A DNA stretch of 64,000 bases from Tethya wilhelma (taxonomy: Eukaryota > Porifera > Demospongiae > Tethyida > Tethyidae), in assembly GCA_964030475.1 (NCBI GenBank), contig CAXIPT010000003.1, forward strand, positions 440,797-504,796. Reading direction: 5' to 3'. Numbering within the stretch: position 1 is the first letter of the stretch; each line of letters begins with the position of its first letter. Below the pieces are notes generated by a model. That model did not search any database and was not told the origin of the DNA. It was given only the letters and a program-made list of their open reading frames with translations. Below are positions 1 through 64,000 of this stretch, in pieces. Both the position numbers and the translations under genes were made by a program.

Positions 1-372
1 TGAACTGTATACTGTATACTGTATACTGTATACTGTGACAGTGAACTGTGAACTGTATATATACTGTATACTGTATACTGTGACAGTGAACTGTGAACTG
101 TATACTGTATACTGTATACTGTGACAGTGAACTGTGAACTGTATACTGTATACTGTATACTGTATACTGTATACTGTGACAGTGAACTGTGAACTGTATA
201 CTCAGTTATACTGTATACTGTGACAGTGAACTGTGAACTGTATACTGTATACTGTATACTGTATACTGTGACAGTGAACTGTGAACTGTATACTGTATAC
301 TGTATACTGTATACTGTATACTGTATATTGTGACAGTGAACTGTGAACTGTATACTGTATACTGTATACTGC
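1..372. repeat. TATACTG-based minisatellite
   Basis: The sequence is built from the heptamer TATACTG in short runs, interspersed with a spacer of the form TGACAGTGAACTGTGAAC. This gives a higher-order tandem array that continues off the left edge. It lies upstream of the first visible serine racemase exon, so it is probably intronic. The short open frames across it are by-products of a 7-bp repeat that lacks stops in some frames. Confidence 0.9.
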
Positions 373-837
373 GATAATACCACGTGGATAGATGACCTTT
401 GAACTCACCTACAAAGATGGCTGCATTGCAGTACATGAATTTATACACTAAGTTTCAAAGCTTTTTAGTTTTTGTTTAGGCTTATTTATGATGAAAGCGA
501 GTATCAAGGAATGTAGTATCCAAGAAAAGAACTTACTTTGTGCTGTCAAAGTTGGCTCAACACATTCTGGTTCTCTGGAAATCCTTTTCAAGTAAGTCAG
601 TTAGAAGAACAAAACTGGCACTATGGTGGCTTCCCACTAGCGCTCTCTACGAACGCTGAGGAAGTTTTTGGGAGTTTTAGGCCTTGCATGCAGTTGAAAA
701 TAGGTTATAGAGAGCCTCTGAGCAACTTTGAAGACTTAACTTTGCTTTGCTAGATTTTTATGGTGGTAAACATTTTGTAATGTGTCTATGGGACAGTCGG
801 CCCATTCCTACTATACGTACTACCGTATACGTATGAT
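373..837 (+). mobile_element. partial copy of a TIR DNA element
   Basis: This segment matches, in the opposite orientation, the half of the 44,997-46,027 element that carries its conserved terminus. It ends in the same terminal sequence (GGCCCATTCCTACTATACGT to GTATGAT). The other half is missing and is replaced by the minisatellite to the left. It carries no transposase and is a non-autonomous fragment just upstream of a serine racemase exon. Confidence 0.75.
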
Positions 838-905
838 AGAGAATAATATTAGTAAATTTTCCCGTCACATATACCTCATTTTCTGTCACCTGATATTTCT
901 TACAG

Positions 906-1069
906 GCGCTCAAACCTTCCATTTTAATGATTGGGGCGGAGCCTAAGAATGCTGATGATTGTACCAAATCTTTAGCAGCTGGTCGACGAATACCAAACCC
1001 CACCCCTCCAGATACGATCTGTGATTCCCTCAAGTAAGCTCTCTCTCTCTCTCACACACACATACACAC

Positions 1070-1119
<50 letters not shown>

Positions 1120-3974
1120 ACATTGCTAAAGACTTAGTCTATGTGAGCTACCCTGGCCTATCATCAAGACCCACCTGGATGGAATTATCACTGTCACTGA
1201 AGAAGAGATCAGTTCAGCAATGAGACTGGTGAGTGCTTTTATCTTATTATCAGTACACCCTTTCAATATTACTTTTCGTACTCCAAAAGCCCCTCATGAA
1301 TATAACTACAATTGAACATAACATATTTACTTATCTGGCCTGCGAAGTTCAAACATGATAAATAATGTTGGGTTGTAAGAATATTATAATGTTTCACTGA
1401 AAGCAGCAATATTTCACCAAAGTACCCAACTGTTCAACTCATTTTCAGTTGAAAGTCAATTGCTTAGTTATGGTCCATGATGATGATGATGGTTGTGATT
1501 CTGTCCTTTATCTATATGCAAATCACTCCATTGTTTGGGAGCATGGCAGTGGATGGCGTCTTGTTTATTCATCTTTTCGATTCGATTTAGATAATTTGTA
1601 ATGTAAGTTTCTGCATCGCGAAATTCATTACATGTGTTGATCAACTTTAGCACTCCATGACAATCTGGGTTTGTAGATTTATATAGACCAGTAATATCTT
1701 TAAATACACTCCAGTCCCAGGGTTTGGGATTAAAGCCTTCATTTCGCATTTTTCTCATGCAATAGTCAATCGTGGTTTTCTTCGTCTCTGATCCTTTGCT
1801 TGAGTCGATGTATTGTCGACCCATCCAAATGGTCACAGTCTCATCACGATGATTTTGATATTTCCACTTCATCAGTCCCCATTGGCAGAAGACGCAGGGA
1901 GTCCAGGTGCTCCAATAATTGGTCACTTGAGGACACTTGTTGATCATCTTCATTTCAGCGTCAAAGTCATTTCGTATACAAACATGATTTTTTGCTGCAC
2001 AAGAGTGTTTGCCACTTTTGTAGAGCATAGATGTTGGGCAGTTGTACTTGAGGTAAGGAAAGCTAGGGAGATAAGAGTAAGATTTTACGTGGGCATCTGT
2101 AATCGGGAAGAGTTTTGTCCCAATAACGCTGTTGGCAACTGCCATCAAGTCATTTAGTGTTATGCCGTGACCACATATTGGGTTGTAATTTTTGGATAGT
2201 CCTCTCCCTTTGAAGAGTCTTAGGGCAAGATTACGAACTACATGAAATTGATGAAAAGAATAATTTATTAATGGGAAACTGACAAATTGAATACCATAGT
2301 TATATACTATGCAATGTCAAGCAGTTATTATAGCCTCATATCTGTAGGAAAGGGAGATTCTGCATGGGTATAGGCCTTATAGTTATTATAATATATTTTT
2401 GTGAAAAACTTGAATATTAAATATGCAATTGAGATATACATGTATGCACAATCATTCAGTGCATGTAAACAGTTTAGCATAAATATGAAGATTGTTTCTT
2501 AGCTATGCCATTTGATATTGTCTCATGCCTATATTATGGTACTTACAATAGGAGTCCTTAAGCATTTCTTGATAGTCATTGTCGTTGTTACAGTAGAAGG
2601 TTGTTCTACGCGGTCTGTGATAGGTCCTTGGGTGGTTATTGTTATTATAATTGTTGTTGTTGTTATATCTCTGCTTGTTGTGGTAGCCTGTCCTCCATCC
2701 ACCAGTTTGAACGTCAGCCATTCCATCCTCCTCTATGTCTCCCTCTTCCATTTGCTCTGCCATAATTTCTCTCTCTAGCAGTGATTCTATTTCAGCCACT
2801 CCATCATCATCACTCTCATCCATCTCTATAATGGCTGGTCCTCCATGAGCTGGTGTGGCTAGGACTCCTCCAACCAGAACTACTACCACAAAGAGATGAG
2901 AGAGTTTAAATGCCATAGGTCGTTTCCTCTGAAATGTTGCTGGTTATGTATAGACTTTGAATGAGCTTGCTAGTCCACAGCTAAAGTTTTCTATCTGGTC
3001 CTTTTATATAAGTTACTGTTACAGAGATATCCGGTTATGAAAGTGGCCATCTCAAGTGTTCATGTTTGCCAATATTTCTATAGTTTCAGTGTACAGTTGG
3101 GGCAATCTTCAGTGGTACAGTTGTATTCATTTCATAGGTATTCATTGCATAAATCTAATGTTGTGTTATGAGGTATTGTTTGACCATCTCTGGTTGGAGG
3201 CTGGCAACAATAGGTTTACATGAACATATTATTATATCAAAATGCTTCTATGATTAGTTAAGTTACTATAATATTATATAGACTGTGTTACTGTAAGTGA
3301 TGTGTTGAATTCCATTTATGTAAGCCTATATATAGTGTTGCCGTATGAAACCAGAATGTGTGTTTGTGTGTGTGAGTGTGTTTGCCACTGCCTAGCAACT
3401 ATACAGTTTTATCATGGGTGTGTCCATGCATGCAGCTAGGATAGGTCATGTCCGTGAGCAAAATTGAACCATTGATATTCGGTCATTTAATTACACAATC
3501 AATCAAGGATCGCTATGCATGGTACTATGTTTTGCTATGTTTTTGCCTTGCCTTTCTTTGTAGCCTTGAGAAAGATTTTGAAGCATTTACATCATTATTA
3601 AGCCAAGGGGGTGCTTGAGCACCTGGGCGCTGATTATAGGTTGATTATACTGGCTGGGTGGAGATGACTAGAGTAGACAGTGGGCAATGGCAAGCAAATT
3701 AGTTGCAGCTGTTAATTTAATAATAATCATATAATTATGCATATATATATATATATAATATTATTATATATTACATTGCCTGTGCATGCTATAACTATAT
3801 GTGTATGCAATAATAATTAAGTGTATGTTACACTATAGTACTATTTGAGTCATTTTCTGAGTGATCATGACTGTCTTTAAGTCATTAAATTTTGTTTAGT
3901 TTCAATTGATGTAAGGGTAATTTTTGCTATTGGTCTTTTTATTTGTTGCACCTTTGTAGTAGTTGCCATTGTAG

Positions 3975-4027
<53 letters not shown>

Positions 4028-7000
4028 GAGTTTTTTAGGCCTATAATAATAACTGTGCTGATTGTTGTTGTTGTTATTATTGTAGTAACTATTGTATTTT
4101 TTAGGCTTAGTGTTGTATTTGTTGTTGTTTTTAAAGTTATTGCTGTATTTGTTGTTGTTGTTATTAAAGTTGTTAAAGTTGTTGTGTTTTGTAGGCTTAG
4201 TGTAGTATTTGATGTTGTTGTTTTTGTTAAAGTAATTGCTGTATTTGTTGTTGTTGTTATTAAAGTTGTTAAAGTTGTATTTTGTAGGCTTAGTGTAGTA
4301 TTTGATGTTGTTGTTTTTATTAAAGTTATTGCTGTATTTGTTGTTGTTGTTGTTAAAGTTGTTGTCTTTTGTAGGCTTAGTGTAGTATTTGATGTTGTTT
4401 TTGTTAAAGTTATTGCTGTATTTGTTGTTGTTGTTAAAGTTGTTGTTGTGTTTTGTAAGCTTAGTGTTGCGTTTGATGTTGTTTTTGTTAAAGTTATTGT
4501 TGTTGTATTTGTTGTTGTTATTGTTGTTGTATTTGTTGTTGTTGTTGATATAGTTGTCATAGTGGTAGTTATGGTTGTATTTTTGGGGGTAGTTGTATTC
4601 TTTTTTAGGCTTATCGTAGTTTATGTTGTTGTACATGTTGTTGTTGTTAACATTTTTGTTGTTGTAATAGTCATTTTTGTTTTTGTTTTTGTTGCATAAT
4701 TGATCCAGATTCGTCTGTTCTATATCCTTTATATATTTGTGAGTCTTCTTATTCTTCTCTTTAAACTCCTCACACATATTAATCACATCAAACACTGCAT
4801 TACAACGTGGTATGTTCACATTTATTTTTGCTTGGGTCTTAAACTCGTTCCAATCCTAGGGTATGAATTTAACGTTGTTCTCCACCATCATTTTCTTCAT
4901 GAGGCAGCCATCAGTTCCCTTGTCTTGATCATTGTAAAGTGCACCTACCCAAATGGTGATATCTTTAATTTTATACTTTTTCATGAGGTCCTTTTGACAG
5001 TTGATACAAGGTGTCCAGTTACTCCAGTACTGTTTGGCCTTAGGACATGCTTGCATTAGGTTTATCTCTGCATCTTCGTCACCAGTATTCGTATAGATAC
5101 CGTGTTTACATCCATTAGTCTTTGGGAGGTAAGCAAATGGCCTCATGCCTTTAACTCCTGCTACAAAAATCGGTTCTTTCACTATGCTGTTTGCAATTGC
5201 CGCTAGCTGTAAGTAGGTTAAGTTATCTCCGCATATGACCTTTTTTATAGCTTTTTCCTTCCATTTATTATTTACGTGGCTGTCTCCTTCGAAAAGGGTC
5301 TTAACAACTTCTTCATCGTAAGTCTGTTTCACTGTAGATATATGCATGTATATATGTGAGATAAACATGAATTAATTTTGCAATGCTTAATTAACTTGTT
5401 CTGTATACTATCATGAACAACTAGACTAAGTGAATGTGGAAGTTTGTACCTCCTGATTGCTCGATCCTGAGTCCTGTACTATTTATTCCCGAGGGGGCAG
5501 ATATATACATGCATGCATGTAGTGTATATATACAATGTCATGATGCATGTATATACAGGATATGTATATATGGAAGTGTGACCAATATTGGAAGTGTATT
5601 TATACATTTACATATATTTGTATGAAGTGGCGTATACGTATATGTGTATGTATTTATACATATACATGTACATAATTATACATATATATTTGCATCCCTG
5701 TATAGGGAATGTTTGTACTCCGTTATGTATGATTTAGGAAGACTTACATTTTTTAGCTATTATATTTTTTTGATTCTTTGGGCCAGAACAAGTGTACTCT
5801 TGCATGTCAGCCATTCCATCATCCTCCATGTCTCCCTCTTCCATTTGCTCGGCCATCATTTCTCTCTCTAGCAGTGATTCTATTTCAGCCACTCCTTCAT
5901 CATCACTCTCATCCATCTCTATAATGGCTGGTCCTCCATAAGCTGGTGTGGCTAGGACTCCTCCAACCAGAACTACTACCACAAAGAGATGAGAGAGCTT
6001 AAGCGCCATTGGTCGTTTTTCTCCAAATTATTTTTTTTTGTTTCTTTCCTTTAGCTGCAGAGTTATCCAGATTGCGAGTGCACGATGGCCTTGTTGTGCT
6101 CAGCTAGCCCTTTTATGGATGAGCAACTTAACAGATCGCGAGAGTTTATACTAATGATTATTATCCATGTATGTGACGTTAATTCTTAAAAGTTTACCGA
6201 TATTTCTTTTGAAAGCAGCTCACATGCATTGGTAGTTGATGTTAATTACATAGGTACTCACCAATGATGGTGTGTATCAGTGCTGTGCTTCAACAGTATT
6301 GTTTCACTAATACCGGCAGGAGACTAGCAACAAAGGAGCTTACATGAATGTATAAAATGTCAAAATGGTGCTATGATTGGGACCCAGTTTATACTAAGTG
6401 TCATATCATAAAGCATACCGATTACTAATGGCCTAAAACTCTCGGCACTCAATACAATGACATAATATTTGGAGAGTGCTTGTGGGAAGCAACACAATAT
6501 AGACTGTGGTATATGATCATGTTAATTGTGAGTGTAGCTGTAATCACAGGTATATCTGAATTGTATTTGTAATAAGTATTGTTTTATTGTTTTATTGTTT
6601 ATGTTTGTAAAGGCTGCCTCTTTACTCAGGCAGCTAGGCTTTCAGTGAATATGCATGCTGTCTACATGCACTATTCAGTCTTTTCTAGTCACATCATTAT
6701 CTTAGCTTTATAATGCCTACTGTACCCTCCCATGTTACACAGTTAAGCAATAATAATATAGTTCCTTTATAGGTATACCAAACTCCATTTGACGCACACT
6801 AGCTAGCCGTTAGTAGTACATTAGAATCTTATGTTGTAACTTAAAAAAACCCTTTTGCTTTATATATGCATCAGTATATTCATGCATTCACTTATTTAGT
6901 TGTTTAGCTGATGTATAGGATCACTGATTGATTAGCATTTGCTGACTAATTATATCCAGTCCATTAAAATAAAACTCAATGCATATATTTTTCCTCTGTA

Positions 7001-10000
7001 AACTCCTGGCAATTCTGAATCAATTCTGATACTCTCACAATCTTTGTAATTCTTGATTTCTGCTTCATGTTTAAATTTTTTCCACTGAATGATCCCATAA
7101 ATTTTCTGGCATTTTCTCACATGCAATCATCGCTGGTTGACTTTAATTGAGCAAATGCCTCGATACTTTGATGTAGTGTCCTTGTATTATAGACCCAACC
7201 AAATGATGACTGTAAAATTCTTATTAAACGACATTCAGTAATAAGTTTCATCTCTGTCTTTACGTTTCTGCTAATTACATTCCAATGTGACCTTTGTTAG
7301 ACCCTCTCTCTCTCTGCGTGTGCGTAGTAGTAGGAGGGTCTAGGCTCGCTATACTAGATGGAAGTAAGCTGGTGTGTAACTAATCAGTTGCTTTCTCCTT
7401 CAATTAAGTTTATGCTCAAAGTTTGAAAATCTATATATAAGTGTCTCAATTGCAGTGCAGGCATATATAATTCTATATTGCATGCAAGTTAGTTAGTAAT
7501 AATTCTTTCTAATATAAAAAATAATTGCAGTTATTAATAATATGTAATAAATGTTTTCAATCAACCATTATGGTAACTTTAAATTTTATATTAATTTAAG
7601 TTAAATAAAGTCATCTTTTATTATAATAATATCAATCTGTATTGGTCTGGCGTTATATATAATTATATAATTATATAATTATTATGATATAAATTGACTG
7701 AAAAAATTTCTTGGCAAAATTTTCCTGATCTCTATAATAATTATTATAGTCAGCAAATTTATCGTTGTATCAGCCCCCCAAGCAAATCCATGCAGGTATG
7801 GTGCTCCCTATATACTGTAGTTGATCAAGCATGCCTCGTTTCATCTTTGTATGATAATATGTACAGATGTTTTAATTTTCTGCAAATTTTTAGCTAAAAT
7901 TAATTTGTACCAAATGATACCACTTGCTTGCATGCATGTATGCCTAATATTTTGACAAGAATTATATACATTTATCGAGTTTCATTTTTGTGGTAATATT
8001 ATAAGTTTATTTCAGTTATACCACTCAGTCTGATGATTTTTGGTGTAGTAGCGTCCATTCTGATACTGAGTGTATAAGTAATTTTTCCATTGCTTTAGTT
8101 CATTAGGCTCCTTGCACTGATACTGCTTGCTATTTGCCCACTTTTTCACTCTCTCTAAATAGTTCGTCATTTTCGTTTTTGCATTTTTAAATTCCTCGCA
8201 TGCACCAATCAGCTCCAATACTGCCAGACAGTTTGAATTCTTAAATTCATTAATCCCAGTATCTGTGGCAAACTGACCCCAATTCCAAGCATTGAATTGG
8301 AAGTATTCTTGGTGCATTTTCGACATACAATTATCAATGGTTGTCTTTGGTGTATTGTAGCCGTTGTCATCTGTGTAGACCTTGCCCAACCATATGGTGA
8401 CTTTCTCGTTCCCTGGATGCCATCTTGCTTTCCAGTCCATGAGTCCCCATTGGCAGAAGATGCACGGTGTGAAGGTACTCCAGTAGTTTGAGGTATCAGG
8501 GCATTCATGAATGAGCTTCATCTCAGCATCGACCTTGTTTCGGTTGCAAACGAGACCTTTTGTTCCACAAACACCACCACCATAGCCGCTCGTGTAGACA
8601 TAGCCATTTTGGCAGTATTTGTTCTTTTTGAACCACGGAAGGTAGGCGTAGGGAAACTTGTGTGCATCTTTTATGTTAAAAATTTGCTTAGCAACCACAC
8701 TGTTTGCAATTGACATCAGGTCTCTCAAAGATAGGCCATAACCACATTTTTTGTTTAAGACACTGTCATATAGTCCCTTTCCATATATGAGAAGGTCAAC
8801 CTTTCTACGAACTGCAAGTAAAGAAACAATCATGAGAATAATAATCAACATAAGAATGTGTTAATTGTTACATATACTAGATTGGGGAATTTCTGTTGTT
8901 ACATTTTGTACCCAAAACGTATAGTTTCAAAGTATATATGAAATAAGACTATGAAAAATTTTTAGCTTGAAAATACATTTATATTTTATTTGGAATTAAA
9001 CTTACAATAAAAGTCTTGATACATTTCCTGAATGCCATAATTAGTCGAACATTTATAGGTTTTTTGCTTGTTAGAGTAGTTGTAATTGGGTTTTGTTTTT
9101 GGATAGTGACCATTGTTGTTGTTGTTGTTGTTGTTATAATAATAATTATCATTGTTGTTGTTGTTGTTATAATTATAATTGTTGTTGTTGTTGCCATTGC
9201 CATTAAAATTGTTGTACGGAGGTCTTGTTTTACCATATCGCTTATTTTTGTAGCCATTGTAGTTATAGTTTTTTTGTCTTCTGTATCCTCCTGTATTGAA
9301 CGGTGGGTCACCTTGTTGTATCGCAGTCATTCCATCCTCCATGTCTCCCTCTTCCATTTGCTCTGCCATCATTTCTCTCTCTAGCAGTGATTCTATTGCA
9401 GCCACTCCATCATCATCACTCTCGTCCATCTCTATAATGGCTGGTCCTCCATGAGCTGGTGTGGCTAGGACTCCTCCAACCAGAACTACTGCCACAAAGA
9501 GATGAGAGAGTTTGAATGCCATAGGTCTTTTTCTCCAAAGTCGTCTTTGCTTTAGCTGCTGCAGGTTATCTATAGATTCTGAGTGATGACTTTTGCTGCT
9601 CTAGCTTTATAGCCTTTTTATAAGTTAGTAACTGACTCAGAGAGATCATGCTAATCGTCTCAAATGATAAAGTTTACCAATATTTTGTTTTGAATGTAAT
9701 TAACAGCGGTACTTGAATGTTAATTTCATAGTCATTCATTGCATAAATTCAATGTTATGTAATGGGGTATTGTTTTACTAGTACTTGTAGGAAGCTAGCA
9801 ACAATAAGCTTACGTGAACGTATGATTATATCAAAATGCCGCTATGATTAAGTTAACCAACCCATGGGTAAGCAGTTTGAGTCCCTCCAGTGCCACAGGT
9901 ACCATATTGTGGGAAAATTTCACTGGGTTTAACTTTCACGGGTTTTGCAGATCATGATCCATCCGTGAAAGTTTTTATCTGCGAAATTTTTCCGTAATGT

Positions 10001-10203
10001 ATATACTTATAGGCTAGAACAGCTCATTCTCGAAAGTTAAAACCGCAAGAATGTTTGACAAGAGACATCCGCGAAAGTTTGACACGGTGAAACTTTCTCG
10101 ATTGCTATATGGTGACCTGCCTTCGTTAGCCCTATATTAAGTCAAGTGCCATTTTAGTGAGTAAATACTTGTAAGCCTAGTGTTATTATGAAACCAGAAT
10201 GTG

Positions 10204-10250
<47 letters not shown>

Positions 10251-12699
10251 CATTGTCTAGCAACTAAACTTTTATCAGCAGCGTGTCCAGGATTCAACTT
10301 ATGGGGGTGCAATATAATGTGGGTGCTAATTAAGCACTTGAAAATTTTTTAGTCACGCCCACTTCAAGTCATTCACGAGTACAATTGTACCATATTTGGC
10401 CATTTGATTACATGCTCAATCAAGGATCAGTATGCATCCATGGTACCATGTTCTGCAACATTTTAGCTTTCTCCTTCTTTGTAACCTTGCAAAAGATTTT
10501 TGAAGTAGTGAGTCACCATTATTTGCTAAGCCAAGGGGATCCGGGATGCAGGAGCACCTGGAGCACTGTCTTAAACGTACCACTGATTATAGGCTATATT
10601 ATTATTGGCTGGGTGCAGGGATGTGACACTAGAACAGATAGGGGTCAGGGATCACAGGGGTCAATTCCTTGGCAAACAAACTAGTTGTAACTATTTTGTG
10701 TGTGTAAAATCAAACAAAATAATGTGATGTAAATATATAGGAGTTATTATAAAGATATGTCAAACATAAGTATATTTTGCAAATCAATTAAACTATATAG
10801 CTAACATTTATAAGATTAGCTTCATTTCCATGACAACGGTGGCTACCAGGTGTTATACTTAATAAATACGAGAAAATTATAGTATTAATCACAGAGTCAT
10901 ATAGTGAAAATTTCCCAATCTCCACTTTAGCTCTGTAATAAAACTAATAGTATTACGATAATTTAATAATATTCATATAATATTTTTAGCTATGCTTGTA
11001 CATATATTGTACTGCCTGTGCACGCTATGATTATGTGCGTGTGTGTGCAATAATTATAATTATTAAGTGTTATACACTATTTGAGCCATTTTCTGAGTGA
11101 CTGCATGTCGTTTAAGTTGTTAAATTTTGTTCAATTTCAGTTGATGTTAAGATAACCTCTACCACTGTTCTCTTTATTTTGTTCCACCTTAAAGTTTGTA
11201 GTTGCCATTATAATTATTATTGTTGTTGTTGTTGTAATTGTTTTTTTTAGCATAATTCATCCAGATCTGACTGGAGTAAATACTTCATATAATTGTAAGT
11301 CGCCATATCCTTCTCTTGAAACTCCGTACACATACCAATCAGGTCGTACGCTGCCTTACAAAGTGGTTTGTTCATATCTATGTTTGCTTGGGTCTTAAAC
11401 TCGTCCCAATCCCAGGGTGTGAAGTTAATTTTGTTGTTCACCATCATTTGCTTCATAAGGCAGTCATCAGTTGGCTTCTTTAGACTAGTGTAAAGTGCAC
11501 CTATCCAAATGGTGATGTCCTTAATTTTATACGTTTTCATGAGTTTCTTTTGACAAAAGACACACGGTGTCCAGGTACTCCAATACTCTGTAGTCTTAGA
11601 ACAGGCTTTCATTTGTTTCATCTCTGCATCTTCATAATTACCACTTACATAGACACCATTAAATTTATTATGACATCCTTTGTTCTTTGGAAGGTAAGTA
11701 AACGAATTCTTGCTGTATTTCCCTACATCAAAAATTGGTTTACCAACTATGCTGTTTGCAATTGCCACCAGCTGTTTCAAGCTTAAGTTATCACCACATT
11801 GTAAGTACGGTATTTGCTTCCCATAAGCTTTTGGGCCGCCTACACCGAAGAACATCTTGGCATCTTTTTCACTGACTGTATAAGTATGTGTTTGCATGTA
11901 TATGTGAGATAAACAATTTATTTATTTGATGCAAAGCTTAATAATAATTATCATAATTATATGCATAATAAATTATTTAGGAAGTAAATTATTTACGATT
12001 TTTATCTTTAATCATTTGTTTTTGATCTTTGAGACAACTGTAAAATTTCTTTGGTTGCATCACAGCCATTCCATCCTCCATGTCTCCCTCTTCCATTAGC
12101 TCGGCCATCATTTCTCTCTCTAGCAGTGATTCTATTTCAGCCACTCCATCATCATCACTCTCGTCCATCTCTATAATGGCTGGTCCTCCATGAGCTGGTG
12201 TGGCTAAGACACCTCCAACCAGAACTACTACCACAAAGAGATGAGAGAGTTTGAATGCCATTGATCGTTAATTTTTCTCCAAGATTTTTTTCTTTTGTCT
12301 TTGCTTTAGCTGCTGCAGATTATCTATAGATTCGCGAGTGATGACTTTTGCTGCTCTAGCTTTATAGCCCTTTTATAAGTTAGCAACTGACTCAGAGAGA
12401 TCATGCTAATCGTCTCAAATGTTAAAGTTTACCGATAAATTTCTCAATTCACAGAGGTACTTGGAGTTCATTTCATAGACATTTATTGCATAAATCCAAT
12501 ATTTTGTATTGAGGTATTGTTTGAGTGTTACTATTTGGAGACTAGCAACAACAGGCTTACATTGATGTATGATTATATCAAAATGGTGTTATGATTATAT
12601 TATGTTACTGGAGTATATTGGTCATGGTTAAGTCAAGTGCCATTTTGATGCAATTATTTGTAAGTGTAAGCCTATAGTGTTATATGAAACCAGTGTGTG

Positions 12700-12748
<49 letters not shown>

Positions 12749-13001
12749 ATGTATGTGTGTGTGCGTCCAAATGCCTGTAAAACAAACAATGTCATTGTAA
12801 GCCCTTAATTGTTGTTGTCTTCCTCTCCACATACAGGTTTGGGAGAGAATGAAACTGGTCATTGAACCTGGGGCAGCATGTTCAGTGGCAGCTGTGCTGA
12901 GTCAGAAGTTTCAAGAGCTAGTTGGCCCAGATGTGAAGAAAGTGGGTGTGGTCTTGTGTGGAGGAAATGTGGACCTCGATAAACTACCATGGATGAATTA
13001 A
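906..13001 (+). CDS. SRR: serine racemase, C-terminal three exons
   Basis: This is the 3' part of a pyridoxal-phosphate enzyme that interconverts L- and D-serine and can dehydrate serine. Exons: 906-1033, 1132-1228 and 12837-13001 (TAA). Phases agree: phase 0 in, then phase 2, then phase 0. The first exon reads ALKPS...GAEPKNADDC and ends PPDTICDSL. The second has LPWPII and SVTEEEISSAMRL. The third begins VWERMKLVIEPG and ends GGNVDLDKLPWMN. Each piece lines up in order with animal serine racemase C termini. The PLP-lysine exons lie off the left edge. The last intron is about 11.6 kb and holds four genes on the other strand. The terminal PDZ-ligand type tail of the mammalian enzyme is absent. 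An AATAAA lies at 13357-13362. Confidence 0.88.
1038..1122. repeat. CT/CA microsatellite in SRR intron
   Basis: A (CT)n run followed by a long (CA)n run fills most of the 98-bp intron between the first two visible serine racemase exons. The repeat directly precedes the acceptor at 1131. Confidence 0.9.
1468..2916 (-). CDS. secreted AID/APOBEC-like deaminase homologue A
   Basis: Two exons: 2547-2916 and 1468-2237 (phase 1 junction), 379 aa. Residues 1-26 are a signal peptide (MAFKLSHLF start, hydrophobic VVVVLVGGVLA core). An acidic leader follows (DESDDDGVAEIESLLERE), then an Asn/Tyr/Arg-rich linker. Exon 2 carries the deaminase-like domain. D-A-E is at 216-218 and W-T-P-C-V-F-C at 235-241, followed by a VTIWMGRQY strand. 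These match the [HCD]-x-E and P-C-x-x-C zinc motifs and the aromatic-S/T-P-C hallmark of AID/APOBEC enzymes. Asp replaces the usual His ligand. The C terminus ends in a run of histidines. The protein is predicted to be secreted. Substrate and activity are unknown, and the family call rests on motif reading only. Subtype is closest to gene C. Confidence 0.75.
3001..3012 (-). promoter_or_regulatory. TATA box of deaminase gene A
   Basis: On the minus strand the sequence reads TATATAAAAGG, about 90 bp upstream of the ATG. An equivalent TATA motif sits at a similar distance in front of all four paralogues. Confidence 0.65.
3125..3260 (-). promoter_or_regulatory. conserved upstream block (gene A copy)
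   Basis: This block, with words such as TTGCATAAAT, GGTATTGTTT, CTAGCAACA-like and ATATCAAAATG, recurs in the same order upstream of genes B (about 6235-6380), C (9725-9865) and D (12465-12605). It is probably a shared duplicated promoter-distal region. Whether it is regulatory or simply has not diverged cannot be told from sequence alone. Confidence 0.5.
3902..6009 (-). pseudogene. secreted AID/APOBEC-like deaminase homologue B with in-frame stop
   Basis: Two exons: 5748-6009 (signal peptide MALKLSHLF and acidic leader) and 3902-5331 (phase 1 junction). Exon 2 keeps D-A-E at 174-176 and N-W-T-P-C-I-N-C at 192-199, then ITIWVGALY. At 4856-4858 codon 246 is TAG where paralogue D has TGG (FTP-W-DW). 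The same frame then stays open for 317 more codons: the rest of the domain (DWNEFKTQA, MCEEFKEK) and a long Asn/Lys/Tyr-rich tail with repeats like KYSNNFNKNN and IKYYTKPTK. A single stop followed by a clean frame suggests a very recent nonsense change, a polymorphic allele, a sequence error or recoding. The strict product would be 245 aa and lack the end of the domain. Confidence 0.7.
3960..4700 (-). repeat. Asn-rich coding repeat of gene B
   Basis: (TTG)n and related TTGTTGTTA-type repeats on the plus strand encode poly-Asn on the minus strand. The long plus-strand and other-frame open readings here are shadows. The segment contains at least five degenerate units coding for K-Y-x-N-N-F-N-K-N-N-x-I-K-Y-Y-T-K-P-T-K. 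Confidence 0.85.
6108..6118 (-). promoter_or_regulatory. TATA-like box of gene B
   Basis: The minus strand reads CCATAAAAGGG about 100 bp upstream of the gene B start. This is the position of the TATA boxes of genes A, C and D. The first T is changed, so this core promoter may be weaker. Confidence 0.5.
6400..7980. other. gene-free spacer between deaminase genes B and C
   Basis: This is AT-rich sequence inside the large serine racemase intron. I see no convincing exon. Short CT and AT repeats occur (for example 7302-7312 and 7658-7690). It separates the two duplicated two-gene modules. Confidence 0.6.
8012..9522 (-). CDS. secreted AID/APOBEC-like deaminase homologue C
   Basis: Two exons: 9006-9522 and 8012-8811 (phase 1 junction), 438 aa, with no internal stops. 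Exon 1 encodes the signal peptide (MAFKLSHLFVAVVLVGGVLA), the acidic leader and a long Asn/Tyr-rich linker. Exon 2 opens FRRKVDLLIYGKGL. Then come CGYGLSLRDLMSIANSVV (helix 1), FPYAYLPW and GYVYTSG (hairpin), D-A-E at 267-269 and W-S-T-F-T-P-C-I-F-C at 283-292. The strand VTIWLGKVY, the helix IDNCMSKM and the FNAWNWGQF segment follow. This order parallels the AID/APOBEC core (helix with [H]xE, SWSPC, LRIFTARLY, MTFKDYFYCW). It is the most intact member of the cluster. An extracellular immune or nuclease-like role is inference only. Confidence 0.78.
9613..9624 (-). promoter_or_regulatory. TATA box of deaminase gene C
   Basis: The minus strand reads TATAAAAAGG about 95 bp upstream of the ATG. 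Flanking 5'UTR words (CTATAAAGCTAG, AGCAGCAAAAG) are shared with gene D. Confidence 0.65.
9905..10110. mobile_element. short inverted-repeat element with GCGAAA/GTGAAA words
   Basis: GTGAAA/GCGAAA and TTTCAC/TTTCGC words recur in both orientations (CCGTGAAAGTT, CCGCGAAAGTT, AAACTTTC) across about 200 bp. This gives imperfect self-complementarity typical of a degraded MITE. It lies between genes C and D and has no counterpart between A and B. Confidence 0.4.
10203..10250. repeat. GT microsatellite
   Basis: A (GT)n run stands at the position equivalent to the shorter GT-rich run at 3358-3385 upstream of gene A. It is followed in both places by the shared text CTAGCAACTA and GTGTCCA. It therefore belongs to the duplicated module. 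Confidence 0.85.
10260..11160. other. inter-gene spacer homologous to 3390-3930
   Basis: No gene is seen. Scattered blocks (TTACA..CTCAATCAAGGATC, GCCAAGGGG, GAGCACCTGG, ATTATAGGTTGATT-like) match the spacer between genes A and B in the same order. This shows that the C-D interval and the A-B interval are duplicates of each other. Confidence 0.6.
11247..12261 (-). CDS. secreted AID/APOBEC-like deaminase homologue D
   Basis: Two exons: 11997-12261 and 11247-11875 (phase 1 junction), 297 aa. Exon 1 holds the same signal peptide and acidic leader, without an Asn-rich linker. Exon 2 has CGDNLSLKQLVAIANSIV, D-A-E at 171-173 and W-S-T-W-T-P-C-V-F-C at 187-196. ITIWIGALY, CLMKQMM, FTPWDWDEF and a final helical segment (YDLIGMCTEFQ) follow. 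It is closest to gene B, and retains the Trp codon that is TAG there. The frame ends LDELC-TAA. Just downstream, 11165-11240 still encodes a short Asn/Tyr-rich stretch in another frame, so the Asn tail seen in gene B was probably lost by frameshift. Confidence 0.76.
12367..12377 (-). promoter_or_regulatory. TATA box of deaminase gene D
   Basis: The minus strand reads TATAAAAGGG about 105 bp upstream of the ATG. The surrounding sequence is nearly the same as the gene C promoter. Confidence 0.65.
12692..12765. repeat. GT microsatellite at left edge of the 1.6-kb duplication
   Basis: A (GT)n run with a few interruptions. The first unit of the 1,612-bp tandem duplication begins immediately after it at GTCCAAATGCC. 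Confidence 0.9.
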
Positions 13002-13748
13002 ATTCAGGTTCATTGTAAACAAATGTAAGCCATGAATGGCAGTATAGACTTTGGTTATGCTATATGTATACATGTGTGTGACAATTTTGAAGTCTTAATG
13101 ATGCTGTGCTGACAGTCTGTGCTTGGCTATGCATGTATACTTGCAATTGTAACACTCTCTGTTCCGATCTATGTACACATGTATGACATGCATGCATGTA
13201 CTGTCACACAATGTGTATTTTGTTGGAGTATCATCAAACTGTGTGTGTGTAGTGACACAACCAAAACTCTAAAATCATGCCTCCTTCATGACTGTATAGC
13301 TGTAGCTATTTAAACCCATTTACACGTAAGAGACCTAGTATGTTCCGAGTAGATACAATAAAATTATTATAGTGTTGTACACGTTCAAAGTCTCAAAACA
13401 GGTTTGATTCTGAGACTCTGTTTTGCTATGTGATGATAAACATGTTAGCTGACAAGCAATTACATGAGCATGTCTGTTAAATTAGAGTATTATGGCACTC
13501 TGAACTTGTATGAAACCATATAGACAACATAATCTAGGTCGGCAAACATTACTTTTGTGTCGTATATGCATTTTGAAGACATAGAAATATTTTGTTCCAG
13601 GTCTACAATCATGATAATTATACAAGTTCAAAGTATCAAAACACTATATAACTCGAATTAAATTAAAAATTAATATTATAATGTGTGTGTATGTGCCAGT
13701 GGGTGCACGGGATAGTGTGAACAAACTTTATACCCGCGGTCTTCCAGA

Positions 13749-13838
13749 ATGAAACTGGTCATTGAACCATGCAGGAGAGGTTTCAGTGGCAGCTGTGCTG
13801 AGTCAGCAATTTCCAAACGGGCTAGTTGGCACTTAAGC
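13749..13838 (+). pseudogene. degenerate copy of serine racemase last exon (unit 1)
   Basis: About 90 bp starting ATGAAACTGGTCATTGAACC match the last coding exon (GGTTTCAGTGGCAGCTGTGC, GCTAGTTGG). Small indels destroy the frame, and an upstream splice acceptor is lacking. It is an older partial duplication, since the same relic recurs in unit 2. Confidence 0.8.
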
Positions 13839-14143
13839 TTATTCATTTTAAAACTTTCATGCATGCATCACACTACATCTGCAAGTTGTTTGCAAGCCTT
13901 GATCAGAACAGGAAATAACTATCGCAATGTTTAGTTTTATAATTATAATACATGCTCAATTAAATTATCGACCAAATCCTTTTGAAGAACAATTCTATCA
14001 AATTCAATTGCAACTGAAGTAGAAATTAAGTAGCTGCTTTTATTGCTATTAAGTTTATGAACTATAACAAATAATTTTATAAAAATAGAAACTGTTAAAC
14101 TTATACAACATACATGCAATGCAAAAAAGGCTAAAAAATAGTG

Positions 14144-14386
14144 TTATGATTCGGCAGTGGTGTTCAAACTCTGTTTGCTTCTGTGCTTCTTTCGTTTCTT
14201 CTTGCTCAACAGTTCATCTCCCATATCCCACTCCTCCATCATGGCTCTGAGGATGGGTCCCATCTTGTAGCCTTCACTGGAGGCCATGCTATGAGAGTCT
14301 ATGTCGATGGAGGGTAAAGCTGATGTGCCTGTGATGGGAGTCATGGCAAGGTCCAGGTCAGGGTCTTTGAATTCACGTCCAAATGC
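14144..14386 (-). other. duplicate cadherin terminal exon (distal copy)
   Basis: The coding sequence is the same as the 15756-15995 exon except at its 5' edge. There the usual DDD is replaced by AFGR, read from duplicated serine racemase intron sequence. A TTTGTTTTACAG acceptor fits exactly in phase 0. It could therefore act as an alternative last exon of the cadherin, or be an inert duplicate. Confidence 0.6.
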
Positions 14387-14448
14387 CTGTAAAACAAACA
14401 ATGTCATTGTAAGCCCTTAATTGTTGTTGTCTTCCTCTCCACATACAG

Positions 14449-14613
14449 GTTTGGGAGAGAATGAAACTGGTCATTGAACCTGGGGCAGCATGTTCAGTGG
14501 CAGCTGTGCTGAGTCAGAAGTTTCAAGAGCTAGTTGGCCCAGATGTGAAGAAAGTGGGTGTGGTCTTGTGTGGAGGAAATGTGGACCTCGATAAACTACC
14601 ATGGATGAATTAA
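14449..14613 (+). other. duplicate serine racemase last exon
   Basis: This is a full copy of the last serine racemase exon with its acceptor (CCACATACAG) and TAA. It could be used as an alternative 3' exon encoding the same protein end, but it lies downstream of the first copy and its polyadenylation signal. Intact and probably redundant. Confidence 0.75.
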
Positions 14614-15360
14614 ATTCAGGTTCATTGTAAACAAATGTAAGCCATGAATGGCAGTATAGACTTTGGTTATGCTATATGTATACATGTGTGTGACAATTTT
14701 GAAGTCTTAATGATGCTGTGCTGACAGTCTGTGCTTGGCTATGCATGTATACTTGCAATTGTAACACTCTCTGTTCCGATCTATGTACACATGTATGACA
14801 TGCATGCATGTACTGTCACACAATGTGTATTTTGTTGGAGTATCATCAAACTGTGTGTGTGTAGTGACACAACCAAAACTCTAAAATCATGCCTCCTTCA
14901 TGACTGTATAGCTGTAGCTATTTAAACCCATTTACACGTAAGAGACCTAGTATGTTCCGAGTAGATACAATAAAATTATTATAGTGTTGTACACGTTCAA
15001 AGTCTCAAAACAGGTTTGATTCTGAGACTCTGTTTTGCTATGTGATGATAAACATGTTAGCTGACAAGCAATTACATGAGCATGTCTGTTAAATTAGAGT
15101 ATTATGGCACTCTGAACTTGTATGAAACCATATAGACAACATAATCTAGGTCGGCAAACATTACTTTTGTGTCGTATATGCATTTTGAAGACATAGAAAT
15201 ATTTTGTTCCAGGTCTACAATCATGATAATTATACAAGTTCAAAGTATCAAAACACTATATAACTCGAATTAAATTAAAAATTAATATTATAATGTGTGT
15301 GTATGTGCCAGTGGGTGCACGGGATAGTGTGAACAAACTTTATACCCGCGGTCTTCCAGA

Positions 15361-15450
15361 ATGAAACTGGTCATTGAACCATGCAGGAGAGGTTTCAGTG
15401 GCAGCTGTGCTGAGTCAGCAATTTCCAAACGGGCTAGTTGGCACTTAAGC
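15361..15450 (+). pseudogene. degenerate copy of serine racemase last exon (unit 2)
   Basis: This is the +1612 counterpart of the relic at 13749, with the same indels. It was carried along when the whole block was duplicated. Confidence 0.8.
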
Positions 15451-15755
15451 TTATTCATTTTAAAACTTTCATGCATGCATCACACTACATCTGCAAGTTG
15501 TTTGCAAGCCTTGATCAGAACAGGAAATAACTATCGCAATGTTTAGTTTTATAATTATAATACATGCTCAATTAAATTATCGACCAAATCCTTTTGAAGA
15601 ACAATTCTATCAAATTCAATTGCAACTGAAGTAGAAATTAAGTAGCTGCTTTTATTGCTATTAAGTTTATGAACTATAACAAATAATTTTATAAAAATAG
15701 AAACTGTTAAACTTATACAACATACATGCAATGCAAAAAAGGCTAAAAAATAGTG

Positions 15756-15998
15756 TTATGATTCGGCAGTGGTGTTCAAACTCTGTTTGCTTCTGTGCTT
15801 CTTTCGTTTCTTCTTGCTCAACAGTTCATCTCCCATATCCCACTCCTCCATCATGGCTCTGAGGATGGGTCCCATCTTGTAGCCTTCACTGGAGGCCATG
15901 CTATGAGAGTCTATGTCGATGGAGGGTAAAGCTGATGTGCCTGTGATGGGAGTCATGGCAAGGTCCAGGTCAGGGTCTTTGAATTCGTCGTCATCCTG

Positions 15999-16038
<40 letters not shown>

Positions 16039-19000
16039 ATACGTGCGTGTGTATATATATGCGTGCGTGCCTGTGTGTGTGTGTGTGTGTGTGTGTGCAT
16101 GTGTGTGGAATTTTCTAATCATGCAATAAGATATTAGATGGTGCACGTGCATTGCCAACTACTTGACTTTCTTCACATTTAATGCTTTGTCTCTAACCCT
16201 TCAAACTGAGCTCTAATTTTACCACTCTATATTCACTCCATGTTAACTTTACATCTTTTTCTGATGAAAATATGTATTCAAAGTGTATCCTCCCACCATT
16301 GTGATTTGCATGGCTTTTCAGTATTGTTGGTGTGTGTGTTTGTGTGGTGTGCCCATTGCTGTTATAGTATTAGCTATTTGCTGTCAGCCCTTATGTACAA
16401 TGTTATGTAAGCCAGTTCTACTTTAGAGAGCTAGTATAGAAGTTATATTGTGAGTAGTTTCAAAGACAGACTCCTATCCTCATGCAATTACTAAACAGGC
16501 AGTGGATTATTTGTGTATTTATGCTTGCATCTTACCAAGTATGATTCATCAAAGTTCTCATTCATGAAGCTGTGCTCCATTGGTGGAGGGTATATTTGGT
16601 TGATGGCTGGATCGTGGGGGGAAAGTTCAAATATCTGGTCAATGTTGTTGTTGTCATATTCCCATGCTGCATTTCCGAATCTGTTTCTCTTTCTATCGGT
16701 CTCGGTACGAAGCTGTTGGTACACCGTGTTGATGCGATCCCTGTATGTATGTACATATGTGTGTGCGTATGTGTAATAAGACAGTACTATATCTTACACG
16801 TGTGTGTGAAATAATTTTTATTAGACCATGCAAGTATACGCTTGGTTCCAAAACCTATCAATTTGAATTAAATATCTCTTCACTAATATGATGGTACAAA
16901 TCTCAGCTTCATACATGCAACCTTCTTACACAGAATCAAAATTTTTCCGCCTTGACACGTGTATATTTTCTTAGTCTAAGAAGGTTTCATGAAGCTGAGA
17001 CCTTTACCATTACTGTGAACAGATCTATCAATGATGCCCACTTTGATAGAATTGATCCGCAAAAAAAAAACACCAAAAAACATGTGACTATTATTTACTT
17101 ACGCATTTCTCAAAGGATCCTTTTCTCTCTTTATTTTGAGGAAGCAGTAGCAGAAGAGGCAACAGAGGAACACAGCCAGCGCCACAATGAGCATGCCTAT
17201 CACCACAATCACAGCTATCCCGATCTCTGTCTCAAAGAATTCCCTCGGCTCCAGTCCTTTGCTCGTTGGCGTGATGATTGACTGGTTAGCAACAATGATG
17301 GTGATGTTCCTAACGATAGGGTTGGTTTCATTTGACTCGTCTTCCAATGAAAGTCTGACCACTGTTCCATTATCTTTGCTAGTGACTGGCTGGAAGTTCA
17401 TCAGTGTTACTTGGTTGGATACGTTCTTAACTAAGCTGTACTTGAACTCCCCACTGACAGGTTCTAGGAAGGCCGACACTTGGCTGGTTGAATCTGGATC
17501 TGTGAATTCAATGGCTGATAATTCTTGTGTGATACCACCAGGAAGTAGAGCGGTGAACTTGTTCAGTTCCGTACCAATCGGTGTGATTTCCACGAACGAA
17601 ATCAGTACGAAATATTCCACCACATCTAGAGGCACAAACTCTGGGTCATTATCATTAATGTCTTCTAACATCACCACAACGTATGATGTCACAGACAATG
17701 CCGATGGTTCACCAAAGTCTCTCGCTCTTATGGAGATATTGTGGAAAGTATCCTTTTCACGATCGAGAATCTTTCCAGCTACAACAAAAAAGTCGCCATT
17801 AGAACGATCAATCCTAAAGAAATCTGATCTTCCATTGATTGCTCCGATGATGGAATATTCAACAACTGCTGCACTCGAGCCTGGTTCATCAAGATCTGTG
17901 GCTTGAACCCTTCCTAGTCGGCTGTCTTCGTCATATCTTCCCTCCGTGATGTTAAACATGTAGCCATCTCTTTGAGAAAAGACCGGAGCATGGTCATTTT
18001 GATCCAGTACCGTGATAGTTACGTAGAGATTAACATCTGTCGAAGTCACTTGGTCAATGACTCGTATCTTTAGCGTGTAGGACGAGATTGCCTCTCTGTC
18101 AAGTTGATCAAATGTTGTCAAGATTCCAACAGGGCTGATCACAAATTCATTGCCCGTATCTCCTTCTTCTATTTCATAGGTGGCATTTCGAGTGATGTTG
18201 AAATCTTGAAGCGTAAGAAATTCTCGAGCGTCATAAGTCTGTCCCAGGACGTTCTCCTCAAAGACAGCTGTATCTCTGGTAGCCGAGGCAACGTATATCA
18301 CAACAGGAGTTGTATCAGTTGAAATACCATCACTCACACTCACGGTAAAGTTGTACCTCTCTCTGTGGTCGTCAGGGATGGGTACAGCTCTCTGACGTAA
18401 GACCCCATCTGGCGAATCAATGGTAAAGAGATTCCTCACCTCCTGGTCGTCTGTGTTGATCTGAAATGTAAATGTTCCAGTGATATCTTCGTCAATGACT
18501 TCCAGCGTGAGTAGGTGAGTGCCTGGAGGCGAGAGATTGTCGATATCAATGATGTGTATCGAAGATCTGAACATTGGAGCATTGTCGTTCACATCGCCAA
18601 TGGTTATTGTGACAACTGCCGAACCAGTTAGAGAAGGAGTGCCAAAATCGGTAGCTTCTATAATGAAAGAGTAGCGCTCATTTCTCTCACGATCAAATTC
18701 TCTCACTGTCATGATATCACCCGTGTTAGGATCAATATCAAAATCAACACTTGAATCAATTGAGTACAAAAACTGAGCATTTTGATTGGAATCAATATCA
18801 CTCGCTTCAACTCTTAACACAAGCGTATCATTGGGAAGGTTTTCAGAAACAGTTCCGTTGTACACTGCTGAACTAAACCTAGGCGCATTGTCATTGTAGT
18901 CAGTAAGAAAGATGGTCACTATGGCGCTGGCATTATTGGTTCCCACCAGTGCATCAATAATGAGGGTATAGTTCCTTGTGTCAGACTCATAATCAATCAG

Positions 19001-22000
19001 AAACTTGTTAGTGAGAACAATATCCCCACTTGCCGAGTTTATCACAAATATTCCAGCGTGTTTTCTATCAGGTCGTATGGAGTATGTTACAGCTGCACCT
19101 CCACTTGTGTTAGCAATGGCTTCTTGCAGTATCGTCCCGTTGAAGATCACAGTTGATGTATCAGTGTTTTCAGAAATAGAGACATTGAATAAGCCGGGTA
19201 CGAATCTTGGTCTTGTCAGGTCCGTGGTGACCACTTGGACCGTTACCGTGACAACAGTAGTGAGAGGCAAAGTGGGACTTGAATCAGATACTAAGATTTC
19301 AATGACATACGTGGTACTAGCACTGATAACCCCACTGAAGCCTAGCTCTCCTGATGTAGCGTTTAGAAGGAAGTCACCTGCTGGAAGCTGAGGTCGAGTT
19401 GCTTCATTAAATCTATAAGAAAGTAGGCCATTGTCATCGCTGTCTATGTCAGAGCAGGACAGTTCTGTGAGAGATATGTAAGAATGTGTGCCCAGTTCTA
19501 GTTCTGTATTGATCAGAGTGGTTGTACACATGGGGGCATTGTCGTTGATGTCAAGAACCGAAATGATCACATCTGTGCTTACACTGCGAGGGGAAACCCC
19601 TTGTATGATGTCATTATCGCTCACAGTGACTGTCAGTGTGTAACTCTGGACAGACTCATAGTCCAGTGTCCCAATCAGAGTGATATTACCAGAGGTGGCA
19701 TCAATTAGAAACACATCTGTGTGCGAAGATGTAGAATAACTTATCATTCCTCTACCATCAGAATCAGTAGCTTGGACACTCCCTAGTACACTTCCAGTTG
19801 CCACATCCTCTGAAATATTGAACTGAGATGGCGAGACTATCACAGGGGCGTGGTTGTTGACAGGAAGTACTGATACGATGATGGTAGCTGTTGAACTTAG
19901 TACAACTCCTTCTCCCAGTCTTGTTTCAGTGTCTGTGCAAGTCACGGTCAATCTGTGACTGATAGATGCTTCGTAGTCTAAAGACGTGCGAAGAAAAACG
20001 CTATCCATTGGATTCAGAGCAAAAGGTGAAGATGGATGACTTGGAGATAGAGATATGGTGGTACTTGTGCCATCAGGATCACTGCAGGTGTAAGACTGTA
20101 TCTCAGTACTGAGTGCAGCATTCTCTGATAGTGTGATCAGCTGTGTGCCAGCTGGCTGTAAAATAGGGACGAGATCGTTCACGTTTTCTACGAAAATGCT
20201 CACCAGTGCCGTAGCCGTCATTTGGTTGGGTGAGGGAGAATCATAGGCTGTTACCGTGACAGTGTATGTCTGTGTGTCTTCAAAATCGAGAGGTAGAAAG
20301 AGAGAAATATCTCCAGTGATTCTATCAATGCTGAACGTCCCCAGTCCATTACCACCAGTGATATCATACGTGACTTCATCCTCTACATCACTAGCATTGA
20401 CAGTGGTCAGGTAGGATCCAACCATGAAGCTTTCAAAGACACTGATCACTAGCGAATCGTGTAGGAATTGAGGCGGGGCATTAACACCTTCGACTCTTAG
20501 CGTAACTGACACAGAATCAGTCAGTCTTGGATCACCATTGTCCGAACATACAAACATCAGTTCATAAGATCCAGCACTCAGGGTATCATTCACTATTAGG
20601 TTACCCCTGACAACTCCATTGGTGCTCGTGGCTTCCAAAATCACTCCGAAATCGAGCAAAGTGGAAGTTGTTTGTAAACTTAGTTGTGAGTTATTTCCAG
20701 CAGGGTCTGTATCATAGCAGGTTAGATTGAAAAGTGTGGTCCCCACAGATTCATTAGTGGAGGTTATTATCAGTGGGGAGTCGAGGCTTACAAACATCGG
20801 GCGTTCGTTCACATCTTCAATATTCACTGACACGCTAATTTCATCAAAGAGTCCACCATTGTCTGTAGCTCGGAGAGTGAATTGAAAGAGAGAGTTGGTG
20901 GTCGCATTCTGTGGTCGGATGGTGGTACGAATCACTCCCATTGAGTCAACAGTGAAGTACGATCTACTTTGTCCATCAGTAATGGAGTACTGCAAAATGT
21001 TGTCTGTGCCTTGGTCAGAATCAGTGGCCATTATTGTTCCAATCCGTTCACCAGCTCTTGTGTTTTCACTGATGGAAAATGCGTACGCTCGATTGGCAAA
21101 CATTGGCGGGAATTCGTTGATTCCTGTTACTACGACAATCAGTGTGGTGGGCATACTGGACAAAGAGGGAGCTCCGTTATCGACACACACTACTGTGACA
21201 TTGAGTTGGGTTTCAGTTTCAAAATCCAGCGACTGGACCAAAGATATTGCTCCTACACTGTCTACACTCAGAGTGGCATTATATGGAGGTAGCAGTTCAA
21301 AGCTAACCACACTGTTATCTCCAAGGTCGCTGTCAGTGCACGTGTAAAAAGTGAAGGGACTGTTGAGTTGGAAATTTTCAGGCAGTGTTACAGTTTGTGG
21401 CAGAGACGGGCTAATGATTGGACGATTGTCATTTTCATCGCCAATGGTTACCTGTACCAGTGCCAAACCAACGGCCTGTGTGATGGTGTCCCTTGCCTTC
21501 ACTACGAAGGAGTACATTGACACAACTTCACGATCCAGTGATGCTGAAGAGACAAAGATCCTTCCACTGCCAATCTCGATGGCAAATGGAAAAGAATCGG
21601 GAAGATTGAAGAGCGTGTACTCAATATTGTTAGGATTAGGTCCAGTGGCCGTTACAGTCAGCACTGAAGTACCATTGAGTGAATTCTCCAACACACTACT
21701 CTGGTACTCTGCCTGTGAAAACACAGGTGGTTCAATATCTGTAACTTGAATGTGAATGGCAATATTTCCAAGTGCAAATTGCGTCATTGCGTTGTTGTCT
21801 TGACAACGTAGGCCTAAAGACACCACCACATCTGCCGTCAGGTCGCGACCCTGTCCAGACCACAGCAGCACATTGGACCTGCTCAGATTAAAGTAACCCA
21901 CACTGTTGCCATTGGCGATGGAGAGTGTAGTGCCACTCCCATCAGCATCCGTACACGTAAAGGACTGGACTGGGAATCCAGAAGGAGAATCAGCAGATAT

Positions 22001-25000
22001 TGCAACTATAGTAGTTGAGGGTGATAAAACTGGACTCACGTCATTCACGTTGAGGACTTGAATATTCAGTGTTGCGTGTGATTCAGCTCCGCCCCCATCC
22101 TGTGCTATTACAGTGAGGTTCCACAGTGTTTGCATCTCATAATCCAGGTTATTTGCGACTACCACATCTCCCGATAATGGGTCGACAAACACCACGAGAA
22201 AGTTACCTGGATCTTGTAAGATATATGTCACGTTGCCATGCACACCAGCGTCACGATCGGTAGCTTGCACGCTCCCAATTCTGGTGCCAAAACTATTCTC
22301 GGCTGCTACAAAGTTATAAACAGTGCTTGTAAACTCAGGGACAAACTCGTTGAGAGGTAGAACTTCAATTCTTACAATCGAAGAAGCCATTCTCGGTGTT
22401 TCTCCTCCATCTGAGCACATTACAGTGAACGTGTGGTCTTGTGCCATTTCAAAGTCAATCTCTCCAGCAACTGTTATCAGTCCCTCTGCTGTGATGTTGA
22501 AGAAAGGTTGCTCGGAGAGAGAGTAAGATATGTCGGCATCTACATCTTCATCTGTACACCGTACTTGTATCACAGGTGACAAGACAGAAGTGGTTTCATT
22601 GATGCTCTCAGTGTAGAGGGTTCTTGTGAACCGAGGCTCGTGGTCATTGATGTCTGTGACTAGAATTTGAACAGTTGTGAAAGAAGACAAAGCACTCCTG
22701 CCTGTTGTGGTTGCTCTCACTGTAAGAGTATAGCTCTGTTGTATGCTGGCGTCCAGCTCGCTGCGAACTATAATGTCACCATTGTTTATATTGATGTGAA
22801 ACGCTTGAGCATCATTTCCACCCTCAATAAAGTAGGCAATATTGATGCTGGGATCACTGGGCGTGGCTGTCACTCTTAAAATGGTCGATCCAATTGATGC
22901 CATTTCTGAGATTGTGACATTATATTCGAGTTGATCAAAGACAGGCGCTGAGATTGAGATGAGGTCGACCGTGACAGTCACTAGAGCTGAGGAAGATAGG
23001 CGTGGCATACCTCTGTCTGTGCATACAACATTGAAACTGAAAACAGCTTGGTTGGATTGTTCCCTCGCTAGTAGGACAGTGCCGTTGGACTGAATGACAA
23101 AGTTCTCTTGTTGAGGAGAAATGGAGTAGTCGATAACTCCATTGTTTCCCAAATCAGAGTCTCTGCACTGCACATCCAATACAGGAGAAAGACGGGTGTG
23201 GTTTGTGATGATGGATTGCACATAGGACAGCTGCTCTGGAACTGGTGCATTATCATTTACATCTTGGACTGAAATGGATACCATACTTGTGCCTGTCATC
23301 CTTGCAGACTCCTGAGCTGATAGTCCACCATCAGTTGCTAGTACGGTCAACAGATAACTATCTTGAGTCTCGCGATCCAATGAAGTAAGAAGACCGATAC
23401 GTCCGGTCGAAGCTTGGATGAAAAATTGATCGGGATTTCCAGACGATATGGAATAAGTGACTTCTCCAAAGCTTCCCACATCTCGATCAGTGGCTAAGAC
23501 ATCTCGGACTAGGCCCAGGGGCATAAGGTCCTCACGAACTGACACTGAGTAGAAAGGTAGCTCAAACTCCGGCGGATATTGGTTTACAAAATCCACTTCT
23601 ATTGTGACCACACCGGTCGAGACACTCTCAGGATCACTCAAATCGAAGCATGTCACCGGCAACACATATACTGGGCTATCGTCCAACAATCCAGTCACTC
23701 TGACAACTCCCAGCCCATCTACACTGAAAAGCTCACTCTGTGGTATGAAAGTAAAGTTGAAAAATGCTGTTTCTCCTTCTTCAACATCACCATCTGTACA
23801 ATTGAGCACTCCTACTGGAAAACCAATGGGTGCATTTTGGTTGACTCTCAAAAGAGCCGAGGGTGGGGTTAGAGGTACTTCATCATTTACGTCGAGAACT
23901 TGGACAAGTAGTAACACACTTGCTTGACGATTGGCTCCATCCACAGCTCTAACAATGAGGCCATGTCTTCGTTGTGTTTCGTAATCAAGGGTGGTAACTA
24001 GCGACACTTGTCCGTTGTCAGGGTTGATGTAGAAGATGCCATCTTCGTTTCCTTCGGCAAAGGAGTAGGTGACTTCGCTGCCATCATTGCTAGTGGCTCC
24101 AATTAGAGTGAACATACTGCTAACATTAGCATTCTCATTGAGTAGCCACTCATAGCTAGTTTGTGAAAAGACTGGAGCAAGAGGTTCGGGTACAAAGATG
24201 AAAACCTGTCCTTGAGTAAAAATTTGACCTTGATCTGCGCACGTTACGTTCACAATGTATGAAGTTGAGCCAGAGAGCGGTTGTGAAACTGTGACAATAG
24301 CTCCAGCAGTGTTTGTTGTGGCATCCTGTGGTGATAGTTCAAATGGAGTATTGGTGAATCCATTGCCTGATATCGCAGGGTTGGCAAAAGGGGGCAGATC
24401 ACTGTCTGTGCACGTGATGGTGAGTATTGTGGTATTCACTGGCGTCGTTTCGCTAACTGTTTGTCCATACAGTCCTCCACTGCTCAATGTAGGTGTGTTA
24501 TCATTTGTGTTAGTGACGTTGATACTAACCATGGCTGTATCATTGAGCTGATTCGAGCCATCATGGCTTCCCCCATCTTGGACTAGTACAGTGAAAGAGT
24601 AGTCCATTGTAGTCTCAAAATCAAGTAGAGAAGTTAGAAGAAGCTCACCAGTCATCGGGTTAAGATAAAATTCTGGATAGCGATCAGCATTCACTATGGT
24701 GTAGGTCAAATCTAACACTGAGCTGTCAATATCTGTGGCTAGCACACTGCCAATGCTGCTTAGAAGAGGTCGGTCTTCTTCTATGGCAAAAGGAAATGCC
24801 TCGCTCGCAAACATTGGTGCTTGTCTGTTAGAGAAGAGTGTCTGGATGCTGATAGTGATTGTGATCTGTTCCGTATCAGCTCCTGATATGAGTATATTGA
24901 GGACAGTGGTAGTGGCTGGCATTAGTGGACCTGACACGTAAATCCTTCCTGTATTTGGTTCAATCATGAAAGAAGATGCTTGCCTTTTGCGACTGCTTAC

Positions 25001-28000
25001 AAACTGATATGTGAGTGCATTTTCATCAGCATCAGTACAATTCAGCTCCAGTACAGTATCACCCATGGCTGCAGTGCTCAGCACCTGCACATCATAGAAG
25101 GATTGCTCACACTCAGGAAGATTGTCGTTCTCATTGATGACAGTCACACTAACACTAGCCGTACCACTCCTTGGTTCATAAGGGTCACTATCTGTTGCTA
25201 TGACGTTAAAAGTCACCACTTGTTCAGTCTCCCAATCCAAAGGTTGAGCCACAAAAAGTTCTCCCAAGATTGAGTCAATGCGGAAGTGATCGCTACCTTC
25301 TAGTCCATATACTAGCTGTCCTTGTAAGCTAGGATCTGTGTCCATTGCTTCGAATCTTGCTACAATTTGTCCAACTTGTGTCAGTTCTGAGACATTGAGT
25401 AAGTAAGATGTCGCGTTGAATGTAGGAGCGTCAAGATTGTCAAAGGAATAGATAATGATGGCTTCAATGATTGCTTCTCTTTCAGAAGGTGTTCCTTGAT
25501 CAGTAACAGATATTTCCAGAGAAAATTGCTCATTTCTTGTGTCAGGAACGATAGGTGCAGGGACAGTCAAAAACCCATTGCTTGTCACGTCAAAGAAGGA
25601 TTCCCCATTTCCGACCGTGATGTTATAAATCAGTTCCCCATCCAGCCCAGCGTCTCCATCAGTGCAACCAAAGTCGATAATCGCTCCTTCAGTTGTCTTG
25701 TTTATGATCACAACGTACACAGGGTCGTCACAAATGGGAGTGAATTCGTTCACTCCTGTGACAAACACGCTCACATTTACAGTCGAAGTTAGTCTCATGG
25801 GGCTGTCCACCACTCCATCAATTGCCTCGACAATGAGATCGTAGCTCGTTTCTCTCTCAAAATCAAGCGATCTGAGAATCGACAGTGCTCCAGTTTCATC
25901 GTCAATAAAAAATCTATCTTGAAGATCGTCTTGTAGTCTGTAGCTGACCTGTCCATTGATGCCAGCATCTCTGTCAGTAGCTTGAACGGTTAGAATTGTG
26001 AAGTCTATGATGGGAATATTTTCAGGTACTTCTGCAGAGTAAGATGTGTTGGTGAACTCAGGTGCGTGTGTGTTTACCTCCACAACAGACACTACCACCC
26101 TTGTCATGCTAGAGCGAGAGAGAGAGCCAGGATTTCGGCACTCGATAAAAAAAGTGACGTTATCAAATTCTCGTGTAGCCAAGTCACCTGATACAGTTAC
26201 ATGACCTGTGATAGCGTCCACACTGAACAGATCTGTCGAGTTTTCCACCACTTGATAAGTCACTTCAGCATTGGCACCTATATCATCATCAGTGCAGTTC
26301 ACAGTGCCAACAGAATGCCCGTTCATCTCATTTCCCATTAGAGGGCCAAATAGATAGGGGTCCAACTCAAACTGGGGCGTGTTATCATTGGTATCTGTGA
26401 CGGTGATGTTGACCACACCTATCGAAGATCTTCTGTCCTCGACTACCATTGATTGGTCGGATATATTGACAGTGAGAGAGTAGAAATCTAGCACTTCACG
26501 ATCTAACGTTCCTCTCACAATTACTTGTCCTTGATTGTCAATCTGGAAAGCATTTCCGATATTTCCCGACTCAATCATGAAGACCACCTGACCATCAGGC
26601 CCAGCATCTAGGTCAACCCAGTCCAACTGTGTAATGACTGATGGTCGCAAGTTTTCTGCCACTTCTAACAGTTGACTCGAGAAAGAAGGCGTGTGTTCGT
26701 TTATCGGTAGCACGTCTACGAATACTTCTGTCGTGTCGTTCAGGTTGAAAGAGTCGACACATATCACATTCAGGGTGTGAGTGGTACTAGTTTCATAGTC
26801 CAAACTGCTATTGATAGTGATTACACCAGTGCTTGAATCAATGGTGAATAGTTCGTTTGGATTTCCAGACACAATGTTGTACGATATGGTATCATTGTCG
26901 TCCGAATCTGAGCACCGGATTTGCACAATTTGTGTGCCTATTTCGGTCGTCTCAAAGGCACCATGGGTGTAAGGTGTATTCACAAAGGTAGGAGGGTCCC
27001 GGATCACATCCAGGACGGATATGATGAGTAATACTGTAGTGCTCAGTGGCATTGCACCCATATCAGTGGCCACTAGTGAATAGCGATAAAATACAAAAGA
27101 GTCTGAGCTCAGGGCCAGTGTGGGGAACACACAGCCCGTACTCTCTCTGATGCCAAACCTGCTCACTTCAGAAGGTAGGGCGTTGATCAGTGAGTATCGA
27201 ACCACTCCATCTGGTGTGTCTGTACCATCCTGATCAGTTGCTGTGAAACATGCTATGTCGACACCAACAGGTGCGTCTTCTCTGACACTCAATGCGAAAA
27301 AAGATCTATTGAAGCGTGGGCGATGGTCGTTTGTGCTCACAGAGTTCACACCAATACTAACAGTTGAAGACCTAGGTGGGCTGCCTCCATCTGAGCAGGT
27401 TATCTCCACAACAACATTCGTACGAAGTATTTCGGTCGTGTAAAGTGACCCATTTTCGTAGATTTCAAAGCTATCGGCCAGACTTGTACTGGAGATTGAA
27501 AACGAGGTGCTGCCATTCATGCTAGAGTCTGGATCGCTGCAGTCAAAGTCGACTACAAATGCTGATGGACCGTCGGCCTCAGATATAGACACTGAGGGAG
27601 GGTTTGATGGAGTGATCGTGGGCGAGTTATCATTTTGGTCGAGGATGGTGATATTGACAGTTGTGGAGGAACTCAGGGAAGGTGAGCCGCTTGTGTCTGA
27701 CGGGGGGATTACATTTTGTGCCTCAATTTCGAGAATGTACAGGTCAAGCATTTCCCGATCGATCGTCTGGCTTACTCGGATGATTCCGTTGGCAGGATCT
27801 ATTGAAAATCTCCCACCAATGTTCCCGTCTGTGATATTGTAGGTAGGCGTGTTATAGCGAACATTGTCATCATCAACTGCACTAACTTGAAACACAGATG
27901 TACCAATAGCACTATTTTCGAGCAAATTAGTCGAGTACGGAGCTCCGACAAACACTGGTGGGAAATCGTTGAAAGGATCAAGATTTATAGTCACTCCCGA

Positions 28001-31000
28001 AGTGGTATTCTTATTGGCAGAGTCATAGCAAGCAACTCTAAAGGTGTAGCGAGGAACGGTTTCCAAATCTAGCGATCCTGTCACAGTGATTTGACCAGTC
28101 TGTGAATCTATCATAAACGGGTTGGTGGAAAGTGAACTGATGAGGTCATATCTGACTGGTATGCCGTCGGCCATGTTGTCTGCATCACTGCAGCTGGGAC
28201 GCCCAGCTGGAGTATTAAGGGGTGAGCTCTCAGAAACCGTAAAGAAATAATCCGTGCGAGTAAAAATTGGGTTATTGTCGTCCACATTTAGTATGTTGAC
28301 AATGACAGTAGCTAGATCTGAGTTCCCGGCTCTATCTGACGCGGACACCGTCACAATATACATCCTAGCTTGAGTCTCATAGTCCAGAGCATCAGTTAGT
28401 GTGATCACACCAGTTTCTGAGTCAATGGAGAATGGAGATACGGAAGTGTTGCTGAGTGTGTAAGACACCACACCAAAATCTCCGGCGTCTAAGTCTTCCG
28501 CTAGCACGGTACCAACTGTTGAACCGACGGAAGTGGATTCGGGAATGGAAAATCGGTAGCTGGAATTTACAAAACTGGGTCCAAACTCGTCCACATCTGT
28601 GACAGTTATGACGAGACTAGCTTCGGCTGATCTTGGAGTAGGTGTGCCATTATCTCTGCACTGGACCGTCAGAATATGGCTGCCTCGTTCTTCAAAGTTT
28701 AAAGTTCCTCTCACGGTGACTATCCCATTGTCTTGGATCGAAAAGAGATCTCCAGAAATGAACAAAGAAGTGCGACCATTGTTTCCAGAATCGCGGTCTG
28801 AGCAAGATATAGCTGGTGTATCGATCACTACTTGACTACCAATGCCAACTCCTTCCTGTATAGCACCAGCATAGGTACTACTGGATAACACTGGCGTATT
28901 GTCGTTCACATCTCGTACTGTTATCTCCACGGTAACGGTATCATTTAGTACCTCATAGTCAGGATTGGTACTACCACCACTGTCCGTTGCCAAGACGACC
29001 AGAGAGTAAGAAGTGACCATTTCATGGTCCAGTGATCGCATGAGCGTGATTTGTCCGGTTGTGGATGAAATGACAAAAGTTAGTGGATCTGCATTGTCAA
29101 CAATGCTGTATCTCAAATCATTATGAGGTGGGAGGTCATTATCCCTAGCAACGACAGGGGCACCAATCATTGAATTCAGAGGGAGGTTTTCGTTGGCATT
29201 AATTGGAATAACATCCACGCCAAAATCAGGGGCATTATCGTTTATAGGTTGCACGCTGATAGGTACGGTAGCAACATCTGATCTAGCTGGCATTCCACCA
29301 TCTTCACACACAATCTCCAAGCTGTAAGACCTCTGTGTCTCATAATCCAGTGCTGACACAAGTTGTAACGTGCCTAGACTTGAAATGGTGAATGCTCCAC
29401 GTGGATTTCCACTGCGAATCCTAAACCTGACTTCACCAAACACACCTCTGTCATCATCTGAACAGTTATACTCGCCTATAATCATTGGTAGTACGCTTGG
29501 GCCTTCGATCAAACTGATCTCTGTCACTGCTGAAGTGATTTGAGGCGTCTCATCATTAATATTTCCAATCTCTACATCCACCACAGCCTCGGCTATATTA
29601 GGTGGGTCACCATTATCCGACGCTTGTACCCGCAGCACGTAAAGTTGGCGTAGCTCGTAGTCTAGTGAAGAAATTAGCTGTATTGTGCCACTGGTTCTAC
29701 CGATGGTGAACGTTTCACGCTCGTTCAAGAGTTGGTAGGTCAGGCTAGCCCCTGTCGAGGAATTAGCTGCTACTGTAATAAGATCACGAACTGGTGTGGC
29801 ATTTTCATCAACACTAGTGTCGTACCTTGACGAAGGTTGAAATGAAATGGTGCTGTCCACAAGCACTTGGATGCTTACAGCTGCTGTGTCGCTTCGGTTC
29901 AGTGGTGTAGGCCCGATACACAGCACTGTGATGGAGTAGCCTCTACTTACTGGCAGGTTCATGGCCACTTCAATAAGTCCTTCGCTGTTGATGGAAAAGA
30001 ATTGAGAGCCGACAGAATTGCTGTCCAGTGAGTAGAAAATGTCTGCATTTCGACCAATATCTGCGTCAGTACACTGCACCATTGTTACTGGTGTGCCTGT
30101 CTCTGTTGTGGCGTTCAAGAGAGTCGAGTAAAGCTGTTGAGTGAATTGCGGTGAATTATCGTCAATATCAGAGATGGTGATATTGATCATTGTGGTGCTG
30201 GTACGAGGGGGAGAGCCCTGGTCATTAGCTCGAATCATGAATACGTAGAGGTCTTGCATCTCTCTGTCCAAGTTCCCAGCTACTTGTAGCACACCTTCGT
30301 TGCTAATGCTAAACAGAGCTTCGTCGAGGTTTACGATTGTGTAAGCCACATGGCCATGAGGATGACTTGAGCTGTCTAAATCAGTAGCATTTACAGTAAG
30401 AATGCTAGTTCCAACTCGAGCATTTTCAGGCACGCTGTCTTCATGATAGCTGAGAGCAAAAGTGGGTGTGAATTCATTCACTGGTTGGACCACAATTCTC
30501 ATAGTGGCATTGACTTGGCGTGGCTCTGGACCACTGTCTGAAACTCTTACTAATAGATCGTAACTCTGGACTGTTTCAAAGTCTATCTGTTGTAGCGTGT
30601 AAAGGGCTCCAGTATTTCTTATTTCAAACGTATTGTCTGTGTTTCCCGAGACTATTGTGTAAGTTAGTACTCCATTGGGGCCTTGATCTTGATCCGAACA
30701 TGAGAGAGAGTCGGGTAGCATTCGTCCGCGAGGAAAATCCTCAAAGATTGTATTCGTGATAAAAACAGACTCGCAGATCGGCGAAAATTCGTTTGCATCT
30801 AGCACACTTATTTCAAGTCTCTCAGTAACAGTGAAGTCACTGTCAGCCGCACTTATGTTGAGCGTGTAGCTTTGTCGGGTGAAGAAATTGAGTCTTCTTG
30901 TCAAAAACAGTCCACCGGTATTGGAAAATATCCCAAAAGGACTGTCGCTTTCTCTATCCACGATGGAATAAGTTAATCGCCCGAAGCTTCCTCTGTCCGG

Positions 31001-34000
31001 ATCAAAGGCATTCACAGTGAAGAATATTTCCTGCAGCGGTTGTGCTTCACTGACTGAGATTGCAGCGGGCAGATTCACAAATGTTGGGACGTTACGATTG
31101 ATGGAAGATATGAAAATTGTCACTTGATAGATGCTTCTTCGTGTGGGGAAGCCTTCATCCGTAACATACACTGTAGCTACTAGAATATTCTGGTCTGTGT
31201 TGTTGAGAAAATTTCTTAAAGTTATTTCACCGTTTTGATCAATTTGAAGCACACCAAAGTCTTCCTCTAAGGAATAGTCCAGTTCTCCATTGACTCCTAT
31301 ATCTCTGTCACTGCAGTTCAACTGTAGAATGCTCTCTCCAACAACTAGAGTTTCAGGGATTGTAACGGCAAGCATCGTATTTTCACAGACAGGGTCATTA
31401 TCGTTTGCATCTCGTACGAAAATGATCAACTCAGCCCTATCAGACCGCCTTGGTCCTGCGGTGGTACGAACCTCAGTCACTTCCACCGTCATGGTGTATG
31501 TTGAGATTTGCTCCCGGTCTAGTGCAGCTGCTGTTTGCACGTTTCCAGTGGTGGGCCCAATTATAAATACACCCGGGACACTCTGGTTTAAGAGGCTGTA
31601 TTCGAGTTGATTGGAGTCTATGTCACTGGCTTGTACAGTTACGACAACTGTATTGATTGGCACATCTTCATTCACGAATGCCACTATAGTGTCATTGGCT
31701 ATTACAGGTGGACTGGAATCATCCTCGAACACTCGAATAAAAATGATGACGCTGTCTGATAGACTGGGCACTCCTAAATCAGAGCAGAACACACGCAATT
31801 CAAATTCCTCAAAGGAAGTATTCTGAGGCAGAATAAGTGTATTGGATACACTCAGCTCTCCACTGACTGAATTAATAGCAAAAGCTTCGTTCGTATTTCC
31901 TTGGCCGATCGAGTACCTTATTTCTCCATTCAAACCACTCTCAGTGTCATTGCAAAACACACTAGTGATACTAGTGCCCACTGGAGATAACTCGCTAACC
32001 TCAAAAGTCCTGCTACCAACTTGAGGTACGGGCCGGTTCAAGTTCCCTTCAGTTAGCGTAAAAATGACCAGTGCACTGTCTCTATTTTGACCGTCCGAGA
32101 CGTATACTTCTGCTGATATGATAGTCTCTGAGACGTTAAAGACCGAATTGAAAAGAAGTATTTCGCCATGTTCGGCAATTTCAAAGTGTCCATTCGACTC
32201 CATAGTGTAAGTCAAGGTTCCACCAAGACCTACGTCAGCATCTGTTGCAAAAACCTGACCAACTGGATATCGATTTGCAGGTGTGGTGCGTGACACGTTG
32301 AACCTGTATGCATCGGATTCAAAAACGGGCAGGTTGTCGTTTTCGGGCAAGACAGTCACTAGTACTGTGGCACGAGCTACGTTAGTACCGTCAGTGCACT
32401 CTATCTCAAATCCGTGACTCTGAGCTGTTTCGTAATCCAGTAGTCCTCGCAGTCTCACTTCACCCGTGGTACTGTCGATACGAAATGTGTTTTCAATTCC
32501 TGGACCAGGATTTCCGAAACTGATGCCCTGAAGTGCACCAACGCGTCGATCCATATCGGTACAGTTCACCTCACTTCCTTCCAGAATGATAGCAGGAGGT
32601 GGAGTCAATTCTGAGAGTGATATACTGTAGTTGCTACGAGCGATTGTAGGAGAGAATTCATTGATTGCTTGTCCACTGTAAACGAGGAATACCTGTCGAC
32701 AGTTGGAGTTCTCTGGTATGGGATAAATGTCACAGCCAGTCACACGTAAGAAGACAAATGTCAAGAACGTATTTGCAGGATTATCATAGTCAATCTCTTG
32801 ACGAAGTGAGACTTCTCCAGAGAAGAAATCTACGCTAAAGAAGCGACTGTTTTCACCATCATCTTGAAGCGTGTATGTTATGTTTCCATCGGGACCAGCA
32901 TCTGCATCGGTAAATCTGTAATAGTGAGGCAGTGTTAGTCGGAATCGGCCACTTATTGTACTGGGCATAGCTACCACAGTTCCGACTGGCGTAGTTTCAG
33001 GGATACGGATTGCGAACCGGGTTGGAGTATTGACAAGTACTGGTCTGTATTCATTTACTGGGAGAATGGCAATATCGACTCGCGAAACATTTGAATGGTT
33101 TGCTATTGAGTTGTCAAAACACATGACGCCAAATGAATACGATATACGAGTTTCGTAGTCTAGATCTTCGGTGACTGATAAAGCACCCGTGTTCTCATTC
33201 AGGATGAAAGGCCCGTGGTCTGCACCACTGGTGATGGCATAAGTAATACCTGAATCATCCGAATCCAGGTCAGTGCAACTGACGGACTCGAAACCAGAGC
33301 TAGGACGGGGGAACATTGGAAGAAATGTTTCGTGAACGCTAAAGAGATAGTTTGCTCGTGAAAACTGTGGACTTTCGTCGTCAGTATCATTTACATTGAT
33401 TGTCACCGTTACCTCACTCGACCTTCTTACACTGGTATCTTGCCCGGGTGGATTAGAAGCAGTCACTATAAACGCATACCTGTTGTTGACATCAGAGTTA
33501 AAAGCCTGATCCAGTCTTATATCTCCATTTGTATTGATACTGAAAATATCGCTTCCAGTGCCTAGACTATAGTTGATGTTGCCAAACAGTCCTACATCTC
33601 TGTCAGTGGCATTTACAGATACTAGTGTGCTACCCACTGGATGGTCTTCTTGAAAAGTGAGCTCAATATTAGAGTGGCTAAAGACAGGGGTGTACTCATT
33701 TTCAAGCGAAACAGTCACCATCACATTAATGATGTCGCTAGTAACCAAGAACCTGTCAGCATGGCTACACTGTATGAACACATTGAATGTCCTAGTACTC
33801 ACAGTATTCAGTGTCATCAGCAACAGACTAGCATCCATGGTGAGAGCTAGGGAACCAGTTAGAGGATTGATAGACAGAAACTGCACGTTAGGATTGATAG
33901 AATTGATCCGATAAGTGAGCTCCAGGTTCTCTGGATGTGTGCACGTGATGTCATTAGCAATGACTTGACCACTGCGGTGGTTTTGGTTGAGGAGTATGGT

Positions 34001-34420
34001 GGCTGTATCTCTACCGAAGGTGGGAGTGACTTGAGACGACACCCCTATACATGTCATGTATGAGAATAAGACGGTTTATCTTTAAAACTGCTCACAACTT
34101 AACTTATACAAGAATTAGCTCTCTCAAGTAGAACTGGCTTACATAAGGGTTTGACAGAAAATTTATAGCTGAGACTATAACAGCCTTATAATTAATTCAG
34201 GCCACACACACACACATACACAGACACACAAGCAATGTTGAGAAGCCTTGCAAATCAATGGTGGGAGGGTACAACATCAGTAAAGCACTGCCTTACACTA
34301 CCTCTTAAATTATTAGACGATCTGGATCACTTTAAAGTTATCAATCTACTTACTCTTTATTCCAACCACCACCAGAATGAATACTGCCACGAGAGGGTAC
34401 TTCATTTTCCACGTCTTCAT
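15756..34420 (-). CDS. giant transmembrane cadherin, about 53 repeats
   Basis: Four exons with matching phases: 34354-34420 (signal peptide MKTWKMKYPLVAVFILVVVG), 17103-34044, 16536-16740 and 15756-15995, giving about 5,817 aa. Exon 2 (16,942 bp) encodes nearly the whole ectodomain. Counting linker motifs (VNDNTPVL, INDNAPDF, LNEFVPEF and others) gives about 53 cadherin repeats of about 105 aa, with LDRE/LDYE and DxD calcium motifs. No EGF or laminin-G domain precedes the membrane. One transmembrane segment lies near 5631-5658. The cytoplasmic tail of about 160 aa has an acidic stretch and a terminal KKKRKKHRSK cluster; I see no clear beta-catenin site. Many linkers are degenerate (NEF, DNL, EPL), so calcium sites vary. 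Its role is presumably cell adhesion or recognition. It resembles Fat/Dachsous-type giants in scale but cannot be assigned to either. Confidence 0.92.
15998..16100. repeat. GT microsatellite in last cadherin intron
   Basis: Two (GT)n runs lie immediately upstream (minus strand) of the terminal exon acceptor AACAG. They border the right end of the 1.6-kb duplication. Confidence 0.9.
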
Positions 34421-34444
34421 GACAAGACTGGGAGCAGATCCTAA

Positions 34445-36000
34445 TCCAAACCAGCACGTGTAGATACAGCCTATATAGACTATACACTGTGTATGTGTAG
34501 TTCACTACACACAGCAGCTTGAGGTATGGCTTATCACTGACTATAGCACCAAGTCCAGTGAGCTAGAATAATCACAGATAGATCTAGCTGCAGAGAACCA
34601 CAAAACTTCAAAGTGGGTGGAGGTGATATCCTTAACTGTTGAGGGGTGTGCACTGAGATCCACCCAAAAATATCACTAGTTACTTAAACTCTACAGCTAT
34701 ATACCTCTATTCTGTACACTCAGTGTGAAACCAAATAGCTTTGAGTCATATACAACTTCAAACCAGAAATATTCTTACTGGTTTCAGCTAAACCTCGGTA
34801 TAATACTGTTGATCGCTGACTTGCTAATAATATTGCAACACCTTGTTGTTATCTGTCTGTGACTTAAATTGACTTGTGTACTAGTTTGAAATGGGCAATG
34901 GGTGTGGTGGTATTGTCAATGGGTGGCACATGTACTCTCTGGTGGATTGGCATCTCATGACTTAAGAAATTAACAACAAACAAGAGAATGAATAGCGTTA
35001 TGAGAAGCTACCAGTCAATATTCACAATCACATCGCAAAAGATTGAATCTAGTCAACAAGTGGAGACAACCAGACTATATATATTCTAAGAATCTAGGTA
35101 CAATGTGCATGCCTATAGACTACCAGTACATGGTTCAGACTATATTATAGTTGAATTCCTTTCATCATTTCATCATGATCACCTCATAGTGAACTAAATA
35201 ACATCCGTGTGCGGTCGTAAGTTCACAAGGTGTGCTCAATCAGTCCATATGGGCTGATCTATATGAACAAACAACCGACTATTACTTTATTTTAAATCCA
35301 TCTGATTCATAACAAAAATTATTGATATAGCATACATGCATATAGCGTAGGATGAAAAGGAAACTGATCGATAGGTGCAGGATATTTTAGGTTTGACTAG
35401 GGTTACACGGGAGCTTGATCTACATGTGTGGCTCAATAAAATAGTGCCCACATTATAGCAGTCAAGACCAGATGGATGGTGCACACACCCACAGGCTTCA
35501 AGTTACAAATAGAGGCAAACAGACCTCATGAATAACACAAGGTGCAGGGGGACTAAATTCATAGCATACCAGAGACTACTTGCTGTGGTCTGCATATTTA
35601 CAGCTCTATGTTGAATTGGCCACATGCATACAGTCAGTAGAATTAAAGCCTATATTCACAATGTCATTATAGTTAACCACACACACACACACACACGTAC
35701 ACATACATTATACACATGTATATATATGTATGATATGAAGTGGCCGGTATGCATGACTAATAATTGGAATTGCCAGGTCACAATGCATTGCAGTGTATAT
35801 ACATTATAGTAGCAGTAATACTGTATTTATTGATAGGACCGATTCAATTATTGTGATATATACCAAAAGAAGATGTAGTTAGTACAAATCAGTGATGGAA
35901 ATTCATAGATTGTTCACAAATGTAGAACCAACCAAATAAAAGGTTTTGACAATGAAGAGCTGAGTCAAGAGATAGACACATGAATATATAGGGACATAGT
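34445..36000. other. intergenic region between cadherin start and IER3IP1
   Basis: No gene is seen. This must include the cadherin promoter. There is a (CA)n run at 35681-35704 and AT-rich sequence. Short open frames here are not supported. Confidence 0.6.
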
Positions 36001-36012
36001 TTTGATTAAATA

Positions 36013-36066
36013 CTATCCTGATATTAACTCATACACTATTACCAGTACATTGACGGCCATCAGCGG

Positions 36067-36097
<31 letters not shown>

Positions 36098-36457
36098 AGT
36101 GAGTGAGAGAGAGAGAGAGAGAGAGAGAATAAACTCTGCTCAGGAATTAAAACCAACCCACCTCTTAATAATGTCTGTACTGAAGTGATAAGAGAGACTA
36201 GCTTAAACTTGACTCCTCCCTCATCCACAAATCCTTCATTTCTATAGTCCCTGCCCCATCCAACTATATAGAGCAGCACACAAAGATGGTGGGCATTAAA
36301 TAGGACACGCATATCTAATTTCTCCAGTTAGGTGGCATTGTGACAATGATAAAACATAGCCTGTACCTTTCTTTAGAAATCTTTCTTCGTTTAAAATAGC
36401 TATTGCATTGATAAGTAGCAGACCAGCTTCAAACAGCGTCCCTATTGTGAAGACCAT
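36013..36457 (-). CDS. IER3IP1: IER3IP1/Yos1, small ER-Golgi membrane protein
   Basis: Three exons with phase 1 junctions: 36367-36457, 36162-36263 and 36013-36068, giving 82 aa, the same length as the human protein. Exon 1 reads MVFTIGTLFEAGLLLINAIA then ILNEERFLKK, matching the LLQAALL..NAIAVLHEERFLK signature. Exon 2 starts VGWGRDY and holds KLVSLITSVQTLLR. Exon 3 encodes the second hydrophobic segment VPLMAVNVLVIVYELISG. Two membrane segments flank a short loop. In yeast Yos1 acts with Yip1/Yif1 in COPII vesicle transport. The gene is easily missed because all exons are short and one acceptor is embedded in a GT/CA repeat. Confidence 0.9.
36068..36130. repeat. GT and GA microsatellites in IER3IP1 intron
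   Basis: A (GT)n tract followed by (GA)n fills most of the second intron of IER3IP1. On the minus strand it forms the pyrimidine-rich and CA-rich run up to the CAG acceptor at 36069. Confidence 0.85.
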
Positions 36458-36890
36458 GTTGAGTGCATGCAGCCTTTGTGTCTCTAATAAACCGTCACAA
36501 ATAGTAATATTGAAATACAAAATCTATGGCGGGGAAATCTAAACTGTTCAAGGACAAGACTCAAAGACTTGACTGGAGTTTAGAAAGACAAAAGCTTATG
36601 TATATTTCTCTTAGGTCTTAAGATATACTAAGCTGAACATATACAGGAAGAGCCCAACAAGACAAAGGCAGTTGTATTCTGGATCAAGGTTGGACAGCGA
36701 CAGCTAGCCAGCGTTTCAAGTTCACTTAGCCTCTACTAGCAAAGATTCCTTACGTTCTGAGGATTCTTACAGTTTGAGTAAGTTGCCTAGGTGAATGAAT
36801 GCAGGCTAATTTTGATGTGGTGGCACTGTACAGATATACTAACTGATAATGATTGGTATGATGAAAGACTTTAATAGATCAAAGAAGCAT

Positions 36891-36893
<3 letters not shown>

Positions 36894-36928
<35 letters not shown>
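36894..36928. repeat. AT microsatellite
   Basis: A (TA)n run stands in the spacer upstream of the astacin gene. Nothing else is recognised between 36,520 and 37,050. Confidence 0.85.
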
Positions 36929-36930
<2 letters not shown>

Positions 36931-37061
36931 CATCATATCCATTATGCATATAGCTACACTGCCATAATTTAGATCAATAGATAACTACATTAGCTATTAT
37001 TATTAACACATGCACTCAATAATTATACATGTATAATACACTGCCTCCATCAGTGGCAGTG

Positions 37062-37071
37062 GCTATAAATA
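37062..37071 (+). promoter_or_regulatory. TATA box of astacin gene
   Basis: GCTATAAATAG lies about 80 bp upstream of the astacin ATG at 37145, a normal position once a short 5'UTR is allowed. Confidence 0.55.
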
Positions 37072-37144
37072 GTAGCTGTACGTATACGTAGCTCTGTGCT
37101 GATAAATTGCTCATGCAGACGTACAGTGTCTAGCTAAAGTAGCT

Positions 37145-39649
37145 ATGAAAATGGCCATCATAAAATTAATCATTGTACTAATGCTGTCACTCAGTTTCTC
37201 CCTAAATCTTTGTGGCAGTACTACAGGAGTTAGTGGAGAGAACAAACCACTCCATGAAGAGAAGAGAGAAGAGAGAGACCAAGAATCTCTTGGCCATCTG
37301 GAGCGGCTTAAAGACGACAAAGATGATGATATCTTCACAGATGAAGAAGCTTACCAAATGAGAGAAGCTAGACGACAAGTGCGGAAGGAGAAAGAAAGGG
37401 TTAATACAGAAACTCAAGCAATAGCCGAAGTCAATCAAGATAAAGTGACGCATAAGGGCAGACTACTGGGAGCTACAGAGGCTGGCCTGTCGGCCATTAA
37501 TGGAAGGATGATGGCACTGGCCCTAGGAGATGATGATCCTCCCAATGAAGAAGATATTAATTTTAGTAAGTTAGTTAAATTATAAAGTCAATCTATACAC
37601 AGTCTCTGCTTGTATGTTAAACTTTGAGCCTTGAACTCTGTCCTCGTGTGTGTGTTAGAACAACAGCTTTATAGTAACATCTGCGTGCATATGTGGGTGT
37701 ACAAATTACATTTAATTTATTAATTTGTCAGCCAATCAAACCACAATGATTTAATTGACTGTAGATAAAGGCTTGTCTGAGTTGTTTGAAGGAGACATTG
37801 TGCTAACTCCAGAGCAGAAGGAGATTTTGGAGAAGCTAAACAAGAATGAAACAAAAGGAGACGAAGAAGAAGCAGTAGACCAGGCCATGAGAGATTACTT
37901 CCTTTATCGCTGGAAAGATGGGATTGTTCCTTACGTACTCAGCAAGAATCTGAGTAAGTTTGATTTTAAAATCAGGCTGATTCAGAATGATTTAGAGTGA
38001 TTCAGAATGATTCAAAATGATTTAGAATGATTTATAAAAGATCCATCTCTATCATGCAAACACACACACACAGTGCCTGACACGATCTCGGTCATACACG
38101 ATGCTATGGATGAGATAGAGCAGGCTACTGAGGGGTGTGTGGTGTTCAGAGAGAGAACCAGTGAAAGAGACTACGTCAGATTCATCAGCAGATATGGGTA
38201 TGTGTGTTACAATAATAGGGTGTATTGTACATATGGTGAACGCTACTGTAGTAGTTCTAGCTCACATGTTGTGACCTTCTTAATACCGTATAGCCGGAAA
38301 TATTGACGGTCAAAAAATTTGACGGTTTGCTCCGCAGAACGTAAAACAAAAATATTGACGAATTTAAATTTGACGATTTACGCATGCACACAATACATTC
38401 ATATACGGCGCCCAAAATATTGGCGGATTTAAATTTGACGATTTGGACTTTGACCGTCAAACCGTCAAATTAAAACCCCCGTCAATATTTCCAGCTATAC
38501 GGTAGTTAATTCCTATATAGGCTGAGATATATATATAATCCCCAGAATACAACACCTAAAAGTTGTTAAATCTCAGCCTAGGAAGGTCGTGGAAAGCTGG
38601 GACTTGCACCATTGCGATCAGCTCAAAGAGATCTTTTAAATGGTGTGCTTTATTTTGAACTTTGAAAAACGGCCATTTTTTTAAAAAATCGCACTCGACC
38701 ATGGGCTATAGTTCATGGTATCTGACAAATTTGATAAAAATGAATTTAGTGAAAAACTACACCATTTGAAAGATCTTTTTGAGCTGATCTCAATGGTGCT
38801 AGTCCCAGCTTCATACAACCTTCCTAGGCTGAGATATGAAGTATTAAAATTGTGATCACTTAGTACAACTATAGTGTTATGTAACAGTCTGTACTTAATA
38901 GCTGTACACGGGAAAATTCTGTGCATATTTTTTGACAAATTTAAACAATCTCAGAATATGTAGTGTTACTCGATCTAACACTTTGTGGGATACATTGCAC
39001 GCAATCGATAACTGTAGTACATCTTGTAGCTTGTTATTTCCTATCAAGTAACACACACTTTCTCTTAGCTAACATATGTACTCATGCACGTACACACTGC
39101 TAACTGTAGCTAGACATATTAGACTACATAATACAGCATAACTGGTAAGTTTATTGACACGCACACACAGGCACACGCACACACACACATACACACATAC
39201 ACACACGCACACACTTAGCACATGCTAAAAAATCCTTAATCTTGGGTACATCTTGTATCTGTCTATGAACTTTTGAGCGTTCAAACTTGTCAGATCTCCA
39301 AATAATGCCCATGGAACCAAGAGAGCTTTTTGGGAAAAAATGTCAGTGTGAATCAATGGGCTTTTTAATTATGCCAAGAAAAACACACACATGCACATTT
39401 GTAACCCTCATGCTGTCTGTCCACTTGAGGTTATGCAACTAATTTGTTGGAGGTTTACACTGTTGGCATTTTTAAAAAATTTTTTTGAAGCAACCACATG
39501 TTACATAATTAAACAGAATACTGCAGTGTGTAGGTACTATTCCCACTAGTGATTCATTGTACGTACAAAATGCTCAAAAATGTATTTAACTATTTGAACT
39601 ACTACAGTTGCTTAGTAACTTCCAACCCACACACATTGACAATGTCATG

Positions 39650-39707
<58 letters not shown>

Positions 39708-39708
39708 N

Positions 39709-39758
<50 letters not shown>

Positions 39759-40895
39759 TTGGTCAAAAGTAGGTAGAACAGGTGGTAAACAAGATATATC
39801 AATTATGAACACAGATAGCAGGGGCTATACGTGTGCCATAAAAGGTCTTGTTATGCACGAGATACTTCATGCACTAGGAAGGTTCCACGAACAGAACAGA
39901 CATGATAGAGACAAGTACATCGAGATCAACTGGGATAATATCGCACAAGGTTAGAGCAAAATTTAATAATATATCGTATTACTTTAATGTATAATTATAA
40001 TAAATTACTATTGTAGTAAGCTTAGTGTAACCATGACATTCTGAGCTCAGTCACACACAGTTTTAAGAGCTCCGAGTGACAACTTAGGGTTAATTGTCAC
40101 AGACGTCACTATCCCATGCAGTTAGTAGGCACATGATTATAATTATTGTAGGCTTTTTAAGGTGCTATTGCATGGAAGCAGCAATTTTTTGAAAAATGGC
40201 CCAAAAATCAATACTGAAATTTCATTGGTTGAAAATACGTCATTGGAATACAATTTGCGCATATGATCTCGTATTAACGTGCACATTATGGCTTCACTGT
40301 GCGGTGTAAATTACTGCGCGTAGAACTTCTGTGCCGTAGCACCTTTAATCTGCATCTGTACTATGCTGGCTCATTCACATGCAACGTACATTTAGTGTTG
40401 CTTCATTTGGCAATGTTCAAATTTCTTCCCTGTGACAAACTACAGGGTACAAGCATGTACGCTTCATAACACTTCTAGTAATTTAAAAAATGCATGTCAT
40501 GCCATGACGTCATTGATAGATATTGTAAACACGTGCCAATTTTGTCATGTCTAATTACAAAGGTTAACATCCCCGTCAGCATACCATATGGAACCAACCT
40601 GTGGGCACAGCTGTGAGATTAATACTTTTAACTTTGAAGCCCGAGGGTAAAAAACCTGCCAATTATAACTTATTGGTAGGAAGAATTAGAGGACATGCAG
40701 GAACTAATTGGCAATGGAATTAGGAAGTGTATCCATAGACCCGGCAGGCTATGTAGCAGGGGAATATGGGGATGGTTGAGTTGTAGTCAGGCAGGCTGGC
40801 ATTTAGCGTGCATGACGTGGTTACGTAGCTTTAATTTGCTTGATCTATGAGAGAAATTTGGTTGTCATGTAACTCTTATGTTTGTGCGTGTGTGT

Positions 40896-40941
<46 letters not shown>

Positions 40942-41227
40942 GTTTGCGTTTGCGTTTGCGTGTGTGTGTGTCTATTTAGGATCAAAACACAACTTCAGAC
41001 GTCAATCTCGCTTCACTGCAACCACACAAGGTCTCTGCTACGACTACAACTCCATCATGCACTATGGAGCTCTGGACTACGCAAAGGACCGAGCCATACC
41101 AGTGATTACAGCAAGGAACGGTGCTCAGATCAGTGGTCAGAGGGAGTACCTAACTTGTAGGGACAGGTTTCACATTATCAAAGCTTACTGTCCCGAGAGA
41201 CTCAAACATTCTGCTAAATCTGTCTAA
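37145..41227 (+). CDS. secreted astacin-family zinc metalloprotease
   Basis: Five exons with matching phases: 37145-37565, 37765-37953, 38074-38197, 39756-39949 and 40980-41227, giving 391 aa. A signal peptide ([20 protein letters not shown]) precedes a long charged prodomain. The FEGD aspartate-switch motif at 148-151 is the astacin latency signature. The mature domain begins near [12 protein letters not shown]. The zinc site [15 protein letters not shown] is at 278 onward (His278, His282, His288, Glu279). The Met-turn [10 protein letters not shown] is at 334. Four core Cys are visible ([21 protein letters not shown]). No EGF, CUB or MAM domain follows the catalytic domain. Likely an extracellular or digestive endopeptidase that is activated by propeptide cleavage. 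MITEs sit in introns 3 and 4, and an N interrupts the CA repeat next to exon 4. Confidence 0.93.
38284..38504. mobile_element. MITE in astacin intron 3
   Basis: The 221-bp element has terminal inverted repeats TACCGTATAGCCGGAAATAT and its reverse (ATATTTCCAGCTATACGGTA). Internal TTTGACGG/CCGTCAAA words occur in both orientations. It has no coding capacity. Confidence 0.85.
38570..38837. mobile_element. foldback MITE, copy 1 (astacin intron 3)
   Basis: ATCTCAGCCTAGGAAGG at the left end and CCTTCCTAGGCTGAGAT at the right end are the tips of inverted arms of about 85 bp (AGCTGGGACT, ATTGCGATCAGCTCAAAG, AGATCTTT). A second copy lies at 58309-58566 in a HELQ intron. Confidence 0.88.
39652..39754. 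repeat. CA microsatellite with one N
   Basis: The (CA)n run ends in the splice acceptor of the astacin catalytic exon. A single N at 39707 marks uncertain repeat length. Confidence 0.95.
40158..40347. mobile_element. MITE in astacin intron 4
   Basis: About 190 bp with inverted ends AAGGTGCTATTGCA and TGCCGTAGCACCTT. The body (ACTGAAATTTCATTGGTTGA, CACATTATGGCTTCACT) also occurs at 45592-45935. Confidence 0.75.
40889..40972. repeat. GT/GCGTTT microsatellite before astacin last exon
   Basis: A (GT)n run is followed by several GCGTTT hexamers and GT again, just upstream of the TATTTAG acceptor. The open frames through it are repeat artefacts. Confidence 0.9.
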
Positions 41228-42690
41228 CTTAGAAGTTAAAATTGTAATTTTTGTTAAGGATGCTTATGATATGAACTTAGTATGATTATATTACATGTTT
41301 AAATGCTTACTAGTCTATTCAAATTGGTGTATCAGAGTCAAAATTTAATACGAAATGCTTTCAAAATTATTGTAACATTAGAATAGTAACTGTTATAAGT
41401 TTTATTCAATTTCTCTTTTTAATATATATACTCATTTCAGAGAACTTATGATCAACTTACTAATGAACACACACATAGAGAGAGTACATGTCACAAGGTA
41501 TTCATTCATTACATACATACACAACATTGTGTTTTCAAAATATTGAACTATAGTACCTCCAATATTGACGGCTTGGACGTATATATACACAATTTTATAC
41601 GTAATACGTTTCAATATTGTATTCGTGCACAGTAAAAACTCCGAACATGAAAAGGACACTTTGAAGACAGTATAAATTCGCTTGTTTGTCCTTTGTAGAT
41701 CTCGAGAGTTTGTCCTCTAAGAGGTTCTGTTTGTATTGCTACAATAGGGATCGAATTGAAATATTTGGGAACCAAATTCAACCAAGAATTGTCCTTAAAT
41801 TTGTTGAGAGGTACTTTAACATGTACAGTAAGGTACAGTTAAAATAACATCATTTACAATCATTGGAAGTGTTGCTACTGAAATTTGAAACTGCATGCAT
41901 GTACTTATCATTTTCCAAGAAGTCATGCAACATTATTATAGTCAGGCCAGTGGATGCATGCAAGCAGGAAGTAAAGGAAGAAACCCTGTAATTACTGACA
42001 TCTCAGCTAATGCAGGAAGAGTCAAGGACAGCGGCAGTGATTGCATATATAAGGCTCCTTTCCAGTAAAAAGGGATCTTTGTGTGTCTATGCAGTGTAGA
42101 TGCCATGTAAATCAACCATGTTGTGAAATAATACTTGTAGAGTAATAATCTTTTCAGATAAAATGAGAGATATATACTATACTCGGAATGGCATACACTT
42201 GTGCACACGTGCTTGCAAACAGACATAAATATGTCACACATGTACACACAAGATGTTTCAAATGCACTACTAAAATCATATGCTCTTATACTAGTGCATA
42301 TATGACACAACACCCTGTTTTTCTGTTGTAGCTAAGTAACACAGCCATACAAAATCTTGTCTAAAATTGGAGTTGTTACTAACTACCATACATGCATGTG
42401 CCCTAGCTCACACAAAAAGGCATGCAGCAACAACTGGTGCTATAAAAGAGCATAGAAAATCTGTACAGATTGCAGGCAAGAATCTCTTGCAGTTAAGTGC
42501 GACAGAGAATTATTGCAGCAGTCATCAAGAATTGTCGATACTTCTTGGAGACAACAGCAAACAGCTCAGTATACTAATAGCCAGCCAACAAGCTTAAGGT
42601 CAGCATAACCAAGAACTGTGAGAAAGAGTGATTGGAAGTAATACTATATGTACTGGACAGCTATAGCTAGCAGGCTATAATTACCGATCA
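41228..42690. other. intergenic region after the astacin gene
   Basis: I see no supported gene. Several AATTT-rich stretches and short open frames on both strands lack homology or splice support. The right end is the presumed promoter or 5'UTR of the repeat protein that follows; TTATTTCAG at 42721-42729 may be a 5'UTR acceptor. Confidence 0.55.
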
Positions 42691-42753
42691 AGAATCAACT
42701 TGTGTCACAATAGTGTCAGTTTATTTCAGCTGTTACTGCGAACTAAGACAAAA

Positions 42754-44064
42754 ATGCTAGGCTTGAGGGAGAGCATTACGATAGTGGTAGTGGTTGCAGT
42801 TGCATCTCTCTTGCCTCTAACAACTGCTCCTCCACATGGCCCCTACGAGCATCGCATATACCGCCCCCCAGTACGGGGTGACTATGAAACAGAGAACAGA
42901 GCAGAGGAACAATTTAATATACAACCTCGTCCATATTACAACAGCCGCTTGGACAGTCTTGCTGACCAGCAGACACACCCTAGTATTGATTGGCCGAAGA
43001 TAGCTGACCAACAGACAAGGTATGATATTGGTGGGGAGAGAGCTAACCAACAGGCAAGATATGATATTGGTGGGGAGAGAGCTAACCAACAGGCAAGACA
43101 TGATATTGGTGGGGAGAGAGCTGGCCAACAGGCAAGATATGATATTGGTGGGGAGAGAGCTAACCAACAGGCAAGATATGATATTGGTGGAGAGAGAGCT
43201 GGCCAACAGACGAGGTATGATATTGGTGGGGAGAGAGCTAACCAACAGGCAAGATATGATATTGGTGGGGAGAGAGCTAACCAACAGGCAAGATATGATA
43301 TTGGTGGGGAGAGAGCTGGCCAACAGGCAAGATATGATATTGGTGGGGAGAGAGCTAACCAACAGGCAAGATATGATATTGGTGGGGAGAGAGCTGGCCA
43401 ACAGACGAGGTATGATATTGGTGGGGAGAGAGCTAACCAACAGGCAAGATATGATGGTGGGGAGAGAGCTGGCCAACAGGCAAGATATGATATTGGTGGG
43501 GAGAGAGCTAACCAACAGGCAAGATATGATATTGGTGGGGAGAGAGCTGGCCAACAGACGAGGTATGATATTGGTGGGGAGAGAGCTAACCAACAGGCAA
43601 GATATGACATTGGTGGGGAGAGAGCTAACCAACAGGCAAGGCATGATATTGGTGGGGAGAGAGCTAACCAACAGACAAGGTATGACATTGGTCGGGAGAG
43701 AGCTAACCAACAGACAAGGTATGATATTGGTCGGGAGAGAGCTGGCCAACAGACAAGATATGACATTGGTGGGGAGAGAGCTAACCAACAAACAAGGTAT
43801 GATATTGGTGGGGAGAGAGCTAACCAACAGACAAGGCATGGTATTGGTGGGGAGAGAGCTAACCAACTCGAGATGCAAAATAGACCACAGCCATATGATG
43901 AACATCTTGAAAAAGTCCACAAGCAAGAATACAGGTTTGTACACCCAGTCAATAGAGAGATGCCTGACCAGTACAATTCAGAGAAGAAAAACATTGAAGA
44001 GAGAGAGCAAACTTCCATAGCTGAATTGGAGCTTGAAGATATACTCGCAAGAAAACTCAATTAA
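42754..44064 (+). CDS. secreted 13-residue-repeat protein with RGD motif
   Basis: I chose the ATG at 42754 because it starts a clean signal peptide (MLGLRESITI, then VVVVAVASLLPLTTA); an upstream in-frame ATG at 42700 would bury it. The product is 436 aa. After a Pro/Tyr-rich head (PPHGPYEHRIYRPPVRGDYE, with an RGD tripeptide) come 22 tandem units of consensus RYDIGGERANQQA. One unit lacks Ile. ANQQ and AGQQ versions alternate in part, suggesting block amplification. A charged tail ends EDILARKLN. Arg, Glu, Gln and Gly dominate, and no catalytic domain is present. I do not recognise the protein. A structural, adhesive or matrix role, or precursor of repeated peptides, is possible. Cleavage sites typical of neuropeptide precursors (KR plus amidation Gly) are absent. 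Confidence 0.8.
   Translation: MLGLRESITIVVVVAVASLLPLTTAPPHGPYEHRIYRPPVRGDYETENRAEEQFNIQPRPYYNSRLDSLADQQTHPSIDWPKIADQQTRYDIGGERANQQARYDIGGERANQQARHDIGGERAGQQARYDIGGERANQQARYDIGGERAGQQTRYDIGGERANQQARYDIGGERANQQARYDIGGERAGQQARYDIGGERANQQARYDIGGERAGQQTRYDIGGERANQQARYDGGERAGQQARYDIGGERANQQARYDIGGERAGQQTRYDIGGERANQQARYDIGGERANQQARHDIGGERANQQTRYDIGRERANQQTRYDIGRERAGQQTRYDIGGERANQQTRYDIGGERANQQTRHGIGGERANQLEMQNRPQPYDEHLEKVHKQEYRFVHPVNREMPDQYNSEKKNIEEREQTSIAELELEDILARKLN
43019..43866 (+). repeat. 39-bp coding minisatellite, 22 units
   Basis: The unit is 39 bp (TATGATATTGGTGGGGAGAG followed by AGCTAACCAACAGGCAAGA). One unit is 36 bp. Because 39 is a multiple of three and the unit is stop-free in several frames, long open frames also appear in the +1 frame and on the other strand. 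Confidence 0.95.
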
Positions 44065-44069
44065 CAGCC

Positions 44070-44620
44070 AAGATTAAAGCTTTGACTGGTAAAAAACGCT
44101 ATAAATTACATAATGATAAAATAGCCAAATGAACAGCATTTTCCCCAAATAACTTTAACTTTTCTTCGTAATTTACAGGAGACTCACTTTTAGTTAAACA
44201 CAATGTATTCACAATTAGCAGCAATTATTTCTAGACACCTTAAGTTTGTTTAAATTTGTAACATTTCCAACTAGAATTGTAGAATCATTTACAATTTGAA
44301 AGAAAGAACATAATTATGTGATAAAATTATCGCACAAATTTGCCATGTGCATGCATGAACTAAAAAAAAATCATTTCTTGTGAAATACTTATATACTTTC
44401 ATCACTTAGCTATATACAATATCATGCACTACTATAATGGAGTGATGATGTAGGTGTGTATATAGAGTCATGTATACCTTAGTGAGGCGGGGAAATGGGA
44501 TCATGTGCACTGTTAAAAATGGTGTGTCCACACTTAAAGTATAAATTTACACACTAGTGTGTTAAGCAACACCTTTTGCCTGTTGCCATGGAAATGTTTG
44601 ATGTGGTTTAAGTTCAAAGA
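44070..44620. other. 3' flank of the repeat protein
   Basis: AT-rich sequence in which I see no gene or recognisable repeat. It ends where duplicated HELQ exon sequence begins. Confidence 0.5.
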
Positions 44621-44635
44621 AGCATATCTTCATTT

Positions 44636-44826
44636 GGATGCCACGGCAGGTAGAAGGAGGTTAAATGGACCACAATTCTGGTATTTCTTCCGAGAAGTGA
44701 GTCAGACAAGAAGCAAAGAAAGCCATAGAGTTCATCATGCTTTGAAGAAAGCCTCATAAACATTGGAATGCGTCTGCTGTTCTCCAGACAGCACTGGGAG
44801 AGGAGCAGGTCAGGAGGTGATGGAGA
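44636..44826 (-). pseudogene. HELQ exon fragment
   Basis: About 190 bp match the HELQ exon at 55397-55696 (GCACGGCAGGTAGAAGGAGG-like text, CCACAATTCTGGTAT, CTGTTCTCCAGACAGCACTG, GAGGAGCAGGTCAGGAGGTG). On the minus strand the reading has stops, and flanking HELQ exons are absent. It is a dispersed duplicate, not a working exon. Confidence 0.85.
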
Positions 44827-44880
44827 ATGACCTTTTGTATTTCCAATATATAACACCCTAGTGGGCATGTTCTAACATAT

Positions 44881-44993
44881 ACATACACACACACACACAC
44901 ACATACACACACAAACACATTCACACATACACACACACAGACACACACACACACAGGTGTTGGTCAAAAGTAGGTCAAAAAGGCGGTGAACAA
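44881..44993. pseudogene. CA repeat plus scrap of astacin catalytic exon
   Basis: A (CA)n run is followed by GGTGTTGGTCAAAAGTAGGT and GGTGAACAAGA. This is the same arrangement as the start of astacin exon 4 at 39755-39800. The match stops where the TIR element begins. Confidence 0.7.
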
Positions 44994-44996
44994 GAC

Positions 44997-46027
44997 ATCA
45001 TACGTACGGTAGTACGTATAGTAGGAATGGGCCGAATGTCCCATAGACACAATACAAAATGTTTATGATCATAAAAATCTATCAAAACAAAATTAAGCCT
45101 TCAAACTTGCTCAGAGGCTCTAACCGACAGATTACCAATCGCATGCAAGGCCTAAAACTCACAGAAACTTTCCTCAGCACTCGTAGAGAGAGCTAGTGGG
45201 AAACCACAACAGTGCCATTTTTGTTCTCCTAACGTACGTACGTACGTACTTTCTAACTGACTTACTTGAAAAGCATTTCCAGAGAACCAGAATGTGTTGA
45301 GCCAACTTTGATAGCACAAAGTAACTCCTTTTCATAGGTAGTACATTCCTTGATACTCGTTTTCATCACAAATAAGCCTAAACAAAAACTAGAAAGCTTT
45401 GAAACTTAGAGTATAAATTCATGTACTTCAATGTAGCCATCTTCTTGTAGGTAGAGTTCAAAGGTCAGTCACGTGGCATTAAATGCGCATGCGCACAAGC
45501 TGCTCTAGAGCAGCCAATGTAGCTGCTTCTCAGATAACTCAAGCTTTTTATACAGACTAACCAGTCTCTGATAGTCTGTTCACTGTAGTGTNATACTGAA
45601 ATTTCATTGGTTGAAAATACGTCATTGGAATGCAATTTGCGCTCCTATTTTCGCGTTGAGTCCAACGTACGCATAATTTTTCTTCGTGACCACGTGGCAA
45701 GCTGCAGCTATTTGACATACTTATACACTTAGACTTACACTCATTTAGCTTGTTTCTTCCCCGTTCCTTCTCTTGGTGTGCTTCTACTGCTCATAATGTC
45801 TTGTAAGCGTTCAAATTCAAACTGCACGTGGTCGCACATTTTAATACACGCATATTGTTCTACGCACATTATGGCTTCACTACGCGGTGTAAATTACTAC
45901 GCGTACAACTTCCGTGCAATAGCACCTTTAATTTTGTTTTGCTAGATTTTTATGATCATAAACATTTTGTATTGTGTCTATGGGACATTTGGCCCATTCC
46001 TACTATACATAATACCGTACGTATGAT
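44997..46027. mobile_element. 1.03-kb TIR DNA element
   Basis: The left end (ATCATACGTACGGTAGTACG ... GGAATGGGCC ... ATACAAAATG ... GATCATAAAAATCTA) and right end are inverted copies of about 90 bp. There is no transposase frame. A second, shorter element resembling the 40158-40347 MITE is nested at about 45592-45935, with an N at its left edge. A partial copy lies at 373-837. Confidence 0.85.
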
Positions 46028-46029
46028 AA

Positions 46030-47100
46030 GAAAGTAATCTTTAACAGCCATACAGTGCATGTCTAAATTGTTTTCAAGTCAAACTTCTACTGTGTAGCAA
46101 TAAATAGCCCAGATGACTTTGATTTTTGATTTGGGCAAGCGCGCGAAAATTTTTAGGTAGCCACGTCCACTTTTGCTAAAACACACCCATTTTATGTGAT
46201 ACATCCCCACCCATTTTTTCACTTCCATGAACTTTGCACTCTACAACGAGCGCGCGCTAAGGAGCTGACTTGTCAAGTTAGCTGTTTTGTGCAAGTATCC
46301 AACGGCTTTCTAGCTCATATTTCTTGTCCTATATAAATTCTCTATCAAGGCTCTCAAAGTAATTATTTTCTACTTGTAAGAGTCCATAAGTTAGCTTTCT
46401 GTTGTTTGTTACAGTGCTTGCAGTCTAGAGAGTAGAATTCCCCATTTTGAGGTTATGTGAGTATAATTCCCAAACAAAGCATCTTCAAATAATTTTTTTT
46501 GGATCATCATCAATATGGGTTATTACTCTATAACAAGACTCAATATGTTGTCATGGCAACCTTTAGTTGCAGAGATATGGCTTCTGATATAAAGCTTTTT
46601 TGGGAAATATGTTAGGGAAGAAAATGACAAACTGTTTATGGCTAAGGTCTACAACTTTACCTGAGCTTTGGTCACCAGTTTGTCCATCTTGGGTAGGATT
46701 TTGGTTGGCTAAAAGCAAACACATCACTTTCAATGAGCATTTTTTCAACTTTTTGACACCATTTTCGGTTAGCGAAGAAACTCAAGAAATACTAACAGCT
46801 AAGATCTGAAACTTGCATGACAAGTTCATCATTAAATGTATTAGCTTTGACTACCATCAGCTTCTTTTGAAACCCTACACTAAGAGTAATATCTGGGTTA
46901 GAACTACAAAATTCCAAAAAAACGTCAAATCTGATTTTGACCACACTCTAAAAATTGGGGAGGTGCAAAATGTTTGGCAGTCCTGAGCCACATTAGAGTG
47001 TACCTATACCCATAACTAGGCTTATCCATTCAAAAAAAAGCTTAATATTCATCCTAAAGTTAGATTTGACAAAGTTTTTACTTGTAGGCAAAAACATGAA
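46030..47100. other. gene-free spacer left of the foldback element
   Basis: I see no supported coding exon and no clear inverted-repeat boundary. The short open frames on both strands overlap and lack recognisable content. Confidence 0.5.
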
Positions 47101-50100
47101 TTGTACTTCGGAGGCTCCGGATACACTCCAACAACATAGTTAGTTTACTACATGGTATACCTCATAAATCCCTGCAAGATCAGCAAGTTCAAAGTTCACA
47201 TTACATCATACTAAATAGTCTGACTGCGCATGCCCTAACCGCCTTTTTTCCCTGCTCGAGAATAGAGAAAGTGAAAAAATTTTGACGTTCCTCGTATTGA
47301 GGTGACAAGGCGACAAGTTAAGCTGAGTCCCTCACTGAACGGTGAGGTATGAGTGACAAAACATCGTAGAGAAGCTCAAGTCACTCTCCAGTTACAAGGA
47401 AGGCTGGTACTGTAGCTGGCCAGCTCTCTCAACTCGGGGACAAGAACTCCACCGCGTCAGACCGAGCCTCGGAAGATGAGAACAGTAGGAATGAGGAACA
47501 CGACGAAAGCTCTAGTAGAAATCGGTCAGAGCTGACAGCCCCCTGTGGCAGGCTCATTGGTGACCGAGGGCCGCCAGCCTCTTCAGGCGGGTCCAAGAAA
47601 ACTGGAAAGGGTCGACGGTCTCACAAGACGGACCCACCCAGTTATGGTTGCAAGCTAGAGATAGCGACAACCAACCAAGCTCTACTAGAAATCGGTCAGA
47701 GCTGACAGCCCCCTGTGGCAGGCTCATTGGTGACCGAGGGCCGCCAGCCTCTTCAGGCGGGTCCAAGAAAACTGGAAAGGGTCGACAGTCTCACAAGACG
47801 GACCCACCCAGTAAACAGAAATGGTTGCCAGCTTGAGATAGCTACAACCAATCAAGCTCTAGTAGAAATCCGGGAGAGCCCCTGGTGGCAGGTGACCTAG
47901 GACTGACTGCCTCTTAAGGTGGGTCCAAGAAAACTGGAAAGGGTCGACAGTCTTAATAAGACTGACCCACCGTACCAGGTAAACAGAAAAGGTTGTCAGC
48001 TACAGATAGCTACAACCAAGCAAGTTCTAGCAGAAACCAGTCAGAGCTTACAGCCCCCTGTGGCAGGCTCATTAGTGACCTAGGACTGACTACCTCGGCG
48101 GGCCCAAGAAGGGTCGACAGTCTTAATAAGACTGATCCATGTGTTGGTGTGGCAGTAAACAGAAAAGGTTGTCAGCTACAGATAGCTACAACCAATCAAG
48201 CTCTAGGGTTTAGCCAGGACTAACCTGACTGCTAAATGTGTTGGTGTCAGTTCACCAACATCCAGGTCCTTCTGTCAACTCCAAGACAGGGACATTTACA
48301 GCCCCTAACGATAGGAAGTACATTAAATTTTATAGGTACCTCTAGGGATCTCTGTTTCAGCTATTGGCTCCAAGCCAAAGAAGAACCTGATGCCAATTTC
48401 ACAGGAAACGGCTTCACACAGAACAGGATTCAGAAGAATTATGATTTTTAATACATCTGAGCCCGTTTCTTAGACAAGATCGAGGAGAAGATAATTAAGT
48501 CAGGCATGGGGCAAGTGGAGAGTTCTCCACAGCCACAAACACATGATTTAGGGACTTGAGTGTTTTTTCTGGACATCCCTAACAACCAAGGTTGAAAAGA
48601 CAAAGGCCGTGTCCATAGTACAGTGGCATGGAGGCCAGAAGCTGGTTTCCCATACAACCAGTAGTCTCAAAGAAGGGACATGGACATGGCAAGGAGCAGG
48701 TAGCCTAAAATTGTTCTTCCATCAGATCAGACCTTCTAAATCACCTTAATAACATAGACATGGATATGGACTCTGTAAGGTATAACACCTACTAACCATA
48801 GGAGANGTGTGTGTGTGACATGCCTGTGTACACAATTATTCTTTTATGTAATAGCTCATCATCAAGTCCCGAAACTCCTTACAAGAAACAAAATATCCCG
48901 TTGTTTGTTCGAGTAAGTTGTGCGTAGTGATTAATAACTGTGTAACGTATTGTTCTTTGCATGCAGAAAGAAGTTCGAAAAGTGTATAGAGATCTTTTTG
49001 AAGACGATGAAAACTTTGGTTGGCATATTTCTGAAGGGTAACCATGATTGATAAGCTTATTGGTAGTAATTATTTTTTATTGTGTGTACATTTTCTCACT
49101 TATATAATTGCCTCGATAAAGTCCCGTGAGAACCAAGCTGTAATGTCTAGGCTTGTAAAAGAAGTCAAAGGTCTTAACCCAACTTTCGAAGGAGCGGACA
49201 TTCGTGGTATGTTCCTTGAATATAGACACTTGTAAGCATTCACAAAAACTCTGTATCATTTTAACAGCAGCAGCTTACAGATTTTATAAAATGAAATGTG
49301 AAGAAGAGGCAGACGAACGTAATGGAAAGAAAGAGACTAAGAAAATTTCAAGGAGACGTTATGAACGAATTGCCAGAGTAAGTATATTTAACATCAATAT
49401 TAAATACAGTTTATATGGTTATTCATTTTGTAGAAGCGCAAAGAGAGAGAAGCTGCTGTCATGAAAAATAGCAGGTTAAGTGACGAGCAACGTTCCAAGT
49501 GGTTAAAAGTTATTACAAACGATTATATGTCTTCTGAGGAGAGCGATGCTGAAGACTGTATCATTGTTCATCCTTTATCATGGCGTTCTGATTATGTGAA
49601 TCAGATGTTTGTAAGAATTGATGAGTGTTGCCACCGCAAAAAGTCTCCACAAGCTCTCCGCCAGATGAAGTCAAGACGTACTGGCACACCCTCTACTCGT
49701 CCACAGCCTGCTGGAGATTTGCCAGACTGGTCTATCCGTGCTAGTGACTAGTATTCTGTTCAGACTGCTATCTAGACATGACTGATGGTTGATCAAAATT
49801 ATATTATCCTCATTGATTTCACTATTATTATTGATTCATGTTACAGTGACATTATTCTTGAAATGGATTGTTCAATGATTCTAGAACACCAAATTTTCAT
49901 AACTAATGTCAGGAAATGACACATTTCGTTGATTACAAGCATGATAAATCATTTATCAGGAAATGCCACATTTTATAACATGATATCATAGATCAGGTAC
50001 AGGAAATTGCGCCCTATACTGTACCATCCTGCATCATGAAATCTACATGAAATCTGCAAATTTACTGTACTTCGACATTCAGCTAAAATTTGACATTTTA

Positions 50101-51398
50101 GGTAAATGTCAGACACATTTCCTAATATCTGAAATTGAGTTTTTTCCCCAGTGCTTCTTTGGCTTGGAGCCAATAGCTGAAACAGAGATCCCTAGAAGTA
50201 CCTATAAAATTCCTATCGTTAGGGGCTGTAAATGTCCCTGTCTTGGAGTTGACAGAGGGACCTGGGTGTTGGTGAACTGATTTAGCAGTCAGGTTAGTCC
50301 TGGCTAAACCCTAGCTAGAGCTTGATTCGTTGTAGCTATCTGTAGCTGACAACCTTTTCTGTTTACTGGGTGGATCAGTCTTATTAAGATTGTCGACCCT
50401 TCTTGGGCCCGCCGAGGTAGTCAGTCCTAGGTCACTAATGAGCCTGCCACAGGGGGCTGTAAGCTCTGACTGGTTTCTGCTAGAGCTTGCTTGGTTGTAG
50501 CTATCAACCTTTTCTGTTTACCTGGTATGGTGGGTCAGTCTTATGAAGACTGTCGACCCTTTCCAGTTTTCTTGGACCCACCTTAAGAGGCAATCAGTCC
50601 TAGGTCACCTGCCACCGGGGGCTGTCAGCCCTGACCGATTTCTACTAGAGCTTGATTGGTTGTAGCTATCTCTAGCTGGCAACCATTTCTGTTTACTGGG
50701 TGGGTCCGTCTTGTGAGACTATCGACCCTTTCCAGTTTTCTTGGACCCGCCTGAAGAGGCTGGCGGCCCTCGGTCACCAATGAGCCTGCCACAGGGGGCG
50801 GTCAGCTCTGACCGTTTTCTAGTAGAGCTTGGTAGGTTGTCGCTATCTCTAGCTTGCAACCATAACTGGGTGGGTCCGTCTTGTGAGACCGTCGACCCTT
50901 TCCAGTTTTCTTGGACCCGCCTGAAGAGGCTGGCGGCCCTCGGTCACCAATGAGCCTGCCACAGGGGGCTGTCAGCTCTGACCGATTTCTACTAGAGCTT
51001 TCGTCGTGTTCCTCATTCCTACTGTTCTCATCTTCCGAGGCTCGGTCTGACGCGGTGGAGTTCTTGTCCCCGAGTTGAGAGAGCCGGGCCAGCTACAGTA
51101 CCAGCCTTCCTTGTAACTGGAGAGTGACTTGAGCTTCTCTACGATGTTTTGTCACTCATACCTCACCGTTACTCAGCTTAACTTGTCGCCTTGTCACCTC
51201 AATACGAGGAACGCCAAAATTTTTTCACTTTCTCTATTCTCGAGCAGGGAAAAAAGGCGGTTAGGGCATGCCCAGTCAGACTATTTAGTATGATGTAATG
51301 TGAACTTTGAACTTGCTGATCTTGCAGGGATTTATGAGGTATACCATGTAGTAAACTAACTATGTTGTTGGAGTGTATCCGGAGCCTCCGAAGTACAA
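47101..51398. mobile_element. 4.3-kb foldback transposable element
   Basis: Two inverted arms of about 1.25 kb: 47101 to about 48390 and about 50150 to 51398. The outer ends are TTGTACTTCGGAGGCTCCGG and its reverse complement. Both arms contain about four tandem units of about 170 bp (CTAGTAGAAATCGGTCAGAG ... CCCCCTGTGGCAGG ... GGGTCGACAGTCT). The loop of about 1.75 kb holds a multi-exon gene (48967-49751). Long arms with internal tandem repeats are typical of foldback-type DNA transposons. I recognise no transposase in the loop. Target-site duplication is not evident. Confidence 0.85.
48967..49751 (+). CDS. unknown multi-exon gene inside the foldback element
   Basis: Exon-like blocks: 48967-49037 (KEVRKVYRDLFEDDENFGWH), 49122-49206 (SRENQAVMSRLVKEVKG, then GADIR), 49268-49377 (YRFYKMKCEEEADERN) and 49434-49751 (KREREAAVM, then MSSEESDAED, HPLSWRSDYVNQMF, KKSPQALRQMKSRR, TGTPSTRP). 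Phases agree for the last three blocks. The first does not join in frame with the second, so the boundary is wrong or the gene is damaged. The C-terminal part (SSEES, PL-WRS, KSPQ-x-RQxK-R, STRP) reminds me of an uncharacterised family expanded in invertebrate genomes; I cannot name a function. Basic and highly charged, perhaps nucleic-acid binding. Its place between inverted arms suggests element cargo. Confidence 0.55.
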
Positions 51399-51634
51399 TA
51401 GAATATTTTCACTACTATATAAAAAAAATTATAGCACCTTAGCTATATCTTTTCTTTATTTTTTAGCATTGCCAATCAGATTCTGGGACAAGTTGCATGT
51501 ATCCCAAATTTGACTATCAATTTGAATTAGAATTATTGTATGAGCTTCCACCACTTTTCTCTGCGACTTCACCCCCATTCAGTTACATAATAATTGTCCG
51601 GCCTTTTATCATAATAATATAATCTCTTTTTCAG

Positions 51635-51786
51635 CTAGGCGACAGTGGCATGTTTCACCATTCCCAATCAAGATGTCAGCCCCATGCACTCCCGAGATTA
51701 ATATTGGACATCAAAAGGAGTATAGTGCTCCTTCAGGCGAGCCTGTAAGCCAGGAATTGGGTGAAGACTCAACCACAATTCATTGA
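51635..51786 (+). CDS. possible terminal exon, unrecognised
   Basis: After a TTTTTCAG-like acceptor the frame reads RRQWHVSPFPIKMSAPCTPE and ends ELGEDSTTIH before TGA. It follows the foldback element directly. No family is recognised and no upstream exon was found, so this may be chance. Confidence 0.25.
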
Positions 51787-52303
51787 TAACGTTATCACCT
51801 GTCCAAGAGTTCCAGGTAGATCTATGGACATATAGAAATAGCAGCTAGTCCGCATTGAATTTCTATAGGGCTTAATTGCATGCATTTATGGGTTCCTCAA
51901 GAGCTCCTGCATCAAACCCATGAGGTAGCAGGTTATATGTTGTGGAGAAACAGTCAAACACACAAACTTTGGAATCTTGCAACTGAATGTTGACTCCTGC
52001 CCTCTTTCTCAGGCTCTTGGACAGTCTTGGGTTTACAACACATTCCAACAGCTTACCATCTACCAGCTGAGCCCAACTCCTTCAGATAACTTGCAGTCAC
52101 TGAATAACCTATAGCTTAGTGTTTTGTCTCAACCACAGCAATGGCCCATGGTTTTGCCTCCGGCCCGTTAATTCCCAGGTCCAGTAAAGGTATATTCGCT
52201 CTTTCATTGATATGTCTTATACCTTAATAATTATATTAATTGATGTTATTGGAGACTTAATTCATTGAAGTTTTCATTCATTCTTTTGATTGTACGGAAC
52301 AGC

Positions 52304-53213
52304 TTAAGGTTGGTGTATTTTGAGTGGGCGGTACTTTGCTATCGCTAATTTAATTAGTGAATCGTGAAGGGGTGTGTCCAAGATTTCTATATCAAAATAT
52401 ACAATTGAAAATAAATGTTCAGGAGGTGCTGAAGATCATAAACTAGCAACCGGAAGTTGTCTTCGAACAAGTGACCGGAAATTAGACGACATCAAAGCAC
52501 TTCAAAGCATTCTTTGAAAACAGTGGACTGCAAGCACTTAAAAAAAAACGAAAAATTACTCCTAAAATACTGCATGGGTGTGTCTTGTGCATGCAATAGG
52601 ATGGCTGTGTAGTGATATGCATGAAAATGTGCAGCAAGTTTGCAGGATTATGGCTAGCGGAGAGTGTGTGCTAGCTGTGACTTTGAAGCTTGGTGGGCGT
52701 GTCCAACCAAGCGTGTGTTGAGTGTGATCGACTTTTGACCTCTGACCTTTGACCCCTCTGCCACATAGGTGGGCTCAAAGTGAGTCTGTACAGGAAAAGT
52801 TGAATTTGACAGGGCTGTATAATGTCCATTTTTCTTCCCTGGTGGAGAGGAGAGAGAGGCAGTGAGGTATGTGAGCTTGTAGGGTGTTTGTGTGTCTTGA
52901 ATATCATGTTGAGTTTTGACTGGGTGGGTTCCTGTTTACTTGTTATACATTTTGTGAGAGAATGTGGTTGTCAAAAGTGTATGCATAGTACAAAGAGCCT
53001 TCTACAGACTTGATGAGCAGTTTTTTGCTTTTTTTTAACGTACATTTTTTGTTCATCTGTTGAGTGAGTGGCAATGGCAGAAAAATCCATTTTAGAGAGC
53101 AACTAAATTTGACCTTTGACCCTTTTGAGCAATAATCAGCCATTTTGAGACCAAATCCTCTAGGCTTTGAGTTTTAGTTTGATCCCCGCCCACTCAAAAA
53201 CCTCTAACCTTAA
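52304..53213. mobile_element. 0.9-kb TTAA-flanked TIR element
   Basis: The left end TTAAGGTTGGTGTATTTTGA plus GTGGGCGG is mirrored at the right end (CCGCCCACTCAAAAACCTCT plus AACCTTAA). The element sits between TTAA tetranucleotides, as piggyBac-type insertions do. No transposase frame is visible. Confidence 0.8.
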
Positions 53214-54900
53214 CCGAATTTATGGTCATGACGAGCTCTAAACTTATTGGAAGCATGACCCATGCAGTCGAAAAGACTATGCAATTAGCTGTGTGGTACC
53301 ATCCGCATGACATTGTGAGAGAGTAGTTTTGCATTGGTTTGTGCTGGCATGCATAGTAGCTCACTGTTATAAGACCATGGAAAAGGTGGATCACATTATA
53401 CATTCCTAGGAAAGATTTATGGCATTTCCAGAATATTGGAGCAGGATAGGTCTGTTAAATTAAATCCTAGGTTTCACAGTTGTCTACACACTGCATTCAC
53501 TTTATGAACTAATACAGTCTTGAGATGCTAAGAGCGTACGCTAATGCAACCATAGAAGTGCACACGTCACACATGCATGCATGCGCATTAAACACGCTCT
53601 ACTAAATAGAAAAGAAGGAAATCACACGATCTTCACAGTCATTACTTCTTGCTGATGAAGACAAACATGTTCGGGAAGACTGAACCAGAAGACTGAAGAA
53701 CATCCAACCCAAGGAGAACAGGAGGCCTGAAGGTCCAACAATAAAATTATGTCGAGCCTGGTACACCACCGCCCACACCTGGCGACCCTTTACCAACAAC
53801 TACAAATGATAGCCAAAATGAGAAAGAACAGAAAATTATCAAGCCTATTGAATCATCCATGGTACTGGGAGAAATGCCAAACTGGGCAGATGCTTCACCA
53901 AGTGTAGAAGATATGCAACCAGATAATTTCATTATACATCAAATGACACAATACACAGATATTAAACAAAAAGATGACATTCAAGATGAAGGCAAAAGCA
54001 AAGAACAAGAGACATCCAATGTATCAGAGAAACACCACGGTCAGAGAGAAGAAAGCATGTAACATCACGAGTCTGCAGATCACAGGGCAGCACACCAAGA
54101 ACTCACTAGACGACTGGAGGAAATAAGTAAGCAAATTTACACAACTTTAATAATCTTAACTAAAGCTAACCACCACAAAAAATTAATGGAAACTGTCTGA
54201 TAACCAGAAAGCCACCATAGGGCCTATACATATGGTGCCAACCACATATTTACCATTCAAATACAGATGTTGAAACAGAATGGAACAAAATCCAAAAAGT
54301 AACCACAATGAAACTTATAGCACTTCTCGTAGAAATGTAATAAAGCAACACAAACCTGATGAAATAAAAGAAATGCTGCCAATCAGCATAAATAGCCAAA
54401 ACTTGATCATAAAATGGAACAAAATACACAGAAATGCACTGAACAAAGTAAAACCACTCAGAGAAAAACTAGAATAAAACAGACTCAAGAAATTAACTCA
54501 AAAACCTATAGACCAAGAACAGCATAGACAATGAAAATACTATAGTTGTTACTCTTATTGATAATTGTTTTGTTTGTGGATATGATAAAAAATTATTTAT
54601 TGATGACAAACTGTTAAAGAAGCAAGAATAGAAACAAATTAACATGAGCAGCTCCCTCCCACAACCAACTAACCGCTAAAGCACTTGCATAGGAAAAGCC
54701 ATCTATACCGACAATATGGAGGCTGATTATCGGCACAGGCGCATGTAGTTCCCACCCATTCTGATTGTATCACTCATAACAGTTTTTTGCACACTGCCGG
54801 GGGGGGGATGAAGGGGCGTTTGCCCCTGGCACTTTGCTTACTGTTTNTGGATGCTCTATAATAAACCAGTGGTTAATTCTGAGAATACATACAGCAATCC
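53214..54900. other. spacer with possible coding remnants
   Basis: Two short plus-strand frames (53859-54062 with EMPNWADASPSVEDMQPDNF, and 54280-54477 with MLPISINSQNLIIKWNKIH) are Lys/Gln/Asn-rich. They could be remnants of a retroelement or host gene, but no family is recognisable. A G-rich run at 54798-54806 and one N at 54847 are also present. Confidence 0.35.
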
Positions 54901-54926
54901 GAAGCATGCATACTTATATACTGTAC

Positions 54927-59661
<4,735 letters not shown>

Positions 59662-60083
59662 CTACAGAAAATGATCAAGTGGACATAATAATGTGGTGAC
59701 TGCCATGTGCAAATATAAGGTGTTAAGGAACTGTCAATATAATAATTATAAAGAGTGTTTTTCTACTAAACATATTATATAATAGTATAAAAATTTTGGA
59801 CTGCGCCTTTTGCTGTTACTCGTGTGCAAAGTGAAGTCCATCTGGTTTGAGNGGATCAAAGTCAAAGAAAAAACGACGAATTGTATCTTAATTGTTATGT
59901 TATTATGTGCACGTTATAGTTAGTGTATTACAATTTGATATAGTATAGACTAACACCTGATATATCTTATAGTGTGGGTTGGTGTGGGAGAGGGGTTAAA
60001 GAAACAAGAGCTATACACACACATGCATGTAGTTATGTACGATATCAACAATATTGCATTTTCCTTGATTCAGTTTGTCTCAG

Positions 60084-60128
60084 ATACTCAGCTCTGATGA
60101 CAGTGACGACGATCCTGACTTCAAGTAG
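60084..60128 (+). CDS. possible last exon of an unidentified gene
   Basis: After the acceptor TTTGTCTCAG the frame reads ILSSDDSDDDPDFK and stops (TAG). Such acidic tails are common protein ends. No upstream exon was found nearby, so this is weak. Confidence 0.3.
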   Translation: MLSSDDSDDDPDFK

Positions 60129-60480
60129 TGCATGTGGACTCCGCTCATTCTGCCCCTGTACCACAATTCAATGATTCCTGTATAGTATGTTCAGTGGCTG
60201 CTCTAGTATTTTATTTTCTAATCTAATCATATATACTGGCAGATGTACAATTATATCAGCAACTATAGCAACTATATATAGGTTAGAATGGCTAAAATGT
60301 ATGTCCCTTGTAACTGCCATAATTACATTGTATTGTACTTAATAAGACTTTGTATAGACCTATGATAAGTACTGTACTGTTTGGCATGCTATGTGTTGTA
60401 TTCTTACATGTCTATGTGCATAAGAGCTATATATATCTTAAGCAATATTTACTAGAGCTGTGTATGTTTCATTAAATACC

Positions 60481-60693
60481 TTAAGGACACGTTTATTTGT
60501 GAGTACTTAATTTAGCGCTTTGGGGACCAACCACTTTTGGCTGGTACTAATTTTAGCGATTTCCGCTCTAAATATACAAATTTTTTAAATTTTCGCTGAT
60601 GTAAATTGATTTTTGCGAGTACTAAAATTAGCACTTTTGCTGCTTCTCGCTAAAAACGCTAAAATTAGTACCCGTTTTTAAATGTGTCCTTAA
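60481..60693. mobile_element. 213-bp TTAA-flanked MITE
   Basis: TTAAGGACACGTTTA at the left and TAAATGTGTCCTTAA at the right are inverted ends. Internal words of the type TTAGCG/CGCTAA recur in both orientations. It shares its right TTAA with the next element. Confidence 0.85.
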
Positions 60694-61298
60694 GGTTAGG
60701 GGTCACAGTGTGTATCATGAATAATTCATGAGCAATGATGAGCTAGAAAATCTGCCCGTATCTAACACCAGAACTGGAATGTGGGACTCTGTGCGTCTTG
60801 AACAGCTTAGCAATCAACTGTTTGTTCTTGGATCACCAACTACTCGGACTTCACAGCTAACCTAGTACATACTACCAAGAATTTTCGCTAGAGTAAATTC
60901 TATCCGCCATTTTTTTCTTAGAAAATAAGCAGCTATATCCAGAACACTGTAGCAACAAAAACTTACCTTTGTTCTCGAGGGTCAGACGTCGAGACTTTTT
61001 TTCTACATCAAACAGCGAGCGTTTTAGAAAGCTAAAAAGCGTCCAGCAAAGCGTCCCAGGCAGCTGCCAGGAGACAACGACGAGCAGGTACGACGTTTCA
61101 GTCGCTCATTTTCAGAAAAACTCTCCGTCTGGCCCTTTACTTGGGACTCTACAGTTCGCTAATCGCCAATATACGGTTAGAATTTTTGCTAGCTCTGCAC
61201 AATTTGGCGGATGAAATTAACTGTCTTCTTCCGCATCTAAAATAACTAGCATGTACTGATTAGCATATTCATGAGCCAACTGTTGCCCGTAACCTTAA
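60690..61298. mobile_element. 609-bp TTAA-flanked TIR element
   Basis: The element starts TTAAGGTTAGGGGTCACAGT and ends TTGCCCGTAACCTTAA, with ATTCATGAGCAA/GAGCCAACTG-like subterminal matches. The short frames inside it are not convincing genes. It abuts the 213-bp MITE at a common TTAA. Confidence 0.7.
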
Positions 61299-61299
61299 G

Positions 61300-62340
61300 G
61301 TAGGCAAAGAGTCTAAATCTTACCAACTTGTACGTTGTAGTCTCTAATTGCAAGAGGCCAGTCCCAGCACTTGTGTTCAGTACAGTTAGGGTCGTACTTG
61401 GCCATGCAGTACCAAGTCATTGTATAGGTCCCTAGAGGTTTAGCATCTAAACTTAATTATTAGTGGGTGAGGCTCTAATGAATCAGGTGTGTGGACATAT
61501 ATATAAATTGATATGTGATGGTTCATCCTGCACTTGTACCATTGACAGTCTTGAAGGTCATCAATCATCACATTAAAATATTCTCCTATGTATATACATG
61601 CACATTGTTTTGCACACACTTGCTCAATTGTTTGTTTATTGAATCAAAAGAAAGCTTTCCCCAAGTTATTCTGGACAAAATTCTAACCAAAGATGGCTGC
61701 TAAGCAATGTTACTATATAGTAAGTACTCAAAATGCATTTATCACACAGAGCCTAAATTTTGCAAGGGAAAGAAAGGGGAGGCTTGAGCCCCCAAAACCC
61801 TCCCCCTGCCCACACAACTGTCAGTCGTACATGCTACATTTATTATATACCCCCAGTTTTGTATATAGAACTATTTTAGCAATTTAAATAAAATTACCAA
61901 TTCACCGCATTTACACTTGTACCCACTATGTATGGTGTATATACATGTACATATTATCTTACTATTTTCTCAATCTCCCCACATTCACCCTCAGACTGAC
62001 ATGCAACGTGCTGTAGAGTTTCGTTTCTCGGATATCTCTACTCTGGTTTGAGAGGCTGTGGTTGATCTGATTGGTCATTTTGTGCTCATTCAACCTCGTC
62101 TCACCTCCCAGTATTATGATATTATCTGTGAACGTATTTGAGTGAGTCACTAACATAGAGTTTGGATGAATATTGTCATATATACGATTGTGGTCCAAGT
62201 CAAGCCTACGTTGTCCAAACTATAATGAAGTGGATATCATTTGAATCCTCTAGGTGTGCTGAATTGAACAGCTTTGCAGCGCTCATAAGCTCCTGACAAT
62301 ATCTATGTACAATATCTACAATGTCTACAATAAGTGTATG
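61300..62340. other. gene-poor spacer with one unsupported frame
   Basis: A minus-strand frame at 61962-62198 (LDHNRIYDNIHPNSMLVTHS...) is open and hydrophilic. I do not recognise it and cannot support splice sites for it with confidence. Nothing else is visible. Confidence 0.3.
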
Positions 62341-62342
62341 TT

Positions 62343-62344
<2 letters not shown>

Positions 62345-62422
<78 letters not shown>

Positions 62423-62526
62423 NGAAATTATAGCAGTAAAAAATAGTGCATATTATGTATCAAGATTTAATTCATTACAGAAATTGTTGGAAAGTGTTTT
62501 ACTGTTAAGTTGTAAGGACTCGGTGT

Positions 62527-62571
<45 letters not shown>
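62345..62571. repeat. GT tract, spacer and CA tract (inverted microsatellites)
   Basis: A (GT)n run of about 78 bp with one N at 62423 is followed about 100 bp later by a (CA)n run of about 43 bp. The two tracts could pair as a hairpin. Confidence 0.95.
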
Positions 62572-62573
<2 letters not shown>

Positions 62574-62879
62574 TCATCAAAGTCTTCAGCAATGCAGAGA
62601 AATACAGCTAGCCAACGTGTTGTTTTGTTGTCATGACAGCGAGTGTAGCTTGACCTCCTGCTACAAATTCTACCTTCTAACAACATCAGTTTCTTGTCTT
62701 TCTCTCTCCCACCAGTAGCCATTGTTAGTCTTGGAGCTCTGCTAAAAAAAGAAACTGGTCTACACTTAGCTATATATACAAAGAAATTTCTTAGCAGTTT
62801 TGTAACTCCACATGCAAGTTTTGGGGAAAGAAGCCAAACATTGAGCAAATGGTGTTGATAAAACAATTCAGTTTAGAAA

Positions 62880-63056
62880 GATGGTCCATTTCTCAGAAGG
62901 ACAGAATTTCTCAGGATAGCATGGATGGTTTATTTCTCAGGACAACATACAGTAGATGGTCCATTTCTCAGGACAGTATGGATAATTCATTTTTTAGGAC
63001 AACACAAATGGTCCATTTCTCAGGACAGCATTGAGGGTCCATTTCTCAGAATAGTT
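62880..63056. repeat. degenerate tandem repeat of GGTCCATTTCTCAGGACAG
   Basis: Six or more units of about 25-30 bp around the words GGTCCATTTCTCAGGACAG and ATGGAT, with point changes and one longer spacer. I see no coding role. Confidence 0.85.
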
Positions 63057-63394
63057 GGAGGGAGTAATTATCAAATTATTAACAAAGCGGGCACTTACAA
63101 AACTAGACATTTAGTTATTGTAGTAATTTTGAAAACTAGTGTTTATAAAACTACACAATAAGGTTGTGAGCAGCTGTTCTTTGCGCTGATGTTAGTTTGA
63201 TGTAGTTGTTGATACACAATAGCCACAGAACCACAGCATTAAAATATAATTATTGTCCAACAATAACAGTCCAAGGTTACTGAGTCATGTCTACATTTGT
63301 ACATTCCAAATTGTAGAGGATAAAGGTTAATTAGTGGCGAATTAAAACAATGTTAATTAGTACAAATTATCAATTTCGAAAACTACTATCAATC

Positions 63395-63395
<1 letters not shown>

Positions 63396-63464
<69 letters not shown>
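63396..63464. repeat. CT microsatellite
   Basis: An almost pure (CT)n tract. Confidence 0.95.
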
Positions 63465-63629
63465 AATTCACACCATGCAAATAGCTACATTTAACACAAC
63501 TTAAAGTTCAAAGTACAGTGCTTCACCAGAGTAAGCAAGTGATTTACACATCAAATTGCGAGTGACGTCAATGTAGCAACATATGTGCTGTCTTTAGACC
63601 ATCACCGTGATAACATAATAGTCTCCGAC

Positions 63630-63775
63630 CACCCTCTGGTGGACTAGAATTAAGAGTTGGGTTATAAACTAACTTATAAGCCATCTTACCTATCTCTGTT
63701 GACAACATAATGGTCTCCTACCACCCTCTGGTGGACTGGAATTAACTTGTAAGGCATCCTACCACCCTCTGGTGA
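63630..63775. repeat. three dispersed ACCACCCTCTGGTG units
   Basis: ACCACCCTCTGGTGGACTGGAATTAA-type units recur three times within 150 bp together with ATAATAGTCTCC/ATAATGGTCTCC. Each unit contains the short palindrome CCACCCTCTGGTGG. This is a small local duplication of unknown origin. Confidence 0.75.
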
Positions 63776-64000
63776 CCAAGTTGCAAGAGATAGAAATGAA
63801 ATAGGCTTGATTTAAGTGACTGTTCTGTATGCCAGCCCTAAACATTGACATCTGCACACCAGTCAGAACTGAGTCCAACACATATGCTGCCTTCTCAGGT
63901 TTCACAAACGGCAGAATAGGGCCATATTGAATTAATACTTCTGTACCAAGCAACAATATTTAGTCTCAAATATCACCATTTTGAGACTGTATATGGTTAA

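Follow-up and report, generated by a model that had tools for sequence, protein, structure and literature searches.

Homologues of AID/APOBEC-type deaminases with predicted signal peptides and an aspartate at the first zinc-ligand position form an array within a sponge racemase intron

Within 64,000 nucleotides of the sponge Tethya wilhelma (the window, by which we mean the whole stretch of DNA analysed here), a series of minus-strand genes lies inside an intron of another gene and encodes proteins whose putative zinc site recalls that of AID/APOBEC-type deaminases, with an aspartate as first ligand: what are these proteins, and what could such a site do? The preliminary description had placed them in a serine racemase intron, and racemase exon matches on both sides of the array bear this out: because the three exons match racemase in order (Table 1), the array sits in the last intron of a serine/aspartate racemase gene. 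Positions 12764-15987 hold a 1612-nt tandem duplication (1611/1612 identical) by which the last racemase exon occurs twice; it may be a real duplication or an assembly artefact. Other features of the window include a satellite-like array at 1-420 (units cagtatacag and cagttcacagttcactgtca), a single minus-strand open frame of 5658 aa at 17099-34075 with cadherin repeats (seven cadherin stretches in the 999 aa scanned), and two plus-strand frames with no Pfam family at E 0.001, namely a small one at 37106-37585 with a signal-like start and a charged remainder and, at 42667-44064, a predicted secreted protein consisting mostly of 13-residue repeats (DIGGERANQQARY).

The interval 1468-12261, whose two ends coincide with the stop codon of gene A and the start codon (ATG) of gene D, carries four two-exon genes on the minus strand (A, 2916-1468; B, 6009-3902; C, 9522-8012; D, 12261-11247), as first described and as exon-intron boundaries and motifs now confirm. 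The introns measure 309, 416, 194 and 121 nt in A to D and are GT..AG and phase 1 in all four, and each gene encodes in the same order a hydrophobic signal-like stretch, an acidic stretch, D-A-E, 18 residues, PCxxC and an ITIW or VTIW strand. While the four loci stand, the cluster as originally counted does not hold in full: only A (379 aa), C (438 aa) and D (297 aa) are intact open reading frames, gene B having an in-frame TAG (4858-4856) within the domain, 3' of PCxxC, where D has Trp, and a remnant between B and C is probably a decayed fifth copy of the domain, as its collinear but weak sequence match suggests (Table 1). Beyond genes A-D, a tblastn search of the 64-kb window with 25 family rows found no further domain at E 0.01. 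Asn-rich coding repeats make up the long C-terminal tail of B past its stop (3902-4855, minus strand) and, in C, a stretch between leader and domain (9006-9300, minus strand) of a kind that is also present in A; the DNA downstream of D is similar to the Asn-rich tail of B. A TATA-like element lies at a similar distance, about 90-116 nt, upstream of the ATG in each of the four genes.

Table 1. Positions in the window of the host gene, the nested genes and their features.
Feature	Position	Strand	Remarks
Racemase exon	906-1034	+	Matches serine racemase residues 199-241, E 4.5e-9
Racemase exon	1148-1228	+	PALP match, E 0.018; weak alone, collinear between flanking exons
Last intron, serine/aspartate racemase gene	1229-12836	+	Holds whole array on opposite strand
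Last racemase exon	12837-13001	+	Aspartate racemase 278-328 (E 1.1e-14), serine racemase 274-325 (E 4.9e-14); near C-termini
Gene A exon 1	2547-2916	-	Putative signal peptide, acidic leader, short Asn-rich stretch
Gene A exon 2	1468-2237	-	DxE domain, predicted deaminase fold
Gene B exon 1	5748-6009	-	Putative signal peptide and acidic leader
Gene B exon 2	3902-5331	-	DxE domain with in-frame TAG; remainder of domain and long Asn-rich tail downstream in frame
Gene C exon 1	9006-9522	-	Putative signal peptide, acidic leader, long Asn-rich stretch
Gene C exon 2	8012-8811	-	DxE domain, predicted deaminase fold
Gene D exon 1	11997-12261	-	Putative signal peptide and acidic leader
Gene D exon 2	11247-11875	-	DxE domain, predicted deaminase fold
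Gene D D-A-E	11622-11630	-	Predicted first zinc ligand (Asp) and catalytic Glu; start of helix 84-91
Gene D P-C-x-x-C	11553-11567	-	Two predicted zinc ligands; start of helix 106-116
Putative decayed fifth domain copy	about 6994-7278	-	Stops, lacks PCxxC; collinear, tblastn E 0.62 and weaker
Homogenised leader block, gene D	12055-12269	-	About -8 to +207 from ATG
Equivalent block, gene A	2710-2924	-	
Equivalent block, gene B	5803-6017	-	
Equivalent block, gene C	9316-9530	-	

Sequence profiles and predicted folds together show A-D to be homologous to AID/APOBEC-type deaminases, and the family membership proposed at the outset is thereby upheld. In the Pfam search then suggested, exon 2 of gene D scores 27.6 bits (E 2.9e-6) against the AID family (PF18767), just over the cut-off of 27.3, and whole protein C matches no deaminase family at E 1. 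The whole proteins A, C and D fall under every curated Pfam deaminase cut-off (D scores 26.9 bits against AID); as whole proteins, A and C have no AID match, and C no SNAD4 match, among those listed. Against SNAD4 (PF18750, cut-off 27 bits) exon 2 of D and A score 18.9 and 14.2, both below, and a relative elsewhere in the genome, L006, passes at 28.6; weak Pfam matches to NA37, NETI and PRC2_EED_ins were taken as chance. With a seven-row profile of the DxE type, AID/APOBEC chains account for 46 of the 48 PDB matches listed up to E 10, and profile-profile comparison of DxE rows with SNAD4 gives an hhalign probability of 97.5. Gene D as a single query of the protein database found no relatives, and alignment queries were needed. 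The predicted structures contain the alpha-beta-alpha deaminase core on which the preliminary description had staked its reading, with helix 4 between strands 4 and 5, and the gene D model sets D-A-E and P-C-x-x-C at the starts of neighbouring helices. AID/APOBEC structures make up all 50 matches listed for each model. For gene A one of five models is confident (mean pLDDT 70.1; the others 33.2-47.8), and Foldseek finds no counterpart of the gene A model at an E of 0.001 or below. The order of D-A-E and PCxxC is that of AID/APOBEC, as had been noted, but the spacing is not: Glu and PCxxC lie 18 residues apart in A, C and D, where 24-36 are quoted from H[AV]E to PCxxC (PMC12249777). Because both His and spacing fail, A-D lie outside the strict AID/APOBEC motif and are homologues by profile and fold; the gap of 22 in a SNAD4-type protein (P0001) means that the range of 24-36 is not strict for secreted relatives.

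How do these proteins compare with known systems? The literature searched, a scope outside which falls Krishnan et al. 2018 (reportedly the work that named the SNADs), yielded no DxE branch, His/Asp exchange, homogenised leader or nested array. Reviews present the SNADs as AID/APOBEC relatives that are secreted, place SNAD4 in sponges and call their activity unknown (PMC8201067, PMC11004436), so a secreted sponge member of this family is a known kind, and A-D likely belong near sponge SNAD4, as a DxE branch beside it, a placement that the preliminary description did not name. They share with it a predicted signal peptide, the AID/APOBEC fold, Glu and PCxxC, and profile similarity, and SNAD4-type HAE genes (L009, L011) occur in the same genome; sponge SNAD4, however, has the zinc-ligand His and WINNSPC, whereas the window genes have Asp and WSxWTPC (WSxFTPC in C). 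A further feature by which PMC11004436 delimits the SNAD group is present in all three intact genes (A, C, D). From AID and APOBEC3 (PF18767, PF18771) the window genes differ by their predicted secretion, Asp for His, the shorter spacing, extra cysteines and a one-exon domain. Fish SNAD1, whose zinc-coordinating motif is called highly conserved, with no mention of DxE in the relevant passages of PMC11004436, is set apart by description only. Bacterial polymorphic-toxin deaminases, with [HCD]xE and CxxC, belong to the same superfamily and are secreted, some with DxE, yet some fall in another fold division and, unlike the window genes, they are parts of larger toxins (PMC3482391).

Searching the genome (124.6 Mb, 204 contigs) with the two Pfam families AID and SNAD4 and five domain proteins revealed at least 18 related loci, grouped by reading. 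Eleven form the DxE branch: genes A-D; L005, L006 and L008, about 130 kb from the array on the same contig; L007; L031 and L032, each a single open frame; and L071, which changes frame. Three loci are of the HAE, SNAD4 type (L009, L011 and L013, the last with a stop in frame), and at least four are diverged (L010, L012, L016, L060), being deaminase-like with H/D and Glu apparently lost and possibly secreted pseudoenzymes. Further candidates, some of them weaker, lie at C1:15779867, C1:3397192 (over the SNAD4 cut-off), C2:3231940 and C2:1266687; since SNAD4-model matches below cut-off also occur in 8 of 14 control genomes (AID model, 1 of 14), such matches were not trusted alone. As to a bacterial or viral origin, the DxE alignment, in a single scan of each collection, matched 8 stretches in genome_contigs and 41 in viral_contigs by pattern, none confirmed as a relative.

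The leader exon common to the four genes, with signal peptide and acidic stretch, is likewise as first described, on sequence reading and charge counts. Residues 1-26 of A-D form the hydrophobic signal-like stretch and residues 27-69 carry a net charge of -14 to -17, the rest of the protein being basic (A +17, C +22, D +10). Signal-like leaders also appear in hydrophobicity scans upstream of L005-L009, L011, L012 and L013 (that of L016 is doubtful, and none was seen upstream of L010), and their presence at A-D and at related genes elsewhere in the genome supports secretion of the window proteins, as far as sequence can speak to it. Acidity is less uniform among the relatives, with residues 25-66 negative in six of seven (-2 to -14 in L005, L006, L007, L031, L032 and L071; +4 in L008). 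Within the array, every one of the six pairs agrees at 95-97% of aligned columns in the first 200 coding nt (187/197 to 192/197), and a search of the genome found this leader at four places, genes A-D. The edges of the shared block are sharp in ungapped comparison; blastn matches are confined to it in three pairs (91.7-94.5% identity) and extend upstream of it in the other three (77-86% overall). Its dS is 0.07-0.16 over 68-69 codons in all six pairs, whereas in exon 2 a fraction of 0.65-0.77 of synonymous sites has changed in five of six pairs (B-D dS 0.50), and with exon 2 thus near saturation in these five pairs we rejected recent whole-gene duplication. Gene conversion is the simplest reading of the leader's likeness from these sequence comparisons, which could alternatively stem from strong constraint at the DNA level.

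In light of these results, we lean towards a model in which A, C and D are secreted zinc deaminases of the AID/APOBEC fold that act on foreign nucleic acid, with the acidic leader restraining a basic domain while it is secreted. The signal peptide would send the protein out of the cell; until its removal, the leader (-14 to -17) would mask the basic rest of the protein (in the intact genes, +10 to +22); and the mature domain would bind nucleic acid and deaminate cytosine, with Asp-Cys-Cys coordinating the zinc and Glu shuttling the proton. Viral or microbial nucleic acids, extracellular or in phagosomes, would be the targets. The array would change by duplication and decay, gene conversion keeping the leader block alike as the domains diverge, and gene B would have been a secreted zinc-dependent deaminase-fold gene until it gained its stop. 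What we infer in this model is that Asp binds zinc, that the domain deaminates, that the leader is removed and that the proteins serve in defence. The short gap between Glu and PCxxC, the Pfam scores of the whole proteins below cut-off, the modelling and Foldseek results for gene A and the uneven acidity of the relatives' leaders speak against it.

The identity of the first zinc ligand is where this model meets its strongest competitor. It is Asp in A, B, C and D, and of 13 rows of the DxE branch (P0008 and P0009 from the protein database and 11 of this genome, among which B and L071 are partial) 12 carry Asp and L008 alone has His, with Glu, Pro, Cys and Cys invariant in all 13. In a 20-row tree built with the ligand column removed (L060, L010, L012, L016, L013, P0006 and P0007 left out), L008 groups with L005, L006, P0008 and P0009 (support 96/92), and two Asp/His changes are needed; a constraint that unites all Asp rows to the exclusion of L008 is worse by 10.08 log units (p-AU 0.014, an optimistic value because an earlier 25-row tree had already placed L008 with L005 and L006, at 98/95, so that this was no blind test). 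A 100/100 branch separates the DxE branch from the SNAD4-type rows; the program warned of long branches meeting between DxE branch and outgroup, and the branch of L008 is long too. Given the HAE outgroup, a simple reading is that Asp arose once and that His was regained once, change counts alone giving no direction. If the metal site works, a swap of this kind, between residues that can both hold zinc and with nothing else in the site disturbed, would be expected.

It is possible, although we doubt it, that the Asp instead ended deamination, leaving a secreted fold that serves as a nucleic-acid binder, decoy or aggregating antimicrobial, aided by the Asn-rich stretches. Because the H56R change at the first ligand of AID is reported to abolish deamination and keep ssDNA binding (H56Y failing in cells; PMC12249777), the Asp proteins could by analogy be binders only, and the basic character of A, C and D beyond the leader would suit this. 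The sister branch L010, L012 and L016 has apparently lost H/D and Glu while keeping PCxxC (open reading frames read by eye), so loss of catalysis does appear to occur in this family. Against such pseudoenzymes, the catalytic Glu is needless for a binder and yet invariant in the DxE branch, and the tree demands either that His was regained or that Asp arose twice independently. Moreover, Asp can bind zinc, unlike Arg or Tyr. A precedent for DxE is recorded in toxin deaminases (PMC3482391).

Improbable in our view is that the Asp site belongs to active enzymes that deaminate free nucleosides, nucleotides or a modified base outside the cell, in scavenging or metabolism and not in defence. The wider deaminase fold does include enzymes on free nucleotides, and a new substrate would be compatible with secretion and an altered metal site. 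Fish SNAD1 is described as responding to cold too (PMC11004436). Against this, the structural matches listed, capped at 50 per model and so short of an exclusion, are to AID/APOBEC proteins, which act on polynucleotides, and tandem duplication, diverged domains and broken copies suit conflict better than housekeeping metabolism. That D-A-E and PCxxC are coincidental in an unrelated disulfide-rich secreted protein, as the weak single-sequence scores of C and the empty first protein-database search with D might hint, is contradicted by profile, profile-profile, fold and family evidence that all points to AID/APOBEC. Returning to the secreted deaminases that we favour, a bolder and decidedly tentative version would see in them a distinct secreted AID/APOBEC-fold class that binds zinc by Asp-Cys-Cys, its ligand switching between Asp and His to suit extracellular chemistry, and that forms a diversifying arsenal behind a recombination-maintained leader acting as an acidic safety cap.

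Secreted AID/APOBEC relatives are regarded as an early offshoot, among animals, of the family from which antibody diversification and antiviral editing later arose (PMC8201067, PMC11004436). An Asp-ligand branch with one close His relative amounts to a natural experiment on what this metal site needs, and a near-identical leader block over old, divergent domains is what might plausibly be expected of a set of secreted effectors under conflict.
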